64,000 nucleotides of DNA from Paracoccaceae bacterium (GTDB lineage Bacteria > Pseudomonadota > Alphaproteobacteria > Rhodobacterales > Rhodobacteraceae): the NCBI GenBank assembly GCA_006226775.1, contig SBGD01000102.1, positions 1-64,000 on the forward strand, written 5' to 3'. Each line of letters starts with the position of its first letter. Positions within the stretch are counted from its first letter, which is position 1. The notes beneath the pieces are model-generated. The model had not been told where the DNA came from. It did no database searches and saw only the letters and a list, made by a program, of their open reading frames with translations. Of this stretch, positions 1 through 64,000 are shown in pieces. The position numbers and the translations under genes were made by a program.

Positions 1-347
1 TCGGTCGGGAAGTTGCCGTTGTCCGACAGGATCACCCGCCGGTCGGGCACCAGCGCCAGCCCTGCCGCCACCGCCTGGAACACCTTGATCGACAGGGTGT
101 CGCCGACCACCGTACTGCCCGGCGGCGCGCCGATCAGCCGCCCGACCCGGTCGCCCAGCACGTTGGTCTGCATCCACCAGTCGCGGGTGTTCCAGCCCTT
201 GATCAGCTCGGTGCGCCATTCGTCGTGCAGAAAGCGCTGCATCCGCTCGGGCGCGGCGCGGGGCATCGGGCCCAGCGAATTGCCGTTGAGATAGACCATC
301 CCCTCGGGGAGATCGAACATCGCGCGGGTGGCGGCGAAATCTGTCAT
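1..347 (-). CDS. kynU: Kynureninase, N-terminal part (runs off the window)
   Basis: The first 115 residues are present; the rest lies beyond the left edge. Kynureninase is a PLP enzyme that splits L-kynurenine into anthranilate and alanine (also 3-hydroxykynurenine). The fragment carries the family's opening pattern: YLNGNSLG at about residues 19-26, EWRTELIKGWN with a following tryptophan pair, then GDTLSIKVFQ and RRVILSDNGNFPT. This matches the spacing in bacterial KynU and not sugar aminotransferases. The ATG is preceded by GGAGGG at good distance. It is the last readable gene of a minus-strand series that begins at 3610, but 125 bases with a stem-loop separate it from the isomerase gene before it, so it may have its own transcript. 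The PLP lysine is outside the window, so activity cannot be judged. Confidence 0.88.
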   Translation of the reverse strand, partial: MTDFAATRAMFDLPEGMVYLNGNSLGPMPRAAPERMQRFLHDEWRTELIKGWNTRDWWMQTNVLGDRVGRLIGAPPGSTVVGDTLSIKVFQAVAAGLALVPDRRVILSDNGNFPT

Positions 348-364
348 GGGACCCTCCTGCATCT

Positions 365-389
365 GCCGGGGGCAGCATCCTGCCCCGGC
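365..389 (-). terminator. Stem-loop between the isomerase gene and kynU
   Basis: GCCGGGGGCAG and CTGCCCCGGC pair with one bulged base around a four-base loop. There is no T-run after it on the minus strand, so it may be an attenuating or mRNA-stabilising hairpin rather than a complete terminator. Confidence 0.35.
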
Positions 390-472
390 GTCCGGGATGC
401 AAGACCCGTGCCGCGCGCCAATCGAGAGGGACGCGCGCGGCAGGCCGCGCCGGGGCCGGATCGGCCCGGCGC

Positions 473-1297
473 TCAGATCGCGGGCAGCGAGGCCACCATG
501 GCTTTCAGCACCTCGTCGGCGGGCCTGGTCCACCAGTTCTCGGCCGAGAAGATCTCGACCTCGACCAGCCCGTCGAAACCCTCGGCCTCGACCATCCGGC
601 GCAAGGCGGGGATGTCGATCACGCCCTCGCCCATCATGCCGCGGTCGGTCAGCATGTCGCGGGTCGGGTTCATCCAGTCGCAGACGTGGAAGGCCAGCAG
701 ACGCGCCTTGCCGGCCCGCTTGATCTGGGTGGCAATCTCGGGGTCCCACCAGATGTGGTAGACATCCAGCGCCACGCCGATGCCCTCGCCCAGCTTGTCA
801 CAGATGTCGAGCGCCTGTCCGGTGGTGTTCACGCAGGCCCGGTCGGCGGCATACATCGGGTGCAGCGGCTCGATGCCGATCCTGACGCCCACCGTGCGGG
901 CATAGTCCAGCGTCCCCGCCAGCCCCTCGGTGACGATCTCGCGCGCGGCGACGATGTCCTTGGAGCCTTCGGGAAGCCCCCCCACCACCATCACCAGGCA
1001 TTCCGCGCCGATGGCGGCGGCCTCGTCGACGGCGCGCCTGTTGTCGTCGATCACCTTCTGCGTCAGCGCGCCCTCGGCGGTGTACCAGCCGCCACGGCAG
1101 AGCCCGGAGACCCCCAGCCCCGCCTCGCGGATCAGCCTCGCGGCGCGGTCCACGCCGCAGTCCTGCAGCTTGTCGCGCCAGGGGGAAATGCCGCCGATGC
1201 CGTGGCGCACGCAGCCCTCGATGCATTCTTCGAGGCTCCATTGCTTGGACACCGTGGCGGTGTTGAGCGACAGGTCTTTCGCGGTGAGTTGCCTCAT
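473..1297 (-). CDS. Sugar phosphate isomerase/epimerase (TIM barrel)
   Basis: A 274-residue xylose-isomerase-like TIM barrel (AP endonuclease 2 superfamily). The usual metal ligands can be placed: Glu143 (GIEPLHP), Asp178 and His181 (ALDVYH), His204 (FHVCDW) and Glu248 (VEVEIF). Members isomerise, epimerise or dehydrate sugars and cyclitols; the substrate cannot be told from sequence. Its start codon overlaps the stop of the DUF993 gene by four bases (ATGA), so the two are translationally coupled. With the Gfo/Idh/MocA oxidoreductase upstream it suggests a polyol or keto-sugar route fed by the TctCBA importer encoded further upstream. Confidence 0.85.
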   Translation of the reverse strand: MRQLTAKDLSLNTATVSKQWSLEECIEGCVRHGIGGISPWRDKLQDCGVDRAARLIREAGLGVSGLCRGGWYTAEGALTQKVIDDNRRAVDEAAAIGAECLVMVVGGLPEGSKDIVAAREIVTEGLAGTLDYARTVGVRIGIEPLHPMYAADRACVNTTGQALDICDKLGEGIGVALDVYHIWWDPEIATQIKRAGKARLLAFHVCDWMNPTRDMLTDRGMMGEGVIDIPALRRMVEAEGFDGLVEVEIFSAENWWTRPADEVLKAMVASLPAI

Positions 1298-2448
1298 CCC
1301 CAGACCCCCCGTGCCTGGAATACCGGCGTCGCGCGGCGCACCACCTCCTCGGGGTCGGTGAAGAGCTGCGCGGCATTGGCCAGCCGGATCGCCTCGGCCA
1401 GGTGCAGCGTCGAGCGGGCGCTTTCCTGCCCGGCGACCATGGTGAAATGGTCCTGGTGGCCCATCAGGTAGGCCATGAAGACCACCCCGGTCTTGTAGAA
1501 CCGCGTCGGCGCCTTGAAGATATGCCGGCTGAGCGGCACGGTCGGATCGAAGGCGGCGTGATAGGCCGCCTCGTCGCCCTCGGCCAGCGCGTTGAGCGCG
1601 CGACAGGCGGCCCCGGCGATGGGATCGAAGATGCCCAGCAGCGCGTGGGAGAAGCCGTGGTCGTCGCCCTTGATCAACTCGGGATAGTTGAAGTCGTCGC
1701 CGGTATACATCACCACGCCCTCGGGCAGGCGGCGGCGCAGGGCGATTTCCTTTTCCGCCGAGAGCAGCGAGATCTTGATGCCGTCGACCTTGGCGGCATT
1801 GTCCTCGATCACCGCAAGGCAGGTGTCCATCGCCGTCATGTGATCGGCGTCGCCCCAATAGCCCGCCAGCGCCGGGTCGAACATCTCGCCCAGCCAGTGC
1901 AGGATCGCCGGTTGCCTGAGCCCCGAGAGCACGCGGCCATAGACGCGGGCATAGTCCTCGGGGCCTTTCGCGGCCTTCACCAGCGCGCGGCTGGCCATCA
2001 GGATGACGCGGCTGCCGGTGGCCTCGACCGCCTCGCATTGCATCTCGTAGGCTTCGATCACCTCGTCCAGCGTCACATCGGGGCCGGGGGCCAGGTGATC
2101 CGTCCCTGCCCCGCTGGCGATCAGCGCGCCTTCCGGGGCGGCGTCCATGCTGCGCCGGATCAACTCCAGCGAGGTCGTCCAGTCCAGCCCCATGCCGCGC
2201 TGCGCGGTGTCCATCGCCTCGGCCACGCCCAGGCCCAGCGACCACAGGTGCTGGCGGAAGGCCAGCGTGCGGTCCCAGTCGACGGCGACGCCATCGCCGG
2301 GGTCCACCTCGGCGCGCGGATCGGCCACCACATGCGCCGCGGCATAGGCGGTGCGGGTCCAGCTGCCGCCCGGTGCGGGGACGGGCCCCGCGGTGATCTC
2401 GAGCGGGGCAGTGCCGCCGCCGCTTGCGGGAAGGATCAGTTTTGCCAT
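1294..2448 (-). CDS. DUF993 protein (dihydrodipicolinate synthase-like)
   Basis: A 384-residue protein of the DUF993 type, distantly related to the dihydrodipicolinate synthase / N-acetylneuraminate lyase TIM-barrel aldolases. Recognisable stretches are ILHWLGEMFDPALAGYWG (about residues 200-217), the lysine-containing VDGIKISLLSAEKE (a candidate Schiff-base lysine) and GDDFNYPELIKGD. No experimentally assigned reaction is known to me; an aldol cleavage or lyase step on a keto-sugar derivative is inferred from fold and neighbours. It lies 10 bases after the oxidoreductase gene and overlaps the isomerase gene by four bases, so the three form one operon. DUF993 next to a Gfo/Idh/MocA enzyme and a TIM-barrel isomerase is a useful marker of this uncharacterised route. 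Confidence 0.82.
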   Translation of the reverse strand: MAKLILPASGGGTAPLEITAGPVPAPGGSWTRTAYAAAHVVADPRAEVDPGDGVAVDWDRTLAFRQHLWSLGLGVAEAMDTAQRGMGLDWTTSLELIRRSMDAAPEGALIASGAGTDHLAPGPDVTLDEVIEAYEMQCEAVEATGSRVILMASRALVKAAKGPEDYARVYGRVLSGLRQPAILHWLGEMFDPALAGYWGDADHMTAMDTCLAVIEDNAAKVDGIKISLLSAEKEIALRRRLPEGVVMYTGDDFNYPELIKGDDHGFSHALLGIFDPIAGAACRALNALAEGDEAAYHAAFDPTVPLSRHIFKAPTRFYKTGVVFMAYLMGHQDHFTMVAGQESARSTLHLAEAIRLANAAQLFTDPEEVVRRATPVFQARGVWG

Positions 2449-2458
2449 GTCAGCCCCC

Positions 2459-3610
2459 TCAGATATCCAGCGCCGGCACGTCGAGCCAGCGGCGCTCTTT
2501 CGAGCTTTGGTAGCCCAGTTCGGCCAGTTGCACGCCCTTGGCGCCCTCTTCCAGCGTGTAGGACCAGGGCGCATCCTCGACCACGTGGCGCAGGAACTGC
2601 TCCCATTGCACCTTGAAGCCGTTGTCGAAATCCTTGTTGTCGGGCACTTCGACCCAATCTTCCATGAAGTTCATGGTCTGCTTCTGGTCCGGGTTCCAGA
2701 CCGGCTTCGGCGTGTTCACCCGCGCCTGGCTGTAGCAGGTGTGCAGGCCCGCCACGGCGCTGCCATGGGTGCCGTCGATGTGGAAGGTCACCAGGTCATC
2801 GCGCCGCACCCGGGTACACCAGGAGCTGTTGATATGGGCGATGATGTCGCCCTCCAGTTCAAAGGTCGCATAGGCGGCGTCGTCGGCTGTGGCCTCGTAA
2901 CGCGCGCCGGTCTCGTCCCAGCGTTCGGGGATATGGGTGACGGCAGTGCAGGACACCGCCTTGACCGGAGCGATCACGTTGTCGAGCACGTAGCGCCAGT
3001 GGCAGAGCATGTCCGAGACCATGCCGCCGCCGTCCTGCTTGCGGTAGTTCCACGACGGGCGCTGCGCCTCCATCCAGTCGCCCTGGAAGACCCAGTAGCC
3101 GAATTCGCCGCGCACGGAGAGGATCTTGCCGAAGAACCCGCTGTCGCGCAGGCGCTTGAGTTTCAGCAGGCCCGGCAGGTCGAGCTTGTCATGCACGATG
3201 CCGTTCTTCACCCCCGCCGCCTTGGCGTGTTTGGCGATGGCGATGGCCTCGTCCAGCCCTTCGGAGACCGGTTTTTCGGAATAGACATGCTTGCCCGCGT
3301 CGATCGCCTTGCGCAGCAGGCCGGGGCGCATCTGGGTGCTGGCGGCGTCGAAGAAGATGGCGTCGTCGGGGTTGGCCAGCGCGGCGTCAAGATCAGTGGT
3401 GTAACGCTCGACGCCGTGTTTGGCGGCCAGTTCGGCGATCTTCTTTTCATTGCGGCCGACGATGATCACGTCCGGAACAAGCCGGTCGCCGTTCTTGAGC
3501 AGCATGCCGCCTTCATCGCGGATCGCCAGCACCGAGCGGATCAGGTGCTGGTTCATGCCCATGCGGCCGGTGACGCCGTGCATGATGATGCCGATACGTT
3601 GTGTGGTCAT
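2459..3610 (-). CDS. Gfo/Idh/MocA family oxidoreductase
   Basis: A 383-residue NAD(P)-dependent dehydrogenase with an N-terminal Rossmann fold. The dinucleotide loop reads GVTGRMG (about residues 12-18), resembling DapB more than the common GxGxxG, and the family's catalytic SEKP lies at about 111-114. The C-terminal half is the usual alpha/beta substrate domain. I place the start at 3610 because AGAGGA (3620-3625) sits nine bases upstream; an ATG at 3619 would abut the ribosome site. It is the first large gene of the operon reading down to 473. Its promoter and operator lie about 180 bases upstream, with a leader in between. Substrate unknown; oxidation of a sugar or cyclitol to a keto form is the family role. 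Confidence 0.87.
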   Translation of the reverse strand: MTTQRIGIIMHGVTGRMGMNQHLIRSVLAIRDEGGMLLKNGDRLVPDVIIVGRNEKKIAELAAKHGVERYTTDLDAALANPDDAIFFDAASTQMRPGLLRKAIDAGKHVYSEKPVSEGLDEAIAIAKHAKAAGVKNGIVHDKLDLPGLLKLKRLRDSGFFGKILSVRGEFGYWVFQGDWMEAQRPSWNYRKQDGGGMVSDMLCHWRYVLDNVIAPVKAVSCTAVTHIPERWDETGARYEATADDAAYATFELEGDIIAHINSSWCTRVRRDDLVTFHIDGTHGSAVAGLHTCYSQARVNTPKPVWNPDQKQTMNFMEDWVEVPDNKDFDNGFKVQWEQFLRHVVEDAPWSYTLEEGAKGVQLAELGYQSSKERRWLDVPALDI

Positions 3611-3662
3611 GATCTTCATTCCTCTGTCTGGGGGTCTTCGGGGCGCAGGGCTTGCGCCGGGG

Positions 3663-3758
3663 TCACGACGGGCGCGCGGCCCGCAAGGGGCATGTTGCCG
3701 GGGCGATGACGGGAGGATGGGCCGGGGCGATCCCCCGGGGAAATCTGGTGGTATGCAT
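3663..3758 (-). CDS. Possible 31-residue leader peptide
   Basis: Inside the leader of the oxidoreductase operon an ATG is preceded by AGGAGGG five bases away, the strongest ribosome site of the region. It opens 31 codons rich in Pro, Ala and Arg. No family is recognised and there is no run of one regulatory codon. It could be a leader peptide, a decayed gene start or chance. It is the only candidate coding sequence in 3611-4191, a stretch that otherwise holds a promoter/operator (3793-3828) and one copy of a dispersed repeat. Confidence 0.25.
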   Translation of the reverse strand: MHTTRFPRGIAPAHPPVIAPATCPLRAARPS

Positions 3759-3792
3759 GGTCCCTCCTGCCGTCGGCTGCCTGGCAGCTTCT

Positions 3793-3828
3793 AATCTACT
3801 AGTTAGTAGGTTGTGAAAAACGAGTCAA
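3793..3828 (-). promoter_or_regulatory. Promoter with TetR-type operator for the oxidoreductase-DUF993 operon
   Basis: On the minus strand TTGACT (3823-3828) and TAACTA (3800-3805) are 17 bases apart, a sigma-70-like promoter. A near-perfect 20-base palindrome, AATCTACTAGTTAGTAGGTT on the plus strand (3793-3812), covers the -10 region. A site identical at 15 of 20 positions covers the -10 region of tctC (8087-8106). The TetR gene at 4192-4854 lies between the two operons and is the obvious candidate repressor. Confidence 0.7.
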
Positions 3829-3930
3829 GGCGCGATGGATTCGGTGGCGGTCTTTTCCGGGGGGTGCCTTGCCGGACCTGCGCCGCTGGACCGCGGTGAG
3901 GTCAGGTTGAAACGGCGGGAATGGCCTTGA

Positions 3931-4148
3931 GCGGTCCTTGCAAAAAGCACGACCTGAGCCGGGCCAGCGGCGGCCCGTGGGATGCCGCTGCAACGGAATT
4001 TCTTTGCGCTTTATGCCTGCAAGGTCCGGATGACCTCGGAACGATGCGCTGACGTCACCAGAGCGGCAGCCCGGGGGGCGGGCAGCCGCTGGCCCGGCGC
4101 CTTCGGCTTGATTCCGGGCCGGAACAGGCTCAATCGGATGACCGCTCC
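3931..4148 (-). repeat. Dispersed intergenic repeat, copy 1 (inverted)
   Basis: The reverse complement of this stretch closely matches 42757-42950 and 50899-51136: CGGCCCGGAATCAAG, GACGTCAGCGCATCG, GAGGTCATCCGGA, CAGCGGCATCCC and GCCGCTGGCCCGGCTCA occur in the same order. This copy lacks the roughly 28-base nested palindrome (CATGCCAAAGGCATG...) present in the other two. It carries no open frame of note. Confidence 0.75.
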
Positions 4149-4191
4149 AGACCGATAGCCATCACGCGAAACAATCCAACGACATCCCGCT

Positions 4192-4854
4192 CTACCCCTC
4201 CGCCTCATCCCCGGACCTGAGATAGCCCACGATCATGTCGGCGGCCTTGTCCGCATGGGCGGTCAGCCACTCCGCGGAGATCGGCGCGCGGAACACCACC
4301 TTCAGGGTGTGCATGTTGGAAATCGGGAACCAGCAGACCGAAGCGATGAAGATGTAAAGCTCCACCGGGTCGATCCCCGAGCGGAACAGCCCAGAGGCAT
4401 TGCCGCGCCGCAGGATCTCGGTCACCCGGCGCAACAGCACCGACTGGATCTCGGTCACGTCGTCGAGGTTGCGGATGGTCTCTCCGCCCATCAGGTTCTC
4501 GGTGTTCAGCATCCGGATGAACCAGGGGTTGTTCCAGAAGTGGTTCATGGTGAAATGCACCAGCGCGCGCACGGCTTCCTCGGGGTCCAGCCGGTCGAGG
4601 TCGAGCGTCATCTCGCCCTGGCGGATCTGGACATAGGCCTCGCGCAGGGCGGCGGCATAAAGCGCGTCCTTGTCGCCGAAATAGTCGTAGATCATCGGCT
4701 TGCTCACCCCGGCGCGGGCGGCAATGCGGTCGACCCGGGCGCCGGAATGGCCGACCTCGCTGAACTCTTCCAGGGCGGCGTGAAGGATGGCGGCCCGGGT
4801 CACTTCCGGGTTGCGCTTGCGGTCCTTGCGGATCGGAGAAACTGCCTTGGCCAT
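4192..4854 (-). CDS. TetR family transcriptional regulator
   Basis: A 220-residue regulator. The N-terminal helix-turn-helix is clear: TRAAILHAALEEFSEVG, then ARAGVSKPMIYDYFGDKDALYAAAL at about residues 45-70, the classic TetR recognition helix followed by YxYF and K(D/E). The C-terminal ligand domain is of the TetR_C type that often senses small carboxylates or metabolites. The gene lies between tctA (108 bases upstream, same strand) and the oxidoreductase operon. Both flanking operons have a matching 20-base palindrome over their -10 boxes, so I infer that this protein represses both until the imported substrate or a derivative binds. It may be co-transcribed with tctCBA, which would give feedback. 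Confidence 0.9.
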   Translation of the reverse strand: MAKAVSPIRKDRKRNPEVTRAAILHAALEEFSEVGHSGARVDRIAARAGVSKPMIYDYFGDKDALYAAALREAYVQIRQGEMTLDLDRLDPEEAVRALVHFTMNHFWNNPWFIRMLNTENLMGGETIRNLDDVTEIQSVLLRRVTEILRRGNASGLFRSGIDPVELYIFIASVCWFPISNMHTLKVVFRAPISAEWLTAHADKAADMIVGYLRSGDEAEG

Positions 4855-4962
4855 GCGCCCTCTTTTGGTGTTCAGCCCCCCTGCCCCGGGGGTGGTCGCG
4901 ATCCTATCAGCCGAAACCGGGACGGACCAGTGAGGCGATCCGGCGCGGTGCGATGCGGTTCC

Positions 4963-6486
4963 TCACGCATTCAGCCGCGCGCCGATCCAGCGGAGGGGCG
5001 CCAGCGCCACCCGGCGCACCCGCGGCACGTTCATCGCGATCGACAGCACGATCAGCGCCACGAAACCCGCCGAGACCGGCCTGGTGAAGAACGGCGCCAG
5101 CTCGCCATCGCTGAGCGTCAGCCCGCGGCGCAGGCTCTTGTCCAAAAGGTCGCCGAGGATGATGCCCAGCACCAGCGGCGCCATGGGATATTTCATCTGC
5201 CGCAGCACGAAACCCACCAGCCCGAAGAACACCATGATCCAGATGTCGAAGATCCGCTGGCTCAGCGCATAGGTGCCGATCACGCAGAGCACGAAGACCA
5301 CCGGCATGAGATAGCTGTAGGGCACCTTGAGCACCTGCACGAAGGCGCGGGTCAGGGTCAGCCCGTAAATGGCCATGAAGACCGTGGCGATCACCACCAT
5401 GGCGCTGATCAGCCCGACGAAATGCGGCTGTTCGATCATGATCAGCGGACCGGGGCGGATGCCGTGGATGAAGAGCGCGGCAATCAGCACGGCGGAGGAG
5501 GCCGAGCCCGGCACCGCCAGGGTGATCGCCGGGATCAGCGAGCCGGGCACCACGGCGGAATTGCCGGTCTCGGCGGCGATCAGGCCCTCGTGGCTGCCAT
5601 GGCCGAACTTGTCCTTTTCCTTCGAGCTGCGGCGCGCGGCGGCATAGCTGGCCCAGGCGCCGATATCCTCGCCCACGCCGGGGATGATGCCGACAAGGGT
5701 GCCGATGACGCCCGAGCGCGCGACGGTGATCTTGTAGCGCCAGAGATCGGCCATGTCGGGGATGGTCTTGTCGCTCTTGTCCTTCTTGACCGCCAGCTCG
5801 CCGGCGCGGTTCCACATCGCCGTCAGCACCTCGGCAAAGCCGAAGGCGCCGACCATGGCGGGGATCAGCGCGATGCCGGCGTTCAGGTCCTGGATGCCGA
5901 GGTTGAAGCGCACATGGGCATGGATGCCCTCCGACCCGATCATCGCGACGGCCAGCCCCAGCAGCCCCGCGATATAGCCCTTGAGCGGCGTGGTATCGGC
6001 GGTCAGCTGGCCCGAGATCAGGATGCCGAAGACCGCCAGCCAGAAGAACTCGAAACTGCCGAAGTTCAGCGCCGCCTCGGCCAGCGGCGGGGCGACCAGC
6101 ATCAGCATGACGACGCCCAGCAGCGTGCCCAAGGCCGAGCCCGCGGTGGCCAGCCCCATGGCATAGCCCGCCCGCCCCTGCTTGGCCAGCGGATAGCCGT
6201 CGAGCGAGGTCGCCGCACTTGCCGGCGTGCCGGGAATGTTCAGCAGGATCGCGCTGCGCGACCCGCCGTAGATCGCGCCAACATACATGCAGATCAGCAC
6301 CAGGATCGCGGTGGTCGAATCCAGCGAATAGGTCAGCGTCGTCATCAGCGCCACGCCCATGGTCGCCGTCAGCCCGGGCAGCGAGCCCACCACGATGCCC
6401 AGCAGCGTCGCCCAGGCGGCGTGAAACAGCATCATCGGGCTCATGAGCGTGCCCAGCCCGGCGAAAAGATCGGCCAGCCCGCTCAT
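4963..6486 (-). CDS. tctA: Tripartite tricarboxylate transporter, large permease TctA
   Basis: A 507-residue, strongly hydrophobic inner-membrane protein with about 12 membrane segments. It has the TctA signatures: GSLPGLTATMGVALM near residue 35, AIYGGSRSAILLNIPGTPASAATSLDGYPLAKQGRAGYAMG near 70-110, and the mirrored GIIPGVGEDIGAW and PGSLIPAITLAVPGSASSAVLIAAL in the second half. Length is normal for the family. TctA moves the ligand delivered by the periplasmic TctC, driven by an ion gradient. It overlaps tctB by four bases. Family members carry citrate, tartrate, aromatic acids or other carboxylates; here the substrate presumably feeds the TetR-linked oxidoreductase/DUF993 operon. Confidence 0.95.
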   Translation of the reverse strand: MSGLADLFAGLGTLMSPMMLFHAAWATLLGIVVGSLPGLTATMGVALMTTLTYSLDSTTAILVLICMYVGAIYGGSRSAILLNIPGTPASAATSLDGYPLAKQGRAGYAMGLATAGSALGTLLGVVMLMLVAPPLAEAALNFGSFEFFWLAVFGILISGQLTADTTPLKGYIAGLLGLAVAMIGSEGIHAHVRFNLGIQDLNAGIALIPAMVGAFGFAEVLTAMWNRAGELAVKKDKSDKTIPDMADLWRYKITVARSGVIGTLVGIIPGVGEDIGAWASYAAARRSSKEKDKFGHGSHEGLIAAETGNSAVVPGSLIPAITLAVPGSASSAVLIAALFIHGIRPGPLIMIEQPHFVGLISAMVVIATVFMAIYGLTLTRAFVQVLKVPYSYLMPVVFVLCVIGTYALSQRIFDIWIMVFFGLVGFVLRQMKYPMAPLVLGIILGDLLDKSLRRGLTLSDGELAPFFTRPVSAGFVALIVLSIAMNVPRVRRVALAPLRWIGARLNA

Positions 6487-6968
6487 GGCAGCCGCACCAG
6501 AAAGAGCTTCTCGAAGAGCAGCGCCGTGCCCAGCGCCACCCCGGCGCCGAGCGCCAGCGCGCCCGCGACCGCGACGAGCTGCGCCCGCCTTTGCCCCGCC
6601 ACCGGGAAGGAAAACACCAGCGTGAAGCCGGTGGCAAAGACGAAGGTCGCCCAGGCATAGGGCAGCCAGCCGACCAGCCCCAGCGCATAGAGCGTCGAGA
6701 TCGCCGTGGTGAGGCCCAGCCTTGCCCAGGACCCGCCCGAGAGCACAAGCTCGGCATTGCGCGCCTCGGGCTTGTAGGAGGACCGAAAGAGCAGAACGGC
6801 ACAGAGCGCCAGCAGCACACCCAGGATCATCGGCACCAGGCCGGGGATCGAGGCGGGGTGGATCTGCCGGATCTCGAGCCGGTCCATGGTATAGCCGCCG
6901 GCCAGCAGGGCCAGGCCGAGCAGGAAAAGCAGGATTGCCGTCAGGCGGTCCGCCAGGGCCATGTGCAT
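6483..6968 (-). CDS. tctB: Tripartite tricarboxylate transporter, small permease TctB
   Basis: A 161-residue protein with four predicted membrane segments (about residues 8-25, 42-60, 84-120 and 130-152), the usual size and topology of TctB, the poorly conserved small subunit. The start has GAGGT six bases upstream. It sits between tctC (84 bases, with a strong stem-loop) and tctA (four-base overlap), so identity rests on position as well as topology. Confidence 0.9.
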   Translation of the reverse strand: MHMALADRLTAILLFLLGLALLAGGYTMDRLEIRQIHPASIPGLVPMILGVLLALCAVLLFRSSYKPEARNAELVLSGGSWARLGLTTAISTLYALGLVGWLPYAWATFVFATGFTLVFSFPVAGQRRAQLVAVAGALALGAGVALGTALLFEKLFLVRLP

Positions 6969-7014
6969 GGGGTCACCTCTTGGTTGACTGTCGTGGTGCG
7001 GGGCGCGCGGAACG

Positions 7015-7045
7015 TCCCGGGCGGCGCCAAGGGCCCCGCCCGGGA
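7015..7045 (-). terminator. Intercistronic stem-loop between tctC and tctB
   Basis: TCCCGGGCGG (7015-7024) and CCGCCCGGGA (7036-7045) form a perfect ten-base stem with an 11-base loop just after the tctC stop codon. With no T-run it is more likely a partial terminator or a 3' stabilising hairpin that raises the binding protein over the permease. Confidence 0.55.
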
Positions 7046-7052
7046 TCTGTCG

Positions 7053-8072
7053 TCAGCCTTCCGGGCAGTCGATGCCGATTTCCGACGGATCGAGCACCGC
7101 TTCGCCGCGGGTGACGCGGGCACAGGCCTCGGCGATCACCACCGGCATCGCCTTGTCATAGGCGGCCTGGCCATAGCTGGGGGCAAAGACCGCGCCACGG
7201 TCGGTGGCATAGGCCTTGAGCGCGTCGCTGTTCATGACGTGGTCCTGCCAGACCTGGTCGACGGTGTCATAGACCTCCTGTGGGGCGCCCTTGGGGATGA
7301 AGACCCCGAAGTAATCCGCCGCCACCTCGAAGTCGGGCATGAAGTCGGTGATCGGCGGCACCGGGTCGATGCCCTCGACATTCAGCGCGGTGTCCGACAG
7401 CACGGTCAGCGCGCGCAACCGGCCGGCGCGGATCATCTCGGTCTGCTCCACCGCAAGCTGGGTGGTCACCTCGACCTCGCCGCTGGCCGCGGCGATCACC
7501 GCCGGATTGCCGCCGTCATAGGTGATCATGCGCGCGCCGGCGAGATCGCCCTCGGCGCTTTCCTTGATCGACGCCAGCGCCATGCCGCCCGAGGAGTTCA
7601 CCCCGGCGGTGCCGACGGTGACCGAGCCGTTCTGCATCGCGTCGAGCAGTTCGGGAAAGGTCTGGTAGGGCGCATTGGCATTGACGCTGACCACCGGCAC
7701 GTTCGCGACGTGCAGGTAGATGTGGTAATCGTCGATCGAGGTATCCTCGACCAGGCCCGTCACCGCATAGGTGGCGTTGTTGGCAATGGCATTGGCGGTC
7801 CAGGTATAGCCGTCGCGCGGCGCGTCCAGCGCGGCCTTGGTGCCGGTCGAGCCCGAGGCGCCGGGCTGGTTGACCACCACGACCTGGGTGCCGAGGGCCT
7901 CTTCGAGGATGGGGGCGACCACGCGGGTGACCTGATCGGTCGAGCCGCCGGCCGACCAGGGCACGATGATGTTGATCGGACGGTCGGGCTTCCAGCTGTA
8001 GTCCTGGGCCGCCAGCGGCGCGGCAAAGGCCGCCGCCACCGCAACCAGCGCGATCTTGGAAAGGGCTGACAT
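7053..8072 (-). CDS. tctC: Tripartite tricarboxylate transporter binding protein TctC
   Basis: A 339-residue periplasmic protein of the Bug/TctC family. It begins with a signal peptide (MSALSKIALVAVAAAFAAPLAAQ, cleavage near residue 22) and continues with PINIIVPWSAGGSTDQVTRVVA, the conserved first ligand-binding loop, and QVVVVNQPGASGSTGTKAAL. The ATG at 8072 is chosen for its GGAGGAG and because the signal peptide begins there; an in-frame start at 8096 lies within the operator. It is the first gene of tctC-tctB-tctA. The promoter and operator (8087-8130) lie directly upstream. Confidence 0.94.
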   Translation of the reverse strand: MSALSKIALVAVAAAFAAPLAAQDYSWKPDRPINIIVPWSAGGSTDQVTRVVAPILEEALGTQVVVVNQPGASGSTGTKAALDAPRDGYTWTANAIANNATYAVTGLVEDTSIDDYHIYLHVANVPVVSVNANAPYQTFPELLDAMQNGSVTVGTAGVNSSGGMALASIKESAEGDLAGARMITYDGGNPAVIAAASGEVEVTTQLAVEQTEMIRAGRLRALTVLSDTALNVEGIDPVPPITDFMPDFEVAADYFGVFIPKGAPQEVYDTVDQVWQDHVMNSDALKAYATDRGAVFAPSYGQAAYDKAMPVVIAEACARVTRGEAVLDPSEIGIDCPEG

Positions 8073-8086
8073 GGTATCTCCTCCGT

Positions 8087-8130
8087 TATCTACCATGTGG
8101 TAGGTTATGGAGGGCGCCCGCGGGTGTCAA
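8087..8130 (-). promoter_or_regulatory. tctC promoter with TetR-type operator
   Basis: On the minus strand TTGACA (8125-8130) and TAACCT (8102-8107) are 17 bases apart. The palindrome TATCTACCATGTGGTAGGTT (8087-8106) covers the -10 box and start region and matches the site at 3793-3812. I see no gene or clear signal in the remaining bases up to the terminator at 8358. Confidence 0.7.
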
Positions 8131-8357
8131 ACCTTTTGGTGAGGTTTTCCTGCTGCGTTTTGTGGCATTGGCCGGGGTCTGTGCTCTCGGTTTGCGGGTC
8201 TGGCCGGGGGGTCTGAAGGCGGTTGCAGGATGTGGGTCCGCGGTTCGGGCGCCGGGCTGGCGGCGCTCTCGGGGGTCGCTTGAGCCGGGAAGCGCCCCGA
8301 TGTGACCCTTGCGCCTACGTCCGATAAGTCGCCGAACCCCCTGCCCTGCCGATGAAA

Positions 8358-8382
8358 AACGCCCGCCGGTGCGGCGGGCGTT
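8358..8382 (-). terminator. Rho-independent terminator after parB
   Basis: AACGCCCGCCG (8358-8368) and CGGCGGGCGTT (8372-8382) form a perfect 11-base stem with a three-base loop. On the minus strand it is followed by a run of five T in all, including the stem end, so it fits termination of the parAB transcript. Confidence 0.75.
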
Positions 8383-8386
8383 GCGT

Positions 8387-8428
8387 GTAACCCGTGGGTT
8401 ACGCACGCTGCGGTAACCCGTGGGTTAC
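8387..8428. repeat. Twin palindromes, probable parS centromere sites
   Basis: The perfect 16-base palindrome GTAACCCGTGGGTTAC occurs at 8387-8402 and 8413-8428, as part of a longer direct repeat with a 26-base period. The second copy overlaps the last codons and stop of parB. Perfect palindromes next to parAB are the usual ParB-binding centromere in alphaproteobacterial plasmids. Function is inferred from position and symmetry. Confidence 0.7.
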
Positions 8429-9453
8429 GCCTTCAGCGCCGCCTCGAAAGCCTCGATGGCGCGTTGCAGCCGCTGGCGGTCGACGGCGGAGAAATCCACC
8501 TCGGACAGGATGCGGCATTCGCCCTTGCGGGCGGTGACCTTGGTAGAGCCGACATGGAATTCGTACTTCACGCTTTTCTTGGCCTGCGGCTTGCGCTCGG
8601 CCGGCACCGTGCCCTCGGCAAAGCGGCGCAGGATGGCGGTCTGCTCCTCGGGCGTGGCGGCCTGGGCCAGATCCTCGCGCAGCCGCGGCGCCAGCTCGGG
8701 CGTGACCTGAAGCCGTCGCGCCACCTCGACCCCGAGGTTGCGGGCCACCGCCTTGGGGAAGGCCAGCGCCTCGCCCAGTTCTTCCAGCAGGAAGACGAAG
8801 CTGCGGATATAGCTGCGCTTCATCTTGTGCAGCGAGGCATAGATCCGGCTGACCAGGTCCGCCGCCCCCTGTCCCTCCTCGCGCGCGGCGATGATCGCCA
8901 CCTGCGCCATCTCGGCAAAGGTCAGATCCTCGCGGATGACGTTTTCCTCGACCATGTCGATGTAGAGATCGATGCGGCTGACCGCCCCCTCGTCGACCCG
9001 CGCCACCGCCCGGGCAAAGCGGTCGTCGCCGGTCTCCTTGTGCAACTGGCGCAGCGCAGTCAGCCGCCGCCAGCCCTTCTTGAGCTGATAGCCGCCCTCG
9101 CCGGCAAAGACCTCGATCGGCTCCTTCTGGCCGCGCTCGCGGATCGAGGTCTTGAGTTCCTCCATCTCGTCCGAAGTCGCCACCGCCTCGAGATCAAGCC
9201 GGTCGCGCGGCAGGGCATCGGTCTGGATTTCGTCGAGCGCGATCTCGACCAGCACCCGGCCCTCGCCCTGCGCCTGCCGCCAGGCCTTGGCGTCGGCGGC
9301 GTTCTGGCGGCGCTGCTCGACCAGGCTCTCGGTGCTTTCGGCCAGCGAGCCCGCGGCCTCGCGCACGGCGGCGCCCATCGGCCCCACCTCGCGCTTGCGC
9401 TTGGGGGTCTGGGGGGCCTCGATCGGGCCGAAGCCGAACTTGTTCCTGCTCAT
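8425..9453 (-). CDS. parB: ParB/RepB-type partition protein
   Basis: A 342-residue centromere-binding protein. After a variable N-terminus it has the ParB nuclease-like (CTP-binding) domain: LDEIQTDALPRDR near 74-86, SIRERGQKEPIEVF near 103-116 and KKGWRRLTALRQL near 124-136 (in place of the usual GERR or GHRR). The helix-turn-helix region follows, starting MVEENVIREDLTFAEMAQVA near 166-186. The C-terminal half is basic, as in plasmid RepB. It overlaps parA by four bases, and the twin palindromes at its 3' end are the probable binding sites. Together with parA it would segregate the replicon. Confidence 0.9.
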   Translation of the reverse strand: MSRNKFGFGPIEAPQTPKRKREVGPMGAAVREAAGSLAESTESLVEQRRQNAADAKAWRQAQGEGRVLVEIALDEIQTDALPRDRLDLEAVATSDEMEELKTSIRERGQKEPIEVFAGEGGYQLKKGWRRLTALRQLHKETGDDRFARAVARVDEGAVSRIDLYIDMVEENVIREDLTFAEMAQVAIIAAREEGQGAADLVSRIYASLHKMKRSYIRSFVFLLEELGEALAFPKAVARNLGVEVARRLQVTPELAPRLREDLAQAATPEEQTAILRRFAEGTVPAERKPQAKKSVKYEFHVGSTKVTARKGECRILSEVDFSAVDRQRLQRAIEAFEAALKA

Positions 9454-10760
9454 GCCTCAACCTCCTCCTTGGCCTCGCGCCGCTCCCAGGCGCGCAGCAC
9501 CACCTCCTTGAACTCGTCATAGGTGGCATCGAAGGACTGCCGCGCGCGCTTCCAGGTCTCGCGCGTCATCTGGCGATAGTCCTGCTCGTAGACCGACATC
9601 TGGAAGCGGCCCGACTGCTCGACCGCGCGGGTCATCTCGATGGCATTGCGGCAGACGTCGGCGCCAAAGACATTGCGGAAGGCCTCCATCATCGCGACAT
9701 GCAGCGGGTTCGAGGCCTCGAACCGGGTCATCAACAGGCGCACATCGTCGAACTGCTTGGGCAGGGTGATGCCGGCGTCCTTGGCAATCGTCGCGTAGCC
9801 CTCCGAGATGTCTTCCAGCGCATCGCCCAACTGGCCGAGAAAGCTGGTGGTCGAATCGTATTCCCAGTAACCGGGGCCGGAGGGGATATAGAGGATGTCG
9901 GCGGCGAAAGCGGCGTTCAGCGACTGGTAGCCGATGGCCGGGGGGCAGTCGAAGATGATCAGGTCAAACTGGTCATCGGGCAACTCGTCAAGGTAGCGCG
10001 CGACACATCCGAAGAAGCTCCAGGCCTTGTGCATGGCGCGGTATTGCGCGCTGGCAAACTCGACAAAGGCGGCATTGGCGCAGGACGGGATGATGTCGAT
10101 GGTCGGCCAGGAGGTCTTCTGGATGAAGTCCTGCACCCGCTGCGCGCCGATCGATTGCACGTCCTCGGGCAGCTCGTCCGCGGTGGGGTAGGGGCAGTCG
10201 GCGGGGTCGTCATAGGCGGCGGCAATGCGGTCGGCCTCACGGCACAGATCGCGGCACATGATGCCCCAGACCGTGTTCCATTCCTTGACCTCGACCAGCC
10301 CCATGGAATGGGTCAGCGTCGCCTGCGGGTCGAAATCCACCACCAGCACGCGGTAGCCGTCCAGCGCCGCGGCATTGGCGAGATGCTGCGCCACCACGGT
10401 CTTGCCGACGCCGCCCTTGAAGTTCGACACCGCCACCCGCATCGCCCGCCCCGGCGGACGCCTGGGCAGGAGGGTCTTGCCGCGAAAGCGGATGCGGCGG
10501 CGCAATTCGTTGATCTCGGCCAGCGAGAACCAGCGCTGGCGGCCGTCCTCCTCGGTGGCGCCCTGGGGCAGCGAGGGGTCGTCGGCCAGCTTCTTGCGCA
10601 GGGTGTCGGCGGGGACGTCGAACATGAACTGGCTGATTTCCCAGATCGAGAAGGGCCGGAGGATCTTTTCCTCGGCCGGCGAGAAGGTCGCCTTGCGCAC
10701 CGCCGCCTGTTGGGCAAGGCTTCTTTCGTTCATCGATTGCAGGTTGGAATGATCTCGCAT
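9450..10760 (-). CDS. parA: ParA/RepA-type partition ATPase
   Basis: A 436-residue ATPase. An N-terminal extension of about 105 residues contains a MerR-like helix-turn-helix (IWEISQFMFDVPADTLRKKL, then a wing region), as in type Ia ParA proteins that repress their own operon. The deviant Walker A motif VSNFKGGVGKT starts near residue 111, followed by RVLVVDFDPQATLTHSMGL (Walker A') and DLIIFDCPPAIGYQSLNA (Walker B). The length suits plasmid ParA/RepA. It would bind the nucleoid, hydrolyse ATP and move ParB-bound DNA. It is divergent from the initiator gene, with the origin-like region between. An internal ATG at about 10733 is possible but lacks a ribosome site. Confidence 0.92.
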   Translation of the reverse strand: MRDHSNLQSMNERSLAQQAAVRKATFSPAEEKILRPFSIWEISQFMFDVPADTLRKKLADDPSLPQGATEEDGRQRWFSLAEINELRRRIRFRGKTLLPRRPPGRAMRVAVSNFKGGVGKTVVAQHLANAAALDGYRVLVVDFDPQATLTHSMGLVEVKEWNTVWGIMCRDLCREADRIAAAYDDPADCPYPTADELPEDVQSIGAQRVQDFIQKTSWPTIDIIPSCANAAFVEFASAQYRAMHKAWSFFGCVARYLDELPDDQFDLIIFDCPPAIGYQSLNAAFAADILYIPSGPGYWEYDSTTSFLGQLGDALEDISEGYATIAKDAGITLPKQFDDVRLLMTRFEASNPLHVAMMEAFRNVFGADVCRNAIEMTRAVEQSGRFQMSVYEQDYRQMTRETWKRARQSFDATYDEFKEVVLRAWERREAKEEVEA

Positions 10761-11119
10761 GACCTCACTCGCGTTTTTTGCTATTGATCCCTGAATAACC
10801 GGATTTCGCGGAAGTTCAAAACCCGGAAATCAGAAATTCGCGCTTTTCCCGGCAGGCGGGGCCAAGAACGCGAATTTTGTGGAGAACCGGCAACGTTTTG
10901 GGTGACAGCTTGCGACGTCCGACAGGATATAGGGGGACACCGCGGGGGTGATAGGGTGACGCCAGACTGTCCCCCTATACCAATATACCAAATATTTCCT
11001 TATTTTCAGGATTTCAGGGAGCGTTCCCGTATTTAACTCCTTGTTGACAAAAAACGGGATTAGTGGACACTCGGAAACAGAAAGGGAATCGGTCGCAGAA
11101 CCGGTCCCGGAGGCAAAGA
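10761..11119. other. Origin-like region between parA and the initiator gene
   Basis: No gene is seen here. It holds a perfect 12-base inverted repeat, TATAGGGGGACA (10928-10939) and TGTCCCCCTATA (10968-10979). Related copies of a GGGTGAC core occur near 10900-10907 and 10950-10960. A nine-base inverted repeat, AAATTCGCG (10834-10842) and CGCGAATTT (10869-10877), lies closer to parA. A DnaA-box-like TTCTCCACA lies on the minus strand (10878-10886). An A/T-rich stretch at about 10977-11015 precedes the initiator gene, suited to strand opening. Iterons, a DnaA box and an A/T-rich zone beside a Rep gene point to oriV; this is inference. Promoters for parA and rep must also lie here. Confidence 0.6.
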
Positions 11120-11824
11120 GTGGCAGATATGGATGCGAAGCGGTTCACCGGCACACAGGCGGGTTCACAGAAATACGATCTTCTGACGGCGCTCGCGGTG
11201 GCGGGGCTGAGCGGCACACCGGGGTTCCAGACCTCGATGCTGCGGCTGGTGGCGCTGGTGACGGCGCGCTACAACTGGGCGCGCGACGAGCTGACCGTCG
11301 GCCAGCGCGAGATGGCGCGGCTCTGGTCGGTGGATGAGCGCACGGTGAAGCGCGAGATCAAGCGGCTGACCGGGGCGGCGATCCTGTTGCAGCTGCGGCC
11401 CGGGGTGCGGGGCAGGGTGGCGGCCTACCGGCTGAACCTGGCCGAGATTCACCGGCTCAGCGCGCCGGTCTGGGACAAGGTCGGCCCGGATTACTCGGAC
11501 CGCATGGCGCGGCAGGCGCCCGCGGCGCAGACCGGCAAGGTGATGCATGTCGATTTCACCGCGGCCACGCCTGTGCCCGAGGCGCGGGAAGGGCAGGGCG
11601 GGCCCTGGGCGCGCACGCTGGCGCGGCTGGCGCGACTCGATCCGGCCTTGCACCGCAACTGGTTCTCGGGGCTGAAGGCGGGCACCTGCGACGGCGGCGT
11701 GCTGCGGCTGCGCGCGCCCTCGCAGTTCCTGGCGCAATATGTCCAGACCCATCACTTGCGGCTGCTGCTGGGCACGGCGCAACTGGAATACCCGGGCCTG
11801 CGGCGGATCGAGATCGGCGCGTGA
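11120..11824 (+). CDS. DnaA-like plasmid replication initiator
   Basis: A 234-residue protein that I identify as the small DnaA-like replicase of Rhodobacteraceae plasmids. Residues about 45-95 form a winged helix (ELTVGQREMARLWSVDERTVKREIKRL). The C-terminus from about 181 (WFSGLKAG, LRLRAPSQFLAQYV, HHLRLLLGTA) resembles DnaA domain I, with its W, aPs-F and Y/H-L positions, rather than an AAA+ domain, which is absent. The GTG start at 11120 is chosen because GGAGG lies six bases upstream; more distal in-frame starts have nothing similar. It reads away from parA with the putative origin between, the usual layout of such replicons. Some annotation systems may simply call it a helix-turn-helix or hypothetical protein. 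Confidence 0.78.
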   Translation: MADMDAKRFTGTQAGSQKYDLLTALAVAGLSGTPGFQTSMLRLVALVTARYNWARDELTVGQREMARLWSVDERTVKREIKRLTGAAILLQLRPGVRGRVAAYRLNLAEIHRLSAPVWDKVGPDYSDRMARQAPAAQTGKVMHVDFTAATPVPEAREGQGGPWARTLARLARLDPALHRNWFSGLKAGTCDGGVLRLRAPSQFLAQYVQTHHLRLLLGTAQLEYPGLRRIEIGA

Positions 11825-11830
11825 GCGGTG

Positions 11831-12313
11831 TCAGTCGCCGGCGGCCGCGGCCTCGAGTGCGGCAATGTCGATCTTGCCCATGCTCATCATCGCCGAGAAC
11901 ACCCGCGCGGCCCTGGCCTTGTCGGCGCTGCTGGTCAGGTCGAGCAGCACGCGCGGCGTGATCTGCCAGGAATGCCCCCAGCGGTCCTTGCACCAGCCGC
12001 AGGCGCTTTCCTGGCCGCCATTGCCGACGATGGCCTGCCAGTAGCGGTCGGTTTCGGCCTGGTCCTCGGTCACCACCATGAAGCTGACCGCCTCGGTGGG
12101 GCGGAACTCCGGGCCGCCGTTCAGGCCGATGAAGCGCTGGCCCAGCACGGTGAATTCGACGGTCAGCTCGCTGCCGTCCGCGCCGCCGGGAAAATCGCCG
12201 GGGGCGGTGTTGACCCGGTCGACATGGCTGTCGGGGAAGGTCGCGGCATAGAAGGCGGCGGCCTTGCCCGCCTCGCCGTGGTCGTACCACAGGCAGGGGA
12301 CGATCTCGGTCAT
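11831..12313 (-). CDS. VOC family protein (PhnB-like)
   Basis: A 160-residue single-domain protein of the vicinal oxygen chelate superfamily, of the type once labelled 3-demethylubiquinone-9 3-methyltransferase. Recognisable parts are the start [49 protein letters not shown] near 76-95, and [16 protein letters not shown] near 118-133. Function in this family is mostly unknown; binding of small hydrophobic or metal-containing ligands is typical. It converges on the initiator gene with six bases between stops. It probably has no link to replication. Confidence 0.85.
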
Positions 12314-12377
12314 GGGCGGGCCTCCTCGGGCGTTGGCTGGGTCATGGCGCGACCATAGCGCCCGGTCCCGCGCCGGA

Positions 12378-15300
12378 TCAAGCCTCGGTCGCAGGCTCTG
12401 TCGGCACGTCGCGCCGCCGCTCGCCCAGCATCAGCATCGCGGGCGTCACCACCAGCGTCAGCAGGGTCGCCACGATCAGCCCGCCGGCAATGGCGCTGGA
12501 CAGTTCGGTCCACCATTGCGTCGAGGGCGCGCCATAGACGATCTCGCGGGTGAAGAAGTTGAGGTTGAGCCCGATCACCATCGGCATCAGCCCCAGCGCG
12601 GTGGTCACCGAGGTCAGCACCACCGGCCGCAGGCGCTGCGCGCCGGTGCGCAGCGCCGCCTCGAGCGGCGCCTGGCCGCTGCGCTTGAGGTCGTTGTAGG
12701 TGTCGATCAGCACGATGTTGTTGTTCACGACAATGCCGGCCAGCGCGATCACCCCGATGCCGCCCATCACCACGCCGAAGGGCCGCCCGGTCACCACCAG
12801 CCCCAGCAAAACGCCCGCGACCGAGAAGACGATGGCGCTCATCACCACGAAGGCCTGGTAGAAATTGTTGAACTGCATCACCAGGATCACGATCATCAGC
12901 ACCAGTGCGGCGATGAAGGCGCCGATCAGGAAGGTCATCGCCTCCTGCTGGTCCTCGGCCTCGCCGGCGAAGGAATAGCCGACGCCCTCGGGCAGGTCGG
13001 CGCCGTCCAGCGCGGATTGCAGCGCGGTGATCTGGTCGTTGACCAGCACGCCGGGGGCGACATTGGCCTCGATGGTCACCACCCGCCGTTCGTCGATGCG
13101 GCGCACCACGCCGACCCGCTCGGTGGGCGCGAAGGTCACGAAGTTGGAGATCGGCACCAGCCCCGCGCTGGTCGGCACCCGCAGGTTGCCAAGCTCCGAG
13201 AGCGAGCGGTCCTCGCGCGGGAAGCGCACCCGGATGTCGAGCGCGCCATCGGCGTCCTCGGGGCGGTAGTCGGCGACGGTGATGCCCTGGGTCAGAAGCT
13301 GGATCGCCTGGCCCAGCAGGCTGACATCGGCACCGTAGCGCGCCGCCTCCTCGCGGTCGACCAGAACCGAGACCTCGACGCCGGGCAGGGGCCTGGTGTC
13401 GGTGATGTCGGTGAAGCCGCCGATCCCGGCCATGAGCGCCAGCACCGCGTCGACCGCCTGGCCCTGCTGCACCGGGTCGCTGGCGCGGATCTGCAGTTGC
13501 ACCGGCTTGCCCGAGGAGGGCCCGCCGCTTTCGGTCTGCACCTGCACGTCGATGCCGGCGATATCGGCCATGTCGCGGCGGATGTTCTCGCCGATCTGCG
13601 CCGCCGTCGCACGGGTGTCCCAGTCGTCGAGGTCGAGCATCAGCGTGCCGATCACCTCTTCGTCGCCGCGCCCCGCGCTCATCGTGGCGCGGGCATAGGT
13701 GCTTTCGACGCCCTCGTAGCCCAGCAGCCGCCGCTCGACCTCGCGCACCAGGGTGTCGCGCTCCCAGATCGAGAAATTGTCGCGCGCGCGCACCTCGACC
13801 TGCATGAACTCGGGCTCGACCGAGGGAAAGAACGACAGCCCGCGCCCGAACTGGCCATAAAGCGCAAAGCCGCCCATCAGCAGCGCCAGCGCCAGAAGCA
13901 GCGTCGCGGCGGGGCGCAGGATCGCCCATTCCAGCACGCGGACATAAAGCCCGGTGGCGCCGGTGATGTCGCGCGGATCGCCGAACTCGGCGGCATGAAG
14001 CGCCGCCTTGGCGCGTGCGGTCTGGGGCTGGCGCTTGCCGATCACGCCGCCCAGCACCGGGATGAAGATCAGCGCCATGAAGAGCGAGGCAAAGAGCGTC
14101 AGCAGCACGGTGGTCGGCAGGAATTTCATGAATTCGCCCACCAGCCCGGTCCAGAACAGCAGCGGAAAGAACACCGACAGCGTGGTCGCGGTCGAGGCGA
14201 TGATCGGCCAGGACATGCGCTTGGCGGCATGGGCGAAGGCCTCCTTGCGGGTCGCACCCTCCTGCAGCCGCCGGTCGGCCAGTTCCACCGTCACGATGGC
14301 GCCGTCGACCAGCATCCCGACCACCAGGATCAGCGAGAACAGCACCACGATGTTCATCGTGTAGCCCATCGCCCAGAGCGCGGTGACCCCGGCCAGAAAG
14401 GCGCCGGGAATGGCAAAGCCCACCAGCACCGCCGAGCGCAGCCCCAGCGCGAAGACGATCACGATCATCACCAGGATGACCGCGGCGATCACGTTGGCCT
14501 CGAGGTCGGAAAGCAGCGATTTCACCGTCTCGCTCTGGTCCTGCAGGTAGGAGACCTGCATCGTCGCGGGCCAGTCGGCGCGGCGGGCCTCGACCAGCGC
14601 GCGCACCTCGGCCACGGTGTCGATGATATTGGCGCCCGAGCGTTTCTTGACCTCGAGCGAGATCGCGGGCTGGCCGTCGATGCGCGCAAAGCTGGTCGGA
14701 TCCTCGAAGGTGCGGCGCACGGTGGCCACGTCGCCGAAGGTGACGACGGCATTGCCGCGCACCTTGATCGGCATCTTCATCACGTCTTCCTGGCCTTCGA
14801 TCAGGCCGGGCACCTTGAGCACGATGCGCCCGCCGCCGGTCTCGATGGCGCCCGCCGCGATCAGCCGGTTGTTGCGCTGGATCTGGCCGATGACCTCCTC
14901 GAAGGACAGGTTGTAGGTCTGGAAGATCGTCGGATTGATCAGCACCTCGAGGAATTCCTCGCGCTTGCCGCCGACATCGACCTCCAGCACGCCGGAAAGC
15001 CCCTCGAGCCCGTCGCGGGTGTCCTCGGCCAGGGCGTTCAGCGTGCGTTCGGGCACCGGGCCGGAAAGCACCACGGTGATGATCGGAAAGAGCGCGGTAT
15101 TGATCTCGGTGATGGTCAGGTCATAGGCGTCCTCGGGCAGGTCGCCCGACACCTTGTCGGCGGCGTCGCGCACCTTGTCGAGCGCCTCGTCGATGTCGCC
15201 GCCGGCGGTGAATTCAAGCTGCACGCTGGCAAAGCCCTCGGCGGCCTCGCTCGACATCTTGCGCAGGCCCTCGATGCCGCCGAACTCGGCCTCCATCGGC

Positions 15301-15497
15301 TCGAGCAGCAGCCGCTCGGCATCGGTCGGGCTGATCCCGTCCAGCCCGGTCGAGACATAGACCAGCGGCAGCGGCACCTCGGGGTTGGCCTCCTTGGGGA
15401 TCGCCATATAGGCCACGGCCCCGGTGGCGAGGATCATGACCAGGATCATGAGCACCACCCGCGTGCGCGAGAAGGCAGCGTCGATCAGGGTGTTCAT
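12378..15497 (-). CDS. RND efflux transporter permease (HAE1/AcrB type)
   Basis: A 1039-residue inner-membrane pump with the RND plan: one helix at the N-terminus (about 12-32), a large periplasmic loop, helices from about 335 to 480, a second periplasmic loop and a second helical block to the end. The proton-relay segment on helix 4 reads [12 protein letters not shown] (about 394-405), where AcrB has two adjacent aspartates; here only Asp398 is present and Gly399 replaces the second. This is seen in some related pumps, so it need not mean inactivity. It forms an operon with the adaptor upstream (four-base overlap). No outer-membrane channel gene is in the window. Substrates cannot be deduced. 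Confidence 0.93.
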
Positions 15498-16666
15498 TCC
15501 TGTGGCTCCCCGGCCTGCGCCCGGGTCTCGGGGTCGCCGGTTTCCCCGGGCTCGGGGCTGGCCGCGACCGCCTCGCCCGCGCGGACGAAGCCCTGGCCGA
15601 TGGTGATGATGCTGGCCTCGTCCGGCAGGCCGGTCACCCAGATGCCGTCGACCTCGGCGCGCACCACCTCGATCTCGTAGAAGACCACCTTGCCCTGCTC
15701 GACGGTCTTGACGCCGATCACCCCGTCGGGGCTCAGCGAGACCACCGAGGGGGTGATGAAATGTGCGGTCTCGGTGCCGGTGGGAATGCGGATCTCGGCC
15801 GAGATGCCGGCGGGGATGGCGCCGTCCTCGTTGCCGACCTCGACCTCGGCCAGAAAGGTGCGCGTCTCGGCGGCGGCCGAGGTCCCGACGAAGGTGACGC
15901 GGCCCTCGCGGACCTCGCCGGTGATGAAGGAGACCTGCGCCTCCTGTCCATGGCGGATGCGGGTGAGCGATTGCTGCGGCACCTGCAGCGCCACGGTCAG
16001 CGGGCGGTTGTCGACGATGCGGCCGATCTGGCTGCCGGCCGAGATGTATTCGCCCTCGTCCAGCGTCAGGGTCTCGATCCGCCCGCCGAAGGGGGCGGTG
16101 ATATTGGTGCGCTCGAGCGCCTTCTCGGCGGCGGTCACCTGGGCCTCGGCGGCGGCCAGCGTGGCGCGGGCCTGGGCGACGCGGTCCTGGGTCGACACGC
16201 CGCGCCCGAAAAGCTCGGTGGCATTGTCGAACTCGCGCTGCGCGCGGTCGCGTTCCTGGATGGCGCGGCGCAGGTCGGCCTCGACCTCGTCGGTGGTCAG
16301 CCGCGCGATGACCTCGCCGCGCGCCACGTCGGCGCCCTTGGCGACCAGAAGCTCGGCCACATCGCCCGAGGCCTCGGCCCTGAGCGGCGTGTCGCGGTCG
16401 GGCAGGGCCTGGCCCTCGGCGCGAAAGACCAGCGTCACCTGGTCGGCGCGCGAGGTGCGCACCGCCACCGCCACCGGCGCAAGGCGGGCGGCCGCGGGCG
16501 GCGCGGTGTCTTGCGCCTCGGGCGTGGGCAGCACGAAGCCGCTGCCCATCCAGCCCACCAGCGCCAGCAGCAGCGCCGCGGCGATCCAGGTGGAGCGCGC
16601 CGCGCCGCGGTCGTCCTCGAAGCGCAGCACCTGTCGGCTGGCGGGGGCGTCATCGGTCTGGGTCAT
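15494..16666 (-). CDS. RND efflux periplasmic adaptor (membrane fusion protein)
   Basis: A 390-residue adaptor linking the inner-membrane pump to an outer-membrane channel. A membrane anchor lies at about 28-48 (WIAAALLLALVGWMGSGF). The split lipoyl domain and alpha-hairpin follow: LRAEASGDVAELLVAKGADVARGEVIARL, a coiled coil rich in Ala/Arg/Glu (about 140-195), then ITAPFGGRIETLTLDEGEYISAGSQIGRIVD. A beta-barrel domain completes it. The ATG at 16666 has GGAG six bases upstream; the open frame extends further without a better start. The C-terminal tail of about 30 residues is acidic. It is the first gene of the efflux operon. Confidence 0.92.
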   Translation of the reverse strand: MTQTDDAPASRQVLRFEDDRGAARSTWIAAALLLALVGWMGSGFVLPTPEAQDTAPPAAARLAPVAVAVRTSRADQVTLVFRAEGQALPDRDTPLRAEASGDVAELLVAKGADVARGEVIARLTTDEVEADLRRAIQERDRAQREFDNATELFGRGVSTQDRVAQARATLAAAEAQVTAAEKALERTNITAPFGGRIETLTLDEGEYISAGSQIGRIVDNRPLTVALQVPQQSLTRIRHGQEAQVSFITGEVREGRVTFVGTSAAAETRTFLAEVEVGNEDGAIPAGISAEIRIPTGTETAHFITPSVVSLSPDGVIGVKTVEQGKVVFYEIEVVRAEVDGIWVTGLPDEASIITIGQGFVRAGEAVAASPEPGETGDPETRAQAGEPQE

Positions 16667-16727
16667 CGCGGTCTCCGAGGGCAGGGGGCCGGCCGGCCCG
16701 GTCAGGATGGTCGGTATCACGGTTTTT

Positions 16728-16758
16728 CGCCCGGCGCAGCATTTCCGCGCGCCGGGCG
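16728..16758 (-). terminator. Stem-loop between lysR and the efflux operon
   Basis: CGCCCGGCGC (16728-16737) and GCGCCGGGCG (16749-16758) form a perfect ten-base stem with an 11-base loop downstream of the lysR stop. There is no T-run on the minus strand, so termination is possible but not certain. Confidence 0.4.
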
Positions 16759-16840
16759 CCAAGGCGGGGCATGCCGGATATCCCATGGGTACGGGCGCGG
16801 ATGCGGATCGGATCACGCATGCGGCAAGCGGCAGGCCCGC

Positions 16841-17746
16841 TCAGGCCTGTGCGGCCAGCGCGCGCAGCCGGGCGGCCAGCGCGTCCGAGAACCGCCGTCC
16901 CAGCGTGGTGCCGAAACTGCCCGCCCGCCGGACGATGCCGACCTGCCGCCGGAAGGCAAAGCCCTGCAGGCGGAATTGCGCCAGCGCGCGGGACTCGGGC
17001 ATCTGCAGCGACAGCGCCGGGCTGAGCGAGACATAGCGGGTATCGGCCAGGAAGTGGCGCATCAGCGGGTCGGCATTGGTGGTCACCTTGACCCGCGGCG
17101 GATGGGTCAGGGTCGAGACGTAATAGGCCTCGAGCGCGGCGCGCGCGGGCTCTTCGGGGTCGGGCACGATCCATTCGCTGTCGCGACAATCCTCGGGGGC
17201 GATGGTGCGCCCGGCGAAGGGATGATCGGGCGAGCAGATGCCGAGGAACTCGTCGGCAAAAAGCTGGGCGACATCGAACAGCGTGTCGCGCATCTCGTTG
17301 TTGGCCATGCCGAGGTAGAACTCGATCCGGTTGGCCAGCAGCGCCCGGCGCAGGTTGTGGCCGTGATCGGTGATCACCTTGAACTGGACGTTGGGAAAAT
17401 CGCTGTCGAGGGCGCGAATGGTCTCGCTCACCACGCCGACAAAGGCGGCACCGACGCCGATCGCCACCGTGCCGGAGGAGCCGGAGGCGACCGAGGCGAT
17501 CTCGGCCGTGCTTTCGGAGAGGTCATGCAGCATGCGCCGGGCGTGCGGCTCCAGCGTCAGGGCCAGCGCGGTCGGGCGCACCCCGCGCGGCAGACGGTGA
17601 AACAGGGTGACGCCGTAGAATTCCTCCAGCGCGCCGATGCTCTTGCTCAGCGCCGGCTGGCTGATGTTGAGCTTGCGCGAGGCTTCCAGCAGGCTCGCGC
17701 TTTCCAGGACGGCGATGAAGTGGCGGTACTGGCGCAGGTTGATCAT
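16841..17746 (-). CDS. LysR family transcriptional regulator
   Basis: A 301-residue regulator with the standard winged helix at residues 1-62 (MINLRQYRHFIAVLESASLLEASRKLNISQPALSKSIGALEE) followed by a two-lobe effector domain. It is divergent from the sugar ABC-importer operon beginning at 17849, with 102 bases between the start codons, the typical arrangement for a LysR protein that controls its neighbour and itself. The effector is presumably the imported sulfated sugar or a breakdown product. I could not define a convincing T-N11-A box in the short intergenic space. Confidence 0.92.
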   Translation of the reverse strand: MINLRQYRHFIAVLESASLLEASRKLNISQPALSKSIGALEEFYGVTLFHRLPRGVRPTALALTLEPHARRMLHDLSESTAEIASVASGSSGTVAIGVGAAFVGVVSETIRALDSDFPNVQFKVITDHGHNLRRALLANRIEFYLGMANNEMRDTLFDVAQLFADEFLGICSPDHPFAGRTIAPEDCRDSEWIVPDPEEPARAALEAYYVSTLTHPPRVKVTTNADPLMRHFLADTRYVSLSPALSLQMPESRALAQFRLQGFAFRRQVGIVRRAGSFGTTLGRRFSDALAARLRALAAQA

Positions 17747-17848
17747 CGCGGCACTGGTATAACAGAAGGCTTCAGCAATCCAGATAAAAGAAGTTTGTAG
17801 TTGTACCTTTGCGCCAGCATGATGCAGCCAGTTTCAAGGGAGGACACC

Positions 17849-19192
17849 ATGAACACCAGGTTTGGCACTCTGCGCGCGCTGCCGCTGGCCGTCGCCGCGT
17901 CACTTGCCCTATGGGGCGGCGCGGCCCCGGCCCAGACGCAGGAACCGATCAATATCGTCATCAACCAGTCGCCCTGGCTTGAAGGCTTTGCCAATGTCGT
18001 CGACCTCTACCAGCAGCAGACCGGCAACTCGGTCACGCTGGACGTCAACCCCTATGCCGGCAGCCTGGAAAAGCAGCGCAATGCCGTGCGCGCGGGCGAA
18101 AGCGAATACGACATCCTGATCGTCAACGGCATCTTCTATCCCGAGATGTACGAGGGCGGTTTCCTTGAGCCGCTGACCGATATCGACCCGGACTTCACCC
18201 TCGACCCGCAGGTCTATACCTTCGACGATACCCTCTGGTACGACAGCGAGACCAAGACGGTGAACGCCGAGACCGGCGACCTGCTGACCATCCCGGTCAA
18301 TCCCAACATCACCATGATGTTCTATCGCGCCGACCTTTACGAAAAGCACGGGCTGGAGAAGCCCGAGACATGGGACGAACTGCTGGCCAATGCCAAGGCC
18401 ATCCAGGAGGCCGAGGGCATCGTCGGCATGAAGCAGCGCGCCGCGCGGGCGACGATCTCGATCAGCTGGGATTACTGGCCCTATCTCAACAGCTTTGGCG
18501 GCTCGCTCTTCCGCGATGAAAGTGGCGGCGATTTCTTCGTCACGCTCAACAGCCCCGAGGCGCTGGAGGCGCTGAAGATGTACCTCAAGATCGCCGAGGA
18601 GGTGGGCCCGCCCAACCCCGCCTCGATGGATCAGGCGACGCTGATCCAGTATATCGTCACCGGCCAGGCGGCGCATGCGGTGCTGCCGGTGGCGGCGCAG
18701 TCGCAGATGGACGATCCCAACAAGTCCGCCGTGGTGGGCAAGATCGGCTACATGAACCTGCCGCATGCGCCGGGCCACGAGAGCGCGCCGGCCATCGGTC
18801 ACTGGCTGGGCGGGGTGCCCAGGAACCTGCCCGACGCCAACAAGCAGGCGGCGGTGGCCTTCCTCGACTGGTTCCAGCAGCCCGAAACCCAGATCGCCTA
18901 TGCCGAGATGGGCGGCTCGCCGGTGAGTGCCGCGGCCTATGAGGGCGCCTTTGCCGAGAAGCCCGAGAACCGCTACATGATCGCCATGCGCGACGCGCTG
19001 CCCACCGCGCGGCGGATGTGGACCATCCCCGAGGGCGCCGAGATCGTGGCCGTCACCGAGGTCGGCCTCAACCGCGCCGTCGCGGGCGAGATCGGGCCGG
19101 TCGAGGCGCTGAACTCCATGGCCGCCGAGATCGAGAAGATCATGCAGGATGCAGGCTTCGAGACTGGACGCCTGCCTGACCTGGCGGACTAA
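17849..19192 (+). CDS. ABC transporter sugar-binding protein
   Basis: A 447-residue family 1 (maltose-binding-like) periplasmic protein. The signal peptide is clear (TLRALPLAVAASLALWGGAAPAQTQ, cleavage near residue 28). The mature protein has the cluster features NPYAGSLEKQRNAVRAGESEYDILIVNG, GLEKPETWDELLANAKAI and a C-terminal WFQQPETQIAYAEMGGSPVS. The ATG at 17849 is preceded by AAGGGAGGA. It is the first gene of the operon binding protein - permease - permease - DUF4432 - sulfatase - ATPase. A stem-loop follows it, which would favour higher expression than the permeases. Its ligand is probably a sugar or sulfated sugar. Confidence 0.92.
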   Translation: MNTRFGTLRALPLAVAASLALWGGAAPAQTQEPINIVINQSPWLEGFANVVDLYQQQTGNSVTLDVNPYAGSLEKQRNAVRAGESEYDILIVNGIFYPEMYEGGFLEPLTDIDPDFTLDPQVYTFDDTLWYDSETKTVNAETGDLLTIPVNPNITMMFYRADLYEKHGLEKPETWDELLANAKAIQEAEGIVGMKQRAARATISISWDYWPYLNSFGGSLFRDESGGDFFVTLNSPEALEALKMYLKIAEEVGPPNPASMDQATLIQYIVTGQAAHAVLPVAAQSQMDDPNKSAVVGKIGYMNLPHAPGHESAPAIGHWLGGVPRNLPDANKQAAVAFLDWFQQPETQIAYAEMGGSPVSAAAYEGAFAEKPENRYMIAMRDALPTARRMWTIPEGAEIVAVTEVGLNRAVAGEIGPVEALNSMAAEIEKIMQDAGFETGRLPDLAD

Positions 19193-19220
19193 CGGCGCCA
19201 GACGTCCACGATAATCCAAC

Positions 19221-19244
19221 GGGCCGCCCGTAGCGGCGGCCCGG
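19221..19244 (+). terminator. Intercistronic stem-loop after the binding-protein gene
   Basis: CGGGCCGCC (19221-19229) pairs perfectly with GGCGGCCCG (19236-19244) across a six-base loop. With no T-run it is likely a stabilising hairpin or partial terminator, as found after other binding-protein genes of ABC operons. Confidence 0.55.
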
Positions 19245-19292
19245 ACGCAACCGGCCTGCGCCCCGGCGCGGCCCCCAGACCCCGGGCATCCC

Positions 19293-20171
19293 ATGGCAAT
19301 GGTTCAAGCCAGCCGGCCGGTCAGGTTCCTGACCGTTCTTCCGGCGCTTCTCTTTCTGGTCCTTCTGTCGATGCTGCCGCTGGCCAACCTGCTGGCACTG
19401 AGCTTTGCCAAGGTCACATGGGCCGAGGGCAGCGCCCGGTGGGACTGGGTCGGGCTGGCCAATTACCGCGCGCTGGCCGATGACGCGCTGTTCGAGGCGG
19501 GCATCCTCAACACCCTGATCCTGGTGGTCAGCGCCACCACCTTGCAGGTGGGCATCGGCCTCGGGCTGGCGCTGATCTGCTCGAGGCTGGGGCGCAGCGC
19601 GCGGGCCTATCGCACGCTGTTTCTGCTGCCGATCCTCATTCCCGGCATCATCATCGGCGCGATCTGGAAGCTGATGTACAACGTGCAGTTCGGCATCATC
19701 AACCAGGCGCTCGCCCTCGTCGGGCTGGGGCCGGTCGATTGGCTGGGGTCGTCCTCGCTGGCGCTGGCCTCGGTGATCGCGGTCGATGTCTGGCACTGGA
19801 CGCCGTTCTCCTTCCTGCTGCTGCTGGCGGCGGTCGAGGCGCTGCCCAAGGATGTCTTCGAAGCCGCCCAGATCGACGGGGCAGGGGCCTGGCGCACATT
19901 TCGGCGCATCACCCTGCCGCTGTTGTGGCCGGCGATCTTCACCACCTTCATCTTCCGCGCGATCATCGCCTTCAAGGTCTTCGACGAGGTCTACCTGCTG
20001 ACCGGCGGCGGCCCCGGCACCTCGACCCAGGTGATCAGCTTCACCATCTACCAGCGCTTTTTCGTGCAGGACAGCGCGGGTTACGGCGCGGCGATGTCGG
20101 TCTTCGTGATGTTCCTCGTCGCGGTGGTGATCGGCGTCGCGATGACCCGCCAGAAGGCGCGCACCCGATGA
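19293..20171 (+). CDS. ABC sugar transporter permease (MalF-like)
   Basis: A 292-residue inner-membrane protein with six membrane segments. The cytoplasmic coupling (EAA) loop is at about 188-205: DVFEAAQIDGAGAWRTFRRITLPLL, which docks on the ATPase encoded at the end of the operon. Length and topology are those of MalF/UgpA-type subunits. A second ATG six bases inside is equally possible. It overlaps the next permease gene by four bases. Confidence 0.93.
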   Translation: MAMVQASRPVRFLTVLPALLFLVLLSMLPLANLLALSFAKVTWAEGSARWDWVGLANYRALADDALFEAGILNTLILVVSATTLQVGIGLGLALICSRLGRSARAYRTLFLLPILIPGIIIGAIWKLMYNVQFGIINQALALVGLGPVDWLGSSSLALASVIAVDVWHWTPFSFLLLLAAVEALPKDVFEAAQIDGAGAWRTFRRITLPLLWPAIFTTFIFRAIIAFKVFDEVYLLTGGGPGTSTQVISFTIYQRFFVQDSAGYGAAMSVFVMFLVAVVIGVAMTRQKARTR

Positions 20172-21016
20172 GCGCCGTGACCCGCCGCATCGCCGCCCGC
20201 CGCGCGGTCACGCTGCTGCTGCATGGCGCGCTGGCGCTGGCCGCGGTGCTGACGCTGGGGCCTTTCCTGTGGATCGCGCTGGCCTCGCTGAAGACGCAGA
20301 TCGCGCTGCTGATGGGCAATCTCGCCTTCACGCCGGTCACGATGAACTATGCCGAGGTGCTGTTCGGCAATACCTCGACCTTCAGCACCAATTTCCTGAA
20401 TTCGGTCATTGTCGCTTCGGTCAGCACGGCGATTGCCCTGACCGTGGGCTTTTTGGCGGGCTATTCGCTGCTTCGGATGCGCTGGTCGCGGGCGGTGGTG
20501 AACATCTTCCTGCTCTGGACCGTGGTCTTCAACCTGGTGCCGCCGGTGACTTTGGCAGGGGCATGGTACGAGGTCTTCCGCATGGTCGGCCTGACCAATT
20601 CGCTGACCGCGCTGATCCTCGCCCATACCACGTTGCACCTGCCGATGGCGTTGTGGCTGCTGTCGTCCTTCCTGCGCGAGATTCCGCGCGAGCTGGAGGA
20701 AGCGGCGGTGGTCGATGGCGCGGGGTTCGTGCGGCTGATGCGGCGGGTGGTGGTGCCGATCATGATGCCGGGGCTGGTCTCGACCGGCATCCTGATCTTC
20801 ATCTTCTCGTGGAACGAGTTTCCCGTCGCGCTGGCGCTGACCAACAACCATTCGGCCACGGTGCCGGTGGGGATTGCCAAGTTCGCCCAGGAAAACGAGA
20901 TCAAGTATACCCAGATGGCCGCCGCCTCGGTGCTTTCGGCCATTCCCGCGCTTCTGGTGCTGATCTTCTGCCAGCGCTTCATCGTCAAGGGGCTGACGGC
21001 GGGGGCGGTGAAATGA
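20168..21016 (+). CDS. ABC sugar transporter permease (MalG-like)
   Basis: A 282-residue partner permease with six membrane segments and the EAA loop ELEEAAVVDGAGFVRLMRRVVVPIMMPG near 176-203. The N-terminal SLKTQIALLMGNLAFTP and the C-terminal CQRFIVKGLTAGAVK are typical of MalG/UgpE-type subunits. It overlaps both neighbours by four bases, so the genes are translationally coupled. Confidence 0.93.
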   Translation: MSAVTRRIAARRAVTLLLHGALALAAVLTLGPFLWIALASLKTQIALLMGNLAFTPVTMNYAEVLFGNTSTFSTNFLNSVIVASVSTAIALTVGFLAGYSLLRMRWSRAVVNIFLLWTVVFNLVPPVTLAGAWYEVFRMVGLTNSLTALILAHTTLHLPMALWLLSSFLREIPRELEEAAVVDGAGFVRLMRRVVVPIMMPGLVSTGILIFIFSWNEFPVALALTNNHSATVPVGIAKFAQENEIKYTQMAAASVLSAIPALLVLIFCQRFIVKGLTAGAVK

Positions 21017-22062
21017 GCCCGTCTTTGCAAGAGTTGCGCCGCCGCCACGCCAGCCTCGACGCCTATGCCGGGACGCGGCTGGTGACGCTTGAGGATGGCG
21101 CGGGCCGGGGTCTGCGGGTGATCGAGATGCGCTCGGGCGGCGGGCTGGAGGCCGAGATCGTCGTGGATCGCACCTTCGACATCGGGCGGCTGGCGCTGCA
21201 TGGCGAGACCCTGTCGTGGCACACGCCCGGCGGCGATCGGCACCCGGCGCTGATCGATCCGCATGGCGAGGGCGGGCAGGGCTATCTGCGCGGGTTGTCG
21301 GGGTTTCTCTCGACCTGCGGCTTCGACCACATCCGCCAGCCCGAGACCGCCGCCGCCGAGGGCCTGCCGCTGCATCCCACGCCGCAGATCGCCTATCCGC
21401 TGCATGGGTCGGGCGCGCATCAGCCGGCGACGCTGACCGGGCACGGGCTTTGCGAGGCGAGTGCCGCGCCCTACCTCTGGTGCGAGGGGCAGGTGGTGCA
21501 GGCGATGACCTTCCGCGGCGCGCTGCGCCTGACCCGGCGGATCGAGATGCCGCTGGGCGGGACCGTGCTGCGCCTTCGCGACCGGATCGACAATATCGGG
21601 CCGCATCCGGCGCCCTCGATGATGCTCTACCATTTCAACCTCGGCTATCCGCTGGTCGATGCCGAGAGCCGCTTCGAGGTCTCGCCCGCCGAGCAGGTCT
21701 GGCAGAGCGTGCCGCATGATGCGGGCGCGCGCTTCGGGCCGATCACCGACACCCATGTCTCGGAGATCTCGGTCCACCGCCCCGCCACGCCGGGCCGGGC
21801 GCGGGCCCGCCTGAGCAACCCGGCGCGCGGGCTGGACCTGACCATCGGCTTCGACACCGCCACGCTGCCCGGCCTGCAACTGCTGCGCCTGCGCGGGGCG
21901 GGGTATCGCATGGCCGGGATCGAGCCTTGCACCACCACCGAACGCACGCGCCAAGCCGCGCGGGCGGCCGGTGACCTGCCCTTCCTTCAGCCCGGCGAGG
22001 CGCGCGATTTCGCGCTGGATATCTCGCTGGGCGCCAAGCCCCCGCTGCCTGAGAAAGACTGA
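21013..22062 (+). CDS. DUF4432 aldose 1-epimerase-like protein
   Basis: A 349-residue protein of the galactose-mutarotase (beta-sandwich) superfamily, DUF4432 branch. Visible elements are VVDRTFDIGRLALHGETLSWHTP near 51-75, GGQGYLRGLSGFLSTCGFDH near 90-110, GHGLCEASAAP near 146, MMLYHFNLGYPLVDAES near 199-215 and the terminal GYRMAGIEPCTTTE near 299. It probably epimerises or otherwise handles the sugar released in this pathway. It has no signal peptide, so it is cytosolic. It overlaps the permease gene by four bases and is followed after one base by the sulfatase gene. Confidence 0.85.
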   Translation: MSPSLQELRRRHASLDAYAGTRLVTLEDGAGRGLRVIEMRSGGGLEAEIVVDRTFDIGRLALHGETLSWHTPGGDRHPALIDPHGEGGQGYLRGLSGFLSTCGFDHIRQPETAAAEGLPLHPTPQIAYPLHGSGAHQPATLTGHGLCEASAAPYLWCEGQVVQAMTFRGALRLTRRIEMPLGGTVLRLRDRIDNIGPHPAPSMMLYHFNLGYPLVDAESRFEVSPAEQVWQSVPHDAGARFGPITDTHVSEISVHRPATPGRARARLSNPARGLDLTIGFDTATLPGLQLLRLRGAGYRMAGIEPCTTTERTRQAARAAGDLPFLQPGEARDFALDISLGAKPPLPEKD

Positions 22063-22063
22063 C

Positions 22064-23593
22064 ATGCGTGCGATCTTCGTTCTTTTCGACACCCTGAACC
22101 GGCATTGCCTGGAACCCTATGGCGGCACCGACGTGCCGACGCCGAACTTCAACCGCCTTGCCGCGCGCTCGGTGCGGTTCGACCGGCACTATGTCGGCTC
22201 GCTGCCCTGCATGCCCGCGCGGCGCGACCTGCAGACCGGGCGGCTGAACTTCCTGCACCGCAGCTGGGGGCCGCTGGAGCCCTTCGACGTGGCGATGCCC
22301 AGGATCCTCAAGGCCGCGGGCGTCTACAGCCACATGGTGACCGACCATTACCACTATCTCGAGACCGGCGGCGCGGGGTATCTCAACACCTACAGCAGCT
22401 TCGAGGCGGTGCGCGGGCAGGAGGGCGATCGCTGGAAGGCCGACCTTGCCCCGCCGCTGGAGGACTGGCGCGAGAAATACCACCCGGCGCAGTTCAGCGC
22501 TGTGCCGGGCGACATGCGCTATCACAACATGGTCAACCGCGCCGAGGTGCGCGCGGAGACGGATTTCACCTCGGTCCAGTGTTTCGACCTCGGCTGCGAG
22601 TTCCTCGACCGCAACAGCGGCGCCGACAACTGGTTCCTGCAGATCGAGACCTTCGACCCGCATGAGCCGTTTCATGCGCCCGAGCGTCACCGGGAAGGTT
22701 TTGCCACCGATTGGAACGGGCCGGTGCGCGACTGGCCGCCCTATGCACGCGTGACCGAGGCGGAGGGCGAGGCCGAGGAGATGCGCGCCAACTACAAGGC
22801 GCTGCTGGCCCATTGCGACGAGCAATTGGGCCGCCTGCTCGACAAGATGGACGCGCTGGAGATCTGGGACGACACGATGCTGATTGTCTCGACCGATCAT
22901 GGCTACCTGACCGGCGAACATGGCTGGTGGGCCAAGAACCGGATGCCCGCCTACCAGGAGATCGCGCATATCCCGCTGTTCATCCACCATCCCGACCATG
23001 CAGACCACGCCGGCACCGCGCGCACCGCGCTGAGCCAGACGCCCGACCTGATGCCGACCCTCCTCGAGGCCTTTGGCTGCGCCATCCCCGAGACGGTGCG
23101 GGGCCGGTCGCTTTTGCCCGCGCTGGCCGATCCCGAAGAGCCGGGGCACGAGGCGGTGATCTTCGGCTATTTCGGCGGCGCGGTGAATGTCACCGACGGG
23201 CGGCACGTCTATTTCCGCTATCCGCCGGACCTGCTGACGCAGGAGCTCTATCAATACACCCTGATGCCCAGCCACATGCTGGTGCCCTTCGGCAAGGACG
23301 AGCTTGCGGGCGCCACGCTGAGCCATGATCTGCCCTTTGCCGTGGGCTACCCGGTGCTGCGCGTGCCGGTCATTCCAAGCTCGGCCTGGTATCGCTCGCA
23401 CGGGCCGGCGGTGATGGAGCCCAGCGGTTCGCTGCTCTATGACATCGCCGGGGACCCGGCGCAGGAGAGCCCGCTGGACGACCCGGCGCAGGAGGCGCGC
23501 ATGGTGGCGTTGCTGCGCGCCGGGTTGCGCCAGGGCGATGCGCCGTCTGAGGCCTTTGCCCGGCTGGGCCTGTCCGAAACCGAGGAGGCCTGA
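22064..23593 (+). CDS. Sulfatase, cytosolic type-I (formylglycine) enzyme
   Basis: A 509-residue alkaline-phosphatase-superfamily sulfatase. The metal-binding start is VLFDTLNRHCLEPYGG (about 6-21), and the modification motif C-x-P-x-R is at Cys49-Met-Pro-Ala-Arg53 (SLPCMPARRDLQTGR), the cysteine that becomes formylglycine. Later parts include QIETFDPHEPFHAPE, STDHGYLTGEHGWWAKNRMPAYQEIAHIPLFIHHP (metal and active-site residues) and LMPTLLEAFG. It starts directly in the catalytic fold with no signal peptide, so it should act on a sulfate ester after import. A formylglycine-generating enzyme is not encoded in this window and must come from elsewhere. It lies inside a sugar ABC-importer operon, three bases before the ATPase gene. 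Confidence 0.9.
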   Translation: MRAIFVLFDTLNRHCLEPYGGTDVPTPNFNRLAARSVRFDRHYVGSLPCMPARRDLQTGRLNFLHRSWGPLEPFDVAMPRILKAAGVYSHMVTDHYHYLETGGAGYLNTYSSFEAVRGQEGDRWKADLAPPLEDWREKYHPAQFSAVPGDMRYHNMVNRAEVRAETDFTSVQCFDLGCEFLDRNSGADNWFLQIETFDPHEPFHAPERHREGFATDWNGPVRDWPPYARVTEAEGEAEEMRANYKALLAHCDEQLGRLLDKMDALEIWDDTMLIVSTDHGYLTGEHGWWAKNRMPAYQEIAHIPLFIHHPDHADHAGTARTALSQTPDLMPTLLEAFGCAIPETVRGRSLLPALADPEEPGHEAVIFGYFGGAVNVTDGRHVYFRYPPDLLTQELYQYTLMPSHMLVPFGKDELAGATLSHDLPFAVGYPVLRVPVIPSSAWYRSHGPAVMEPSGSLLYDIAGDPAQESPLDDPAQEARMVALLRAGLRQGDAPSEAFARLGLSETEEA

Positions 23594-23595
23594 CC

Positions 23596-24645
23596 ATGGC
23601 GCGCGTGACCATCCACAACCTTCGCAAGGCCTTCGGCGCGGTCGAGGTGCTGCACGGCTTCGACATCGACATCGCCGATGGCGAGTTCATCGCGGTGCTG
23701 GGTGAAAGCGGCTGCGGCAAATCCACCTTCCTGCGCATCGTCGCGGGTCTGGAGGAGGCGACTTCCGGCGTGATCGAGATCGACGGGCGCGACGTCACCC
23801 ACCTGACCCCGAAAGAGCGCGACATCGCCATGGTGTTCCAGACCTACGCGCTTTACCCGCATATGTCGGTGCGCGAGAATATCGAGTTTCCGCTGGAGGT
23901 GCTGGGGCTGACCTGCGAGGCGCGCAAGCAGCGCTCGGACGAGGCGGCGGCGCTTTTGAACCTGGTGCCCTATCTCGACCGCAAGCCGCGCGATCTCTCT
24001 GGCGGGCAGCGCCAGCGGGTGTCCATGGCGCGGGCCATCGTGCGCGAGCCCAAGGTGTTCCTGTTCGACGAGCCGCTGTCGAACCTCGATGCCAAGCTGC
24101 GGGTGCAGATGCGCGGCGAAATCCGGCGGTTGCAGCAGCGCCTGGGCGTGACGGCGATCTATGTCACCCATGACCAGATCGAGGCGCTGACCATGGCCGA
24201 CCGGGTGATGCTGCTCAACCAAGGGCGGATCGAGCAGGTCGCCGCTCCGCTCGACCTCTACGACCGCCCGGCGAGCCTGTTTGCCGCCGCCTTCATCGGC
24301 AGCCCGCCGATGAACCTGGTCGAGGCGGAGCCCTTGGGGCCGGGGCGCCTCGCGGCACTTGGCGCCGAGTTCGAGGTGCCGCAGGGGGTCACGCGGCCGG
24401 TGGTGCTGGGCTTTCGGCCCGAACACGTCCGGTTCGAGGCCCCGGGCGCGGGGCAGATCGACGCCACGGTGGACAGCGCCGAGAACACCGGCGACAGGCT
24501 GATCGTGTCGGCGCTGGCGGCGGGTCAAAGCCTCAACGTCAGCGTCGCCGAACGCCACAGCCTGCGGGTCGGCGATGGCGTGGCGCTTTCGGTGGCGGCG
24601 GAGCACCTGCACCTGTTCGACCGCGAGACCGGCCTGCGGCTCTGA
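23596..24645 (+). CDS. ABC transporter ATP-binding protein (UgpC/MalK type)
   Basis: A 349-residue ATPase. Walker A GESGCGKST is at residues 36-44, the Q-loop in VFQTYALYPHMSV near 81-93, the signature LSGGQRQRVSMARA near 134-147, Walker B VFLFDEPLSNLDA near 152-165 and the H-loop VTHDQIEAL near 190. A C-terminal TOBE/MalK regulatory domain follows. It energises the two permeases at 19293-21016. Placing the ATPase last, after the sulfatase, ties uptake and desulfation to one transcript. Confidence 0.94.
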   Translation: MARVTIHNLRKAFGAVEVLHGFDIDIADGEFIAVLGESGCGKSTFLRIVAGLEEATSGVIEIDGRDVTHLTPKERDIAMVFQTYALYPHMSVRENIEFPLEVLGLTCEARKQRSDEAAALLNLVPYLDRKPRDLSGGQRQRVSMARAIVREPKVFLFDEPLSNLDAKLRVQMRGEIRRLQQRLGVTAIYVTHDQIEALTMADRVMLLNQGRIEQVAAPLDLYDRPASLFAAAFIGSPPMNLVEAEPLGPGRLAALGAEFEVPQGVTRPVVLGFRPEHVRFEAPGAGQIDATVDSAENTGDRLIVSALAAGQSLNVSVAERHSLRVGDGVALSVAAEHLHLFDRETGLRL

Positions 24646-24727
24646 CCGTCGCGCCGTCAACCAACGGAAATCCCATGGTTTTTCCGGGGGCCTGAAAAAG
24701 GCTCCTGCGCGGTGCATCTTTCGTCCT

Positions 24728-24757
24728 TGCAATTAATCAATCACCTAATTAATTAAT
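24728..24757. promoter_or_regulatory. A/T-rich operator-like motif upstream of nicE
   Basis: TGCAATTAATCAAT (24728-24741) matches at 13 of 14 positions a motif on the opposite strand at 28950-28963, before the importer operon. A second A/T palindrome, TAATTAATTAAT, lies at 24746-24757. In this very GC-rich sequence such motifs stand out. They are the likely binding sites of the TetR protein at 28153-28800. Confidence 0.5.
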
Positions 24758-24786
24758 CCCTGACAGAAGCAACAGGGGCCAGAATC

Positions 24787-25536
24787 ATGAAACCCATCCG
24801 GATCGGGCAGATCGTGCCCTCCTCGAACGTCACGATGGAAACCGAAATCCCGGCCTTGCTGCGGGCGCGCGAAAGCGTGGCGCCCGAGCGGTTCACCTTT
24901 CACTCGTCGCGGATGCGGATGAAGAAGGTCACGCGCGAAGAGCTGGCCGCGATGGATGCCGACAGCGACCGCTGCGCGCTGGAACTCTCGGACGCGGCGG
25001 TCGACGTGATGGGTTACGCCTGTCTCGTGGCGATCATGTCGATGGGGCACGGCTATCACCGCACCTCGCAGGCGCGCCTGCGCGGTGTCACCGCCGGGAA
25101 CGGCGCCGACACGCCGGTGGTGACCTCCGCCGGGGCGCTGGTCGAAGGCATCAAGGCGATCGGCGCGAAAAAGGTCGCGGTGGTCGCGCCCTACATGAAG
25201 CCGCTGACCGAGATGGTGGTGGACTACATCCGCAACGAGGGCATCGAGGTGGTGACCTGGCGGGCGCTGGAGATCTCCGACAACCTTGCCGTGGCAGCGC
25301 ATGATCCGATGAACCTGCCGGGGATTGTTGCCGGGATGGAAACAGACGGGGTCGATGCGGTGGTGCTTTCGGCCTGTGTGCAGATGCCGTCCCTGCCCGC
25401 GGTTTCGAGGGTCGAGGCGCAGGTCGGCAAGCCGGTGCTGACCGCCGCCATCGCCACCACCTGGCAGATGCTGAAAGAGCTGGGTCTCGACACCCGCGTG
25501 CCAGGCGGCGGCACGCTCTTGTCGGGCGCGTACTGA
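24787..25536 (+). CDS. nicE: Maleate isomerase
   Basis: A 249-residue member of the Asp/Glu racemase superfamily, maleate cis-trans isomerase branch. It converts maleate to fumarate, the last step of nicotinate breakdown by the Nic route. The two catalytic cysteines fit the family positions: Cys79 in MGYACLVAIMS and Cys197 in VVLSACVQMPS. The N-terminal IGQIVPSSNVTMETEIP is the substrate-binding loop. It is the first of four consecutive genes (nicE-nicD-nicX-nicF) carrying 2,5-dihydroxypyridine to fumarate. The upstream A/T-rich motif suggests TetR control. Confidence 0.9.
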   Translation: MKPIRIGQIVPSSNVTMETEIPALLRARESVAPERFTFHSSRMRMKKVTREELAAMDADSDRCALELSDAAVDVMGYACLVAIMSMGHGYHRTSQARLRGVTAGNGADTPVVTSAGALVEGIKAIGAKKVAVVAPYMKPLTEMVVDYIRNEGIEVVTWRALEISDNLAVAAHDPMNLPGIVAGMETDGVDAVVLSACVQMPSLPAVSRVEAQVGKPVLTAAIATTWQMLKELGLDTRVPGGGTLLSGAY

Positions 25537-25546
25537 GGAGGCCGAG

Positions 25547-26323
25547 ATGACCCGAGGGTACAATATCCACGCCAACGGCATCCGCCACCACCTGATCCAT
25601 CATCCGGGGCAGGGGCCGCGGCTGCTGATCATTCCCGGCATCACCTCGCCCGCGATCACCTGGGGTTTCGTGGCCGACCGCATGGCAGAGCGCTTCGACG
25701 TCCATGTCCTCGACGTGCGGGGCCGGGGGCTGAGCCAGTCCGGCGATCTGGATTACACGCTCGATGCCATGGCCGCCGATGCCAGCGCGCTGGCCGAGGC
25801 GCTGGACACGCGGCTGGTGCTGGGCCATTCGATGGGCGCGCGCACCGCGATCCGCGCGGCGGCGACCACGCCCGAGGCCTTCAAGGGGTTGATCCTCGTC
25901 GATCCGCCGGTCTCCGGGCCGGGGCGGCGGGCCTATCCGATGGGCTGGCCCTGGTATGGCGAGTCGATCCGCATGGCGCAAAAGGGCTGCTCCGCCGAGG
26001 ATATGCGCGCCTTCTGCCCGACCTGGAGCGACGAGCAGCTCGCGCTGCGCGCCGAATGGTTGCACACCTGCCACTGGGGCGCGATCCGCACCGCCTATGA
26101 CGGGTTTCATACCGATGACATCCACGCCGACCTGCCGAAGCTGACCCAGAGGGTGCGGCTGGTCATTGCCGGTGGCGCGCCGGTGATCGGCGACGCGGAT
26201 GCAGCGGAGATCAAGGCGCTGCTGCCGGGTATCGAGACCCGCACCGTCGCGGGCGCCGGGCACATGATCCCCTGGGACGATCTCGACGGCTTTCTGGCCG
26301 CGGTGATGGATTTCACCGCCTGA
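25547..26323 (+). CDS. nicD: N-formylmaleamate deformylase
   Basis: A 258-residue alpha/beta hydrolase. The catalytic triad can be placed at Ser95 (LGHSMGAR), Asp119 (LILVDPPV) and His239 (GAGHMIPWDD), with the same spacing as characterised NicD. The oxyanion-hole strand is LLIIPGITSPAITWG. NicD removes formate from N-formylmaleamate, the product of NicX, giving maleamate. It follows nicE after ten bases with GAGGAGG before the start. Position beside NicX and NicF makes the assignment firmer than sequence alone. Confidence 0.88.
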   Translation: MTRGYNIHANGIRHHLIHHPGQGPRLLIIPGITSPAITWGFVADRMAERFDVHVLDVRGRGLSQSGDLDYTLDAMAADASALAEALDTRLVLGHSMGARTAIRAAATTPEAFKGLILVDPPVSGPGRRAYPMGWPWYGESIRMAQKGCSAEDMRAFCPTWSDEQLALRAEWLHTCHWGAIRTAYDGFHTDDIHADLPKLTQRVRLVIAGGAPVIGDADAAEIKALLPGIETRTVAGAGHMIPWDDLDGFLAAVMDFTA

Positions 26324-26359
26324 GCCGCGGCGACAGGACACCAACAGGAAGGACACCAA

Positions 26360-27391
26360 ATGGACCAAGCGAGTTTCACCGAGATCTGCCTGCATCAACT
26401 CAAGATGTCGGGCGTGCACGAGGGCGAGAAGCTGGTGGTGCTGACCCAGGGCAACGACCGGCTGGACTATGCCGATGCCTTCATGGCGGCGGGCCAGCGG
26501 CTGGGTGCCAGGATGTACCACATGCGCCTGCCCGCACCCCTGCCCACCGCTGGCTGGGCCGTGGGCCAGACCGGGCTGGCGGCGCTGCCCGAGGCGGTCG
26601 AGGCGCTCAAGGCCTGCGACATGCTGATCGACTGCGTGTTCCTGCTGTTCTCGCCCGAGCAATTCGCCATCCAGGACGCGGGCACCCGCATCCTGACCGC
26701 GGTCGAGCCGCCGGAACTTCTGGCGCGGATGCTGCCCAGCACCGAGTTGCGCGAGAAGGTCGAGATCGGGGCCGAGTACCTGGCGAAGGCCAAGGTCATG
26801 CGCATCACCTCGCCCCATGGCACCGATGTGACCTACAAGCTGAACACCTATCCCACGGTCGCCGAATATGCCTGCACCGATGAGCCTGGGCGCTGGGATC
26901 ACTGGCCCTCGGGCTTTGTCTTCACCGGCGGCGACGACGATGGCGTCGATGGCCGGATCGTGGTGGCGCCGGGCGATATCCTGCTGCCGCAGAACATGTA
27001 TGTGCGCGATCCGATCACCTATACCATCGAGAAGGGCTGGATCACCGACATCCGCGGCGGGCTGGATGCCGAGCTGGTCAAATCCTACATGGCGGCCTTC
27101 AACGACACCCGCGGCATGGGGATGAGCCATGTCGGCTGGGGGATGAACCCCGATGCCCATTGGCACGGCATGACCCCGGGCGCCTTTCCCGGCGGCATGG
27201 GGATGGAGCCGCGCAGCTTTTACGGCAACGTGATGTTCTCGACCGGCCCGAACAACGAGTTGGGCGGGCCGAACGACACCGCCTGCCATCTCGATATCCC
27301 GATGCGCGGCTGTTCGCTGTTTCTGGATGACGAGCCGATCGTGATCGACGGCGATCTGGTCGTCAAGGAGATGCAGATGGCGCGCAACTGA
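26360..27391 (+). CDS. nicX: 2,5-dihydroxypyridine 5,6-dioxygenase
   Basis: A 343-residue Fe(II) extradiol-like dioxygenase of the NicX family (leucyl-aminopeptidase-like fold). It opens the ring of 2,5-dihydroxypyridine to give N-formylmaleamate. The metal ligands known in this family can be aligned with a constant offset: His257 (SHVGWG), His310 and Asp312 (CHLDIP). AGGAAGGAC precedes the ATG. It is the key ring-cleavage enzyme of the cluster. The nicC gene that would supply its substrate lies in the neighbouring importer operon (32454-33665). Confidence 0.93.
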   Translation: MDQASFTEICLHQLKMSGVHEGEKLVVLTQGNDRLDYADAFMAAGQRLGARMYHMRLPAPLPTAGWAVGQTGLAALPEAVEALKACDMLIDCVFLLFSPEQFAIQDAGTRILTAVEPPELLARMLPSTELREKVEIGAEYLAKAKVMRITSPHGTDVTYKLNTYPTVAEYACTDEPGRWDHWPSGFVFTGGDDDGVDGRIVVAPGDILLPQNMYVRDPITYTIEKGWITDIRGGLDAELVKSYMAAFNDTRGMGMSHVGWGMNPDAHWHGMTPGAFPGGMGMEPRSFYGNVMFSTGPNNELGGPNDTACHLDIPMRGCSLFLDDEPIVIDGDLVVKEMQMARN

Positions 27392-27398
27392 CGCCCAG

Positions 27399-27426
27399 GG
27401 CGGCGCGGCAGACCCGCCGCGCCGCC
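27399..27426 (+). terminator. Stem-loop between nicX and nicF
   Basis: GGCGGCGCGGC (27399-27409) and GCCGCGCCGCC (27416-27426) form a perfect 11-base stem with a six-base loop directly after the nicX stop. The following bases are only moderately T-rich, so it could be a partial terminator or stabiliser within the operon. Confidence 0.5.
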
Positions 27427-27450
27427 GCTTTCCCAGCTTTGAGGCACAAC

Positions 27451-28086
27451 ATGACACAGCATCAGGTTTACCAGGACGCCGGTTTCGGCGCCCCCGTTCC
27501 GCGCGGCACGCGGCCCGCCGTGGTGGTGGTGGATTTCACCTACGGCTTCACCGACACGCAATATCCCACCGCCGCCGACATGTCGGCCGAGGTGGCGGCG
27601 ACGCGCAGGCTCACCGACGCGGCGCGCGCCATGGGCGTGCCGGTGATCTATACCGTCATCGCCTTCCAGCCCTGGGAACGCGAGGCGCTGCCCTGGCTGA
27701 AGAAGGCCCGGGGCATGGCGGCGATGGAAGCGGGCTCGCGGCTGTCCGAAGTCGACAGCGCCACCGGCATCCAGCCCTCCGATCCGGTGATCGTCAAGCA
27801 CGGCGCCTCGGGTTTTCACGGCACCAACCTGGCGGGCCTGCTGACCGGGGCGGGGGTGGATACGCTGATCGTGACCGGGGCGACCACCTCGGGCTGCGTG
27901 CGCGCCACGGCGGTGGATGCGGTGCAATCGGGGTTCAACGTGCTGGTGCCGCGCGATTGCTGCGCCGACCGGGCCGCGGCGCCGCATGAGGCCAACCTCT
28001 ACGACATGGCGCAGAAATACGCCGATGTGACCGACAGCGCCGACATCCTGGACTGGCTTCGGGATCTCGCGCGCGCCGCCGCCTGA
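27451..28086 (+). CDS. nicF: Maleamate amidohydrolase
   Basis: A 211-residue isochorismatase-like (cysteine hydrolase) enzyme. The triad Asp28 (VVVVDFTYGF), Lys116 (VIVKHGASGF) and Cys149 (GATTSGCVRATA) matches NicF. It hydrolyses maleamate to maleate and ammonia, the step between NicD and NicE. The ATG at 27451 is chosen because GAGG lies six bases upstream; an in-frame TTG at 27439 is less likely. It is the last gene of nicE-D-X-F and converges on the TetR gene, with a stem-loop in between. Confidence 0.9.
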   Translation: MTQHQVYQDAGFGAPVPRGTRPAVVVVDFTYGFTDTQYPTAADMSAEVAATRRLTDAARAMGVPVIYTVIAFQPWEREALPWLKKARGMAAMEAGSRLSEVDSATGIQPSDPVIVKHGASGFHGTNLAGLLTGAGVDTLIVTGATTSGCVRATAVDAVQSGFNVLVPRDCCADRAAAPHEANLYDMAQKYADVTDSADILDWLRDLARAAA

Positions 28087-28109
28087 GCGGGGCGCATCGA
28101 CCTGCCGCA

Positions 28110-28135
28110 AGCCCGGTCGCCGATGCGGCCGGGCT
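28110..28135. terminator. Stem-loop between convergent nicF and tetR
   Basis: AGCCCGG (28110-28116) pairs with CCGGGCT (28129-28135), and an inner CCG/CGG pair extends it. It lies in the 66 bases between two convergent stop codons and may act in both directions. Confidence 0.45.
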
Positions 28136-28152
28136 GTGGTGTTTGCGGCGCC

Positions 28153-28800
28153 CTAGCCCTTGACCGAGAGGAACCCGCCGACCACGAAGGCCACCGTGGT
28201 GTCGAGCAGGTCGTCGGTGGCGTTCTGCGACTTGGCCAGTTCGGCCAGCCGGTTGGTATCGGAAAAGGCATAGAGATAGGCCCCGACCATGAGCGAGACC
28301 TTCTGGAAGATCTGCAACTCGGTGGCCTGCGGCAGGAGCCGGTGAAAGGCCTGGGCATAGGCGCGGGTCGACTCGTCATAGACCTCGCGGCGCAGGGCAT
28401 AGGAAAACGCCTCCGGCTCCATGTGCAGCCTTGCGTGCAGGCGCAGGAAGGCGCGGCCCTGCCGGGTGCCCATCAACTGCGCCGACGGCTCGAGAAAGGC
28501 GCGCGCCAGGTCCTCGACCGTATGGCTGCCCTCGGCACTCAGCGCCGCCAGCCGTTCCAGCCGCTGGCGCGCCACCACCAGGCCGCGGCGCAGAAAGACC
28601 TCGCGGAAGAGGTTCTCCTTGTTCTTGAAGTAATAGGCGGTCATCGCCGGGTTGACGTCGAGCTTGTCGGCCACCTGCCGCAGCGCGGTGCCGGAATAGC
28701 CCTGTTCGGCAAACAGCAGCTCTGCCGCATCCAGCAGCTTGTCCGACAGGTTGGTCTGCCCCTCGGGTCGTCCGACTTTCTTCGGCCTGCCTCGCGTCAT
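28153..28800 (-). CDS. TetR family regulator of the nic genes
   Basis: A 215-residue regulator. The N-terminus is basic (MTRGRPKKVGRPEG), followed by the TetR helix-turn-helix SDKLLDAAELLFAEQGYSGTALRQVADKLDVNPAMTAYYFKNKENLFREVFLRRG (about 18-71). The rest is a ligand domain. It is divergent from the importer-nicC operon (29025-33665) and convergent with nicEDXF. A shared A/T-rich motif precedes both, so this is probably the local nicotinate-pathway regulator. Characterised Pseudomonas nic clusters use NicR (MarR family) and NicS (TetR family), so a TetR protein here is not without precedent. Confidence 0.9.
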   Translation of the reverse strand: MTRGRPKKVGRPEGQTNLSDKLLDAAELLFAEQGYSGTALRQVADKLDVNPAMTAYYFKNKENLFREVFLRRGLVVARQRLERLAALSAEGSHTVEDLARAFLEPSAQLMGTRQGRAFLRLHARLHMEPEAFSYALRREVYDESTRAYAQAFHRLLPQATELQIFQKVSLMVGAYLYAFSDTNRLAELAKSQNATDDLLDTTVAFVVGGFLSVKG

Positions 28801-28949
28801 GTCGCTTCCTTTGTCTCTGTGGCCCCGCGGCGCGCCGGGGCGCCCGCAAACCTGCCCCGGCGAATCACCTTATCCCCGTCCGGGGGGTGCCCGATCTGAT
28901 CAAATACTAGCTTGGCAGGTAAAGTTTTCATAGATCTCAACGGGATAAA

Positions 28950-28963
28950 ATTAATTAATTGCA
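28950..28963 (-). promoter_or_regulatory. A/T-rich operator-like motif before the importer-nicC operon
   Basis: Read on the minus strand this is TGCAATTAATTAAT, matching 13 of 14 positions with 24728-24741 before nicE. It lies in the divergent space between the TetR gene and the binding-protein gene, 62 bases before the latter's ATG. The 28801-29024 space holds no other recognisable element. Confidence 0.5.
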
Positions 28964-29024
28964 TGAATAATAAACGGTGATAATGTCGCACCCACGGTAC
29001 ACCAAAAACCCAACAGGACCCCTC

Positions 29025-30026
29025 ATGAAACACATGCTTTTCCCCAGCCTCGCCGCCACCGGCCTTTTGTGCCTTGCCGCCCCGGCCATGGCCATCGACC
29101 GGCCCGAGGTCACGCTCCAGGCCGTCGCCGGCAGTCTCGGCGGCGTGCCGATGATGATCATCGAAGGCGAGAACCTCGACGAGAAATACGGCTTTGACGG
29201 CACCTTCGAGTATCTGCCGCACGAAGGCATCTTTCAGAACTTCCTGATCGGCAATGCCGATATCTCGATGGACAACGACCTGCTCGGCGTGGCCTTCGCC
29301 CGCGAGGAAGGCTTCGACATCACCGCCTTCTACCCGGTCGGCAACCTCTATCTCGGGATCGTCGTGCCGGGCAGTTCCGACGCCGAGACGCCCGCCGATC
29401 TCAAGGGAAAGAAGGTCGGCCACTTCGGCGCCGATTCCGGCACCACCATGTTCATCCGCCTGATCGTCGAGGAAATGTACGGCTTCGACGTGCTGAAGGA
29501 ATACGAGATGTCGCAGGTCGGGCCGGGCGCGCTGGTCTCGCTGCTCAAGGAAGGCGAGGTCGAGGCGATCTTCAACTTCGAGAGCTTCGTCTCCGAGGCC
29601 ATGGTCGCCACCGAGGGCCGCTACCTGCTGCAGGCCTACAAGGACTATGCCGAGTTCAACAATGGCTTCGCCCCCTGGATCACCAACATGGTCGGCCATG
29701 GCCCCTGGCTGAAGGAGAACCCGGAGCTGGCCTACGCGGTGCGCGACGCCTATGACGAGGCGGTGGCGATGCTCGACGAGAGCGGCTACGAGATCCTGCG
29801 CAAGCCCTACATCCGCGAGAAGCTGGGCATCACCAGCGACGAGGTGCTGGACGTGGTGATCGCCAATGGCGCCGAGAACAACTACTTCACCACCGACTGG
29901 TCCGAGGCCAAACGCGCCGCCGCGACCGAGTTCCTCGAGAAGCTGGCCGCCGATGGCGAGGTGCTCAAGAACGTGCCCGAGGGCATGATGGTCACGCTCG
30001 AAGACCATGTCGGGCCGCGTCCGTAA
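29025..30026 (+). CDS. ABC transporter substrate-binding protein (NMT1/THI5-like)
   Basis: A 333-residue periplasmic protein of the SsuA/NMT1 group. The signal peptide is MKHMLFPSLAATGLLCLAAPAMA (cleavage near 23). Mature features include VTLQAVAGSLGGVPMMIIEGENLDEKYGF, the ligand loop GNADISMDNDLLGVA, and KKVGHFGADSGTTMFIRLIVEEMYGFD. Proteins of this group bind heteroaromatic or sulfonate ligands, often pyrimidines or pyridine carboxylates. Being in one operon with nicC, it is best read as the nicotinate or 6-hydroxynicotinate binding protein; the exact ligand is inference. Confidence 0.88.
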   Translation: MKHMLFPSLAATGLLCLAAPAMAIDRPEVTLQAVAGSLGGVPMMIIEGENLDEKYGFDGTFEYLPHEGIFQNFLIGNADISMDNDLLGVAFAREEGFDITAFYPVGNLYLGIVVPGSSDAETPADLKGKKVGHFGADSGTTMFIRLIVEEMYGFDVLKEYEMSQVGPGALVSLLKEGEVEAIFNFESFVSEAMVATEGRYLLQAYKDYAEFNNGFAPWITNMVGHGPWLKENPELAYAVRDAYDEAVAMLDESGYEILRKPYIREKLGITSDEVLDVVIANGAENNYFTTDWSEAKRAAATEFLEKLAADGEVLKNVPEGMMVTLEDHVGPRP

Positions 30027-30047
30027 CTTCCCAGAGCGAGACATCAC

Positions 30048-30791
30048 ATGACACCGCTTCAGAAACAGGGGTGGGCCGGTCTGGCCCTCCTCCTGCTCAT
30101 CCCGGCCTGGGTGCTGGCGGCTTCCAACACGACCTTCATCGAACATCCGATGATCGTGGTGCGCGAATTGCCGCCCTTCCTGGCCAATCCCGAAACCTGG
30201 TCGAACATCGGCATCACCCTGGCGCGGGTGGCGGCGGGCCTGGCCCTCGGCGTCGTCGCGGGCTTTGTCGCCGCCTTCGTGATGACCCGCTCGCGCTTTC
30301 TGGGCGAGGTGCTGGGCTATTACGTCACCGCCGCCCTGCGCACCCCAAGCGCCATCGCCGCGATCCTGGCGCTGGCGATCTTCAAGGGCAGCGAGACCGG
30401 CTATGCGCTGGTGGTGGCCTTCATCACCTTTCCCTACATGGCCGTCGGCCTGCGCGACGGGCTGGCCAATGCCGACCGCGACCTCGACGAGATGTCGCAG
30501 GTCTATCACCTGGGCCTGCTCGCCCAGATCCGCCACGTCTGGGCGCCCTATGTCGCGCCCTTCATCTTTGCTGCGCTGCGCAATGCCCATGCGCTGGCCT
30601 GGAAGGTGATCGTGGTGGCGGAAATCTTCGGCGCCGCCAAGACCGGCTTCGGGGCCAAGTTCGAACACGCCTGGAGCTACATGCTGATGACCGAGGTTCA
30701 CCTGTGGCTGCTGGTGTTCATGGTGATCGTGCTTTTCGCCGAATACGGGCTGATCCGCCAGGCCGAGAAATTCGTCTTCCGCTGGCGCTGA
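30048..30791 (+). CDS. ABC transporter permease (SsuC-like)
   Basis: A 247-residue inner-membrane protein with about six membrane segments and the coupling loop DRDLDEMSQVYHLGLLAQIRHVWAPYVAPFIF near 143-174, of the SsuC/TauC type. It begins 21 bases after the binding-protein gene. A second, similar permease gene lies after the ATPase gene, so the importer is a heterodimer, unlike the usual SsuC homodimer. Confidence 0.9.
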   Translation: MTPLQKQGWAGLALLLLIPAWVLAASNTTFIEHPMIVVRELPPFLANPETWSNIGITLARVAAGLALGVVAGFVAAFVMTRSRFLGEVLGYYVTAALRTPSAIAAILALAIFKGSETGYALVVAFITFPYMAVGLRDGLANADRDLDEMSQVYHLGLLAQIRHVWAPYVAPFIFAALRNAHALAWKVIVVAEIFGAAKTGFGAKFEHAWSYMLMTEVHLWLLVFMVIVLFAEYGLIRQAEKFVFRWR

Positions 30792-30826
30792 GCCGCGCCC
30801 GTGACACCCCCACAAAGGACGACCAG

Positions 30827-31624
30827 ATGACCCAGGAAACCAGACCCTCGATCCTCAAATGCGAGGACCTCGGCGTGTCCTACGGCGCTGTGCCCGCCGT
30901 CGGCCGCCTCGACTTCGACATCCGCAAGGGCGAGTTCGTCGCCATCCTCGGGCCCTCGGGCTGCGGCAAATCCTCGATGCTCAACGTCATTTCCGGCTTG
31001 CGGGCGCCGACCCGTGGCCGGGTCCATGTCAAGGACCAGGAGCTTTTCACCCCGGCCTCGAAACCGCCGCGCCTGGGCTACGTGTTCCAGTCGCACCGGC
31101 TTCTGCCCTGGCGCACCGTGCGCCAGAACCTCGAGATCGCGCTGGCCGCCTCCGAGGTGCCACGCCGCGACTGGGAGGCGCGGATCGACGAGATCCTGTC
31201 GATCCTGCATATCGCGCAGTTCAAGGACGCCTGGCCGATGCGCCTTTCCGGCGGCCAGCGCCAGCGGGTGTCGATCGCCCGCGCGCTGCTGGTCGACCCG
31301 GCCTATATCCTGATGGACGAGCCGCTCTCGACGCTCGACGAGGTCACTGCACGCTCGCTGCGCCAGGAGCTGACCGGCATCTGCCAGCGCACCGACGCGA
31401 CGGTGGTCTTTGTCACCCACTCGATCCGCGAAGCCGTCTACCTGGCCGACCGCATCCTGATCCTGACCCGCGGCCCGGCCGAGATCTTCGAGGATTACAC
31501 CGTCCCGCTGGAGCGCCCCCGCGATTACGACGACGCCCGCATCAGCGAGGTCGAGGCCGATATCGTCCGCCGCGTCCAGGCGCCCTGGGGGCTGTCGGTC
31601 GAAAAGGAGAAAGCCGTTGCCTGA
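30827..31624 (+). CDS. ABC transporter ATP-binding protein (SsuB-like)
   Basis: A 265-residue ATPase. Walker A GPSGCGKSS is near 42-50, the Q-loop in VFQSHRLLPWRTV near 86-98, the signature LSGGQRQRVSIARA near 138-151, Walker B YILMDEPLSTLDE near 157-169, and the H-loop VTHSIREAV. The ATG at 30827 follows AAAGGACGACCAG. It overlaps the next permease gene by eight bases if that gene starts at TTG 31617. It serves the putative nicotinate-type importer. Confidence 0.92.
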   Translation: MTQETRPSILKCEDLGVSYGAVPAVGRLDFDIRKGEFVAILGPSGCGKSSMLNVISGLRAPTRGRVHVKDQELFTPASKPPRLGYVFQSHRLLPWRTVRQNLEIALAASEVPRRDWEARIDEILSILHIAQFKDAWPMRLSGGQRQRVSIARALLVDPAYILMDEPLSTLDEVTARSLRQELTGICQRTDATVVFVTHSIREAVYLADRILILTRGPAEIFEDYTVPLERPRDYDDARISEVEADIVRRVQAPWGLSVEKEKAVA

Positions 31625-32423
31625 GATGACGCTCAAATCCCCCCCGCTCCCGCGCGGGCTTCTGGCCCGGTCGGTCGACCTCGGCACCTCCCGGATTTCC
31701 GCCGCGGCGGTAGCGCTGATCTCGATCCTGATCATCTGGCACGCCGGGTCCATCGTCTTCCGGCCGTGGATTCCGACCATCCCCTCGACCTTTGTCGAGA
31801 TGGGCTACGACCTGACCAGCCGCGCCTTCTGGGGCGACTTTGCCCTGACCATGGGCCGGGTGCTGGCCGCCTTTGCCGCGGCCTCCATCGCCGGGGCGGT
31901 GATCGGCGTGCTGATCGGGCTGAACGAAAAGGCCGAGGCCTTCTTCCAGCCGCTGCTGGCGCTGGCGCTGGCGGTGCCCGACCCGGTCTACATCATCTTT
32001 GCCATCCTGGCCGTGGGCACCGGCGAGCTGGCCGGCTTCATCGCCCTGACCGTCGCGGTGGCGCCTTTCGTCACCAATATCGTGCGCTCCAATGTCCATG
32101 CCCGCGATACCGACCTCGACGAGATGGCGCAGGTCTATCACCTGCCGCGCGGCGTGCGCCTGGCGGCGGTGCTCTTTCCGCAGCTGGTGCCCGCCTTCCT
32201 GACGGCGATGCGGTTTTCCTTCGCGCTGTCGTGGAAACTGGTCGTCGTGGTCGAGGCGCTGGGCCAGCCCGACGGCATCGGGGCGGCGATCTTCAACAGC
32301 TTCCGCCTGCTCAGGATGCGCGAAGTCGCCGCGACCGCAATCATCTTCATCATCGCCATGCAGCTGCTCGAACGCGGCGTGCTGGGCCGGGTGGAAAAGA
32401 AATTCCTGCGCTGGCGCGACTAG
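31617..32423 (+). CDS. ABC transporter permease, second subunit (SsuC-like)
   Basis: A 268-residue permease with about six membrane segments and the coupling loop DTDLDEMAQVYHLPRGVRLAAVLFPQLVPAFLTA near 163-196, nearly the same opening as in the permease at 30048. I use the TTG at 31617 because AGGAGA ends six bases before it; the ATG at 31626 would be 15 bases away. Two related but different permeases in one operon indicate a heterodimeric channel. Confidence 0.88.
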   Translation: MPEMTLKSPPLPRGLLARSVDLGTSRISAAAVALISILIIWHAGSIVFRPWIPTIPSTFVEMGYDLTSRAFWGDFALTMGRVLAAFAAASIAGAVIGVLIGLNEKAEAFFQPLLALALAVPDPVYIIFAILAVGTGELAGFIALTVAVAPFVTNIVRSNVHARDTDLDEMAQVYHLPRGVRLAAVLFPQLVPAFLTAMRFSFALSWKLVVVVEALGQPDGIGAAIFNSFRLLRMREVAATAIIFIIAMQLLERGVLGRVEKKFLRWRD

Positions 32424-32453
32424 GCCGGGCAGAACGAAAGACGGAGAACGAAC

Positions 32454-33665
32454 ATGAAAATCGCAATCATCGGTGGCGGCATCGGCGGCACCGCGGCGGC
32501 CTATGCGCTGCTGCAAAAGGGCCACCAGGTCGAGATCTTCGAGCAGGCGCCGCAATTCGGCGAGGTGGGCGCGGGCATCCAGATCACCCCCAATGCCGTC
32601 AAGGCGATCAAGGGGCTGGGGCTTTACGACAGGTTCTTGACCTATGCCTTCTATCCCAAGGCGGTGGTGGGCCGGAACTGGCAGACCGCGCAGGAGAACT
32701 TCCGCATCGACCTCGGCGCCGAATTCCGCGAGCATTATGACGCGCCCTTCATCCATATCCACCGCGCCGACCTGCTCGACCTTTTCGTCAAGGAACTGCC
32801 GCCCGAGGTCTGCCATTTCAACAAGGCCTGCACCGGCATCACCCAGTCCGGCACAACCGCCGAGGCGACCTTCAGCGACGGCACGACGGTCACCGCCGAC
32901 CTGATCGTCGGCGCCGACGGGCTGCGCTCGGTGGTGCGGCGGACGCTCTTTGGCGACGGCGATCTGCGCTGGACCGGGCATCAATGCTACCGCGCGCTGG
33001 TGCCCACCGGCGGGGTGGTCGATTACGTCAACCCCGACAGCACCTTCTGGATGGGGCCGAATTCCCATGTCGTGACCTATTACGTGAAGGGCGGCGACAT
33101 GGTGAACATCGTCGCGGTCACCGAATCCTCGGAATGGGTGGCCGAAAGCTGGAGCACCAGGGCCTCGAAGGACGAGATGCTGGCGGATTTCGACGGCTGG
33201 CATTCCAGCCTGCAGGATCTGTTTTCCCGCGTCGACGAGGTCTACAACTGGGGCCTGTTCGACCGCGACCCGATGGAGACCTGGACCCGCGGCTGCGTCA
33301 CCCTGCTGGGCGATGCCTGTCACCCGATGCTGCCCTTCCTGTCGCAGGGCGCGGCCATGGCGATCGAGGACGGTTTCGTTTTGGGCGAGGCGCTGGGGGT
33401 CTTCCCCGATGACCTCGACCGCGCGCTGGCGGCCTATGAAAAGGAGCGCCTGCCCCGCACCGCGCGGGTGCAGCTCGAGGCGCGCGAGCGCGGGAGGACC
33501 TATCACCTGCCCACGCCCGAGGAGATGGCAGCGCGCGACGCCGAATACGCCCGGCTGCAGAAGGAGGATCCGCGCAAGACCGGGATCAATACCGACTGGG
33601 TCTACGACTACGATCCGCGCCAGTTCGCCAAGCGCCATGCCGTGCTGGACGAGATCGCCAGCTAA
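32454..33665 (+). CDS. nicC: 6-hydroxynicotinate 3-monooxygenase-like FAD enzyme
   Basis: A 403-residue class A flavoprotein hydroxylase. The FAD fold starts with IAIIGGGIGGTAAAYALLQKG (3-23); the second FAD motif GADGLRSVVRRTLFG is near 153-167, and GDACHPMLPFLSQGAAMAIEDG near 285-306. The C-terminal WVYDYDPRQFAK resembles the ending of Pseudomonas NicC. NicC hydroxylates and decarboxylates 6-hydroxynicotinate to 2,5-dihydroxypyridine, the substrate of NicX encoded 5 kb away. Alone, the sequence could also be a salicylate-hydroxylase-like enzyme; context with nicXDFE favours NicC. It is the last gene of the importer operon. Confidence 0.82.
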   Translation: MKIAIIGGGIGGTAAAYALLQKGHQVEIFEQAPQFGEVGAGIQITPNAVKAIKGLGLYDRFLTYAFYPKAVVGRNWQTAQENFRIDLGAEFREHYDAPFIHIHRADLLDLFVKELPPEVCHFNKACTGITQSGTTAEATFSDGTTVTADLIVGADGLRSVVRRTLFGDGDLRWTGHQCYRALVPTGGVVDYVNPDSTFWMGPNSHVVTYYVKGGDMVNIVAVTESSEWVAESWSTRASKDEMLADFDGWHSSLQDLFSRVDEVYNWGLFDRDPMETWTRGCVTLLGDACHPMLPFLSQGAAMAIEDGFVLGEALGVFPDDLDRALAAYEKERLPRTARVQLEARERGRTYHLPTPEEMAARDAEYARLQKEDPRKTGINTDWVYDYDPRQFAKRHAVLDEIAS

Positions 33666-33732
33666 GGGCGGGATGCCATTGGCCTGATGCGGACTTTGCC
33701 GCTGAACCCCAGCGCGGAACAGTGGCGAAGCC

Positions 33733-33872
33733 GCCGCGCATCGTCGTGCCGCCCCCCGGCACGGCGATTTGGCTGATGTCAGCGCGACGCACTGTGCTTT
33801 TGCGGATTTGGCAGATATAAAGCGCGCTGTTCAAACCTGGGATCGCCGTACCGCGGCACGACGATGCGCGGC
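33733..33872. repeat. 140-base element with long inverted ends (MITE-like or large stem-loop)
   Basis: GCCGCGCATCGTCGTGCCGC (33733-33752) has its perfect reverse complement at 33853-33872. Pairing resumes inwards after a five-base offset, GGCACGGCGAT (33758-33768) against ATCGCCGTACC (33842-33852) with one mismatch. The arms are thus 31-36 bases around a 73-base centre. It lies between the convergent nicC and iclR genes, so it may be a non-autonomous transposable element or a bidirectional terminator. I see no clear target duplication. The 260-base space 33666-33925 holds no gene. Confidence 0.6.
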
Positions 33873-33925
33873 TCGCACCAGATCCTTCGGATCGACCCGA
33901 CACAAGACAGGCCGCCCTTTCACCC

Positions 33926-34705
33926 TCAGGCGCAGCCCAGCAGCCGCGAAATCCGCCGGGCGCAGGATTGCACCGCCGTGATCACCCCGCTGTCGGGCGT
34001 CTCGGGCCGGTCGAAGGCGCGGGTGGCATTGATCGCGCCGACGATCCCGCCCGAGATGTCGCGGATCGGGGCGGCGACCGAGGCCATGCCGCGCTCGAAA
34101 CTGCCCATGTGCACCACCACCTCGCGGGTGCAATCGCCGCGCCATTGCTCGAGCAGCGCCGCCATGTTGCGCGGGGTGCCGCGCGGCGCGTGGTCGTAAT
34201 GCTCGTCGCGGTAAAGCGCGATCAGCGACTCCTCGTCCAGATCGGTCAGCAGCACCCGCCCCATGGTGGTGGCCGAGGCCGGCAACCGGCTGCCGACATG
34301 CACGATGCTGCCCATGCCCATCCGGCTGGCGACCCGCAGCATGTAAAGCACGCTGCGCCCGTCGCGCACGCCCAGGTGAGTCGACCAGTCGGTCTCGTCG
34401 CGCAGCCGCTCGATCTCGGGCAGGGCAATCTGCACCAGCTCGCGCGAGGCCATGTAGCCATGCCCCAGCCGCAGCACCGCGGGCCCCAGCGCATAGGTCT
34501 GGCGGCGCACGTCATGCAAGAGGAACCCCAGGTGCGCCAGGGTATAGACCGTGCGGAACGCCGCCGACCGGCTGAGGTCAAGCGTGCGCGCGATCTCGCT
34601 CAGCGTGAGCTCGTGATGCTCGGTGGTGAAGATGTCGAGCACCGCGAACCCCCGGATCAAGCCGGGCACCAGGTAACGGTCCTCGTCCGATTCTGTTTTG
34701 CCCAT
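33926..34705 (-). CDS. IclR family transcriptional regulator
   Basis: A 259-residue regulator: N-terminal winged helix (YLVPGLIRGFAVLDIFTTEHHELTLSEIARTLDLSRSAAFRTVYTLAHLGFL, about 10-62) and C-terminal IclR ligand domain (VLYMLRVASRMGMGSIVHVGSRLPASATTMGRVLL, then SVAAPIRDISGGIVGAINATR). The ATG at 34705 fits the family start; there is no ribosome site, and an in-frame TTG exists at 34714. An 18-base palindromic motif overlaps the ATG and recurs before the importer operon at 37974-37991, so the protein probably controls both itself and the module 34788-40644. It is divergent from the bicupin gene. Confidence 0.9.
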   Translation of the reverse strand: MGKTESDEDRYLVPGLIRGFAVLDIFTTEHHELTLSEIARTLDLSRSAAFRTVYTLAHLGFLLHDVRRQTYALGPAVLRLGHGYMASRELVQIALPEIERLRDETDWSTHLGVRDGRSVLYMLRVASRMGMGSIVHVGSRLPASATTMGRVLLTDLDEESLIALYRDEHYDHAPRGTPRNMAALLEQWRGDCTREVVVHMGSFERGMASVAAPIRDISGGIVGAINATRAFDRPETPDSGVITAVQSCARRISRLLGCA

Positions 34706-34711
34706 AAAACG
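34694..34711. promoter_or_regulatory. Probable IclR operator at the iclR/bicupin divergent promoter
   Basis: TGTTTTGCCCATAAAACG is identical at 16 of 18 positions to the motif at 37974-37991. Its GTTTT...AAAAC halves are inverted repeats. It covers the iclR start codon, suggesting a very short leader or leaderless transcript and autoregulation. Confidence 0.6.
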
Positions 34712-34787
34712 CAAAGTAGCAGGTCAAACATGCACAGGCTACGTACCTTTCATCACATCATGATCGACACGACCAGGAGGACCAGAC

Positions 34788-35732
34788 ATGAACATGCGCG
34801 CAACCGCATCGCCGCTGGCGGCGGAACTCAAGGCCCATACCGGCCGCTTCACCGACAAGGAATTCGACTGGAAGGCCTTTCCGTCGAACGTCGGCTATGA
34901 CGAGCTGTCCCGGGCGCAGATGCGCTACATCGGTGCTGGCGGCTCGCCCAAGGTGGGCGATACCTCGACCCTTCCGGCCGACAATTTCACCCTGTCGCTG
35001 ATCTACAAGGAGCCCGGCAAATACGCCGCCTGCCACAGCCACGAGATCGAGGAGAGCTTCCTCGTCATCGACGGGGCGCTGGTCATCGGCTGGGAAAAGG
35101 ACGGCGAGGTGGTCGAAGTCAACCTCGGCCCCAAGGACATGATCCTCAACGCCCGCGAGATCGGCCATGGTTTCCGCGTCGACGGCGTCGAGCCGGTGAT
35201 GATGTCGGTCTCGGTCGACGTCGGCAAGCCGCTGCCGCCGGTCTATCACTACCACCCCAAGGAACATGCGCCCGAGCTGGCGCGCGCCTTCGGGGCCAAG
35301 CCCGGCGAGACCATCAAGTTCGACCCCGCGGGCGAACATCCGCTGCAGAAGCTGATGGCGCAGCACGTCATCCGCTATTCCGAGCAGCCGACCATCTGGG
35401 AAGAGGCCGGCTTCACCCGCAAGGTCTATGTCGGCGAGGGCGGCCTGGCGCATGACACCTGCCGCAAGGAGATGTGGGGCGTGCCGTCGCGCGTCGGCAT
35501 CAAGGCCTTCACCCGCGATGTCGAAGATGCCTTCCTGGTGCTCGAAGGCTCCCTGACCGTGGGTTGGGAAGAAAACGGCGAGACCGTCGAGGTCGAGCTC
35601 GGGCCGCGCGACCTGGTCAAGACCCCGGCCGGGCGCAAGCACTGGATCCGCAATGACGGCGCCGGTGCCGCCACGGTCTGGCACGTGATCGGCTCGGCCA
35701 AGGACGATGGCGTGACATACGAAGCCGCCTGA
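34788..35732 (+). CDS. Bicupin protein of unknown function
   Basis: A 314-residue protein with two cupin domains. The first has a complete metal site: His83, His85 and Glu89 in CHSHEIEESFLVIDG, and His127 in EIGHGFRV. The second (about 215-300) repeats the fold (DAFLVLEGSLTVGWEENGETVEVELGPRDLV beside the first domain's FLVIDGALVIGWEKDGEVVEVNLGPKDMI) but lacks the first His pair, so it is probably structural. Such bicupins can be ring-cleaving dioxygenases or isomerases; I do not recognise a specific one. GGAGGAC precedes the ATG. It is divergent from iclR and likely part of its regulon with the hydrolase, SDR and importer that follow. Confidence 0.75.
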   Translation: MNMRATASPLAAELKAHTGRFTDKEFDWKAFPSNVGYDELSRAQMRYIGAGGSPKVGDTSTLPADNFTLSLIYKEPGKYAACHSHEIEESFLVIDGALVIGWEKDGEVVEVNLGPKDMILNAREIGHGFRVDGVEPVMMSVSVDVGKPLPPVYHYHPKEHAPELARAFGAKPGETIKFDPAGEHPLQKLMAQHVIRYSEQPTIWEEAGFTRKVYVGEGGLAHDTCRKEMWGVPSRVGIKAFTRDVEDAFLVLEGSLTVGWEENGETVEVELGPRDLVKTPAGRKHWIRNDGAGAATVWHVIGSAKDDGVTYEAA

Positions 35733-35755
35733 CCCCGGCCTGCACGACCTGACAG

Positions 35756-35782
35756 GATGCGGCCGACGACCGGCCGCATCCG
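35756..35782 (+). terminator. Stem-loop after the bicupin gene
   Basis: GGATGCGGCC (35756-35765) and GGCCGCATCC (35773-35782) form a perfect ten-base stem with a seven-base loop, 23 bases after the bicupin stop. No T-run follows. Confidence 0.5.
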
Positions 35783-35989
35783 CGCTGACGCCGCGCCCCT
35801 CTCAAGGGGCCAGCGGCGCGTCGGCCCGGCGGTGATCCGCCCTAATTCCCCTATGTCCCCGAGAAATTGCCCGCCCCGCGTGGTGCGCCTCGGCCTGCGC
35901 GCTATGCGGTGCCTCTGCCCCGGTGAAATTTCGTGAAAGCCCTTGACTCACCCCGGTGCTTTTGGCCATATATCAATATTGAACGCAAA

Positions 35990-36068
35990 GTTCATAAATG
36001 AACACACGCCCGATTGGGCGGCCAAATGAACACACGCCCGATTGGGCGGCCAAATGAACACAGGCCCG
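35990..36068 (+). repeat. 28-base tandem repeat with embedded hairpins before the hydrolase gene
   Basis: A 28-base unit beginning AAATGAACACACGCCCG occurs at 35996-36023 and 36024-36051, identically, with a partial third copy at 36052-36068. Each full unit contains a CGCCC-GATT-GGGCG hairpin. The first unit is entered through a palindrome, GTTCAT-AA-ATGAAC (35990-36003). Upstream lie CAATATTG and GAAC-N5-GTTC symmetries. The array lies in a 443-base stretch (35733-36175) with no gene and probably holds the hydrolase promoter and operator sites. Confidence 0.65.
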
Positions 36069-36175
36069 CCAGGGTGGCCGGTGCCCCGAAAAGGGCGCGC
36101 GCCGCCCCCTGCCGAGGCCGCCGCGCTGACACCGACCGGGCAGGCTCTGCCCGCCAAACATGGATTTCTTTTCGC

Positions 36176-36982
36176 ATGAGCTGGACCCCAAGGACTTCGC
36201 AGGGCATCGCCTTTCTCGAACGCCCCGGCGCCGGTGCCCCGCTGGTGCTGCTGCATGGCATCGGCTCCAATGCCTCTTCCTTCACGCCGCTCCTGGCGCA
36301 TCTGCCCGACAGCCTGCGGGTGATCGCCTGGAACGCGCCGGGCTATGCCGGCTCCGATCCGCTGGCGCCGGGCTGGCCGCAGGCGCAGGACTATGCCGCC
36401 GCGCTCGGCGGGCTGCTCGACCGGCTCGAGGTCGCGCGCGCGGCGCTGCTCGGCCATTCGCTGGGCGCGCTGATGGCGGCGGCCTTCGCGGTCGCCCATC
36501 CCGCGCGGGTGACGCATCTGACCTTTGCCGCCCCGGCCATCGGCCACGGGGTGACACCGGGGGCCGAGCTCAGCGCCGCCGCGCAGGCGCGGATCGACGA
36601 TCTGGAGCGGCTGGGGGCAGCGGCCTTCGCCGCCGCCCGCGCGCCGCGGCTGGTGCATCGCCCCGAGGACAACCCCGAGACCCTGGTGCTGGTGCAGGCC
36701 ACCATGGGCCAGGTCACGCTGCCCGGCTATGGCCAGGCGGCGCGGATGCTGGCCTCGGGCCGCTTGCTCGACGATGCCGCAAGGCTGCGCGTCCCGGCCG
36801 ATGTGATCGTCGGCGCCGAGGACCGCGTGACCCCGCCCGAGGGCGCCCGCCGCCTTCATGCCGCGCTGCCCGAGGGGCTGCGCGGGCGCTGCACCGAACT
36901 GCCCGACCTCGGCCATGCGCTCTACCAGCAGGACCCGGCGCGCTTCGCCCGCGCGCTTAACCTCGCGCCCGGTGCGGCCTGA
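36176..36982 (+). CDS. Alpha/beta hydrolase
   Basis: A 268-residue alpha/beta-fold hydrolase: oxyanion strand VLLHGIGSNASSF (24-36), nucleophile Ser95 in LLGHSLGAL, acid in VIVGAEDRVTPP (Asp near 222) and His247 in DLGHALYQQD. The small size and cap resemble ring-cleavage-product (meta-cleavage) and enol-lactone hydrolases, but specificity cannot be read. The ATG at 36176 is where family similarity begins; no good ribosome site is visible. It is followed after 26 bases by the SDR gene and belongs with the IclR-regulated module. Confidence 0.85.
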   Translation: MSWTPRTSQGIAFLERPGAGAPLVLLHGIGSNASSFTPLLAHLPDSLRVIAWNAPGYAGSDPLAPGWPQAQDYAAALGGLLDRLEVARAALLGHSLGALMAAAFAVAHPARVTHLTFAAPAIGHGVTPGAELSAAAQARIDDLERLGAAAFAAARAPRLVHRPEDNPETLVLVQATMGQVTLPGYGQAARMLASGRLLDDAARLRVPADVIVGAEDRVTPPEGARRLHAALPEGLRGRCTELPDLGHALYQQDPARFARALNLAPGAA

Positions 36983-37008
36983 ACCAGACCCAAGTCACGG
37001 AGAGACAA

Positions 37009-37800
37009 GTGATACGCTACGATTATGACAAATCCGTCGCGGTGGTGACCGGGGGCTCTTCGGGCATCGGCCTGGCCACGGTGCGGCTCTTGCTGGAAAA
37101 CGGCGCGCGGGTGGCCTTCTGCGCCCGCAACGCGGCGCGGCTGAACGACGTGGCGGCGCTGCTGCGGCGCGACTTCGGCGCCGACCGGGTGCTGACGGGG
37201 GCCTTTTCGGTGCTCGACAAGGCGGCGGTGACCGCCTTCGCCGAGCAGGTGCGCGACACCTTCGGGCGCTGCGACCTGCTGGTGAACAACGCGGGCCAGG
37301 GCCGGATCTCGACCTTCGAGACCACCACGGACGACGACTGGCGCGCGGAATTCGAGCTCAAGCTGTTTTCCCAGGTGCTGCCGGTGCGGGCCTTCCTGCC
37401 CATGCTGCGCGAGGCGCAGGGCGCGGTCGTCGCGGTCAACTCGCTGCTGGCCTACCAGCCCGAGCCGCACATGGTCTGCACCTCCGCGGCGCGCGCCGGG
37501 GTGCAGAACCTGCTGAAATCGCTCTCGGTCGAACTGGCGCCCGATGTGCGGGTGAACGCGGTGCTGCTGGGGCTGATCGGCTCGGGGCAATGGACCCGCC
37601 GCTTCGCCGAGCGCGAGGACCAGTCGGTCAGCCGCGCCGAATGGTACGCCGCATTGGCCGAGAAGAAGGGCATCCCGCTGGCCCGCCTGGGCGAGGCCGA
37701 GGACGCCGCCCATGCCATCGCCTTCCTCGGCTCGCGCGCGGCCAGCTACGTCACCGGCGCCCAGCTCGAGGTATCGGGCGGCCTGTCCCGCCACATCTGA
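37009..37800 (+). CDS. Short-chain dehydrogenase/reductase, atypical active site
   Basis: A 263-residue SDR with an intact cofactor loop (VVTGGSSGIGLATVRLL, TGGSSGIG at 14-21) and structural NNAG at 93-96. The catalytic Ser is at 145, but 13 positions on, where Tyr is expected, there is Thr158, and the Lys of YxxxK is Arg162 (CTSAARAG). So the usual proton donor pair is missing, which suggests altered chemistry or another role. The start is GTG, with GGAGA upstream. It ends in a normal SDR C-terminus (SYVTGAQLEVSGGLSRHI). It is cotranscribed with the hydrolase. Confidence 0.85.
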   Translation: MIRYDYDKSVAVVTGGSSGIGLATVRLLLENGARVAFCARNAARLNDVAALLRRDFGADRVLTGAFSVLDKAAVTAFAEQVRDTFGRCDLLVNNAGQGRISTFETTTDDDWRAEFELKLFSQVLPVRAFLPMLREAQGAVVAVNSLLAYQPEPHMVCTSAARAGVQNLLKSLSVELAPDVRVNAVLLGLIGSGQWTRRFAEREDQSVSRAEWYAALAEKKGIPLARLGEAEDAAHAIAFLGSRAASYVTGAQLEVSGGLSRHI

Positions 37801-37802
37801 GC

Positions 37803-37865
37803 CCGGCCATTGGGTCCAGCCACTGAGTCCGGCCAGTGAGTCCTTCCAGTGAACCCGGCCATCCG
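37803..37865 (+). repeat. Degenerate 13-base tandem repeat
   Basis: Four and a bit units follow one another: CCGGCCATTGGGT, CCAGCCACTGAGT, CCGGCCAGTGAGT, CCTTCCAGTGAAC, CCGGCCATCCG. They start directly after the SDR stop. Function unknown; replication slippage is the simple explanation. Confidence 0.6.
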
Positions 37866-37903
37866 AAATCGCGCATCCGCGCCCCGCATCAGGGAGACCG
37901 ACC

Positions 37904-37987
37904 ATGACGATCCGGCCCATCACGGCACAATCGCCAGGCGGTTTTCCTTGCCTGTCAAGGCACTACCGGCTCGTGTTTTGCCGGTAA
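37904..37987 (+). CDS. Possible 27-residue peptide or gene remnant
   Basis: AGGGAG lies seven bases before an ATG that opens 27 codons and ends inside the IclR-type operator at 37974-37991. No family is recognised. It could be the truncated start of a lost gene of the SDR operon, a leader peptide, or chance. Confidence 0.2.
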   Translation: MTIRPITAQSPGGFPCLSRHYRLVFCR

Positions 37988-37991
37988 AACG
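37974..37991. promoter_or_regulatory. Probable IclR operator before the importer operon
   Basis: TGTTTTGCCGGTAAAACG matches the motif over the iclR start (34694-34711) at 16 of 18 positions. A second symmetry, TACCGGC...GCCGGTA, overlaps it. It lies 67 bases before the ATG of the binding-protein gene. Confidence 0.6.
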
Positions 37992-38057
37992 TTAAATTGT
38001 ACCCTTGCGCTGCATCTTTACCTTCGGCGCATCACAGCGACATCAGGGAGCCACCAC

Positions 38058-39071
38058 ATGATCACATCCAGCCTCACCCGCCGGTCCTTTCTGGGCACGT
38101 CTGCCGCCAGCTTCGCGGTTCTGTCCGCCGGCGGCCCGGCGATGGCCCAGGGCAATACCTTCCGCTTCATCACCCCGTTCAGCTTCTCGCTGTCCTTTGC
38201 CGCGGTGCTTTACGGCGATGCGGCGGGCTACTACGCCGATGAAGGGCTGGACATGGAGATCCAGTCCGGCAAGGGCGCGGCCATGGCGGCCCAGATGGTG
38301 CTGGCCGACCAGATGGATTCGGGCCGCACCGGCGGCACCAACTACATCCTGTCGCGGGTCAACAGCGGCGCGCCGCTGATCTCGATCGCCACCATCGCGC
38401 AGCTCTCGCCGTTCTTCATCATTTCCTCCTCCGACAGCCCGGTCAATACCGTGGCCGACCTCGAGGGCCGCACCGTCGGCATGGCCTCGCTCGGCGGGTC
38501 GATGGAGGGCACGCTGGATCTCTTGATGCTCAGCGGCGGTCTGTCGCCCGATACGGTCAACAAGGTCAAGGTGGCCGATACCGCGGCGTCCTTCGCACTG
38601 ATCGAGGCGGGCCGGGCCGGGGCCTTCATCGGCAATACCTCGTCGATGATCAAGGCCAAGTCGGCGCGCGACACCGTGGTCGCCATCCCGATGGACGACA
38701 GCATGCCGGGTCAGGTCTATGTCGGCCGTCCCGACGATGTCGCGGCCAACCCCGACAAGTATGCCGCCTTCCTGAAAGCCACCCACAAGGCGGCGCTGGA
38801 CATCACCCGGGCCGAGGATCTCGAGCCGATCCTCAACGCCATCGGCTCCAGGCACAAGGTCAACGGGCTGGACGACATGGAGGTCGCCAAGCTCGACCTG
38901 GCCACCAATGCCGAGAACTGGGTCGCCAAGGGCGAAGAGAACCTGCTGCGCAACATCCCCGAGGTCTGGGCCAATGCGATCGACCTGCTCGACAGCGCCG
39001 GCATGATCGACTCCAAGCCCGATGCGACCACGCTCTACACCAACGGGCCGCTGGAAAGGGCGCTTGCGTGA
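38058..39071 (+). CDS. ABC transporter substrate-binding protein (NMT1-like, Tat signal)
   Basis: A 337-residue SsuA/NMT1-type periplasmic protein. The N-terminus carries a twin-arginine signal (LTRRSFLGTSAASFAVLSAGGPAMAQ; cleavage near 31), so it is exported folded. Mature parts: TFRFITPFSFSLSFAAVLYGDAAGYYADEGLDMEIQ, the ligand loop GRTGGTNYILSRVNSGAPLISIA, and GRTVGMASLGGSMEGTLDLLM. AGGGAGCCACC precedes the ATG. It is first in a binding protein - ATPase - permease operon with a probable IclR operator upstream. The ligand is unknown, likely an aromatic or heterocyclic acid given the family and neighbouring enzymes. Confidence 0.88.
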   Translation: MITSSLTRRSFLGTSAASFAVLSAGGPAMAQGNTFRFITPFSFSLSFAAVLYGDAAGYYADEGLDMEIQSGKGAAMAAQMVLADQMDSGRTGGTNYILSRVNSGAPLISIATIAQLSPFFIISSSDSPVNTVADLEGRTVGMASLGGSMEGTLDLLMLSGGLSPDTVNKVKVADTAASFALIEAGRAGAFIGNTSSMIKAKSARDTVVAIPMDDSMPGQVYVGRPDDVAANPDKYAAFLKATHKAALDITRAEDLEPILNAIGSRHKVNGLDDMEVAKLDLATNAENWVAKGEENLLRNIPEVWANAIDLLDSAGMIDSKPDATTLYTNGPLERALA

Positions 39072-39874
39072 TGCCGTTCGACAGCAACGCCATGGAGAAG
39101 GAGGTCAGCGTTTCCGGGCTGACCAAGATCTTCGGGGACGGCGATACCGCCGTCACCGCCATCGCCAATGCCGACCTGGCGCTGGTGCCCGGCGAATTCG
39201 TCTCGCTGCTGGGGCCTTCGGGCTGCGGCAAGACCACGCTGCTGCGGATCATCGCCGGGCTCGAGGCGCCCACCGAGGGCGCGGTCGAGGTGCGCGGGCA
39301 AAGCATCTGGAACGGCAAGACCCGCTCCACCGCCGCCACCCGCCCGGTGTCGATGATGTTCCAGGAGCCGCGGCTCTTTCCCTGGTTCAGCGTGCTCGAC
39401 AACGTGGCCCTGCCGCTGCGCGTGGCCAGGGTCGACGCCAAAACGCGGCGTGAACGCGCCGCGAGGATCTGCGAGACCGTGGGGCTGAAGGACTTCCTGC
39501 ACCACCGGCCCACGGCGCTGTCCGGCGGGATGCGCCAGCGCGCCTCGCTGGCGCGCGCGCTGGTCACCGACCCGCAGGTGCTGCTGCTCGACGAGCCCTT
39601 CGGCGCATTGGACGCCATGACCCGCGATTCGCTGAATTTGGAGCTGATGCAGGTCTGTGCGCGGGCCAAGGTGACCACCATGCTGGTGACGCACTCGATC
39701 TCCGAGGCGGCCTTCCTGTCGGACCGGGTGGTGGTGCTGGCGCCGCGCCCGGCGCGGATCACCGACATCATCGAGATGCCGTTCGACCGCCCGCGCGATC
39801 TCGACCTGCAACAATCGACGCAGTTCCAGTCCATGGTGGGCCGGCTGCGGCGGGCATTGAGCGAGGGCGCGTGA
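39071..39874 (+). CDS. ABC transporter ATP-binding protein (SsuB/TauB-like)
   Basis: A 267-residue ATPase: Walker A GPSGCGKTT near 46-54, Q-loop MFQEPRLFPWFSV near 95-107, signature LSGGMRQRASLARA near 145-158, Walker B VLLLDEPFGALDA near 164-176, H-loop VTHSISEAA near 197. The start is taken as the ATG overlapping the previous stop; a GTG three bases earlier is equally plausible. It serves the IclR-linked importer. Confidence 0.92.
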   Translation: MPFDSNAMEKEVSVSGLTKIFGDGDTAVTAIANADLALVPGEFVSLLGPSGCGKTTLLRIIAGLEAPTEGAVEVRGQSIWNGKTRSTAATRPVSMMFQEPRLFPWFSVLDNVALPLRVARVDAKTRRERAARICETVGLKDFLHHRPTALSGGMRQRASLARALVTDPQVLLLDEPFGALDAMTRDSLNLELMQVCARAKVTTMLVTHSISEAAFLSDRVVVLAPRPARITDIIEMPFDRPRDLDLQQSTQFQSMVGRLRRALSEGA

Positions 39875-40644
39875 TGCACAAGAACACCCTGCGAACCATC
39901 CTGCCGATCATTTCGGTCACCTCCTTCCTGGCGCTCTGGACGATCTATGTCCACACCGCCGAGGTCTCGGCCTTCGTGCTGCCGCCGCCCGATGCCATCG
40001 TCGTGGCGCTCTTCGAGATGGTGCAGACCCGCGAGCTCTGGGATCATGCGCTGGTGACGGTGATCGAGGCGGTCTCGGGCTTCCTGATCGCGGTGACGCT
40101 GGGGGTCAGCCTCGGGTTCATCATGGCGCGGGTGCCGCCGGTGGAATGGGCGGCCAAGCCCTTCATCGTGCTGATGCAGCTGATCCCCAAGATCGCGCTG
40201 GCGCCGCTGTTCATCCTGTGGTTCGGCTTCGGGCTGGAATCGAAGATCTTCATCGCCGCGGCGCTGGCCTTCTTCCCGGTCTTCTCGAACGCGCTGCAGG
40301 CCTTCAAGTCGATCGAGCCCGGCGACAAGGATGTCTTCACCATGTTGCAGGCCAACCCGGTGCAGCGCTTCTTCCTGCTCGACCTGCCCAACGCCCTGCC
40401 GGTGGTGCTGACCGGGGCCGAGGTCGCGGTGGTGCTGGCGATGATCGGCGCCATCGTCGGCGAGTTCATCGGCGGCAACGAAGGCCTGGGCTATCTCGCG
40501 GTGGCACATCTGCAGAACCTCGCGGTGCCCGAACTCTTCGGCGTGATCGTCATCCTGGCGATGGTGGGGCTGGTGCTCTACACGCTGATCGGCCGGCTGC
40601 GCACCTGGTTCTCGCCCTGGCACGTCTCGACCGGCGTGGCCTGA
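39874..40644 (+). CDS. ABC transporter permease (SsuC-like)
   Basis: A 256-residue inner-membrane protein with about six membrane segments and the coupling loop FKSIEPGDKDVFTMLQANPVQRFFLLDLPNALPVVLTG near 146-183. It starts on TGATG with the ATPase stop; the ATG at 39874 has GAGGG at a better distance than the GTG at 39871. There is a single permease gene here, in contrast to the nic-linked importer. A terminator follows at 40667-40700. Confidence 0.92.
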   Translation: MHKNTLRTILPIISVTSFLALWTIYVHTAEVSAFVLPPPDAIVVALFEMVQTRELWDHALVTVIEAVSGFLIAVTLGVSLGFIMARVPPVEWAAKPFIVLMQLIPKIALAPLFILWFGFGLESKIFIAAALAFFPVFSNALQAFKSIEPGDKDVFTMLQANPVQRFFLLDLPNALPVVLTGAEVAVVLAMIGAIVGEFIGGNEGLGYLAVAHLQNLAVPELFGVIVILAMVGLVLYTLIGRLRTWFSPWHVSTGVA

Positions 40645-40666
40645 GCCGGACCGCCCGAAACACGAC

Positions 40667-40700
40667 AGGCCGCGGCGGGGGAAAACCCGGCGCGGCCTTT
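40667..40700 (+). terminator. Terminator of the IclR-linked importer operon
   Basis: AGGCCGCG (40667-40674) and CGCGGCCT (40691-40698) close an extended hairpin with an inner GGGG...CCCG pairing, followed by a short T-run (TTT). It lies 23 bases after the permease stop. Confidence 0.6.
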
Positions 40701-40876
40701 GCCATTCCGCCCACCGCCGGGATCGCATTGCACCCGGGCGGGCATTCATCCTAGAGTCGCGCGGCATGACGGACCGCACCGAACCGGGCATCGGCGGCAG
40801 GGGCCGCCGGCCGGGCAAGGTCGCCCTCGCAGCACTCGAAACTCCAAGGCGCAAGGCGCGAAACGGCGGCCGGATC

Positions 40877-41623
40877 ATGGGAACTCTCGGATTATTTCTG
40901 TTCGCGGCGCTGATCGTCGGCGCCTCGAAGGGCGGGCTGTCGACCGCGGCGGCGCTGGCGGTGCCGATCCTGTCGATCTGGATGGACCCGCTGATCGCCG
41001 CCGGGGTGCTGCTGCCGGTGTTCCTGGTCAGCGACGTGGTCGGCGTCTGGCTCTATCGCCACGAATTCTCGCGCGCCAACGTGCTCTTGCTGATCCCCGC
41101 CGGGCTGGCGGGCGTCATCCTCGCCACCTTCCTCGCGCCGCATGTCTCCTCGGTGCACCTGGCACTGGCGACCGGGCTGGTCGGGTTGTTCTATTGCGGC
41201 CAGGCCTGGCTGAAGCAATTGCGCGGCCGCAATGCCGCGGTGCCGTTCCGGCCGGGGCCGGGCATCTTCTGGGGTGTGCTCACCGGCATCACCAGCTTCA
41301 TCTCGCATACCGGCGCGCCGCCGTTCCAGAGCTTCGTGCTGCCGCAGCGCCTGCCGAAGATGCAATATGCCGGCACCAACACGCTGGTCTTCGCGGCGAT
41401 CAACCTGTTCAAGCTGCCGGCCTATGCCGCGGTGGGCCTGTTTGCCGATGTCGACGTGCCCCTGCTGCTGGCGATGGCCTTGGTGGCGACCCTGGGCGCG
41501 GTGCTGGGCCGGCGGCTGGCGCAATGGATGCCCGAGGCGGTCTTCACCCTGGTGATCCAGATCCTGCTGTTTGTCGTCTCGCTCTACCTGGTCGGCAATT
41601 CCCTGACCCGGATGCTGGCCTGA
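40877..41623 (+). CDS. TauE/SafE family membrane permease
   Basis: A 248-residue integral membrane protein with about seven or eight hydrophobic segments. Signatures are GLFLFAALIVGASKGGLSTAAALAVPILS at the N-terminus, and GVLTGITSFISHTGAPPFQSFVLPQRLPKMQYAGTNTLVFAAINLFKLPAY in the middle, the two halves of the family's repeat. TauE/SafE proteins move sulfite, sulfonates or other organic anions. The ATG at 40877 is chosen because the first membrane segment starts there; the frame is open to 40766 but that extension is basic and unconserved in character. It stands alone between a terminator and the LacI operator at 41639. Confidence 0.85.
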   Translation: MGTLGLFLFAALIVGASKGGLSTAAALAVPILSIWMDPLIAAGVLLPVFLVSDVVGVWLYRHEFSRANVLLLIPAGLAGVILATFLAPHVSSVHLALATGLVGLFYCGQAWLKQLRGRNAAVPFRPGPGIFWGVLTGITSFISHTGAPPFQSFVLPQRLPKMQYAGTNTLVFAAINLFKLPAYAAVGLFADVDVPLLLAMALVATLGAVLGRRLAQWMPEAVFTLVIQILLFVVSLYLVGNSLTRMLA

Positions 41624-41638
41624 CGCCCCCCGGCTTTC

Positions 41639-41652
41639 TGCAACCGGTTGCA
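41639..41652. promoter_or_regulatory. LacI-type operator upstream of the lacI gene
   Basis: TGCAACCGGTTGCA is a perfect palindrome with the central CG of LacI/GalR sites. The same core lies in the longer palindrome at 46228-46249 between the divergent iol operons. It is 69 bases before the regulator's ATG, implying autoregulation. Confidence 0.75.
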
Positions 41653-41720
41653 CGTTTTTCGTTTTGACCGGCGCCGAAAGCGGCTAAGCCGGGGCGACAG
41701 GAATTGACGGGCCGATCGAC

Positions 41721-42722
41721 ATGGCAGTGACGTTGAAAGAGGTTGCCCTGCGCGCGGGCGTATCGCGCTCGGCAGTGTCGCGGACCTTTACCGAGGGCGC
41801 CTCGGTCTCGCCCGAGATGCGGCGCAAGGTGGAAAAGGCGGCGCGCGAACTGGGCTACAGCCCCAATGCCCTGGCCTCGAGCCTGACCACCGGGCGCACC
41901 AAGCTGGTCGGGCTGGTGTCGAACAACTTCCGCAACCCGATCTTCCTCGAGGTCTTCGACCTGTTTACCCGCGGGCTTCAGGACCGCGGCCTGCGGCCCT
42001 TGCTGCTGAACCTGTCGGCGGGGCCGGATGCCGAAAGCTCGGTGCGGATGCTGCGGCAATATTCGGTGGATGGCGTCGTCGTCGCCTCCTCGACCCTGCC
42101 GCCGGAGTTCTCCCGGGCCTTCCGCGATGCCGGGGTGCCGGTGGTCCATGCCTTCGGCCGCGCCTCTGCCGCGCCCGAGGTGCATGTGGTGGGCATCGAC
42201 AATGCCGCCAGCGGCAGGCTGGCCGCGCAGACGCTGCTGGCGCGCGGCTACCGCCGGATCGCCTTCATGGGCGGGCCGGAGAGCGCCACCACGACGCAGG
42301 ACCGCTTTGCCGGGTTCATGCAGGAGCTTGCGGCGCATCCGGAGGTCACGGTCAGCCATTCCTTCGCCCGGGCCTATTCCTTCGACGCCGGACGGGACGA
42401 GATGACGCGGCTGTTGCAGGACAGCCCGGCGGAGGCCTATTTCTGCGGCGACGACATCCTGTCCATCGGCGCGCTCTCGGCGCTTCAGGACGGCGGCTTT
42501 GCCTGTCCCGGCGACATCGGCATCCTCGGGCTGAACGACATGGAGATGGCGCGGTGGAACAACATCGACCTGACGACGCTGCACCAGCCGATCGACCGGA
42601 TCGTGGCCTCGGCCATCGACCTGATGGTGGCGACTTTGGACGACCGCGACCGCGCGCCGGAGGCGCGGGTGTTTTCCTGCACGGTGGTGGAGCGCGGGAC
42701 GTTGCGGCCGGTGGCGGGGTAG
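41721..42722 (+). CDS. LacI family regulator of the inositol genes
   Basis: A 333-residue LacI/GalR regulator. The helix-turn-helix and hinge are at 1-55 (VTLKEVALRAGVSRSAVSRTFTEGASVSPEMRRKVEKAARELGYSPNALASSL), followed by a periplasmic-binding-like effector domain ending with FSCTVVERGTLRPV. Its own upstream region and the divergent iol promoter share the palindromic core GCAACCGGTTGC, so I infer that it represses the inositol genes. A pathway intermediate of inositol breakdown is the likely inducer. Gap 42723-43039 holds only copy 2 of the dispersed repeat. Confidence 0.92.
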   Translation: MAVTLKEVALRAGVSRSAVSRTFTEGASVSPEMRRKVEKAARELGYSPNALASSLTTGRTKLVGLVSNNFRNPIFLEVFDLFTRGLQDRGLRPLLLNLSAGPDAESSVRMLRQYSVDGVVVASSTLPPEFSRAFRDAGVPVVHAFGRASAAPEVHVVGIDNAASGRLAAQTLLARGYRRIAFMGGPESATTTQDRFAGFMQELAAHPEVTVSHSFARAYSFDAGRDEMTRLLQDSPAEAYFCGDDILSIGALSALQDGGFACPGDIGILGLNDMEMARWNNIDLTTLHQPIDRIVASAIDLMVATLDDRDRAPEARVFSCTVVERGTLRPVAG

Positions 42723-42756
42723 CGATTGGCCTTTTGCGGACACCCGTCGCGCCATC

Positions 42757-42950
42757 CCGGCCCGGAATCAAGGGCGTAGCCCGCCGGGCCAGCGTCATGC
42801 CAAAGGCATGCCTGCGGCATGACCCGCCCCCCGGGCTGCCGCTCCGGTGACGTCAGCGCATCGTTCCGAGGTCATCCGGAGCTGGCCGGGATAAAGCGCG
42901 CAGAAACACCGTTGCAGCGGCATCCCGCGGGCAGCCGCTGGCCCGGCTCA
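42757..42950 (+). repeat. Dispersed intergenic repeat, copy 2
   Basis: Nearly the same sequence as 50899-51136 and, reversed, 3931-4148. It includes the nested palindrome built from CATGCCAAAGGCATG and a further GGCATGAC, which copy 1 lacks. It fills the space between the lacI gene and the convergent dehydrogenase gene. Confidence 0.75.
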
Positions 42951-43039
42951 TGTTGCCTGGGGGCGCGTCGGCGATGCGCGGCGGCTTCGCCTTGATTCCG
43001 CGCCAGGTGCGAAGCGGTTGACTTCGCACCTGGCCGAAG

Positions 43040-44173
43040 TCACCGAAACATCGGCGGTCGCGCATCCACCCAGGCGCCCTTGTCGCGCGCCGAGGCCACT
43101 GCCTGGTGCACCGCCGCCATCGAGCGCACGCCGGCCTCGGCATCCGGCAGCCCGTCGCGGGTCTCGCCGGCAATCGCATCGGCCAGGTCGCAATAGATAT
43201 TGGCCACCGCCAGCGGAAACCCTTCGGGATGGGCAATCGCCACGCGGCTGAGGCGCTTGGCGTCCTCGTGCAGCCCGGCCTCGCCCTTCTCGATGATCTG
43301 CGTGCGCCCGCCGACCGGGGTGTAAAGCAACTGGTTCGGCTGTTCCGACATCCAGCGCAAGCCCCCGGTTTCGCCGAAGATCTGGATGTCGAAGCCATGC
43401 TGCCGCCCGATCGCCACCGAAGAGGTCCAGAGCCGCCCCACGGTGCCGCCCGACATGCGGAAGTTGACCATGGCGTCGTCTTCCAGCTCGCGGCTGGCAA
43501 TGGTCGAGGCGAAATCCGCCGAGAGCGTCTCGACCTCGTCATCGCAGACGAAACTCGCCATGTGCAGCGCGTGGATGCCGCAATCGGCGAATTGCCCCGA
43601 GACACCGGCCATCTTCGGATCGTACCGCCAGCGCACCCGCGGGTTGTCGGCATCCGTCGCGTCGCCGTGATGACCGTGGGAGAAATTCGTCACCACCAGC
43701 CGCACCTTGCCAAGCTCGCCCGCGCGCACCATGGCGCGGGCCTGGCGCACCATCGGATAGGCGGAATAGCAGTAGTTGACCGCGCAATGCTTGCCCGAGG
43801 CGCGGGCGGTGCGCACGATCTCTTCGCCTTCCTCGACGGTCATGGTCATCGGCTTTTCGCAAAGCACGTTGAAGCCCGCCTCGAGAAAGGCCTTGGTGAT
43901 CTCGAAATGCGTGGCATTGGGCGTGGCCACGGTGACCAGGTCGATCCGGTCCTCGCGGTCCTTCTCGCCCATCAGCATCTCTTTCCAGTCGCCATAGGCG
44001 CGGTCGGCGGCAATGCCCAGCCGCTGCGCATAGGCGCGGCCTTCCTCGGGGCGGTGATCCAGCGCGCCCGCGGTGAATTCAAAGCGCCCGTCGGCCAGTG
44101 CGCCCAAACGGTGTGCCGGGCCGATCTGGCTGCCTTCGCCGCCGCCGATCATGCCCCATTTCAGTTTCGCCAT
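43040..44173 (-). CDS. Gfo/Idh/MocA dehydrogenase of the inositol cluster
   Basis: A 377-residue oxidoreductase. The cofactor loop is WGMIGGGEGSQIGPAHR (6-22) and the catalytic motif LCEKPMTM near 97-104. The substrate half contains FSHGHHGDATDADNPRVRWRYDPKMAGVSGQFADCGIHALHMASF. This branch is common in inositol clusters and includes scyllo-/myo-inositol dehydrogenases and keto-inositol reductases. It is last in the minus-strand operon 46201-43040, after iolE. Its precise substrate, and which of the two dehydrogenases here is the true inositol 2-dehydrogenase, cannot be decided from sequence. Confidence 0.85.
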   Translation of the reverse strand: MAKLKWGMIGGGEGSQIGPAHRLGALADGRFEFTAGALDHRPEEGRAYAQRLGIAADRAYGDWKEMLMGEKDREDRIDLVTVATPNATHFEITKAFLEAGFNVLCEKPMTMTVEEGEEIVRTARASGKHCAVNYCYSAYPMVRQARAMVRAGELGKVRLVVTNFSHGHHGDATDADNPRVRWRYDPKMAGVSGQFADCGIHALHMASFVCDDEVETLSADFASTIASRELEDDAMVNFRMSGGTVGRLWTSSVAIGRQHGFDIQIFGETGGLRWMSEQPNQLLYTPVGGRTQIIEKGEAGLHEDAKRLSRVAIAHPEGFPLAVANIYCDLADAIAGETRDGLPDAEAGVRSMAAVHQAVASARDKGAWVDARPPMFR

Positions 44174-44184
44174 GTGTGTGCCCC

Positions 44185-45078
44185 TTACTTGAAGCCGATG
44201 GATTCGAGGTATTCGCGGTTTGCCCGGGCATCGCCCAGCGTATCGGGATCGAGCGTCGGATCGCAATCCTGCTCGACGGTACACCAGCCCTGGAACCCTG
44301 CGTCCAGCAGCACCTTGCGGACGGCGGGGAAATCCACGTCGCCTTCGCCGAGGTTGCAGAAGATGCCCTGGCCGCAGGCGTCGTAAAAGCCGGTGCGGTT
44401 CTCGATAGCCGCCGCCTTGACCTTGGGGTCGATGTCCTTGAAATGCATGTAGGAAATCCGATCCATGTGGCGCTTCATGAAACCCACCGGATCGAAACCG
44501 GCATAGGAGTGATGGCCGGTGTCGAAACAGATTTTCAGGATCTTGTCGTCGACCTCGTCCAGCAGCCGCTCCAGTTCCGGCTCGAAGTCCAGGAAACCGC
44601 CGGCGTGCGCGTGGATGCCCACGGTCAGCCCGTATTCCTCGGCCCCGATGCGCGCGCTTTCGGCGATGCGGTCGCGGTAGGCCGCCCATTCGGTGCGGTC
44701 CATCTGCTCGGCCTCATCGGCGCGGCCCGCGGTGGGCGCGCGGCGCGGCGAGATCGAATCGATCAGCACCAGGTGCTGCGCGCCATGGGCCTTCAGCGCC
44801 CTGGCGGTGCGATGCGTCGCGTCCAGCACGTCGTCCCAGGCCTCCGGGTCGTGATAGGGGCGAAAGACCACGCCGCCGATCAACTCCAGCCCGTTCTCGT
44901 CCAGCCCTTCGCCCAGCACCGCCGGGTCCTCGGGCATGAAGCCCACGGGGCCAAGCTCGATGCCCTTGTACCCGGCTTCGGCGCATTGCTTGAGCACATG
45001 CTGCCAGGTCGGGTTGCGCGGGTCGCTGGCGAATTCCACGCCCCATGAACAGGGCGCATTGCCGATTCTGATTGTCAT
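44185..45078 (-). CDS. iolE: Inosose dehydratase
   Basis: A 297-residue xylose-isomerase-like TIM barrel. The opening IGNAPCSWGVEFASDPRNPTWQ and the motifs GYKGIELGPVGFMPED, GIHAHAGGFLDFEPELERLLDEV, CFDTGHHSYAGFDPVGFMKRHMDRISYMHFKDIDP and WCTVEQDCDPTLD are those of IolE/MocC proteins. It dehydrates 2-keto-myo-inositol to the diketone that IolD hydrolyses. GAAAGGAC precedes the ATG. It lies between two Gfo/Idh/MocA dehydrogenase genes in one operon, with 19 and 11 bases between genes. Confidence 0.9.
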   Translation of the reverse strand: MTIRIGNAPCSWGVEFASDPRNPTWQHVLKQCAEAGYKGIELGPVGFMPEDPAVLGEGLDENGLELIGGVVFRPYHDPEAWDDVLDATHRTARALKAHGAQHLVLIDSISPRRAPTAGRADEAEQMDRTEWAAYRDRIAESARIGAEEYGLTVGIHAHAGGFLDFEPELERLLDEVDDKILKICFDTGHHSYAGFDPVGFMKRHMDRISYMHFKDIDPKVKAAAIENRTGFYDACGQGIFCNLGEGDVDFPAVRKVLLDAGFQGWCTVEQDCDPTLDPDTLGDARANREYLESIGFK

Positions 45079-45097
45079 TTTCTGTCCTTTCGGAAAC

Positions 45098-46201
45098 TCA
45101 ATAGTCGTCGATAGTGACCCAGGCCTCGGCCTTGGCCGAGGCCAGCGTGGCGGCGATCACGCGGTTGACCTCATGCCCGTCGCGGAAGCTGGGCCAGAGG
45201 GCTTTGCCCGCGGCGATGGCCGTCAGGAAATCCTTGGCCTCGATGATGATCTGGTCCTGGTAGCCGGTGCCATGGCCCGGCCCCTGGCAGAAGGGTTCAT
45301 AGTCGGGATGCGCCGGGCCGGTGAGGATCTTGGTGAACCCCCGCGTCGCCTCCGGCCCCTCCATCCGGTAGAGCCAGAGCGCGTTCTGATCCTCCTGGTC
45401 GAAACGGATCGCGCCTTTTGTGCCCGAGATCTCATAGGCATAGCCCATCTTCCGACCCGTCGCCACGCGGGAGAAATACATCTGCCCCATGGCGCCACCC
45501 TCAAAGCGGCACATGATCTGGGCGTGGTCGTCATTGGTGACCGCGCCGCCGGGGCGGGTGGCATGCACCGTCTCATGGGTGCCGATCAGCCGCGCGATCG
45601 GCCCGATCAGCGCCAGTGCGCCATTGATCATGTGCGGCGCGAGATCGCCCAGGGTGCCATTGGCCATGCCGGTCGTGCGCCAGGTGGCGGGGGCCTGCGG
45701 GTCGGCCAGGAAATCCTCGGTATGTTCGCCGCGGAACCAGGTGACCTCGCCGATTTCGCCCGCGGCGATCAACTGGCGCGCGAACTGGCTGGCCGGGGTG
45801 CGGATGTAGTTGAAGCCGACCATGTTGACCGCGCCCGCGGCTTCCGCCGCCGCCACCATCGCCGCGCTGTCCTCGAGCGAGGCACCCAGCGGTTTTTCGC
45901 AGAACACCGGCTTGCCCAGCGTGAAGGCGGCTTCGGCTATCTCGCGGTGGGTCTCCTGCGGGGTGGCGATGACAATGGCCTCGACGCGCGGGTCCTTCAC
46001 CAGCACCCGCCAGTCATCGGTCGCCCGGGCAAAACCATAGGCGGCGCGGTAGCGCTCGGCGCTTTGCGGCGTGGTGGCGCAGACCATCTCGAGCCGCGGT
46101 TTCAGCGCGGTGTCAAAGACCGCGCCCACCGACGACATGGCCACCGCATGCGCCTTGCCCATGTAGCCGCCGCCCAGGATGCCAATTCCGATCTCGCCCA
46201 T
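45098..46201 (-). CDS. Gfo/Idh/MocA dehydrogenase, probable inositol 2-dehydrogenase
   Basis: A 367-residue oxidoreductase with IGILGGGYMGKAHAVAM (5-21) as the cofactor loop, FCEKPLG near 98-104 and NYIRTPASQFARQLIAAGEIGEV in the hinge. The C-terminal half has the family's alpha/beta substrate domain. It is the first gene of the minus-strand operon and directly faces the 22-base LacI-type palindrome, so it should be induced with iolDCBJ. As the promoter-proximal dehydrogenase it is the better candidate for oxidation of myo-inositol to 2-keto-myo-inositol. GAGGG lies before the ATG. Confidence 0.85.
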   Translation of the reverse strand: MGEIGIGILGGGYMGKAHAVAMSSVGAVFDTALKPRLEMVCATTPQSAERYRAAYGFARATDDWRVLVKDPRVEAIVIATPQETHREIAEAAFTLGKPVFCEKPLGASLEDSAAMVAAAEAAGAVNMVGFNYIRTPASQFARQLIAAGEIGEVTWFRGEHTEDFLADPQAPATWRTTGMANGTLGDLAPHMINGALALIGPIARLIGTHETVHATRPGGAVTNDDHAQIMCRFEGGAMGQMYFSRVATGRKMGYAYEISGTKGAIRFDQEDQNALWLYRMEGPEATRGFTKILTGPAHPDYEPFCQGPGHGTGYQDQIIIEAKDFLTAIAAGKALWPSFRDGHEVNRVIAATLASAKAEAWVTIDDY

Positions 46202-46227
46202 GACCGCCCTCGCTTTTTTCAATTCAG

Positions 46228-46249
46228 GTTTTGCAACCGGTTGCAAAAC
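46228..46249. promoter_or_regulatory. LacI-type operator in the divergent iol promoter
   Basis: GTTTTGCAACC is followed directly by its exact reverse complement, a perfect 22-base palindrome. It shares the GCAACCGGTTGC core with the site at 41639-41652 before the lacI gene. On the plus strand TTGCAA (46241-46246) and TAGACA, 17 bases apart, could be the iolD promoter, in which case the operator covers the -35 box. Confidence 0.85.
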
Positions 46250-46324
46250 GTGTATCGTGAGTCTAGACATCCCGCAAGCGACATTTCGTCGGCGCTCGGT
46301 TTTTCCCAGGGGGGCATCGCTCAA

Positions 46325-48193
46325 ATGACTATGACGGACGGCACCATCCGGCTGACCACGGCCCAGGCCATCATCCGCTGGCTGGCCAACCAGTATATCG
46401 AGATCGAGGGCCGCGAGATGCGGGTCTGCGGTGGCGGCTTCGGCATCTTCGGCCATGGCAACGTGACCTGCCTGGGCGAGGCGCTCCATGGCGTGCAGGA
46501 CGCGCTGCCGCTCTATCGCGGCCAGAACGAGACCTCCATGGGATTCGCCGCCGCCGGCTATGCCAAGGCCTGGCTGCGCCAGCGCTTCATGTTCTGCACG
46601 GCAAGCGCCGGGCCGGGCACCGCCAACCTGCTGACCGCCGCCGGGCTGGCCCATGCCAACCGCCTGCCGATGCTGATGCTCTGCGGCGATACCTTCATCA
46701 CCCGCCTGCCCGATCCGGTGTTGCAGCAGATGGAGAATTACAACGATCCGACCTTCGGCGTGAACGATGCCTTCAAGCCGGTCAGCCGCTTCTGGGACCG
46801 CATCTGCCATCCGGCGCAGGTGTTGCAATCGCTGCCCGCCGCGCTGGCGACGATGCTGGACCCGGCCGATTGCGGCCCGGCCTTCATCGGGCTGCCGCAG
46901 GACGTGCAGGGCTGGACCTATGACTACCCCGAGGCGTTCTTTGCCAAAAAGGTGCATCGCATCCGCCGCCAGGCGCCCGATCAGGCCGAGATCGCCGATG
47001 CCGTCGCCGCTTTGAAAGCCGCCGCGCGCCCGATGATCATCGCCGGGGGCGGGGTGCAATATTCGCGCGCCGTCGCCGAACTGACCGCCTTTGCCGAGGC
47101 GCATCAGATCCCGGTGGTCGAGACCATCGCGGGCCGCGCCAACATGGTGGCGACGCATGACCTCAATATCGGCCCCATCGGCGTGACCGGCTCGGACAGC
47201 GCCAACACGATTGCCGAGAGGGCCGACGTGATCCTCGCCGTCGGCACGCGGTTGCAGGATTTCACCACCGGGTCGTGGACGGCCTTCGCCAAGGACGCGC
47301 AGATCATCGGCGTCAATGCCGCGCGGCATGACGCGGCCAAGCACATGTCGCTGACGGTGGTGGGGGATGCGAAGCTGGCGCTGACCGCGCTTGGTGAAGC
47401 GCTGGACTACAAAGCGCCGGAGGCCTGGGTGAGCATGGCCCGCGAAGAGCGCGGCAAATGGGATGCTTACGTCGCCGAGAACGTCAAGCCCGGCAACCGC
47501 CCCAACTCCTACGCCCAGGCCATCGGCGTGGTGAACGCGCTTTGCGACCCGCGCGACCGCGTCGTCGCGGCGGCGGGCGGGCTTCCGGCGGAGGTCACCG
47601 CCAACTGGCGCACGCTCGAGACCGGCACGGTGGACGTGGAATTCGGCTTTTCCTGCATGGGCTACGAGATCGCCGGCGCCTGGGGCGCGCGCATCGCGCA
47701 GATGGAGCGAGAGCCGGAGCAGGACACCATCACCTTCTGCGGCGACGGATCCTACATGATGCTGAACTCGGACCTTTATTCATCGGTGCTCAGCCGGAAA
47801 AAGCTGATCGTCCTGCTGCTCGATAACGGCGGTTTCGCCGTCATCAACAAGCTGCAGAACAACACCGGCAACGAGAGCTTCAACAACCTGCTGGCCGACT
47901 GCCCGACCATCCCCGAGCCCTTCGGCGTCGATTTCGTCGCCCATGCGGCCTCGATGGGGGCGCAGGCGGAAAAGGTCGCCAACCCGGCGGAACTGGGCGA
48001 AGCCTTCCGGCGCGCCAAGGCGTCCGACAAGTCCTATGTCATCGTCATGGACGTCGACGCCTACGAGGGCTGGACCACTGAAGGCCACGCCTGGTGGGAG
48101 GTCGGCACACCGCATGTCACCGAGAGCGACCGGGTGCGCGCGGCGCATGAGGACTGGGAAGCGACCCGCGACCGCCAGCGGAGGGGCGTGTGA
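46325..48193 (+). CDS. iolD: 3D-(3,5/4)-trihydroxycyclohexane-1,2-dione hydrolase
   Basis: A 622-residue thiamine-diphosphate enzyme of the IolD family, which opens the ring of the inosose dehydratase product to give 5-deoxy-glucuronate. The catalytic glutamate is Glu69 in YRGQNETSMGFAAAGYAK. The central domain contains RPMIIAGGGVQYSRA. The cofactor motif GDGSYMMLNSDLYSS starts near 473, ending in LLDNGGFAVINKLQN. Length is typical. I use the first ATG of MTMTDG; the second is six bases on. It is the first gene of iolD-iolC-iolB-iolJ and overlaps or abuts iolC. Confidence 0.95.
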   Translation: MTMTDGTIRLTTAQAIIRWLANQYIEIEGREMRVCGGGFGIFGHGNVTCLGEALHGVQDALPLYRGQNETSMGFAAAGYAKAWLRQRFMFCTASAGPGTANLLTAAGLAHANRLPMLMLCGDTFITRLPDPVLQQMENYNDPTFGVNDAFKPVSRFWDRICHPAQVLQSLPAALATMLDPADCGPAFIGLPQDVQGWTYDYPEAFFAKKVHRIRRQAPDQAEIADAVAALKAAARPMIIAGGGVQYSRAVAELTAFAEAHQIPVVETIAGRANMVATHDLNIGPIGVTGSDSANTIAERADVILAVGTRLQDFTTGSWTAFAKDAQIIGVNAARHDAAKHMSLTVVGDAKLALTALGEALDYKAPEAWVSMAREERGKWDAYVAENVKPGNRPNSYAQAIGVVNALCDPRDRVVAAAGGLPAEVTANWRTLETGTVDVEFGFSCMGYEIAGAWGARIAQMEREPEQDTITFCGDGSYMMLNSDLYSSVLSRKKLIVLLLDNGGFAVINKLQNNTGNESFNNLLADCPTIPEPFGVDFVAHAASMGAQAEKVANPAELGEAFRRAKASDKSYVIVMDVDAYEGWTTEGHAWWEVGTPHVTESDRVRAAHEDWEATRDRQRRGV

Positions 48194-49173
48194 TGAGCGC
48201 GCTGATCGACGGTATCCGCAAGGGCAATTTCGCGGTCTTCGGACGCGCGGGGATGGACATGTTCGCCGATCCGCCGGGCACCCGCGCCGACGAGGCCGAG
48301 ACCTTCCGCGCCGACCTGGGTGGATCCTCGGCCAATATCTGCGCCGGGCTCTGCAAGCTGGGGATGCGCGCGGCGCTGGTGACCTCGGTATCGGACGACA
48401 ACGTGGGGCGGTTCTGTACCAACCGGCTGCGCCACTACGGGGTCGATACGCAATACATCAAGGTGCTGGGCGGCGAATACCGCATCTCGCTGGCGGTCTA
48501 TGAAAGCTGCATCGAGGATTTCCAGCTCACCATCTACCGCAACAACGCGGTGGATTTCCAGGTAACGGAAGACGACGTCGACCGGGTGGATTACGCCAGC
48601 TTCGGCGCCTTGATCACCGCCGGAACGGTCTTTGCCGCCGAGCCTTCGCGCACCTCGACCTTTCGCGCCTTCGAAAACGCGCGCAAGGCCGGGCTGCCGG
48701 TGATCTTCGACATCGACTACCGGCCCTATAGCTGGCCCTCGCCGCAGGTCGCCTCGGAGGTGCTGACCCGCGCGGGCGAAGAAAGCGACATGATCGTCGG
48801 CAATGACGAGGAATTCGGCTTCATGGCCGGCGGCATCGACAAGGGCCTCGACAAGGCCCGCGAACTGGCCGCCCGGGGCAAGCTGGTGATCTACAAGATG
48901 GGTCACGAGGGTGCCCTGACCCTCGCGGGGGGCGAGGAGATCCGCACCGGCATCTACCCGGTCACCGCCGTCAAGCCCAATGGCGCGGGCGACAGTTTCA
49001 TGGCCGGCCTGCTGGCCGCCATCGCCGAAGGCCGCCCCTTGAAGGACGCCGTGCTGCGCGGCTCTGCCTGCGCCTCCATCGTGGTCAGCCAGCCCGGCTG
49101 CGCCCCCGCCATGCCCACCACGCCCGAGCTTGACGCCTTCCTGGCCGAGCGCTCCGGCCCCACCGACGTCTGA
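48193..49173 (+). CDS. iolC: 5-dehydro-2-deoxygluconokinase
   Basis: A 326-residue PfkB-type sugar kinase. The N-terminal FAVFGRAGMDMFADPPGTRADEAETFRADLGGSSANICAGLCKLG is IolC-like, and the catalytic motif NGAGDSFMAG places the base at Asp267. It phosphorylates 5-dehydro-2-deoxygluconate. Unlike some proteobacterial IolC proteins it has no C-terminal DUF2090 extension. The ATG at 48193 is six bases after GAGGGG; a GTG at 48190 is possible. Confidence 0.94.
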   Translation: MSALIDGIRKGNFAVFGRAGMDMFADPPGTRADEAETFRADLGGSSANICAGLCKLGMRAALVTSVSDDNVGRFCTNRLRHYGVDTQYIKVLGGEYRISLAVYESCIEDFQLTIYRNNAVDFQVTEDDVDRVDYASFGALITAGTVFAAEPSRTSTFRAFENARKAGLPVIFDIDYRPYSWPSPQVASEVLTRAGEESDMIVGNDEEFGFMAGGIDKGLDKARELAARGKLVIYKMGHEGALTLAGGEEIRTGIYPVTAVKPNGAGDSFMAGLLAAIAEGRPLKDAVLRGSACASIVVSQPGCAPAMPTTPELDAFLAERSGPTDV

Positions 49174-49185
49174 AAGGACCCCGAG

Positions 49186-50040
49186 ATGCATATCGCGCCG
49201 CATGACAACCAGAACAAACCCATCGTGGACGTGGACCACGACCTTGTACCGCTGAATTACTTCAATATCGTTACCCTGAAAAAGGGCGAGACATTCGACT
49301 ATGCCGTGCCCGGCTACGAGACCTGCGTCGTGCCCGCCACCGGCACCGTTGACGTGGATGTCGAGGGCGCGGGCTTTGCCAAGCTGGGCAACCGCGGCGT
49401 GGATGTCTGGGATGGCGAGCCCGAGGGGGTCTATGTGCCCTCCGGTGCGAAAACCCGGCTGACCTGCATCAGCGAGACCGCGGAGGTCTTCATCGCCGGC
49501 GCGAAATACGACAAGGTGCTCGAGCCTTTCGAGGTGCGCGAAGCCGAGCTGGACCTGGTGCAATACGGCTCGGACGACACCAAGACCCACCGCAAGATCA
49601 AGCACATCCTCGGCGCCGCCCAGCACGACAAGGTGGGCCGGTTGCTGGTCAGCGAGCTTTTCACCGTGGGGGCAGGGGGCTGGTCGGGCTTTCCGAGCCA
49701 CAAGCACGACACCGACCGCTGGGAAGACGGCGAGATGATCGAATCGCGCCACGACGAGACCTACAACTTCCGCTTCCGGCCCAACAAGGGCTCGGGCCTG
49801 CAGATGCTGCAACGCGAAGACAACGCGCCGGGCGACGCCTATCACATCATGGACCGCTCGACGATCCTGATCGACAAGGGCTATCACCCCTGCTGCGCCC
49901 TGCCGGGCTACGAGATGTATTATTTCACCATCCTCGGCGGGCTCTCGCAGCGCTCGCTGAAACAGTATTTCCAGCCGACCCATGCCGAGCAATTGCACAC
50001 CATTCCCGGCATCATGGACATGGTGGCCAAGTTCAAATGA
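49186..50040 (+). CDS. iolB: 5-deoxy-glucuronate isomerase
   Basis: A 284-residue bicupin of the IolB family. It isomerises 5-deoxy-glucuronate to 5-dehydro-2-deoxygluconate, the substrate of IolC. The central SGFPSHKHDTDRW and ESRHDETYNFRFRP (about 165-200) supply metal-binding histidines, and GYHPCCALPGYEMYYFTILGG is the conserved C-terminal stretch. AAAGGA precedes the ATG, and the gene overlaps iolJ by four bases. Confidence 0.94.
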   Translation: MHIAPHDNQNKPIVDVDHDLVPLNYFNIVTLKKGETFDYAVPGYETCVVPATGTVDVDVEGAGFAKLGNRGVDVWDGEPEGVYVPSGAKTRLTCISETAEVFIAGAKYDKVLEPFEVREAELDLVQYGSDDTKTHRKIKHILGAAQHDKVGRLLVSELFTVGAGGWSGFPSHKHDTDRWEDGEMIESRHDETYNFRFRPNKGSGLQMLQREDNAPGDAYHIMDRSTILIDKGYHPCCALPGYEMYYFTILGGLSQRSLKQYFQPTHAEQLHTIPGIMDMVAKFK

Positions 50041-50876
50041 CCCTGGTGACGCTGAAGGACGTCCTGCAACCGGCGCTGAACGGCGGCTATGCGGTGGCCG
50101 GGCTGGTAACGCTGGGCTGGGAGGACATGCGCGCCTTCGTGGCCGCAGCCGAGGCCGAGAATTGCCCGGTGATCCTGCAGGCCGGGCCGGGGTGCCGCGC
50201 GCATACGCCGCTGCCGGTGCTGGGGGCGATGTTCCGGAGCTTGGCGATGGGGGCCTCGGTGCCGGTGGTGGCGCATCTCGATCATGGCTACACGGTCGAG
50301 GAGTGCCGGGAGGCGATCGACTGCGGGTTTTCTTCGGTGATGTTCGACGGCTCGCGCAAGCCCCTGGCGCAGAACATTGCCGAGACCGCGGCGATTGCCG
50401 AGATGGCCCATGCGGCGGGGGTGTCCTGCGAGGGCGAGATCGGCTTTGTCGGCTATTCCGGCGGTGAGACCTCCGCCGGGACCGACCCGGCAGAGGCGGC
50501 GCAGTTCGCCCGCGAAACCGGGGTGGATGCCATGGCGGTCTCGGTCGGCAACGTGCATCTGCAACAGGAAAGCGGCGCGGGGCTGGACGAGGCGCGCATC
50601 CGCGCCATCGAGGCCGTGACCGACGTGCCACTGGTGATCCACGGCGGATCGGGCGTGCCGCAGGCGCAGCGGACGCGGCTGGCGCGTGGGTCGGCGATCT
50701 GCAAGTTCAACATCGGCACCGAGTTGCGCATGGCCTTCGGAGCGGCGCTGCGCGCGGCGGTGACGCGCGATCCGGAGCGCTTCGACCGGGTGGAGATCCT
50801 GTCGGAGACCCATGATCCGATGGTCGCCGCCACCCGCCAGGTGTTGCGGGCGTTCAAGGCGGCACCGCCGGGGTGA
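50037..50876 (+). CDS. iolJ: Class II aldolase, IolJ type
   Basis: A 279-residue class II fructose-bisphosphate-aldolase-family enzyme. The catalytic Asp82 and zinc ligand His83 are in VVAHLDHGYTVEEC; FSSVMFDGS, GEIGFVGYSGGE and VIHGGSGVP carry the other metal and phosphate-binding residues. In the inositol pathway it splits 6-phospho-5-dehydro-2-deoxygluconate into dihydroxyacetone phosphate and malonate semialdehyde. It ends the operon. The malonate-semialdehyde dehydrogenase gene (iolA) and an inositol importer are not in this window. Confidence 0.92.
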   Translation: MTLVTLKDVLQPALNGGYAVAGLVTLGWEDMRAFVAAAEAENCPVILQAGPGCRAHTPLPVLGAMFRSLAMGASVPVVAHLDHGYTVEECREAIDCGFSSVMFDGSRKPLAQNIAETAAIAEMAHAAGVSCEGEIGFVGYSGGETSAGTDPAEAAQFARETGVDAMAVSVGNVHLQQESGAGLDEARIRAIEAVTDVPLVIHGGSGVPQAQRTRLARGSAICKFNIGTELRMAFGAALRAAVTRDPERFDRVEILSETHDPMVAATRQVLRAFKAAPPG

Positions 50877-50898
50877 GAGGTCGGGTCTGGCCTCTTGC

Positions 50899-51136
50899 AG
50901 TCATCCGATTGAGCCTTTCCGGCCCGGAATCAAGCCGAAGGCGCCGGGCCAGCGTCATGCCAAAGGCATGCCTCCGGCATGACCCGCCCCCCGGGCTGCC
51001 GCTCCGGTGACGTCAGCGCATCGCTTGGAGGTCATCCGGACCTGGCCGAGATAAACTGCGCAGAAGAACCGTGGCAGCGGCATCCCGCGGGCCGCCGCTG
51101 GCCCGGCTCAGGGCGTGCGTTTTCGCAAGGTCCGCC
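50899..51136 (+). repeat. Dispersed intergenic repeat, copy 3
   Basis: The longest copy, matching 42757-42950 on the same strand and 3931-4148 reversed. It shares outer flanks with copy 1 (GTCATCCGATTGAGCC at one end, GCAAGG-CCGC at the other) and the nested CATGCC/GGCATG palindrome with copy 2. It fills the space between iolJ and the convergent PhyH gene; no gene is seen there. Confidence 0.75.
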
Positions 51137-51158
51137 CCGGACTGTTGTTCACCGCCGA

Positions 51159-52346
51159 TCAATGCGACCGCTTGCGCCCGTCCTGCTCGGCGATGGCCTG
51201 CGTCAGTCGCGCCAGGTCCCAGCCCTCGGCCAGCGCCTGGCGCAGCACGTCCTGCTGGCTGGGCGGCGCCATGCCCGAGAGCGGCGAGTCGATGTCGAGG
51301 TTGGCGGGGAAGGGATAGCCCTCTGCCGTCGCCGCCACCACGTTGTCACCCTCGCGCGCCGAAAGCCTCCCCGCCGCCAGCAGCGCTTTCAGATCCTCAT
51401 AGGCGGCCAGGGTGATCCGGCTGCGGTCGACGATCTCGATCGAGCGGCCATAGGCCGAGCCGATCTGCATCAGGTTGGCGAAACGCTGGATGTCGGCGGT
51501 GGTATTGTCGCCCGCGGCATGAAAGGTCGCCGGGTTGAAGAACAGCATGTCGCCCTTGGCCAGCGGCAATTGCACGCAAGCCTCCTCGAAGAACGCGCGG
51601 AACTGCGGCAGCAGCACGGCGATATAGCCCGGCAGGTAGCTCTGCGAATAGGGCAGGAGCTTGGTCGGCCCGCTCGCCAGCGGCATGTCGCTATGGGCCA
51701 CGGCGCCTTGCAGGGTCAGCGCGGCCGAGAGCGCGTGTTGCGAGGCGGGATAGCCCTTGAGCGTCTCGACGTCCTGGAACCCCATGTGGTAATCGCGATG
51801 TGCCACCTGCGCCTTGCCGCCGGGGCGCACGACATTGGCCTGAAAGGTGATCTGGTAGCCCGAGCCCAGCCAGCTTTCGCTGACCCTGCGGGTCAATTCA
51901 TTGGCATTATAGCGCACATAGACCTCGGGCGCCTGCATGCAGAGCTTTTCATGCGCGTTCCACACCCGGCTGTTGGCGCCGGCGGCGGCGAAATGGTCGC
52001 CCTTGCCGGTGGAGCCGACCTCTTCCTCGCGGATGATCGCGTTCAACTGCTCGGTCACGGCATCCACCAAGGCCGGGTCGTCATAGCCCTTGCGGATCGC
52101 GATGATGCCGGGGCCCGACAGGAAGGCGCGGTTCCACTCGGCCATCACCAGGCGCGCCTGCGCCGGGTCGGCCATGGCGCGGCGCATGGCGTCGCCGTCG
52201 TAGAGCGGGATCTTGTTGGCGATCTCGCTGGCATGGGGGTAATCCGCGGCCAGGGTCTCTTGCGCCACATGGCGCTTGAAGGCCTCAAGGTCGCAGGCAC
52301 GGTCGTCAAGCCATACCGCGGGCTGGCCGGTCTGTTGGTCGAGCAT
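51159..52346 (-). CDS. Phytanoyl-CoA dioxygenase (PhyH) family protein
   Basis: A 395-residue Fe(II)/2-oxoglutarate dioxygenase of the PhyH family. The iron ligands are His183 and Asp185 (VAHRDYHMGF) and His276 (TFHAAGDN), with Arg288 (DIQRFANL) placed to bind 2-oxoglutarate. Bacterial members hydroxylate varied small molecules; the substrate is unknown. GAGGATG precedes the ATG. It is divergent from a LacI-family gene at 52441, with 94 bases between, so the pair probably forms a regulator-target unit distinct from the inositol operon it converges on. Confidence 0.88.
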   Translation of the reverse strand: MLDQQTGQPAVWLDDRACDLEAFKRHVAQETLAADYPHASEIANKIPLYDGDAMRRAMADPAQARLVMAEWNRAFLSGPGIIAIRKGYDDPALVDAVTEQLNAIIREEEVGSTGKGDHFAAAGANSRVWNAHEKLCMQAPEVYVRYNANELTRRVSESWLGSGYQITFQANVVRPGGKAQVAHRDYHMGFQDVETLKGYPASQHALSAALTLQGAVAHSDMPLASGPTKLLPYSQSYLPGYIAVLLPQFRAFFEEACVQLPLAKGDMLFFNPATFHAAGDNTTADIQRFANLMQIGSAYGRSIEIVDRSRITLAAYEDLKALLAAGRLSAREGDNVVAATAEGYPFPANLDIDSPLSGMAPPSQQDVLRQALAEGWDLARLTQAIAEQDGRKRSH

Positions 52347-52440
52347 CTCTCATCCTCGCGAATTGATGTGTTCGAGAGTCAGATTAGGCTCGACTCCGCG
52401 CCCGGTCGCCGGTCAAATCCATCAAAAAGACATCAGGCCC

Positions 52441-53472
52441 ATGGCACATCGCTTCTCGATCAAGGAAATCGCCCACCAGGCCGGGCTCAGCACCGCCACG
52501 GTCGACCGGGTGGTCCACAACCGCCCCGGCGTGCGCCGCCAGACGGTGAACCGCGTTCATGCCGCGATCCGCGAGCTGGAAGCCCAGGAGGCGCAGCTGG
52601 CGATGTCCGGGCGCAAGCTGATGATCGACCTGGTGGTCGAGGCGCCGCAGGCCTTCCTCGACGAACTGCAAGTGGCGCTGCGCCACGAGTTGCCGCTGAT
52701 CCAGACGGCGATCTTCCGCGCCCGCAGCGACCTGCGCGCGCGTTTTCCGATTGCGGCGATCGTCGCGGCGCTCGAGCGGGCGGCGCGGCTGAAAAGCGAC
52801 GGGGTGATCCTGATGGCGCCCGATGCGGCGGCGATCCGGGCGGTGGTGGCGCGGCTGGTGGCGCAGGGCATTCCGGTGGTGACGCTGGCCACCGACATGC
52901 CGGGGTCGGCGCGGACCGGCTATGCCGGGCTCGACAATCCGCTGACCGGGCAGACCGCCGCCTGGCTGATGCGCCAGTGGCTGGCCGACCCGGCGCCGCA
53001 CCTGGTCGTCACCCTGCGCAACGAGGCCTTTCGCGGCGAGGTCGAGCGCGAGGAGGGATTCCGCGCCGGGGTGGCGCGGCATTGGGCGGGGGCCGACCTG
53101 ACCCTGCTGGTGCAGGGCAAGCAGGGCGCGGATTTCGCCGCCCGCGTGGCCGAGGTGTCGCGCGCGCGGCCGCCTGCCGGGCTTTATTCCATCGGCGGCG
53201 GCAACCGCGCGCTGGTGCGGGCCTTCGGGCGGCTGGGGCTGCCGCGCCCGGTGATGATCGGCCATGACCTCGACCCGGAGAACCGGGCGCTGCTGGCGGA
53301 TGGCGCGCTGGAGGCGGTGCTCTATCACGAGTTGACCGACGACATCCGCCAGGCCTTGCAGGTGTTCCTGTCGGTGCACAGCCAGGGCGCGGTGCCGATG
53401 CCCAAGGACGGCACGCCGCTGCGGGTGATGCTGCCGCCGATGCTGGCCGGGTCGGGGCCGGGCGAGGGATGA
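52441..53472 (+). CDS. LacI family transcriptional regulator
   Basis: A 343-residue regulator with the LacI helix-turn-helix at 1-50 (FSIKEIAHQAGLSTATVDRVVHNRPGVRRQTVNRVHAAIREL) and a sugar-binding-type effector domain. The effector half contains KSDGVILMAPDAAAIRAVVARLVAQGIPVVTLATDMPGSARTGYAGLDN, as in regulators of ribose- or inositol-like importers. It is divergent from the PhyH gene and convergent with the PfkB kinase gene. It is only distantly like the other LacI protein here, so it likely reads a different operator; I could not define one in the 94-base gap. Confidence 0.9.
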   Translation: MAHRFSIKEIAHQAGLSTATVDRVVHNRPGVRRQTVNRVHAAIRELEAQEAQLAMSGRKLMIDLVVEAPQAFLDELQVALRHELPLIQTAIFRARSDLRARFPIAAIVAALERAARLKSDGVILMAPDAAAIRAVVARLVAQGIPVVTLATDMPGSARTGYAGLDNPLTGQTAAWLMRQWLADPAPHLVVTLRNEAFRGEVEREEGFRAGVARHWAGADLTLLVQGKQGADFAARVAEVSRARPPAGLYSIGGGNRALVRAFGRLGLPRPVMIGHDLDPENRALLADGALEAVLYHELTDDIRQALQVFLSVHSQGAVPMPKDGTPLRVMLPPMLAGSGPGEG

Positions 53473-53520
53473 GCCCCCGCAATACCCGCCAGCGGTGTAA
53501 TCGGATTTATGTTAAGTATG

Positions 53521-54396
53521 TCAGGACTGCTGACCCAGTTCCGGCGCGCGGTGGAACCCGCCGCGTTGCGCGATGGCCTGCGCGCCCCGGGCGTTTCCGG
53601 CGCGCAGGCAGGCGCGCAGGTCGGCCCCGGAGAGCCAGGCGCTGAGGAACCCGGCGTTGAAGGCATCGCCCGCGCCGGTGGTGTCGACCACCGTGACCCG
53701 CTCGGCCGGGGCGTGGATCTCGCCCTGGTCGCTCAGCGCCGTCGCCCCCGCGGCGCCCTGCTTGATCGCGGTCAGCGGAAAGCGCGCGCGCGGCACGCCG
53801 ATTTCCTCGAGATGCCGCACCTCGGCCGCGTTGGGCAGGAAGACATCGACCTCGGCCAGCACCTCGGCGATCCCGGCGGCGGCCAGCCCGTCGTCCCAGC
53901 TGCAATCGAGCGAGAGCGTCGCCCCGGCGGCGCGCGCCAGCGCGATGATCTCGGGCCGCTCGATCAGCGTCGCCAACTCGCCGACATGCACATGCGCCAC
54001 CCCGAGCGCGGTGAGGTCGGCGACCTCGAGCCTGGGAAAGGCCGGGCCGCTGCGCCGGGTGACAAAGGCGCGGTCCTCGGCCCCGGCCAGCGCCACCGTC
54101 ACCTGCGGATCGCTGCCCGGCGCCAGCGTCCGGCAGAGCCGCAGGTCGATGCCGACCTGGCCCAGGTCGTCGGACAGAAGCGCGCCGAACGGCCCCGGCG
54201 GCAGCATCGCGGCGAGTGCGGAGCCATGGCCCAGCGCCGCCAGATGCGCCGCGGTGATGAAGGCGCCGCCGCCGGCATGAACGCCGAAGCCCCCGGCATA
54301 GACCTCGGTGCCCAGCGTCGGCATCCGCGGCAGATCGGTAAAGATCAGGTCGCAGTAAAGCCGCCCGACGCTGAGGATCACGGGGCGGCCCGTCAC
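53521..54396 (-). CDS. PfkB family carbohydrate kinase
   Basis: A 291-residue ribokinase-like kinase. N-terminal VGRLYCDLIFTDLPRMPTLGTEVYAGGFGVHAGGGAFITAAHLAALG is the sugar-binding region; DTTGAGDAFNAGFL (G241-x-G-D244) holds the catalytic aspartate. The start is GTG, overlapping the ATPase stop by four bases, so it is coupled to the importer genes. It is the last gene of the minus-strand operon and should phosphorylate the sugar moiety delivered by that importer, possibly after deacetylation by the PIG-L protein encoded nearby. Confidence 0.9.
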   Translation of the reverse strand: MTGRPVILSVGRLYCDLIFTDLPRMPTLGTEVYAGGFGVHAGGGAFITAAHLAALGHGSALAAMLPPGPFGALLSDDLGQVGIDLRLCRTLAPGSDPQVTVALAGAEDRAFVTRRSGPAFPRLEVADLTALGVAHVHVGELATLIERPEIIALARAAGATLSLDCSWDDGLAAAGIAEVLAEVDVFLPNAAEVRHLEEIGVPRARFPLTAIKQGAAGATALSDQGEIHAPAERVTVVDTTGAGDAFNAGFLSAWLSGADLRACLRAGNARGAQAIAQRGGFHRAPELGQQS

Positions 54397-55451
54397 CGCA
54401 GCGCCTCGCCGGTCGCGGCATCGAAGACGTGGATATTCTCCGGCGCGGCGCCGAGGTGGACCACCTCGCCGACCTCGGGCGGGGTGCGCCCGTCGGCCTT
54501 GGCGATCACGTCGCCATTGGCGGTCTCGACATAGATCAGCGTCTCGTGGCCCAGCGGTTCGCGCAAGTTTACCGCGCCCTCGATCACCGCGGTGTCATGC
54601 CCGGTGTGCAGATCCTCGGGGCGGATGCCGAGGATGATGTCGCGCCCCTCGGGCAGCGCGCGGCCCAGATCCAGCGTCCCGCCGGTCGAGAGCGCCACCC
54701 CGCCGCCGGGCCGGGCCACGCCGGGGATCATGTTCATCGCCGGCGCGCCGATGAACCGCGCGACGAAGGTATTGGCGGGCTGGTGATAGACCTCTGCGGG
54801 CGTGCCGACCTGCTGGATATGGCCGTCCTTCATGATGACGATGCGGTCGGCCATGGTCATCGCTTCCACCTGGTCATGGGTGACAAAGACGATGGTCGAG
54901 CCGACCCGCTGGTGCAGCTTCTTGATCTCGAGCCGCATCTGGGTGCGCAATTGCGCATCGAGGTTCGACAGGGGCTCGTCGAACAGGAAGACCGCCGGAT
55001 CGCGCACCATGGCGCGGCCGATGGCGACGCGCTGGCGTTGCCCGCCCGACAGCTGGCTGGGCTTGCGGTCGAGGTAGGCGGTCATGCCGAGCAGCTCCGC
55101 CACGCTCTCGATCCGCTTGTGTTTCTCGGCCTTCGGCGCCTTGGAACTGCGCAGCCCGAAGCCGATGTTCTTGCGCACGGTCATATGCGGATAGATGGCG
55201 TAGTTCTGGAACACCATGGCGATGTCGCGGTCCTTGGGTTCGAGGTTGTTGACCACCCGCCCGGCGATCTCGATGGTGCCGGAGGTGACCTCTTCCAGCC
55301 CGGCGATCAGCCGCAGGGTGGTGGATTTGCCGCAGCCCGAGGGCCCGACGAAAACGACGAATTCACCGTCCTCGACCGCAAGGCTGATGCTGTGCAGCAC
55401 CTCGGTCTTGTCGTAGCTCTTCACGAGGTCGCGCAGGACGAGATTGGCCAA
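54393..55451 (-). CDS. ABC transporter ATP-binding protein (UgpC type)
   Basis: A 352-residue ATPase with Walker A GPSGCGKST at 36-44, signature LSGGQRQRVAIGRA near 134-147, Walker B VFLFDEPLSNLDA, H-loop VTHDQVEAM and a C-terminal TOBE domain (ILGIRPEDLHTG). The start codon is TTG at 55451, set by the conserved N-terminus and AGGAG nine bases upstream. It energises the permeases at 56936-58713; the lyase gene is inserted between them. Confidence 0.93.
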   Translation of the reverse strand: MANLVLRDLVKSYDKTEVLHSISLAVEDGEFVVFVGPSGCGKSTTLRLIAGLEEVTSGTIEIAGRVVNNLEPKDRDIAMVFQNYAIYPHMTVRKNIGFGLRSSKAPKAEKHKRIESVAELLGMTAYLDRKPSQLSGGQRQRVAIGRAMVRDPAVFLFDEPLSNLDAQLRTQMRLEIKKLHQRVGSTIVFVTHDQVEAMTMADRIVIMKDGHIQQVGTPAEVYHQPANTFVARFIGAPAMNMIPGVARPGGGVALSTGGTLDLGRALPEGRDIILGIRPEDLHTGHDTAVIEGAVNLREPLGHETLIYVETANGDVIAKADGRTPPEVGEVVHLGAAPENIHVFDAATGEALR

Positions 55452-55454
55452 GGC

Positions 55455-56939
55455 TCAGGTCTCCTGAAGCGTGGCGAAGGCGGCGGCGCGGGTGGCCGCG
55501 GCCTCGGCAATGCGGGTGGTCCGGCGGGCCTGCCGGGTGGCAAGATCGTCGGCGGTGATGCGGTAGAGCGCAAAGGTGGAAGCCAGCGCCTCGGGCGCCG
55601 GGCCGCCGGGGCGGGTGCGGCAGGCGACGAAGGTCTCGGGCGCGGTGGCCTTGGCGAAGGCGGGTTCGGTCAGCGTGGTCGCGCGCCCGGTCTCGGCGCG
55701 GAAGGCCTCGGCAAAGGCGGCGTGGCCCTGCCCCAGCGCCCGCCCCTCGCGGATCACCGCGGCGGCGGTGCGCGCGGCGATCTCATGCGCCTGGCGGAAG
55801 CTGAGGCCCTCGTCGCGCACCAGCGTGTCGGCCAGTTCGGTGATGGTGATGCAGGCGGCCTCGGTGGTCCGGCGCACCCGCTCGGCATTGATCGAGCACG
55901 CCGGCAGCAAGGCCGTGAGCAGCGCCAGCACCCGCCCGCCGCTGTCGAAGGCGGCATAGCCGGCCTGCTGCACCTCGCCCTCGCTGTCGTTCATGTCGGT
56001 GAACGGCGTGTTGTGCATGGTGTTGACGATCGTGTCACAGCGCCCGACGGTGACGCTGGACAGGTGCCGCAGGTGCTCGATCGGCACCGGGTTGCGCTTC
56101 TGCGGCATGATCGAGGAGACCTGGACGAGGCTGTTGGGCACGTAGAGCTGGCCGACCTCGAAGGCGGCCCAGAATTGCAGGTCCTGGATCAGACGGCCGA
56201 GATGCAGGAACACCAGTTTCACCGCGGAATAAAGCCCGGTGACGTAATCCACCGCCGCGATGCAGCCATAGGAGTTGAGCAAAGGCCCCTCGAACCCCAG
56301 CAGATCGGCCACAAGCCCCCGGTCGATGGGAAAGCCCGAGGTGGTGATCGCCGCCGCGCCCATCGGGCAATGGCCCAGCGCCTCGATGGCGGCATCCAGC
56401 CGCTCGGCATCACGCAACAGCACCTCGATCACCGCGCCGAGGTAATGCCCGAAGGTCGAGGGCTGCGCCGGCTGGCCATGGGTATAGGCGACGATCAGGG
56501 TGGTCTTCTCGGCCTCGGCCTTGGCGATCAGCGCGCGGGCGAGATCGAGGATCTGGCCCTGCATCTGCTCGGCCCTCTCGCGCAGCGCCATCTTGAACAG
56601 CGTATGATCCATGTCATTGCGCGAGCGCGCGGTATGCAGCGCGCCGCCGAGGTCTCCGAGCCGGGCCCGCAATTCGGCCTCGACGAGAAAGAAGTAATCC
56701 TCGTGCTCGCCGGTATAGGTCAGGGCCTCGATATCGACCTCGGCGTCGATCTCGCGCAGGGCGGTCGCGATCCGCCCCGCATCCCGCGGCCCCAGGATGC
56801 CGGTCTCTGCCAGCATCACCAGATGTGCGCGGTTGATCGCACCCATGTGCGCCGCGTAGTGCCGCTTGACCCCCTCGAAGAGCGGCGCCAGCACGGTGTT
56901 GCGGTAGGTCGGATCGGGGAATTTGGAGGTATCGCTCAT
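55455..56939 (-). CDS. Argininosuccinate lyase-like enzyme in a sugar importer operon
   Basis: A 494-residue member of the fumarase/aspartase superfamily, closest in motifs to argininosuccinate lyase: LHTARSRNDMD (101-111, canonical HTGRSRNDQ), YTHGQPAQPSTFGHYL (152-167) and the signature SSIMPQKRNP (275-284) with the catalytic serine. Deviations (Gly to Ala and Gln to Met in the first motif) and the operon argue against arginine synthesis. Family members eliminate fumarate from N-succinyl compounds; EDDS lyase is an example outside arginine metabolism. I infer that it cleaves an N-linked dicarboxylate part of the imported compound. It overlaps the permease gene by four bases and abuts the ATPase gene. 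Confidence 0.85.
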   Translation of the reverse strand: MSDTSKFPDPTYRNTVLAPLFEGVKRHYAAHMGAINRAHLVMLAETGILGPRDAGRIATALREIDAEVDIEALTYTGEHEDYFFLVEAELRARLGDLGGALHTARSRNDMDHTLFKMALRERAEQMQGQILDLARALIAKAEAEKTTLIVAYTHGQPAQPSTFGHYLGAVIEVLLRDAERLDAAIEALGHCPMGAAAITTSGFPIDRGLVADLLGFEGPLLNSYGCIAAVDYVTGLYSAVKLVFLHLGRLIQDLQFWAAFEVGQLYVPNSLVQVSSIMPQKRNPVPIEHLRHLSSVTVGRCDTIVNTMHNTPFTDMNDSEGEVQQAGYAAFDSGGRVLALLTALLPACSINAERVRRTTEAACITITELADTLVRDEGLSFRQAHEIAARTAAAVIREGRALGQGHAAFAEAFRAETGRATTLTEPAFAKATAPETFVACRTRPGGPAPEALASTFALYRITADDLATRQARRTTRIAEAAATRAAAFATLQET

Positions 56940-57820
56940 CCCTTCAACCCCGCCATGACAACCCCGCGGATGATGAACCGCTGGAAAATGAGAAAGACGA
57001 TCAGCGTCGGAATGGTCGAGATCGCCGCCCCTGTCATGATCAACTCCCAGGCCACGTCGGCCTCGTCGCCGAAGGAGGACAGGCCCACCGGCAATGTATA
57101 CATCTCGACCGAATTGGTGACGATCAGCGGCCAGATGAAGGCGGTCCAGTTGCCGAGAAAGACGAAGATCGCGAGCGCCGCCAGCGCGGGCCGCACCAGC
57201 GGCATGGCGACGGTCCACCAGATCTGCAACTCGTTGAGCCCGTCGATCCGCGCGGCCTCGATGAAATCGTCCGGCACGGTCTCGAAGAACTGTTTCATCA
57301 GGAAAGTGCCGAAGGCGGTCATCAACCCCGGAAACATGATGCCCCAGTAGGTGTCGAGCCAACCGAATTGCTGGCTCATCAGGTACCAGGGGATCACCAG
57401 CATCTCGGTCGGGATCATCAGCGTCGAGAGGATGGCGATGAAGACGATGTAGCGGCCCGGAAAGCGGAACTTGCAGAGCGTGTAGCCCACCAGGCTGTCG
57501 AAGAGCACGCTGGAAATCGTGGTGATCACCGCGATCACGATGGAATTGAGAAACCACCAGTAGAAGCGCCCGTCTTCCAGCACATAGGTGTAGTTCTCGA
57601 GGGTCGGCTCTTCGGGAATGAAGTTGAGGTTGTAGACCTCATGCGGCCATTTCAGCGAGGTCGAGATCATGAAGGCAATCGGCATCACCATCAGCACGCC
57701 GCCCGCGAAAAGCAGCAGGAAGCGCAGGATCTGCCCCATGTTGCGCGGTGGCTTGCCGGGACCGTCGCGCAAAAGCGCCTCGGAGCTGGGCTTGATCGCG
57801 ATTTCGTCGGTGACGGCCAT
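56936..57820 (-). CDS. ABC sugar transporter permease (MalG-like)
   Basis: A 294-residue inner-membrane protein with six membrane segments after a cytosolic N-terminus of about 35 residues. The EAA loop is DDFIEAARIDGLNELQIWWTVAMPLVRPALAA near 190-222. The C-terminal FQRFIIRGVVMAGLKG is typical of MalG/UgpE subunits. It overlaps its neighbours on both sides. Confidence 0.93.
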   Translation of the reverse strand: MAVTDEIAIKPSSEALLRDGPGKPPRNMGQILRFLLLFAGGVLMVMPIAFMISTSLKWPHEVYNLNFIPEEPTLENYTYVLEDGRFYWWFLNSIVIAVITTISSVLFDSLVGYTLCKFRFPGRYIVFIAILSTLMIPTEMLVIPWYLMSQQFGWLDTYWGIMFPGLMTAFGTFLMKQFFETVPDDFIEAARIDGLNELQIWWTVAMPLVRPALAALAIFVFLGNWTAFIWPLIVTNSVEMYTLPVGLSSFGDEADVAWELIMTGAAISTIPTLIVFLIFQRFIIRGVVMAGLKG

Positions 57821-58713
57821 CAGCGGTCCCTCAGGATGCGCAATTGCAAGAGGCTCACCACCAGCAGCACCAGAAACAGCACCACGGTCTGCGCCGCCGC
57901 ATAGCCCATGTCGAAGGAGTTGAAGGCGGTCTGGTAGATCATCAGCACCAAGGGCTTGGTCGAGTTCAGCGGCCCGCCGGGGTTCTGCGTCGTCATGTTG
58001 TAGACATGGTCGAAGATGCGCAAAAAGCCGATGGAGGAAAACACCACGATGAAGACGATGGTGGGCTTGAGAAGCGGCAGGGTGATCTCCCAGAGCACGG
58101 TCCAGGTCGAGACACCGTCGATCCGCGCCGCCTCGTAATAGCTTTTCGGGATCGCGCGCAGCCCGGCCATGAAGATGATGATCTGAAAGCCCAACCCCGC
58201 CCAGACCGCCGGCGCCAGGATCGCGGGCAAGGCATTGGTGGTGGAGTTCAGGAAGTTGATCTGCGGGATGCCCAGCGAGGCGAGGAAGTTGTTGAAAAGC
58301 CCGATCGGCACCGGCTGGTAGAACCAGCGCCAGACCCAGGCCATGGCCACGGCAGAGGTCATGAAAGGCAGGAAATAGAGCATCCGCAGGAAGCCATGCA
58401 GGAACCGCGTCTTGTCGAGGTGATAGGCCACCACGAAGGAGATCACGAGGCTGACCGGCGTGCCCAGCAGCAGGTAGACGAAGGTATTGCGGAAGACCTT
58501 CCAGAATACCGGATCGGCGAAGAGTTTCTGGTAATTGTCGAGGCCCGTCCAGGTGCGCGCGCCCAGCAGGTTCCAGTCCTGGAAGCTGATCAATATGGCA
58601 TTGCCGGTGGGATAGAAGCGGATCACGCCGTAAAACAGCACCGGGATGGCCAGAAAGGCCCAGGCCCAGGCGATCTGTTTCTGGCGGATGGTGAGATCGC
58701 GGTAGAGCTTCAT
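57820..58713 (-). CDS. ABC sugar transporter permease (MalF-like)
   Basis: A 297-residue inner-membrane protein with six membrane segments and the EAA loop KSYYEAARIDGVSTWTVLWEITLPLLKPTI near 191-220. It begins MKLYRDLTIRQKQIAWAWAFLAIP with GGGGGGACC upstream. It pairs with the permease at 56936. Confidence 0.93.
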   Translation of the reverse strand: MKLYRDLTIRQKQIAWAWAFLAIPVLFYGVIRFYPTGNAILISFQDWNLLGARTWTGLDNYQKLFADPVFWKVFRNTFVYLLLGTPVSLVISFVVAYHLDKTRFLHGFLRMLYFLPFMTSAVAMAWVWRWFYQPVPIGLFNNFLASLGIPQINFLNSTTNALPAILAPAVWAGLGFQIIIFMAGLRAIPKSYYEAARIDGVSTWTVLWEITLPLLKPTIVFIVVFSSIGFLRIFDHVYNMTTQNPGGPLNSTKPLVLMIYQTAFNSFDMGYAAAQTVVLFLVLLVVSLLQLRILRDR

Positions 58714-58734
58714 CGGTCCCCCCGGCGCTGAATT

Positions 58735-58758
58735 GCCCCGGCCACATCGGGCCGGGGC
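58735..58758 (-). terminator. Intercistronic stem-loop after the binding-protein gene
   Basis: GCCCCGGCC (58735-58743) pairs perfectly with GGCCGGGGC (58750-58758) over a six-base loop, eight bases after the binding-protein stop on the minus strand. It resembles the hairpins at 7015-7045 and 19221-19244. Confidence 0.55.
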
Positions 58759-58766
58759 GCGTCGCC

Positions 58767-60026
58767 TTACTTGGTGTAGTATGCGTCGAGCAGCTTCTGC
58801 TCGGCCTCGGCGGCCTGGGCGAGGCTGTCGGCGGCGGACATGCCTTGCAGCTGCATCCGCTCGACCATCTCCACCATCAGCTGACGCTGGCCGCTTTCAT
58901 CGGCGAACTTGGTGGTATGGGCATATTCCAGCCCGCGGATGAACGGGCCGAAGACCGGATCGTTGGCGTTCTTCTCGGTCATGCCGACCGAGGGTTTCGC
59001 GGGCAGCTCGCCCACCACGTCGAGCCAGATCTGCATCGCCTCGTCCGAGGTCACGTAGTCCATGAACTTCACCGCGGCGTCGTATTTCTCGCCCTCGGCT
59101 TTCGTCGTGATCGCGTTCACCCAGTAGGAGGAGTAATTCGACCGCTCGCCCTCGGCATTGGCCGGAAGCTCGGTCACCCCCCATTTCAGCCCGCGGATAT
59201 CGGCCAGCGCGCCGATGCGGAACGACCCGTCGATATGCATCCCGGCGCGGCCCGCCTTGAAGGCGGCCTGCGGCTCGTCCATGAAGCCGATGGCGGTGAC
59301 CGGCTCGTCGCCCATGAACATGTTGGTGTAGAATTCCAGCGCTTTCAGCCCGGCCTCGGTATTGTAGTTCACGGTCTTGTAGTCGTCGAGGTAAGGCTCG
59401 CCGCCCATCTGCCGCACCAGCCCCTCGCGCCACCAATGGTGATCCTGCGCGGTCATGCCCGCGGTCATGCCGACCTGGGTGATATTGCCCGCGCCGTCGC
59501 GCTTGGTCATGGCGGCGGCGGCGCTCATCAGCTCGTCCAGCGTGGTCGGGGGCGCGACCCCGGCCTCTTCCATGAGGCGTTCGTTGTAGAACAGCGCCAG
59601 AGAGCGGACGGCCGTGGGCAGCGCCCAGTATTGGTCGCCCTCCTTCATCGCCTGGACCATCGGGAAGAACTCTTCGTCGATCCGGTCGGCGGGAAAGACA
59701 TCCGCCGGCAGCGGCTGGATCAGCTCGGCCTCGACGTAGTCGTTGAGCCAGCCGTAGAACAATTGCACCACGTCCGGCCCCTCGCCCGCCGGAATCGCCG
59801 CGGCGACCTTGGTGCGGTAATCGGCATAGGGGAAATGCGTCATCTTGACGGTGATGTCGGGGTTGGCGGCCTCGAACCCCTCGATCAGCTGCTCCATCGC
59901 GGTGACGCGGGCGTCGAAGAAATACTGCCAGTATTCGATCTCGACCGCATTCGCCACCGATCCCGCAAGCGCGGCAACACTGGTGGCCGACGCAAGGGCC
60001 AGCGCCCTCAGTCTCTTGATTTTCAT
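58767..60026 (-). CDS. ABC transporter sugar-binding protein
   Basis: A 419-residue family 1 binding protein. The signal peptide is MKIKRLRALALASATSVAALAGSVANA (cleavage near 27). Mature features: EIEYWQYFFDARVTAMEQLIEGFEAANPDITVKMTHFPYADYRTKVAAAIPAGEGPDVVQLFYGWLNDYVEAELIQPLP, LALFYNERLMEEAGVAPPTTLDELM and the C-terminal FMDYVTSDEAMQIW. GGAGG precedes the ATG. It is the first gene of the importer - lyase - ATPase - kinase operon and is divergent from the ROK regulator. The ligand is unknown; neighbours suggest an acylated amino sugar or sugar-dicarboxylate conjugate. Confidence 0.92.
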   Translation of the reverse strand: MKIKRLRALALASATSVAALAGSVANAVEIEYWQYFFDARVTAMEQLIEGFEAANPDITVKMTHFPYADYRTKVAAAIPAGEGPDVVQLFYGWLNDYVEAELIQPLPADVFPADRIDEEFFPMVQAMKEGDQYWALPTAVRSLALFYNERLMEEAGVAPPTTLDELMSAAAAMTKRDGAGNITQVGMTAGMTAQDHHWWREGLVRQMGGEPYLDDYKTVNYNTEAGLKALEFYTNMFMGDEPVTAIGFMDEPQAAFKAGRAGMHIDGSFRIGALADIRGLKWGVTELPANAEGERSNYSSYWVNAITTKAEGEKYDAAVKFMDYVTSDEAMQIWLDVVGELPAKPSVGMTEKNANDPVFGPFIRGLEYAHTTKFADESGQRQLMVEMVERMQLQGMSAADSLAQAAEAEQKLLDAYYTK

Positions 60027-60098
60027 GGTTTTCCTCCCCGGTTGGTTCCCCGGCCCGCGCGGCTGCGATGCGGCGGGTCCGCGTGTGACTGCAATTAA

Positions 60099-60113
60099 CT
60101 CAACTGTATTGAG
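60099..60113. promoter_or_regulatory. Palindromic site between the importer operon and the ROK regulator
   Basis: CTCAA-CTGTA-TTGAG, flanked by TTAA on both sides, is an inverted repeat in the divergent space 60027-60152, in markedly A/T-richer DNA. It is the best candidate operator for the ROK-family protein. Confidence 0.55.
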
Positions 60114-60152
60114 CTTTAATGTCAAGTGCGCTACCTCCGAAGGATGATGTCG

Positions 60153-61325
60153 ATGACCGAAACCTTTGTCGGCGCCAATGCCCTGCGCGCGCGCAGCCAC
60201 AACCGCCAGGTGGTGCTGGGCCATATCCGCAGGGCCGGGCAGACCGGGCGGGCCGAGATTGCCCGCGCCTCGGGGCTGTCGATCCAGGCGGTGTCGAACA
60301 TCATTGCCGACCTGCTCACCGACGGGCTGATCGTCGAACAGGGCCGCCGCGCCTCGGCGCGCGGCCAGCCGCCGGTGCAATATGCGTTGCACCCCTCGGG
60401 CGGTTTCGCGCTGGGGGTCGAGGTGCGGCCCGATGCGGTCTTTGCCGCGGTGCTCGATCTCTGCGGCACGCGGCTTGGCGCCGAGCGCGCACCGCTGCCC
60501 GCCACCGACCGCGCCAGCATCACCCGCGCGGTGGTCGGGCTTTGCGCGCGGGTTCTCGCGGCGTCGAAGACGCCGAAGGCCCGCGTGCTGGGCGCCGGCG
60601 TGGTGATGCCCGGGCCCTTCGGGCGCACCGGCATCCTCGGCCACGGGTCGGACCTCGACAGCTGGGACGACACCGCGCCCGACGCCTGGTTTTCCCGCGC
60701 GCTCGACCTGCCGGTGGTGGTCGAGAACGACGCCAATGCCGCCGCCATGGCCGAACGCATCGCCGGGGTGGCGCAGGGGCTGGACACCTATGCCTTTCTC
60801 TACTTCGGCTCGGGGCTCGGCCTCGGCTCGGTCCACAAGGGGCGGCTGATCGCGGGTGCCCAGGGCAATGCCGGCGAGATCGGCCATATCCCGGTGCCCG
60901 CCGCAGGCCGCACCGTGGCGCTGGAAAGCCTGGTCAGCCGCCTGTCGGTGCAGCGCGCGCTGCAGGCCGCGGGCATCGAGGTCTCCAGCGGGGACGAGAT
61001 CACCCGGCTTTACGAGGCCCGCAACCCGGTGCTGCTGGCCTGGCTCGATGCCGCGACCGAGCCCTTGTCGGCGGCGGTGACCATTGTCGAGAACCTGCTT
61101 GATCCGCAATGCGTGATCCTCGGCGGCGCCATGCCCGATGCGCTCCTCGATCACCTGCTGGGTTCGGTGCGCCTCTCGCCGCGTTCGGTGGCCGAGCGCG
61201 CGGGGCGGAGCCATCCGCGCCTGCTGCGCGGCGCCTCGGGGCGGATGACGGCGACGCTGGGCGCCGCGGCGCTGGTGCTCAACCAGGCCTTCACCCCGCA
61301 GATCGCGGTCCAGAGCCAGGAGTGA
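60153..61325 (+). CDS. ROK family transcriptional regulator
   Basis: A 390-residue NagC/Mlc-type protein. The N-terminal winged helix is NRQVVLGHIRRAGQTGRAEIARASGLSIQAVSNIIADLLTDGLIVEQG (about 17-64), followed by the ROK sugar-binding fold with LGAGVVMPGPFG, VVENDANAAAMAE and GAQGNAGEIGHIPVP. The ROK zinc-cysteine motif usual in Mlc is not evident. The ATG at 60153 has GAAGG nine bases upstream; in-frame ATGs at 60144 and 60147 are nearer the site. It is divergent from the importer operon and two bases upstream of the PIG-L gene, so both are probably under its control. ROK repressors generally sense sugars or amino-sugar phosphates. Confidence 0.9.
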   Translation: MTETFVGANALRARSHNRQVVLGHIRRAGQTGRAEIARASGLSIQAVSNIIADLLTDGLIVEQGRRASARGQPPVQYALHPSGGFALGVEVRPDAVFAAVLDLCGTRLGAERAPLPATDRASITRAVVGLCARVLAASKTPKARVLGAGVVMPGPFGRTGILGHGSDLDSWDDTAPDAWFSRALDLPVVVENDANAAAMAERIAGVAQGLDTYAFLYFGSGLGLGSVHKGRLIAGAQGNAGEIGHIPVPAAGRTVALESLVSRLSVQRALQAAGIEVSSGDEITRLYEARNPVLLAWLDAATEPLSAAVTIVENLLDPQCVILGGAMPDALLDHLLGSVRLSPRSVAERAGRSHPRLLRGASGRMTATLGAAALVLNQAFTPQIAVQSQE

Positions 61326-61327
61326 CC

Positions 61328-63691
61328 ATGCCGACACCCGAACAGTCCCGCATCATGGAGGACCGCGCCCGCCCGCGGCTGCTGGAGCTTTGGTGGGCGC
61401 TGCGCCCGCTGACCTCGGTGATCCGCTTCATGCAGTCCGGCGCGCATCCCGATGACGAGCATTCCGGCATGCTGGCGGCGCTGGGGTTCCGCGACGGGCT
61501 GAACCTCTCCTACGCCTGTTCGACCCGTGGCGAGGGCGGCCAGAACGACATCGGCACCGAGGCGGGCGCCGATCTGGGCGCGCTGCGCACGCGCGAGATG
61601 GAGCGGGCCTGCGACATTCTGGGGATGCGCATGTACTGGCATTCCGAGAGCCCGGACGATCCGATCCATGATTTCGGTTTCTCAAAGAGCGGGGTCGAGA
61701 CGCTGGGCCATTGGGGGCATCAGCGCACCCTGGCGCGCTTTGTCGAGATCGTGCGCACCGAACGGCCCGATATCCTCTGCCCCACCTTCCTCGACGTGCC
61801 GGGCCAGCACGGCCATCACCGCGCCATGACCCAGGCCGCGCATGAGGTCATGGCGGCCGCCGCCGATCCCGCGTATCCCTCGAACCTGCCGCCCTGGCAG
61901 GTGGCCAAGCTCTACCTGCCCGCCATCTCCGGCGCGGGGCAGGCCTATGACGACGATCTGCCGCCGCCACCCGCGACGCTGAGGGTCGAGGGCGCGGGGC
62001 GCGATCCGGTCAGCGGCTGGACCTGGGACCGCATCGGCCAGCAATCGCGCGCCTTTCATCGCACGCAAGGCATGGGGCGCTGGGTCGGGTCGGGCGAGTC
62101 CGAGGGCTGGCCGCTGCACCTGGCCGAAAGCCATGTGCCGGGGCCGGATGTGGCGCTTTCCTCCGGGCTGCCGGCAACGCTGGGCGATCTGGCGGACCTG
62201 CCCGAGGCGGTGCCGGTTGCCGATGATCTGCGCGCGGCGCAACGCGGTATCGACGAAGCGCTCGCCGCCTTTCCCGCCGACCCCCGCGTTGCAAGGGCGG
62301 CACTGCAGGCGCTGGCGGCAGTGCGCAAGGCCCGGGCGGAATGTCCCGAGGCGGCGCGCGATCAACTGCTGCACCGGCTCGACGCCAAGGCGGTGCAGCT
62401 CGGACATGTCATCCGCCTCGCCCTGGGCATCGAGGCCTGCGCCCGGACAGAAGAGACCTTCCTGACCCCCGGCCAGTCCACCGCTCTCATCGTCGAGACC
62501 CACACCGGCGATGCCGAGGCCATCCACGTGGATTTCGACCTGCCCGAGGGCTGGCGGGTGACCGGCGACAGCCTCGCCATTGCCGCCGACGCAGGCGCCA
62601 GCGATCCTTACCGCAGCACATACGACCCCGCGGCACCCGAAGCCCCGGCGCTCTGCCTGACCTTCGAGGCCCATGGCACAAGCGTCGAGACCCGCCTGCC
62701 CTTCGATCCCGAGCCGGTGATCCTGCCCGCCCGCAGCGCGCAGGTGACGCCGCAAAGGGCGCTGATCAACCTCGCGGGCCAGCGGCGGAGCCTCGACATC
62801 GCCATCCGCGATATCCATCCCGAAGGTGCGCGGGCCGACCTCGCCCCGCCCCCGGGCTGGCGGATCGCGCGGGAAGCGGCAAGCGCCCGGCTTACCCTGC
62901 CCGATACTGCCGAGGCGGGGCTTCATGTCCTGCCGCTGCGCCTTGACGGGCACCCGGCGTCCAGCCTCACCCGCATCACCCATCCCCATGTCGCGCCCAC
63001 CGCGCGGGCGCATCCGGCGGAGGTGCAGGTGCGGGTGCTCGATGTGACGGTGCCGCATGTCCGTGTCGGCTATGTCGGCGCAGGCAACGACCGGGTCGAT
63101 CACTGGCTCTCGGCCCTTGGCGCCGATGTCACCGCGCTCTCCGATGCCGACCTGCAGGACGAAGCCGCGCTGGCCGAATACGGCGCCATCGTCATCGGCA
63201 TCTTCGCCATGCGCTTCCGCCCCGGGCTGACCGAGGCCATGCCCCGCCTGCACCGCTGGACCGAGGCGGGCGGCACGCTGGTCACGCTCTATCACCGGCC
63301 CTGGGACAATTGGGATGCCGCGCGCATCCCGCCGCGGCGGCTGGAGATCGGCCAGCCCTCGCTGCGCTGGCGCGTCACCGACGAGACCGCCGAGGTACGC
63401 CACTTGGTCGAACATCCGATCCTGCAAACCCCCAACCGGATCACGCCCGAGGACTGGACGGGCTGGGTCAAGGAACGCGGGCTCTATTTCGCCAAAAGCT
63501 GGGACGAGAGCTACACCCCGCTGCTGGAAATGGCCGACCCGGGCGAAGCGCCCCTGCAAGGCGCGCTGCTGGTGGCAGAGATCGGCGAGGGGCGGCATGT
63601 GCATTGCGCGCTGATCCTGCATCACCAGATGGAGCACCTGGTGCCCGGCGCCTTTCGCCTGATGGCCAACCTGATCGCGCCGCGGGGGTGA
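61328..63691 (+). CDS. PIG-L family deacetylase with long C-terminal extension
   Basis: A 787-residue protein. The N-terminal domain (to about 260) is a PIG-L/LmbE zinc deacetylase: SGAHPDDEHSG (His40, Asp42, Asp43) and the third-ligand region PGQHGHHRAM (161-166). PIG-L enzymes remove N-acetyl groups from GlcNAc-containing compounds. The middle (about 330-600) looks like beta-sandwich modules. The last about 190 residues (VRVGYVGAGNDRVDHWLSALGADVTALSDADL, YGAIVIGIFAMRFRPGL, GGTLVTLYHRPWDNW, GRHVHCALILHHQMEHLVPGAFRLMANLI) resemble a ThuA/glutamine-amidotransferase-like fold. There is no signal peptide, so it is cytosolic. It is coupled to the ROK gene and ends six bases from the convergent cyclo-ligase gene. 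Confidence 0.85.
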   Translation: MPTPEQSRIMEDRARPRLLELWWALRPLTSVIRFMQSGAHPDDEHSGMLAALGFRDGLNLSYACSTRGEGGQNDIGTEAGADLGALRTREMERACDILGMRMYWHSESPDDPIHDFGFSKSGVETLGHWGHQRTLARFVEIVRTERPDILCPTFLDVPGQHGHHRAMTQAAHEVMAAAADPAYPSNLPPWQVAKLYLPAISGAGQAYDDDLPPPPATLRVEGAGRDPVSGWTWDRIGQQSRAFHRTQGMGRWVGSGESEGWPLHLAESHVPGPDVALSSGLPATLGDLADLPEAVPVADDLRAAQRGIDEALAAFPADPRVARAALQALAAVRKARAECPEAARDQLLHRLDAKAVQLGHVIRLALGIEACARTEETFLTPGQSTALIVETHTGDAEAIHVDFDLPEGWRVTGDSLAIAADAGASDPYRSTYDPAAPEAPALCLTFEAHGTSVETRLPFDPEPVILPARSAQVTPQRALINLAGQRRSLDIAIRDIHPEGARADLAPPPGWRIAREAASARLTLPDTAEAGLHVLPLRLDGHPASSLTRITHPHVAPTARAHPAEVQVRVLDVTVPHVRVGYVGAGNDRVDHWLSALGADVTALSDADLQDEAALAEYGAIVIGIFAMRFRPGLTEAMPRLHRWTEAGGTLVTLYHRPWDNWDAARIPPRRLEIGQPSLRWRVTDETAEVRHLVEHPILQTPNRITPEDWTGWVKERGLYFAKSWDESYTPLLEMADPGEAPLQGALLVAEIGEGRHVHCALILHHQMEHLVPGAFRLMANLIAPRG

Positions 63692-63697
63692 CGCCGC

Positions 63698-64000
63698 TCA
63701 GGTGGCGGGGCCCTCCTCGGTCAGGATCACGTCGAGCGGGATGTCATGCGGCTGGGGATAGATCGTCGCCAGCCGGGCCGCGGCAAAGCCCACCCCGATG
63801 GCAAAGGGCCGCGGTTTCAGCGCCGCCAGCGTGCGGTCGAAATAGCCGCCGCCATAGCCCAGCCGATAGCCGTCGGCGCACCAGCCGACCAGCGGCGCAA
63901 GGGTGATCTCGGGGGTGACCTCCGGCGCCTCCGGGGGCGGCACGGGAATGTTCCAGTCGCCGCGCACCATTCTGGTCTCGGGCGTCCAGCGGCGGAAAGT
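63698..64000 (-). CDS. 5-formyltetrahydrofolate cyclo-ligase, C-terminal part
   Basis: The last 100 residues are present; the start lies beyond the right edge. TFRRWTPETRMVRGDWNIPVPPPEA, APLVGWCADGYRLGYGGGYFDRTLAAL (the conserved G-x-G-GGYYDR-like loop) and AIGVGFAAARLATIYPQPHDIPLDVILTEEG are the typical C-terminal half of this enzyme, which converts 5-formyl-THF to 5,10-methenyl-THF using ATP. It is a housekeeping gene convergent with the PIG-L gene and not evidently part of the catabolic modules. Confidence 0.92.
   Translation of the reverse strand, partial: TFRRWTPETRMVRGDWNIPVPPPEAPEVTPEITLAPLVGWCADGYRLGYGGGYFDRTLAALKPRPFAIGVGFAAARLATIYPQPHDIPLDVILTEEGPAT

Follow-up and report, generated by a model that had tools for sequence, protein, structure and literature searches.

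In the 64,000-nucleotide stretch of Paracoccaceae bacterium DNA analysed here (the window), eight genes between 53521 and 63691 encode a sugar-type ABC importer, a fumarate lyase, a sugar kinase, a regulator and a PIG-L protein (Table 1). All parts named by the initial annotation were found there by profile searches, but its single operon has to be replaced by two divergent packed transcription units: a minus-strand unit (SBP–permease–permease–lyase–ATPase–PfkB, in gene order) and a plus-strand unit (ROK regulator, then PIG-L). Adjacent cassette genes overlap by 1–4 bases or are spaced by 2–3 bases, with the exception of permease 1 and the solute-binding protein (SBP) gene, which are 53 bases apart.

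Table 1. Genes and candidate operator of the cassette, with profile evidence and proposed roles
Feature	Position	Strand	Evidence	Proposed role
PfkB/ribokinase-family sugar kinase, 291 aa	53521..54396	-	PF00294 7.4e-32; DTTGAGD motif	Glucosamine kinase (proposed)
UgpC/MalK-type ABC importer ATPase, 352 aa	54393..55451	-	NF008653 488.5 bits (cut-off 432)	
ArgH-like fumarate lyase, 494 aa	55455..56939	-	PF00206 (Lyase_1) 2.5e-39; PF14698 (ASL_C2) 2.3e-10	GlcN(Ac)-dicarboxylate lyase yielding fumarate (proposed)
Sugar-type ABC permease 2, 294 aa	56936..57820	-	PF00528 2.8e-19; closest models UgpE/GlcU/MalG, every one under cut-off	
Sugar-type ABC permease 1, 297 aa	57820..58713	-	PF00528 3.2e-17; closest models UgpA/GlcT, under cut-off	
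Solute-binding protein (SBP_bac_8), 419 aa	58767..60026	-	PF13416 2.3e-36	
Dyad AGCTCAA-N5-TTGAGTTA	60096..60115	.	Lies between both units	Operator of the ROK regulator (proposed)
ROK-family transcriptional regulator, 399 aa	60126..61325	+	PF00480 1.3e-30; winged HTH PF13412 1.8e-5	
PIG-L metallo-deacetylase/amidase-like fusion protein, 787 aa	61328..63691	+	PF02585 1e-16	

The importer has the marks of the CUT1 type (a UgpC-type ATPase, two BPD permeases and a family 1/8 SBP), and the regulator has that of the NagC/ROK class (a ROK domain with a winged HTH at the N-terminus). The NagC equivalog model scores the regulator at 76 bits (cut-off 650), and by eye the protein lacks the DxGGT phosphate motif. 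The kinase and the SBP reach no NCBIfam equivalog cut-off, and comparing these two with solved structures gave no hint of the ligand; by sequence, the closest solved structures of the SBP include acarbose/maltose-binding and other sugar-binding proteins. The N-terminus of the SBP resembles a signal peptide (by eye).

The dyad pattern with at most two mismatches has one match in the 4.58-Mb genome, as does a reversed control pattern; with at most three mismatches there are 2 matches within the window versus 0.19 expected from shuffling. A match lies within the gap between the lyase and PIG-L units in 14 of 20 cassette-bearing genomes, and across 74 related loci the gaps (7,711 bases in all) contain the core dyad 47 times, versus 79 times for the entire 1,522,445 bases of the same loci. 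The stricter dyad is missing from 29 of the 74 gaps, and there is no genome-wide enrichment (67 matches versus 98 for the control in 20 genomes). It is only by its position that the dyad can be put forward as a candidate operator, through which the ROK regulator, sensing a sugar, might govern both units.

Conservation of the cassette

The expectation that these genes travel together was borne out in relatives. Among 149 genomes of the family, 28 have the lyase and 27 have PIG-L; all 27 PIG-L genomes have the lyase on the same contig, so that PIG-L is found in 27 of the 28 lyase-bearing genomes versus none of the 121 others. Among 385 genomes of the class the lyase occurs in 12 and PIG-L in 10 (all shared, nine on one contig), i.e. 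PIG-L in 10 of 12 lyase-bearing genomes versus none of 373 others; these genome counts share ancestry and are not independent events. We also collected the loci of the best 80 of 497 matches (from named genomes, i.e. the nearest relatives). Where enough sequence is available in this set, PIG-L is kept in place in 72/72 loci, the ATPase in 73/73 and PfkB in 62/73, and a homologue of the ROK regulator is present in 71/72. The grouping of the cassette genes exceeds chance, and the cassette is carried, tightly conserved, by many marine and some soil bacteria.

PIG-L does not always seem to be needed, since it is not adjacent to the lyase in loci of Paroceanicella, Shinella, Roseomonas, Bosea and Terrarubrum and in three Deinococcus loci, and was not found in three lyase-bearing genomes (G026, G373 and G378). 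In Deinococcus, the lyase, two PIG-L genes, the importer and PfkB lie on two plasmids, and at another locus (L155) NagB is found together with the importer, PIG-L, the lyase and a ROK protein. An actinomycetotal locus (L131) has PfkB, importer and PIG-L genes without the lyase. An EamA transporter, NagB-II and a VOC protein recur as additions to the cassette. Several other neighbors were set aside: a GST gene 3' of the ATPase in eight loci belongs to a wider neighborhood common to them, probably reflecting one lineage; mandelate racemase, fuconate, glycine-cleavage and aromatic genes, present around some loci, did not recur in clustering; and a Streptomyces lyase homologue (L045) lies among NRPS genes, a different context.

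The lyase and the PIG-L protein

The lyase keeps the fumarate-lyase catalytic motifs HTARSRND, YTHGQPAQP and SSIMPQKRNP in the alignment, and its 292 bits exceed the cut-off (279.5) of the NCBI argH model TIGR00838. The N-terminal WGGRF segment and the KDxQEDK motif, which have an arginine-side role in ArgH, are kept in all four ArgH rows but are missing in the window lyase and in the 11 other importer-linked rows shown; the window lyase has HNTPFTDMND where ArgH has KDxQEDK. The initial annotation would have been undone by a lyase that complements an argH mutant and is the genome's only argH. It is not the only one: a second gene, on contig C73, carries the ArgH hallmarks WGGRF and KDMQEDK. 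Two matches are found in each of the 28 lyase-bearing family genomes; in 22 of them the second match, among those listed, has 31–34% identity, the ArgH range. In a midpoint-rooted tree (with L040, L043, L045, L046 and L144 as long rows) the four ArgH rows form a clade (100/100; branch length 2.14), and 32 alphaproteobacterial importer-linked lyase rows form another (100/99) with no ArgH rows inside; the joining of five Deinococcus rows to these 32 was flagged by the program as possibly false. The best NCBIfam match of the lyase is PRK06705 (NF005218; 306 bits), yet the cut-off of this model is 883, and among the matches listed for 96 genomes of the class none passes it; the top matches listed are mostly members of the lyase clade, followed by other paralogues and ArgH, and the model was set aside as a clue to function. 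Two folds are tied as closest to the structure model of the lyase (pLDDT 90.5): delta-crystallin/argininosuccinate lyase (ASL) at Z 39.3 and, with 28% identity, EDDS lyase at Z 38.8.

The PIG-L protein (structure model pLDDT 91.2) consists of a PIG-L domain (residues ~30–284), a helical and strand-rich middle and a ThuA/GATase1-like C-terminus (576–787; Z 17.2 to STM3548), and is apparently cytoplasmic. It belongs to the PIG-L family by its PF02585 domain with AHPDDE and the HxHH metal motif, and AHPDDE and GQHGHH are invariant in all 31 aligned sequences, the window protein included. The domain model is closest to MshB (Z 21.2, rmsd 3.3, 234 aligned), with BshB (Z 18.3, rmsd 2.9, 198 aligned) and diacetylchitobiose deacetylase close behind. 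The fold is no proof of amide hydrolysis, because GalB, a hydratase, matches at Z 18.6. The protein stays far under every curated NCBIfam cut-off, among them those for Mca (27.0 versus 277 bits), MshB (26.4 versus 224) and BshB2 (22.4 versus 195).

Candidate substrates and a proposed pathway

Deaminase genes were observed in the cassettes of relatives. NagB-II homologues occur in 16 of the loci of the best 80 of 497 matches, 11 of them directly downstream on the same strand, and by coordinates 8 of the 28 lyase-bearing family genomes have a NagB- or NagB-II-like gene at a distance of 1.3–3.1 kb from the lyase (far fewer than one would be expected so near, by a rough estimate based on genome size). 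For example, the NagB of the Paroceanicella cassette is above its cut-off, and a Roseomonas cassette protein has NagB-II as its best family (313 bits, cut-off 430), versus 21 and 27 bits for MurQ and FrlB, as which this SIS protein was rejected; in one genome (G006) the NagB adjoining PIG-L is interrupted by an internal stop. Some NagB or NagB-II candidate is present in 26 of the 28 family genomes with the lyase, with neither found in G012 and G142. NagB-II-like genes occur in 19/28 lyase-bearing genomes versus 14/28 hand-picked others, and in none of these 56 genomes does one pass the curated NagB-II cut-off. In the window genome, nagB and nagA are found together on a different contig (C63); by the listed coordinates, G020 is the only genome with NagA no more than 4 kb away from the lyase. 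Two loci (L037 and L153) have, in the usual place of PfkB, proteins with DLGGT and a zinc motif, and these are the clear ROK kinases as judged from their motifs; a Paroceanicella-type ROK protein keeps DxGGT but has an N-terminal extension and no zinc motif, so that a kinase role is doubtful for it. That relatives' cassettes hold NagB or NagB-II and exchange kinases points to glucosamine as the sugar.

These glucosamine-6-phosphate deaminases, the kept catalytic motifs of the lyase and PIG-L, and the MshB/BshB-like PIG-L fold all lend support to the suggested substrate, an N-acylated amino sugar to which a dicarboxylate is linked. We propose, at about even chances, that the cassette is dedicated to the catabolism of an imported glucosamine conjugate bearing a C4-dicarboxylate, for which the best candidates are bacillithiol-family compounds (Cys-GlcN-malate or conjugates of it, or GlcNAc-malate). 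The importer (SBP, permeases and ATPase) would take up the compound; PIG-L may then hydrolyse the N-acyl group (acetyl or cysteinyl) from glucosamine, and the lyase, presumably acting second, would beta-eliminate the malyl group from the sugar to give fumarate and free glucosamine. PfkB would convert the latter to glucosamine-6-phosphate, from which NagB, encoded elsewhere in this genome, would make fructose-6-phosphate and ammonia. The analogue of the lyase step in ArgH is the removal of the N-linked succinyl group of argininosuccinate, whereas the malyl group proposed here would be O-linked, and the need to assume such a removal by an ArgH-like enzyme counts against this explanation, as does the passing of the argH cut-off by the lyase.

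The conjugate is likely made by other bacteria and not by the host: BshA is above cut-off in none of the 28 lyase-bearing genomes (weaker matches in 25/28, best 115 versus 273.7 bits) versus 3 of 14 controls, and host-made bacillithiol was rejected on this count. Polaribacter sp. MED152 is of marine origin. This strain makes N-methyl-bacillithiol (PMC6282198), and Deinococcus, a carrier of the cassette, is named as a bacillithiol-making genus (PMC6336425). It is conceivable, and we offer this tentatively, that marine and soil bacteria scavenge the bacillithiol-family thiols released by others (bacillithiol, N-methyl-bacillithiol, S-conjugates or GlcNAc-malate), with the ArgH-like protein of the operon acting as a glucosaminyl-malate lyase. 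Of 125 loci scanned, three have a SufS-like/Lrp pair adjoining the cassette, one of them with a Blh-like dioxygenase (1/125), the SufS-like and Blh-like genes being far from or under their own cut-offs. These pairs, and a GsiB-like binding protein next to the lyase and PIG-L in three genomes of a single genus, would fit a bacillithiol-type substrate. The rarity of such sulfur genes and the usual sugar-type importer count against a bacillithiol-type substrate.

Alternatively, the dicarboxylate may be N-linked, as in an aspartate-sugar adduct (Heyns-type, e.g. 2-aspartyl-2-deoxyglucose, or Amadori-type) from which the lyase would release fumarate and the amino sugar as ArgH does. This chemistry is the nearest to ArgH and EDDS lyase, cassettes without PIG-L would need no N-acyl group, and in Cereibacter an FrlB-like deglycase (80 bits; cut-off 430) is encoded, along with amino-acid-type ABC proteins, next to a distant paralogue (35% identity), which suggests an Amadori-type role for that paralogue. 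We consider an N-linked adduct unlikely, however, as it leaves unexplained the PIG-L found in nearly all lyase-bearing family genomes, and the deaminase-type proteins examined beside the lyase clade are NagB and NagB-II, not FrlB-like. Less probable still is that the lyase serves another N-succinyl amine (an EDDS-like aminopolycarboxylate or opine-like product) holding glucosamine elsewhere, with PIG-L and the kinase handling that part. EDDS lyase is among the closest folds and takes many amines (PMC9486952); also, the lyase and PIG-L are found beside a GsiB-like (glutathione/peptide-type, family-5) binding protein in three genomes of a single genus, where the importer might lie beyond the stretches examined. 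None of the recurring additions to the cassette is, however, an enzyme obviously fit for such a remainder. An ordinary GlcNAc-glycoside import operon with a redundant ArgH paralogue still making arginine would fit the passed argH cut-off and the kept catalytic motifs, but is very improbable given the second match in every lyase-bearing family genome, the replaced WGGRF and KDxQEDK, the separate ArgH clade on its long branch, and the tie of the lyase to the importer and mostly also to PIG-L.

The initial annotation knew of no described pathway with such a gene set, and in the literature searched (open-licence papers) we found neither such a pathway nor a described breakdown route for the GlcN-malate core. 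If glucosaminyl-malate proves to be the substrate, the cassette would be the first breakdown route for this core, and its lyase would add a new, sugar-dicarboxylate reaction to the fumarase/ASL (ArgH) superfamily; the recurrent public annotation 'argininosuccinate lyase' would be corrected, and the cassette would provide a marker for thiol recycling. Even with another amino-sugar conjugate as substrate, this would be a widely conserved pathway for which we found no experimental report in open-licence papers.

Comparison with known systems

The lyase shares its fold and the motifs HTARSRND, YTHxQxAQP and SSIMPQKxNP with ArgH, EDDS lyase and the aspartase-fumarase superfamily; it differs from ArgH in being part of a cassette for amino-sugar import where the genome carries another ArgH-type gene, in lacking the WGGRF start and KDxQEDK, and in branching separately. 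With BshB, MshB, Mca and Bca of bacillithiol and mycothiol metabolism, the window PIG-L protein shares the fold and metal motif, but its 787 aa include a fused ThuA/GATase1-like C-terminus, and it is tied to import. In the Deinococcus cassette, a small PIG-L protein matches MshB along most of its length (147 bits; cut-off 224). Fructoselysine and fructose-asparagine (Amadori) operons likewise use a PfkB kinase and SIS-domain enzymes on sugar-amino-acid conjugates, whereas the cassette SIS protein is NagB-II-like (313 bits versus 27 for FrlB), and an ASL gene paired with an FrlB-like gene was found only with the distant Cereibacter-type paralogue. The nag operons (GlcNAc/chitobiose) and the archaeal diacetylchitobiose deacetylase route have in common with the cassette import, deacetylation, a kinase, NagB or NagB-II and a ROK-type regulator; relative to nag operons, the cassette adds a fumarate lyase and has PIG-L in place of NagA. 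It would be a new catabolic pathway variant assembled from already known parts.

Organization and distribution of the cassette

Open frames and profile scans confirm every gene of what the initial annotation called an importer operon, but these genes form two divergent units instead of one operon (see table). Neighbouring genes overlap or lie at most 3 bases apart, except permease 1 and the SBP (53 bases), a spacing that resembles that of co-transcribed genes. Next to the cassette is a sugar/polyol locus (49186-53472: KduI/IolB-family protein, class II aldolase, PhyH-type dioxygenase and LacI regulator).

Features of the cassette in the window (genes from open frames and profile scans) and of a gene pair beside it in relatives
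Feature	Coordinates	Strand	Position
PfkB kinase	53521-54396	minus	last of minus unit
UgpC-type ATPase	54393-55451	minus	fifth of minus unit
Lyase	55455-56939	minus	fourth of minus unit
Permease 2	56936-57820	minus	third of minus unit
Permease 1	57820-58713	minus	second of minus unit
SBP	58767-60026	minus	first of minus unit
Dyad (putative operator)	60096-60115		between divergent units
ROK regulator	60126-61325	plus	first of plus unit
PIG-L protein	61328-63691	plus	second of plus unit
SufS-like/Lrp pair	L034:1088-4030 (with Blh-like dioxygenase); L078:337-2324; L146:2-1585		adjoins cassette, either end

The genes do co-occur in relatives, a point on which the initial reading hinged. The family sample comprised 149 genomes from 148 genera. 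Of these, 28 carry the lyase (at least 47% identity; the next best match has 35%) and 27 the PIG-L protein (E ≤1e-20), all 27 within the 28 and on the same contig as the lyase; the PIG-L protein was found in none of the 121 genomes lacking the lyase. In G026, the only lyase-bearing genome where PIG-L was not found, a ROK protein takes its place downstream. Neither gene is present in G099, which belongs to the same genus as the window, so the cassette is patchily distributed. In the class (385 genomes; lyase E ≤1e-90, PIG-L E ≤1e-50) we found the lyase in 12 genomes and PIG-L in 10 of these 12 and in no others, on one contig in nine and on separate contigs in G183. The second-contig PIG-L of G183 (L154:7075-14639) has as neighbours genes for a glucokinase, a pyridoxamine-pyruvate-transaminase-like enzyme and a family-5 binding protein, together with a partial NagB-II-like gene.

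In the related loci from named genomes (80 loci, the top-scoring of 497 matches), PIG-L, the SBP and both permeases are present in all 72 with enough upstream sequence and the ROK regulator in 71 of them; of the 73 that extend far enough downstream, all have the ATPase and 62 the PfkB kinase. Two Deinococcus plasmids encode the lyase with a ROK regulator, an SBP and two permeases, a sugar kinase, and both a large and a small PIG-L. An adjoining PIG-L is absent from three Deinococcus plasmids with lyase, SBP and permeases, and from Shinella, Bosea and Terrarubrum, which have importer and lyase. Importer plus lyase is the common core, and PIG-L and the kinase are near-constant partners within the window's clade. 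In Nonomuraea (L131, 4369 to past 8977), a stretch in which no lyase was found encodes a large PIG-L of the Deinococcus type along with PfkB, an SBP and two permeases, a lyase-free cousin of the cassette.

The lyase and PIG-L genes are back to back in L147-L149, from three genomes of a single genus, and no sugar importer was found within the stretches fetched; a family-5 binding protein adjoins them (best NCBIfam GsiB, glutathione import, 114 bits against a cut-off of 594), and another in L147 is nearest to the NikA model. An EamA-type transporter gene (EamA/DMT; e.g. L048:2379-3245), whose product could export a released compound, lies close to PIG-L in 54 of the 72 loci and is absent from the window; its position in most relatives is occupied here by a minus-strand frame (63698-64000) that by eye resembles 5-formyltetrahydrofolate cyclo-ligase. 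12 of the 80 loci have a gene for a VOC/glyoxalase-fold protein between permease 2 and the lyase (e.g. L049:9549-10004), overlapping the lyase start in several.

The dyad looks like a local operator. Its pattern (at most two mismatches) falls inside the lyase/PIG-L gap in 14 of the 20 genomes searched that carry the cassette; over whole genomes it does not outnumber the control (67 versus 98 in the 20 genomes; one each for pattern and reversed control in the window's genome). The core dyad has 47 matches in the 7,711 bases of 74 related gaps versus 79 in all 1,522,445 bases of those loci, and a stricter form is matched in 45 of the 74 gaps.

The lyase and its relation to ArgH

The lyase is not the genome's sole ArgH-type gene: a second one on contig C73 (34% identity) encodes WGGRF at the start and KDMQEDK internally. 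Each of the 28 lyase-bearing family genomes has two matches; where the second is among those listed (22 genomes), it has 31-34% identity. WGGRF and KDxQEDK, which we take to be arginine-side motifs of ArgH, are missing from the window lyase and the 11 other importer-linked rows of an alignment (25 displayed rows), which have HNTPFTDMND or near variants (HNxPFGDIND in Deinococcus). Importer-linked lyases retain the catalytic stretches SSIMPQKRNP, YTHGQPAQP and HT[AG]RSRND (Deinococcus forms: SSVMPQKRNP, Y[TS]HHQPAQP and RTALSRND).

In a midpoint-rooted tree of 50 rows, 32 alphaproteobacterial importer-linked lyases form one clade (support 100/99) and four ArgH rows another (100/100); five Deinococcus rows join the former at 100/97, a join flagged by the program as possibly false. 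Counting against separateness, the lyase exceeds the cut-off of the NCBI argH model (292 versus 279.5 bits), in agreement with its public annotation as argH. Its predicted structure (mean pLDDT 90.5) matches delta-crystallin/ASL (Z 39.3) and EDDS lyase (Z 38.8) equally.

Other ASL-like genes were seen. A pair in other Alphaproteobacteria (L139:9391-10872 and L140:3168-4673) has KNTAFGDVND / KNTSFSDVND; one on a Streptomyces plasmid (L045:1-11431), amid NRPS, ATP-grasp and PLP enzyme genes, probably belongs to a natural-product pathway. A distant paralogue (35%) is paired with an FrlB-like deglycase on a Cereibacter plasmid (L043:53-10553, with amino-acid-type ABC genes and a DAO oxidoreductase) and in L129, possibly an Amadori-aspartate operon.

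PIG-L, deaminases and kinases

AHPDDE and GQHGHH are invariant across all 31 aligned PIG-L sequences. In the predicted structure (pLDDT 91.2), the PIG-L domain is nearest to MshB (Z 21.2), followed at lower scores by diacetylchitobiose deacetylase (Z 18.4) and BshB (Z 18.3), enzymes that hydrolyse glucosamine amides; the C-terminus is ThuA/GATase1-like (Z 17.2). The hydratase GalB shares this fold (Z 18.6), which therefore does not by itself establish the reaction, and the protein reaches none of the curated cut-offs for MshB, Mca and BshB2.

NagB-II homologues occur in 16 of the 80 related loci (best 80 of 497 matches), 11 of them directly downstream on the same strand. By coordinates, eight of the 28 family genomes have such genes 1.3-3.1 kb from the lyase: NagB-like in G107 and G136 (both below cut-off), and NagB-II-like in G015, G020, G040, G082, G084 and G112; a rough genome-size-based estimate puts the chance expectation far below one. 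NagB-II-like genes of at least 170 bits are frequent anyway (19 of 28 lyase-bearing versus 14 of 28 other genomes picked by hand; in the 56 together, no gene passes the curated cut-off), so the argument is one of position, not presence. The Roseomonas SIS protein has NagB-II as best family (313 bits, cut-off 430), with glucosamine-6-phosphate deaminase among its close solved relatives (3.6e-64), and Paroceanicella has a NagB above its cut-off. G006 has a NagB-like gene directly after PIG-L (L146:12281-13060; 7.1 kb from the lyase), interrupted by an in-frame TAA about one third of the way in, reflecting either recent decay or faulty assembly.

Of the 28 genomes, 26 have at least one candidate NagB or NagB-II; none was found in G012 and G142 (84% complete). 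NagA is found in 21 (above cut-off in 18), and the window's genome has nagB and nagA together on contig C63. ROK kinases with DLGGT and the zinc motif (a kinase exchange) occur in L037 and L153; a second type (L035, L127, L155, L156 and L157) keeps DxGGT and misses the zinc motif, and is of uncertain role.

A possible pathway and its substrate

An imported conjugate would be N-deacylated by PIG-L, the lyase would beta-eliminate the dicarboxylate as fumarate, and the freed sugar would be phosphorylated and deaminated to fructose-6-phosphate. Fumarase is a precedent for C-O bond splitting within the lyase superfamily. From the relatives' deaminases and the PIG-L fold we infer that the sugar is glucosamine, and the lyase family points to a C4-dicarboxylate partner. 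The initial proposal of an N-acylated amino sugar linked to a dicarboxylate is plausible, and can be sharpened to a glucosaminyl-malate-type substrate, a class to which we give about an even chance. An N-linked aspartate-sugar adduct would suit the lyase best but provide no explanation for PIG-L.

To our knowledge, the natural compounds joining glucosamine and a C4-dicarboxylate are the bacillithiol family. As no BshA above cut-off was found in the 28 lyase-bearing genomes, the substrate should be of external origin. Beside the cassette, three of 125 loci scanned encode an Lrp regulator and a SufS-like enzyme (143 bits against a cut-off of 475), followed in L034 by a Blh-like dioxygenase (561 bits against a cut-off of 625, over part of the model alone); these neighbours may hint at cysteine sulfur disposal. 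The rarity of sulfur genes and the cassettes without PIG-L argue against an exclusive bacillithiol role. We consider it less likely than not that this family specifically provides the substrate. Polaribacter sp. MED152 is marine. N-methyl-bacillithiol is reported from this strain (PMC6282198). In bacillithiol, as described, cysteine is amide-bonded to glucosamine, which is linked to malate (PMC6336425), and BshB-type enzymes, one of them serving as a conjugate amidase, are described as deacetylating GlcNAc-malate (PMC4360819).
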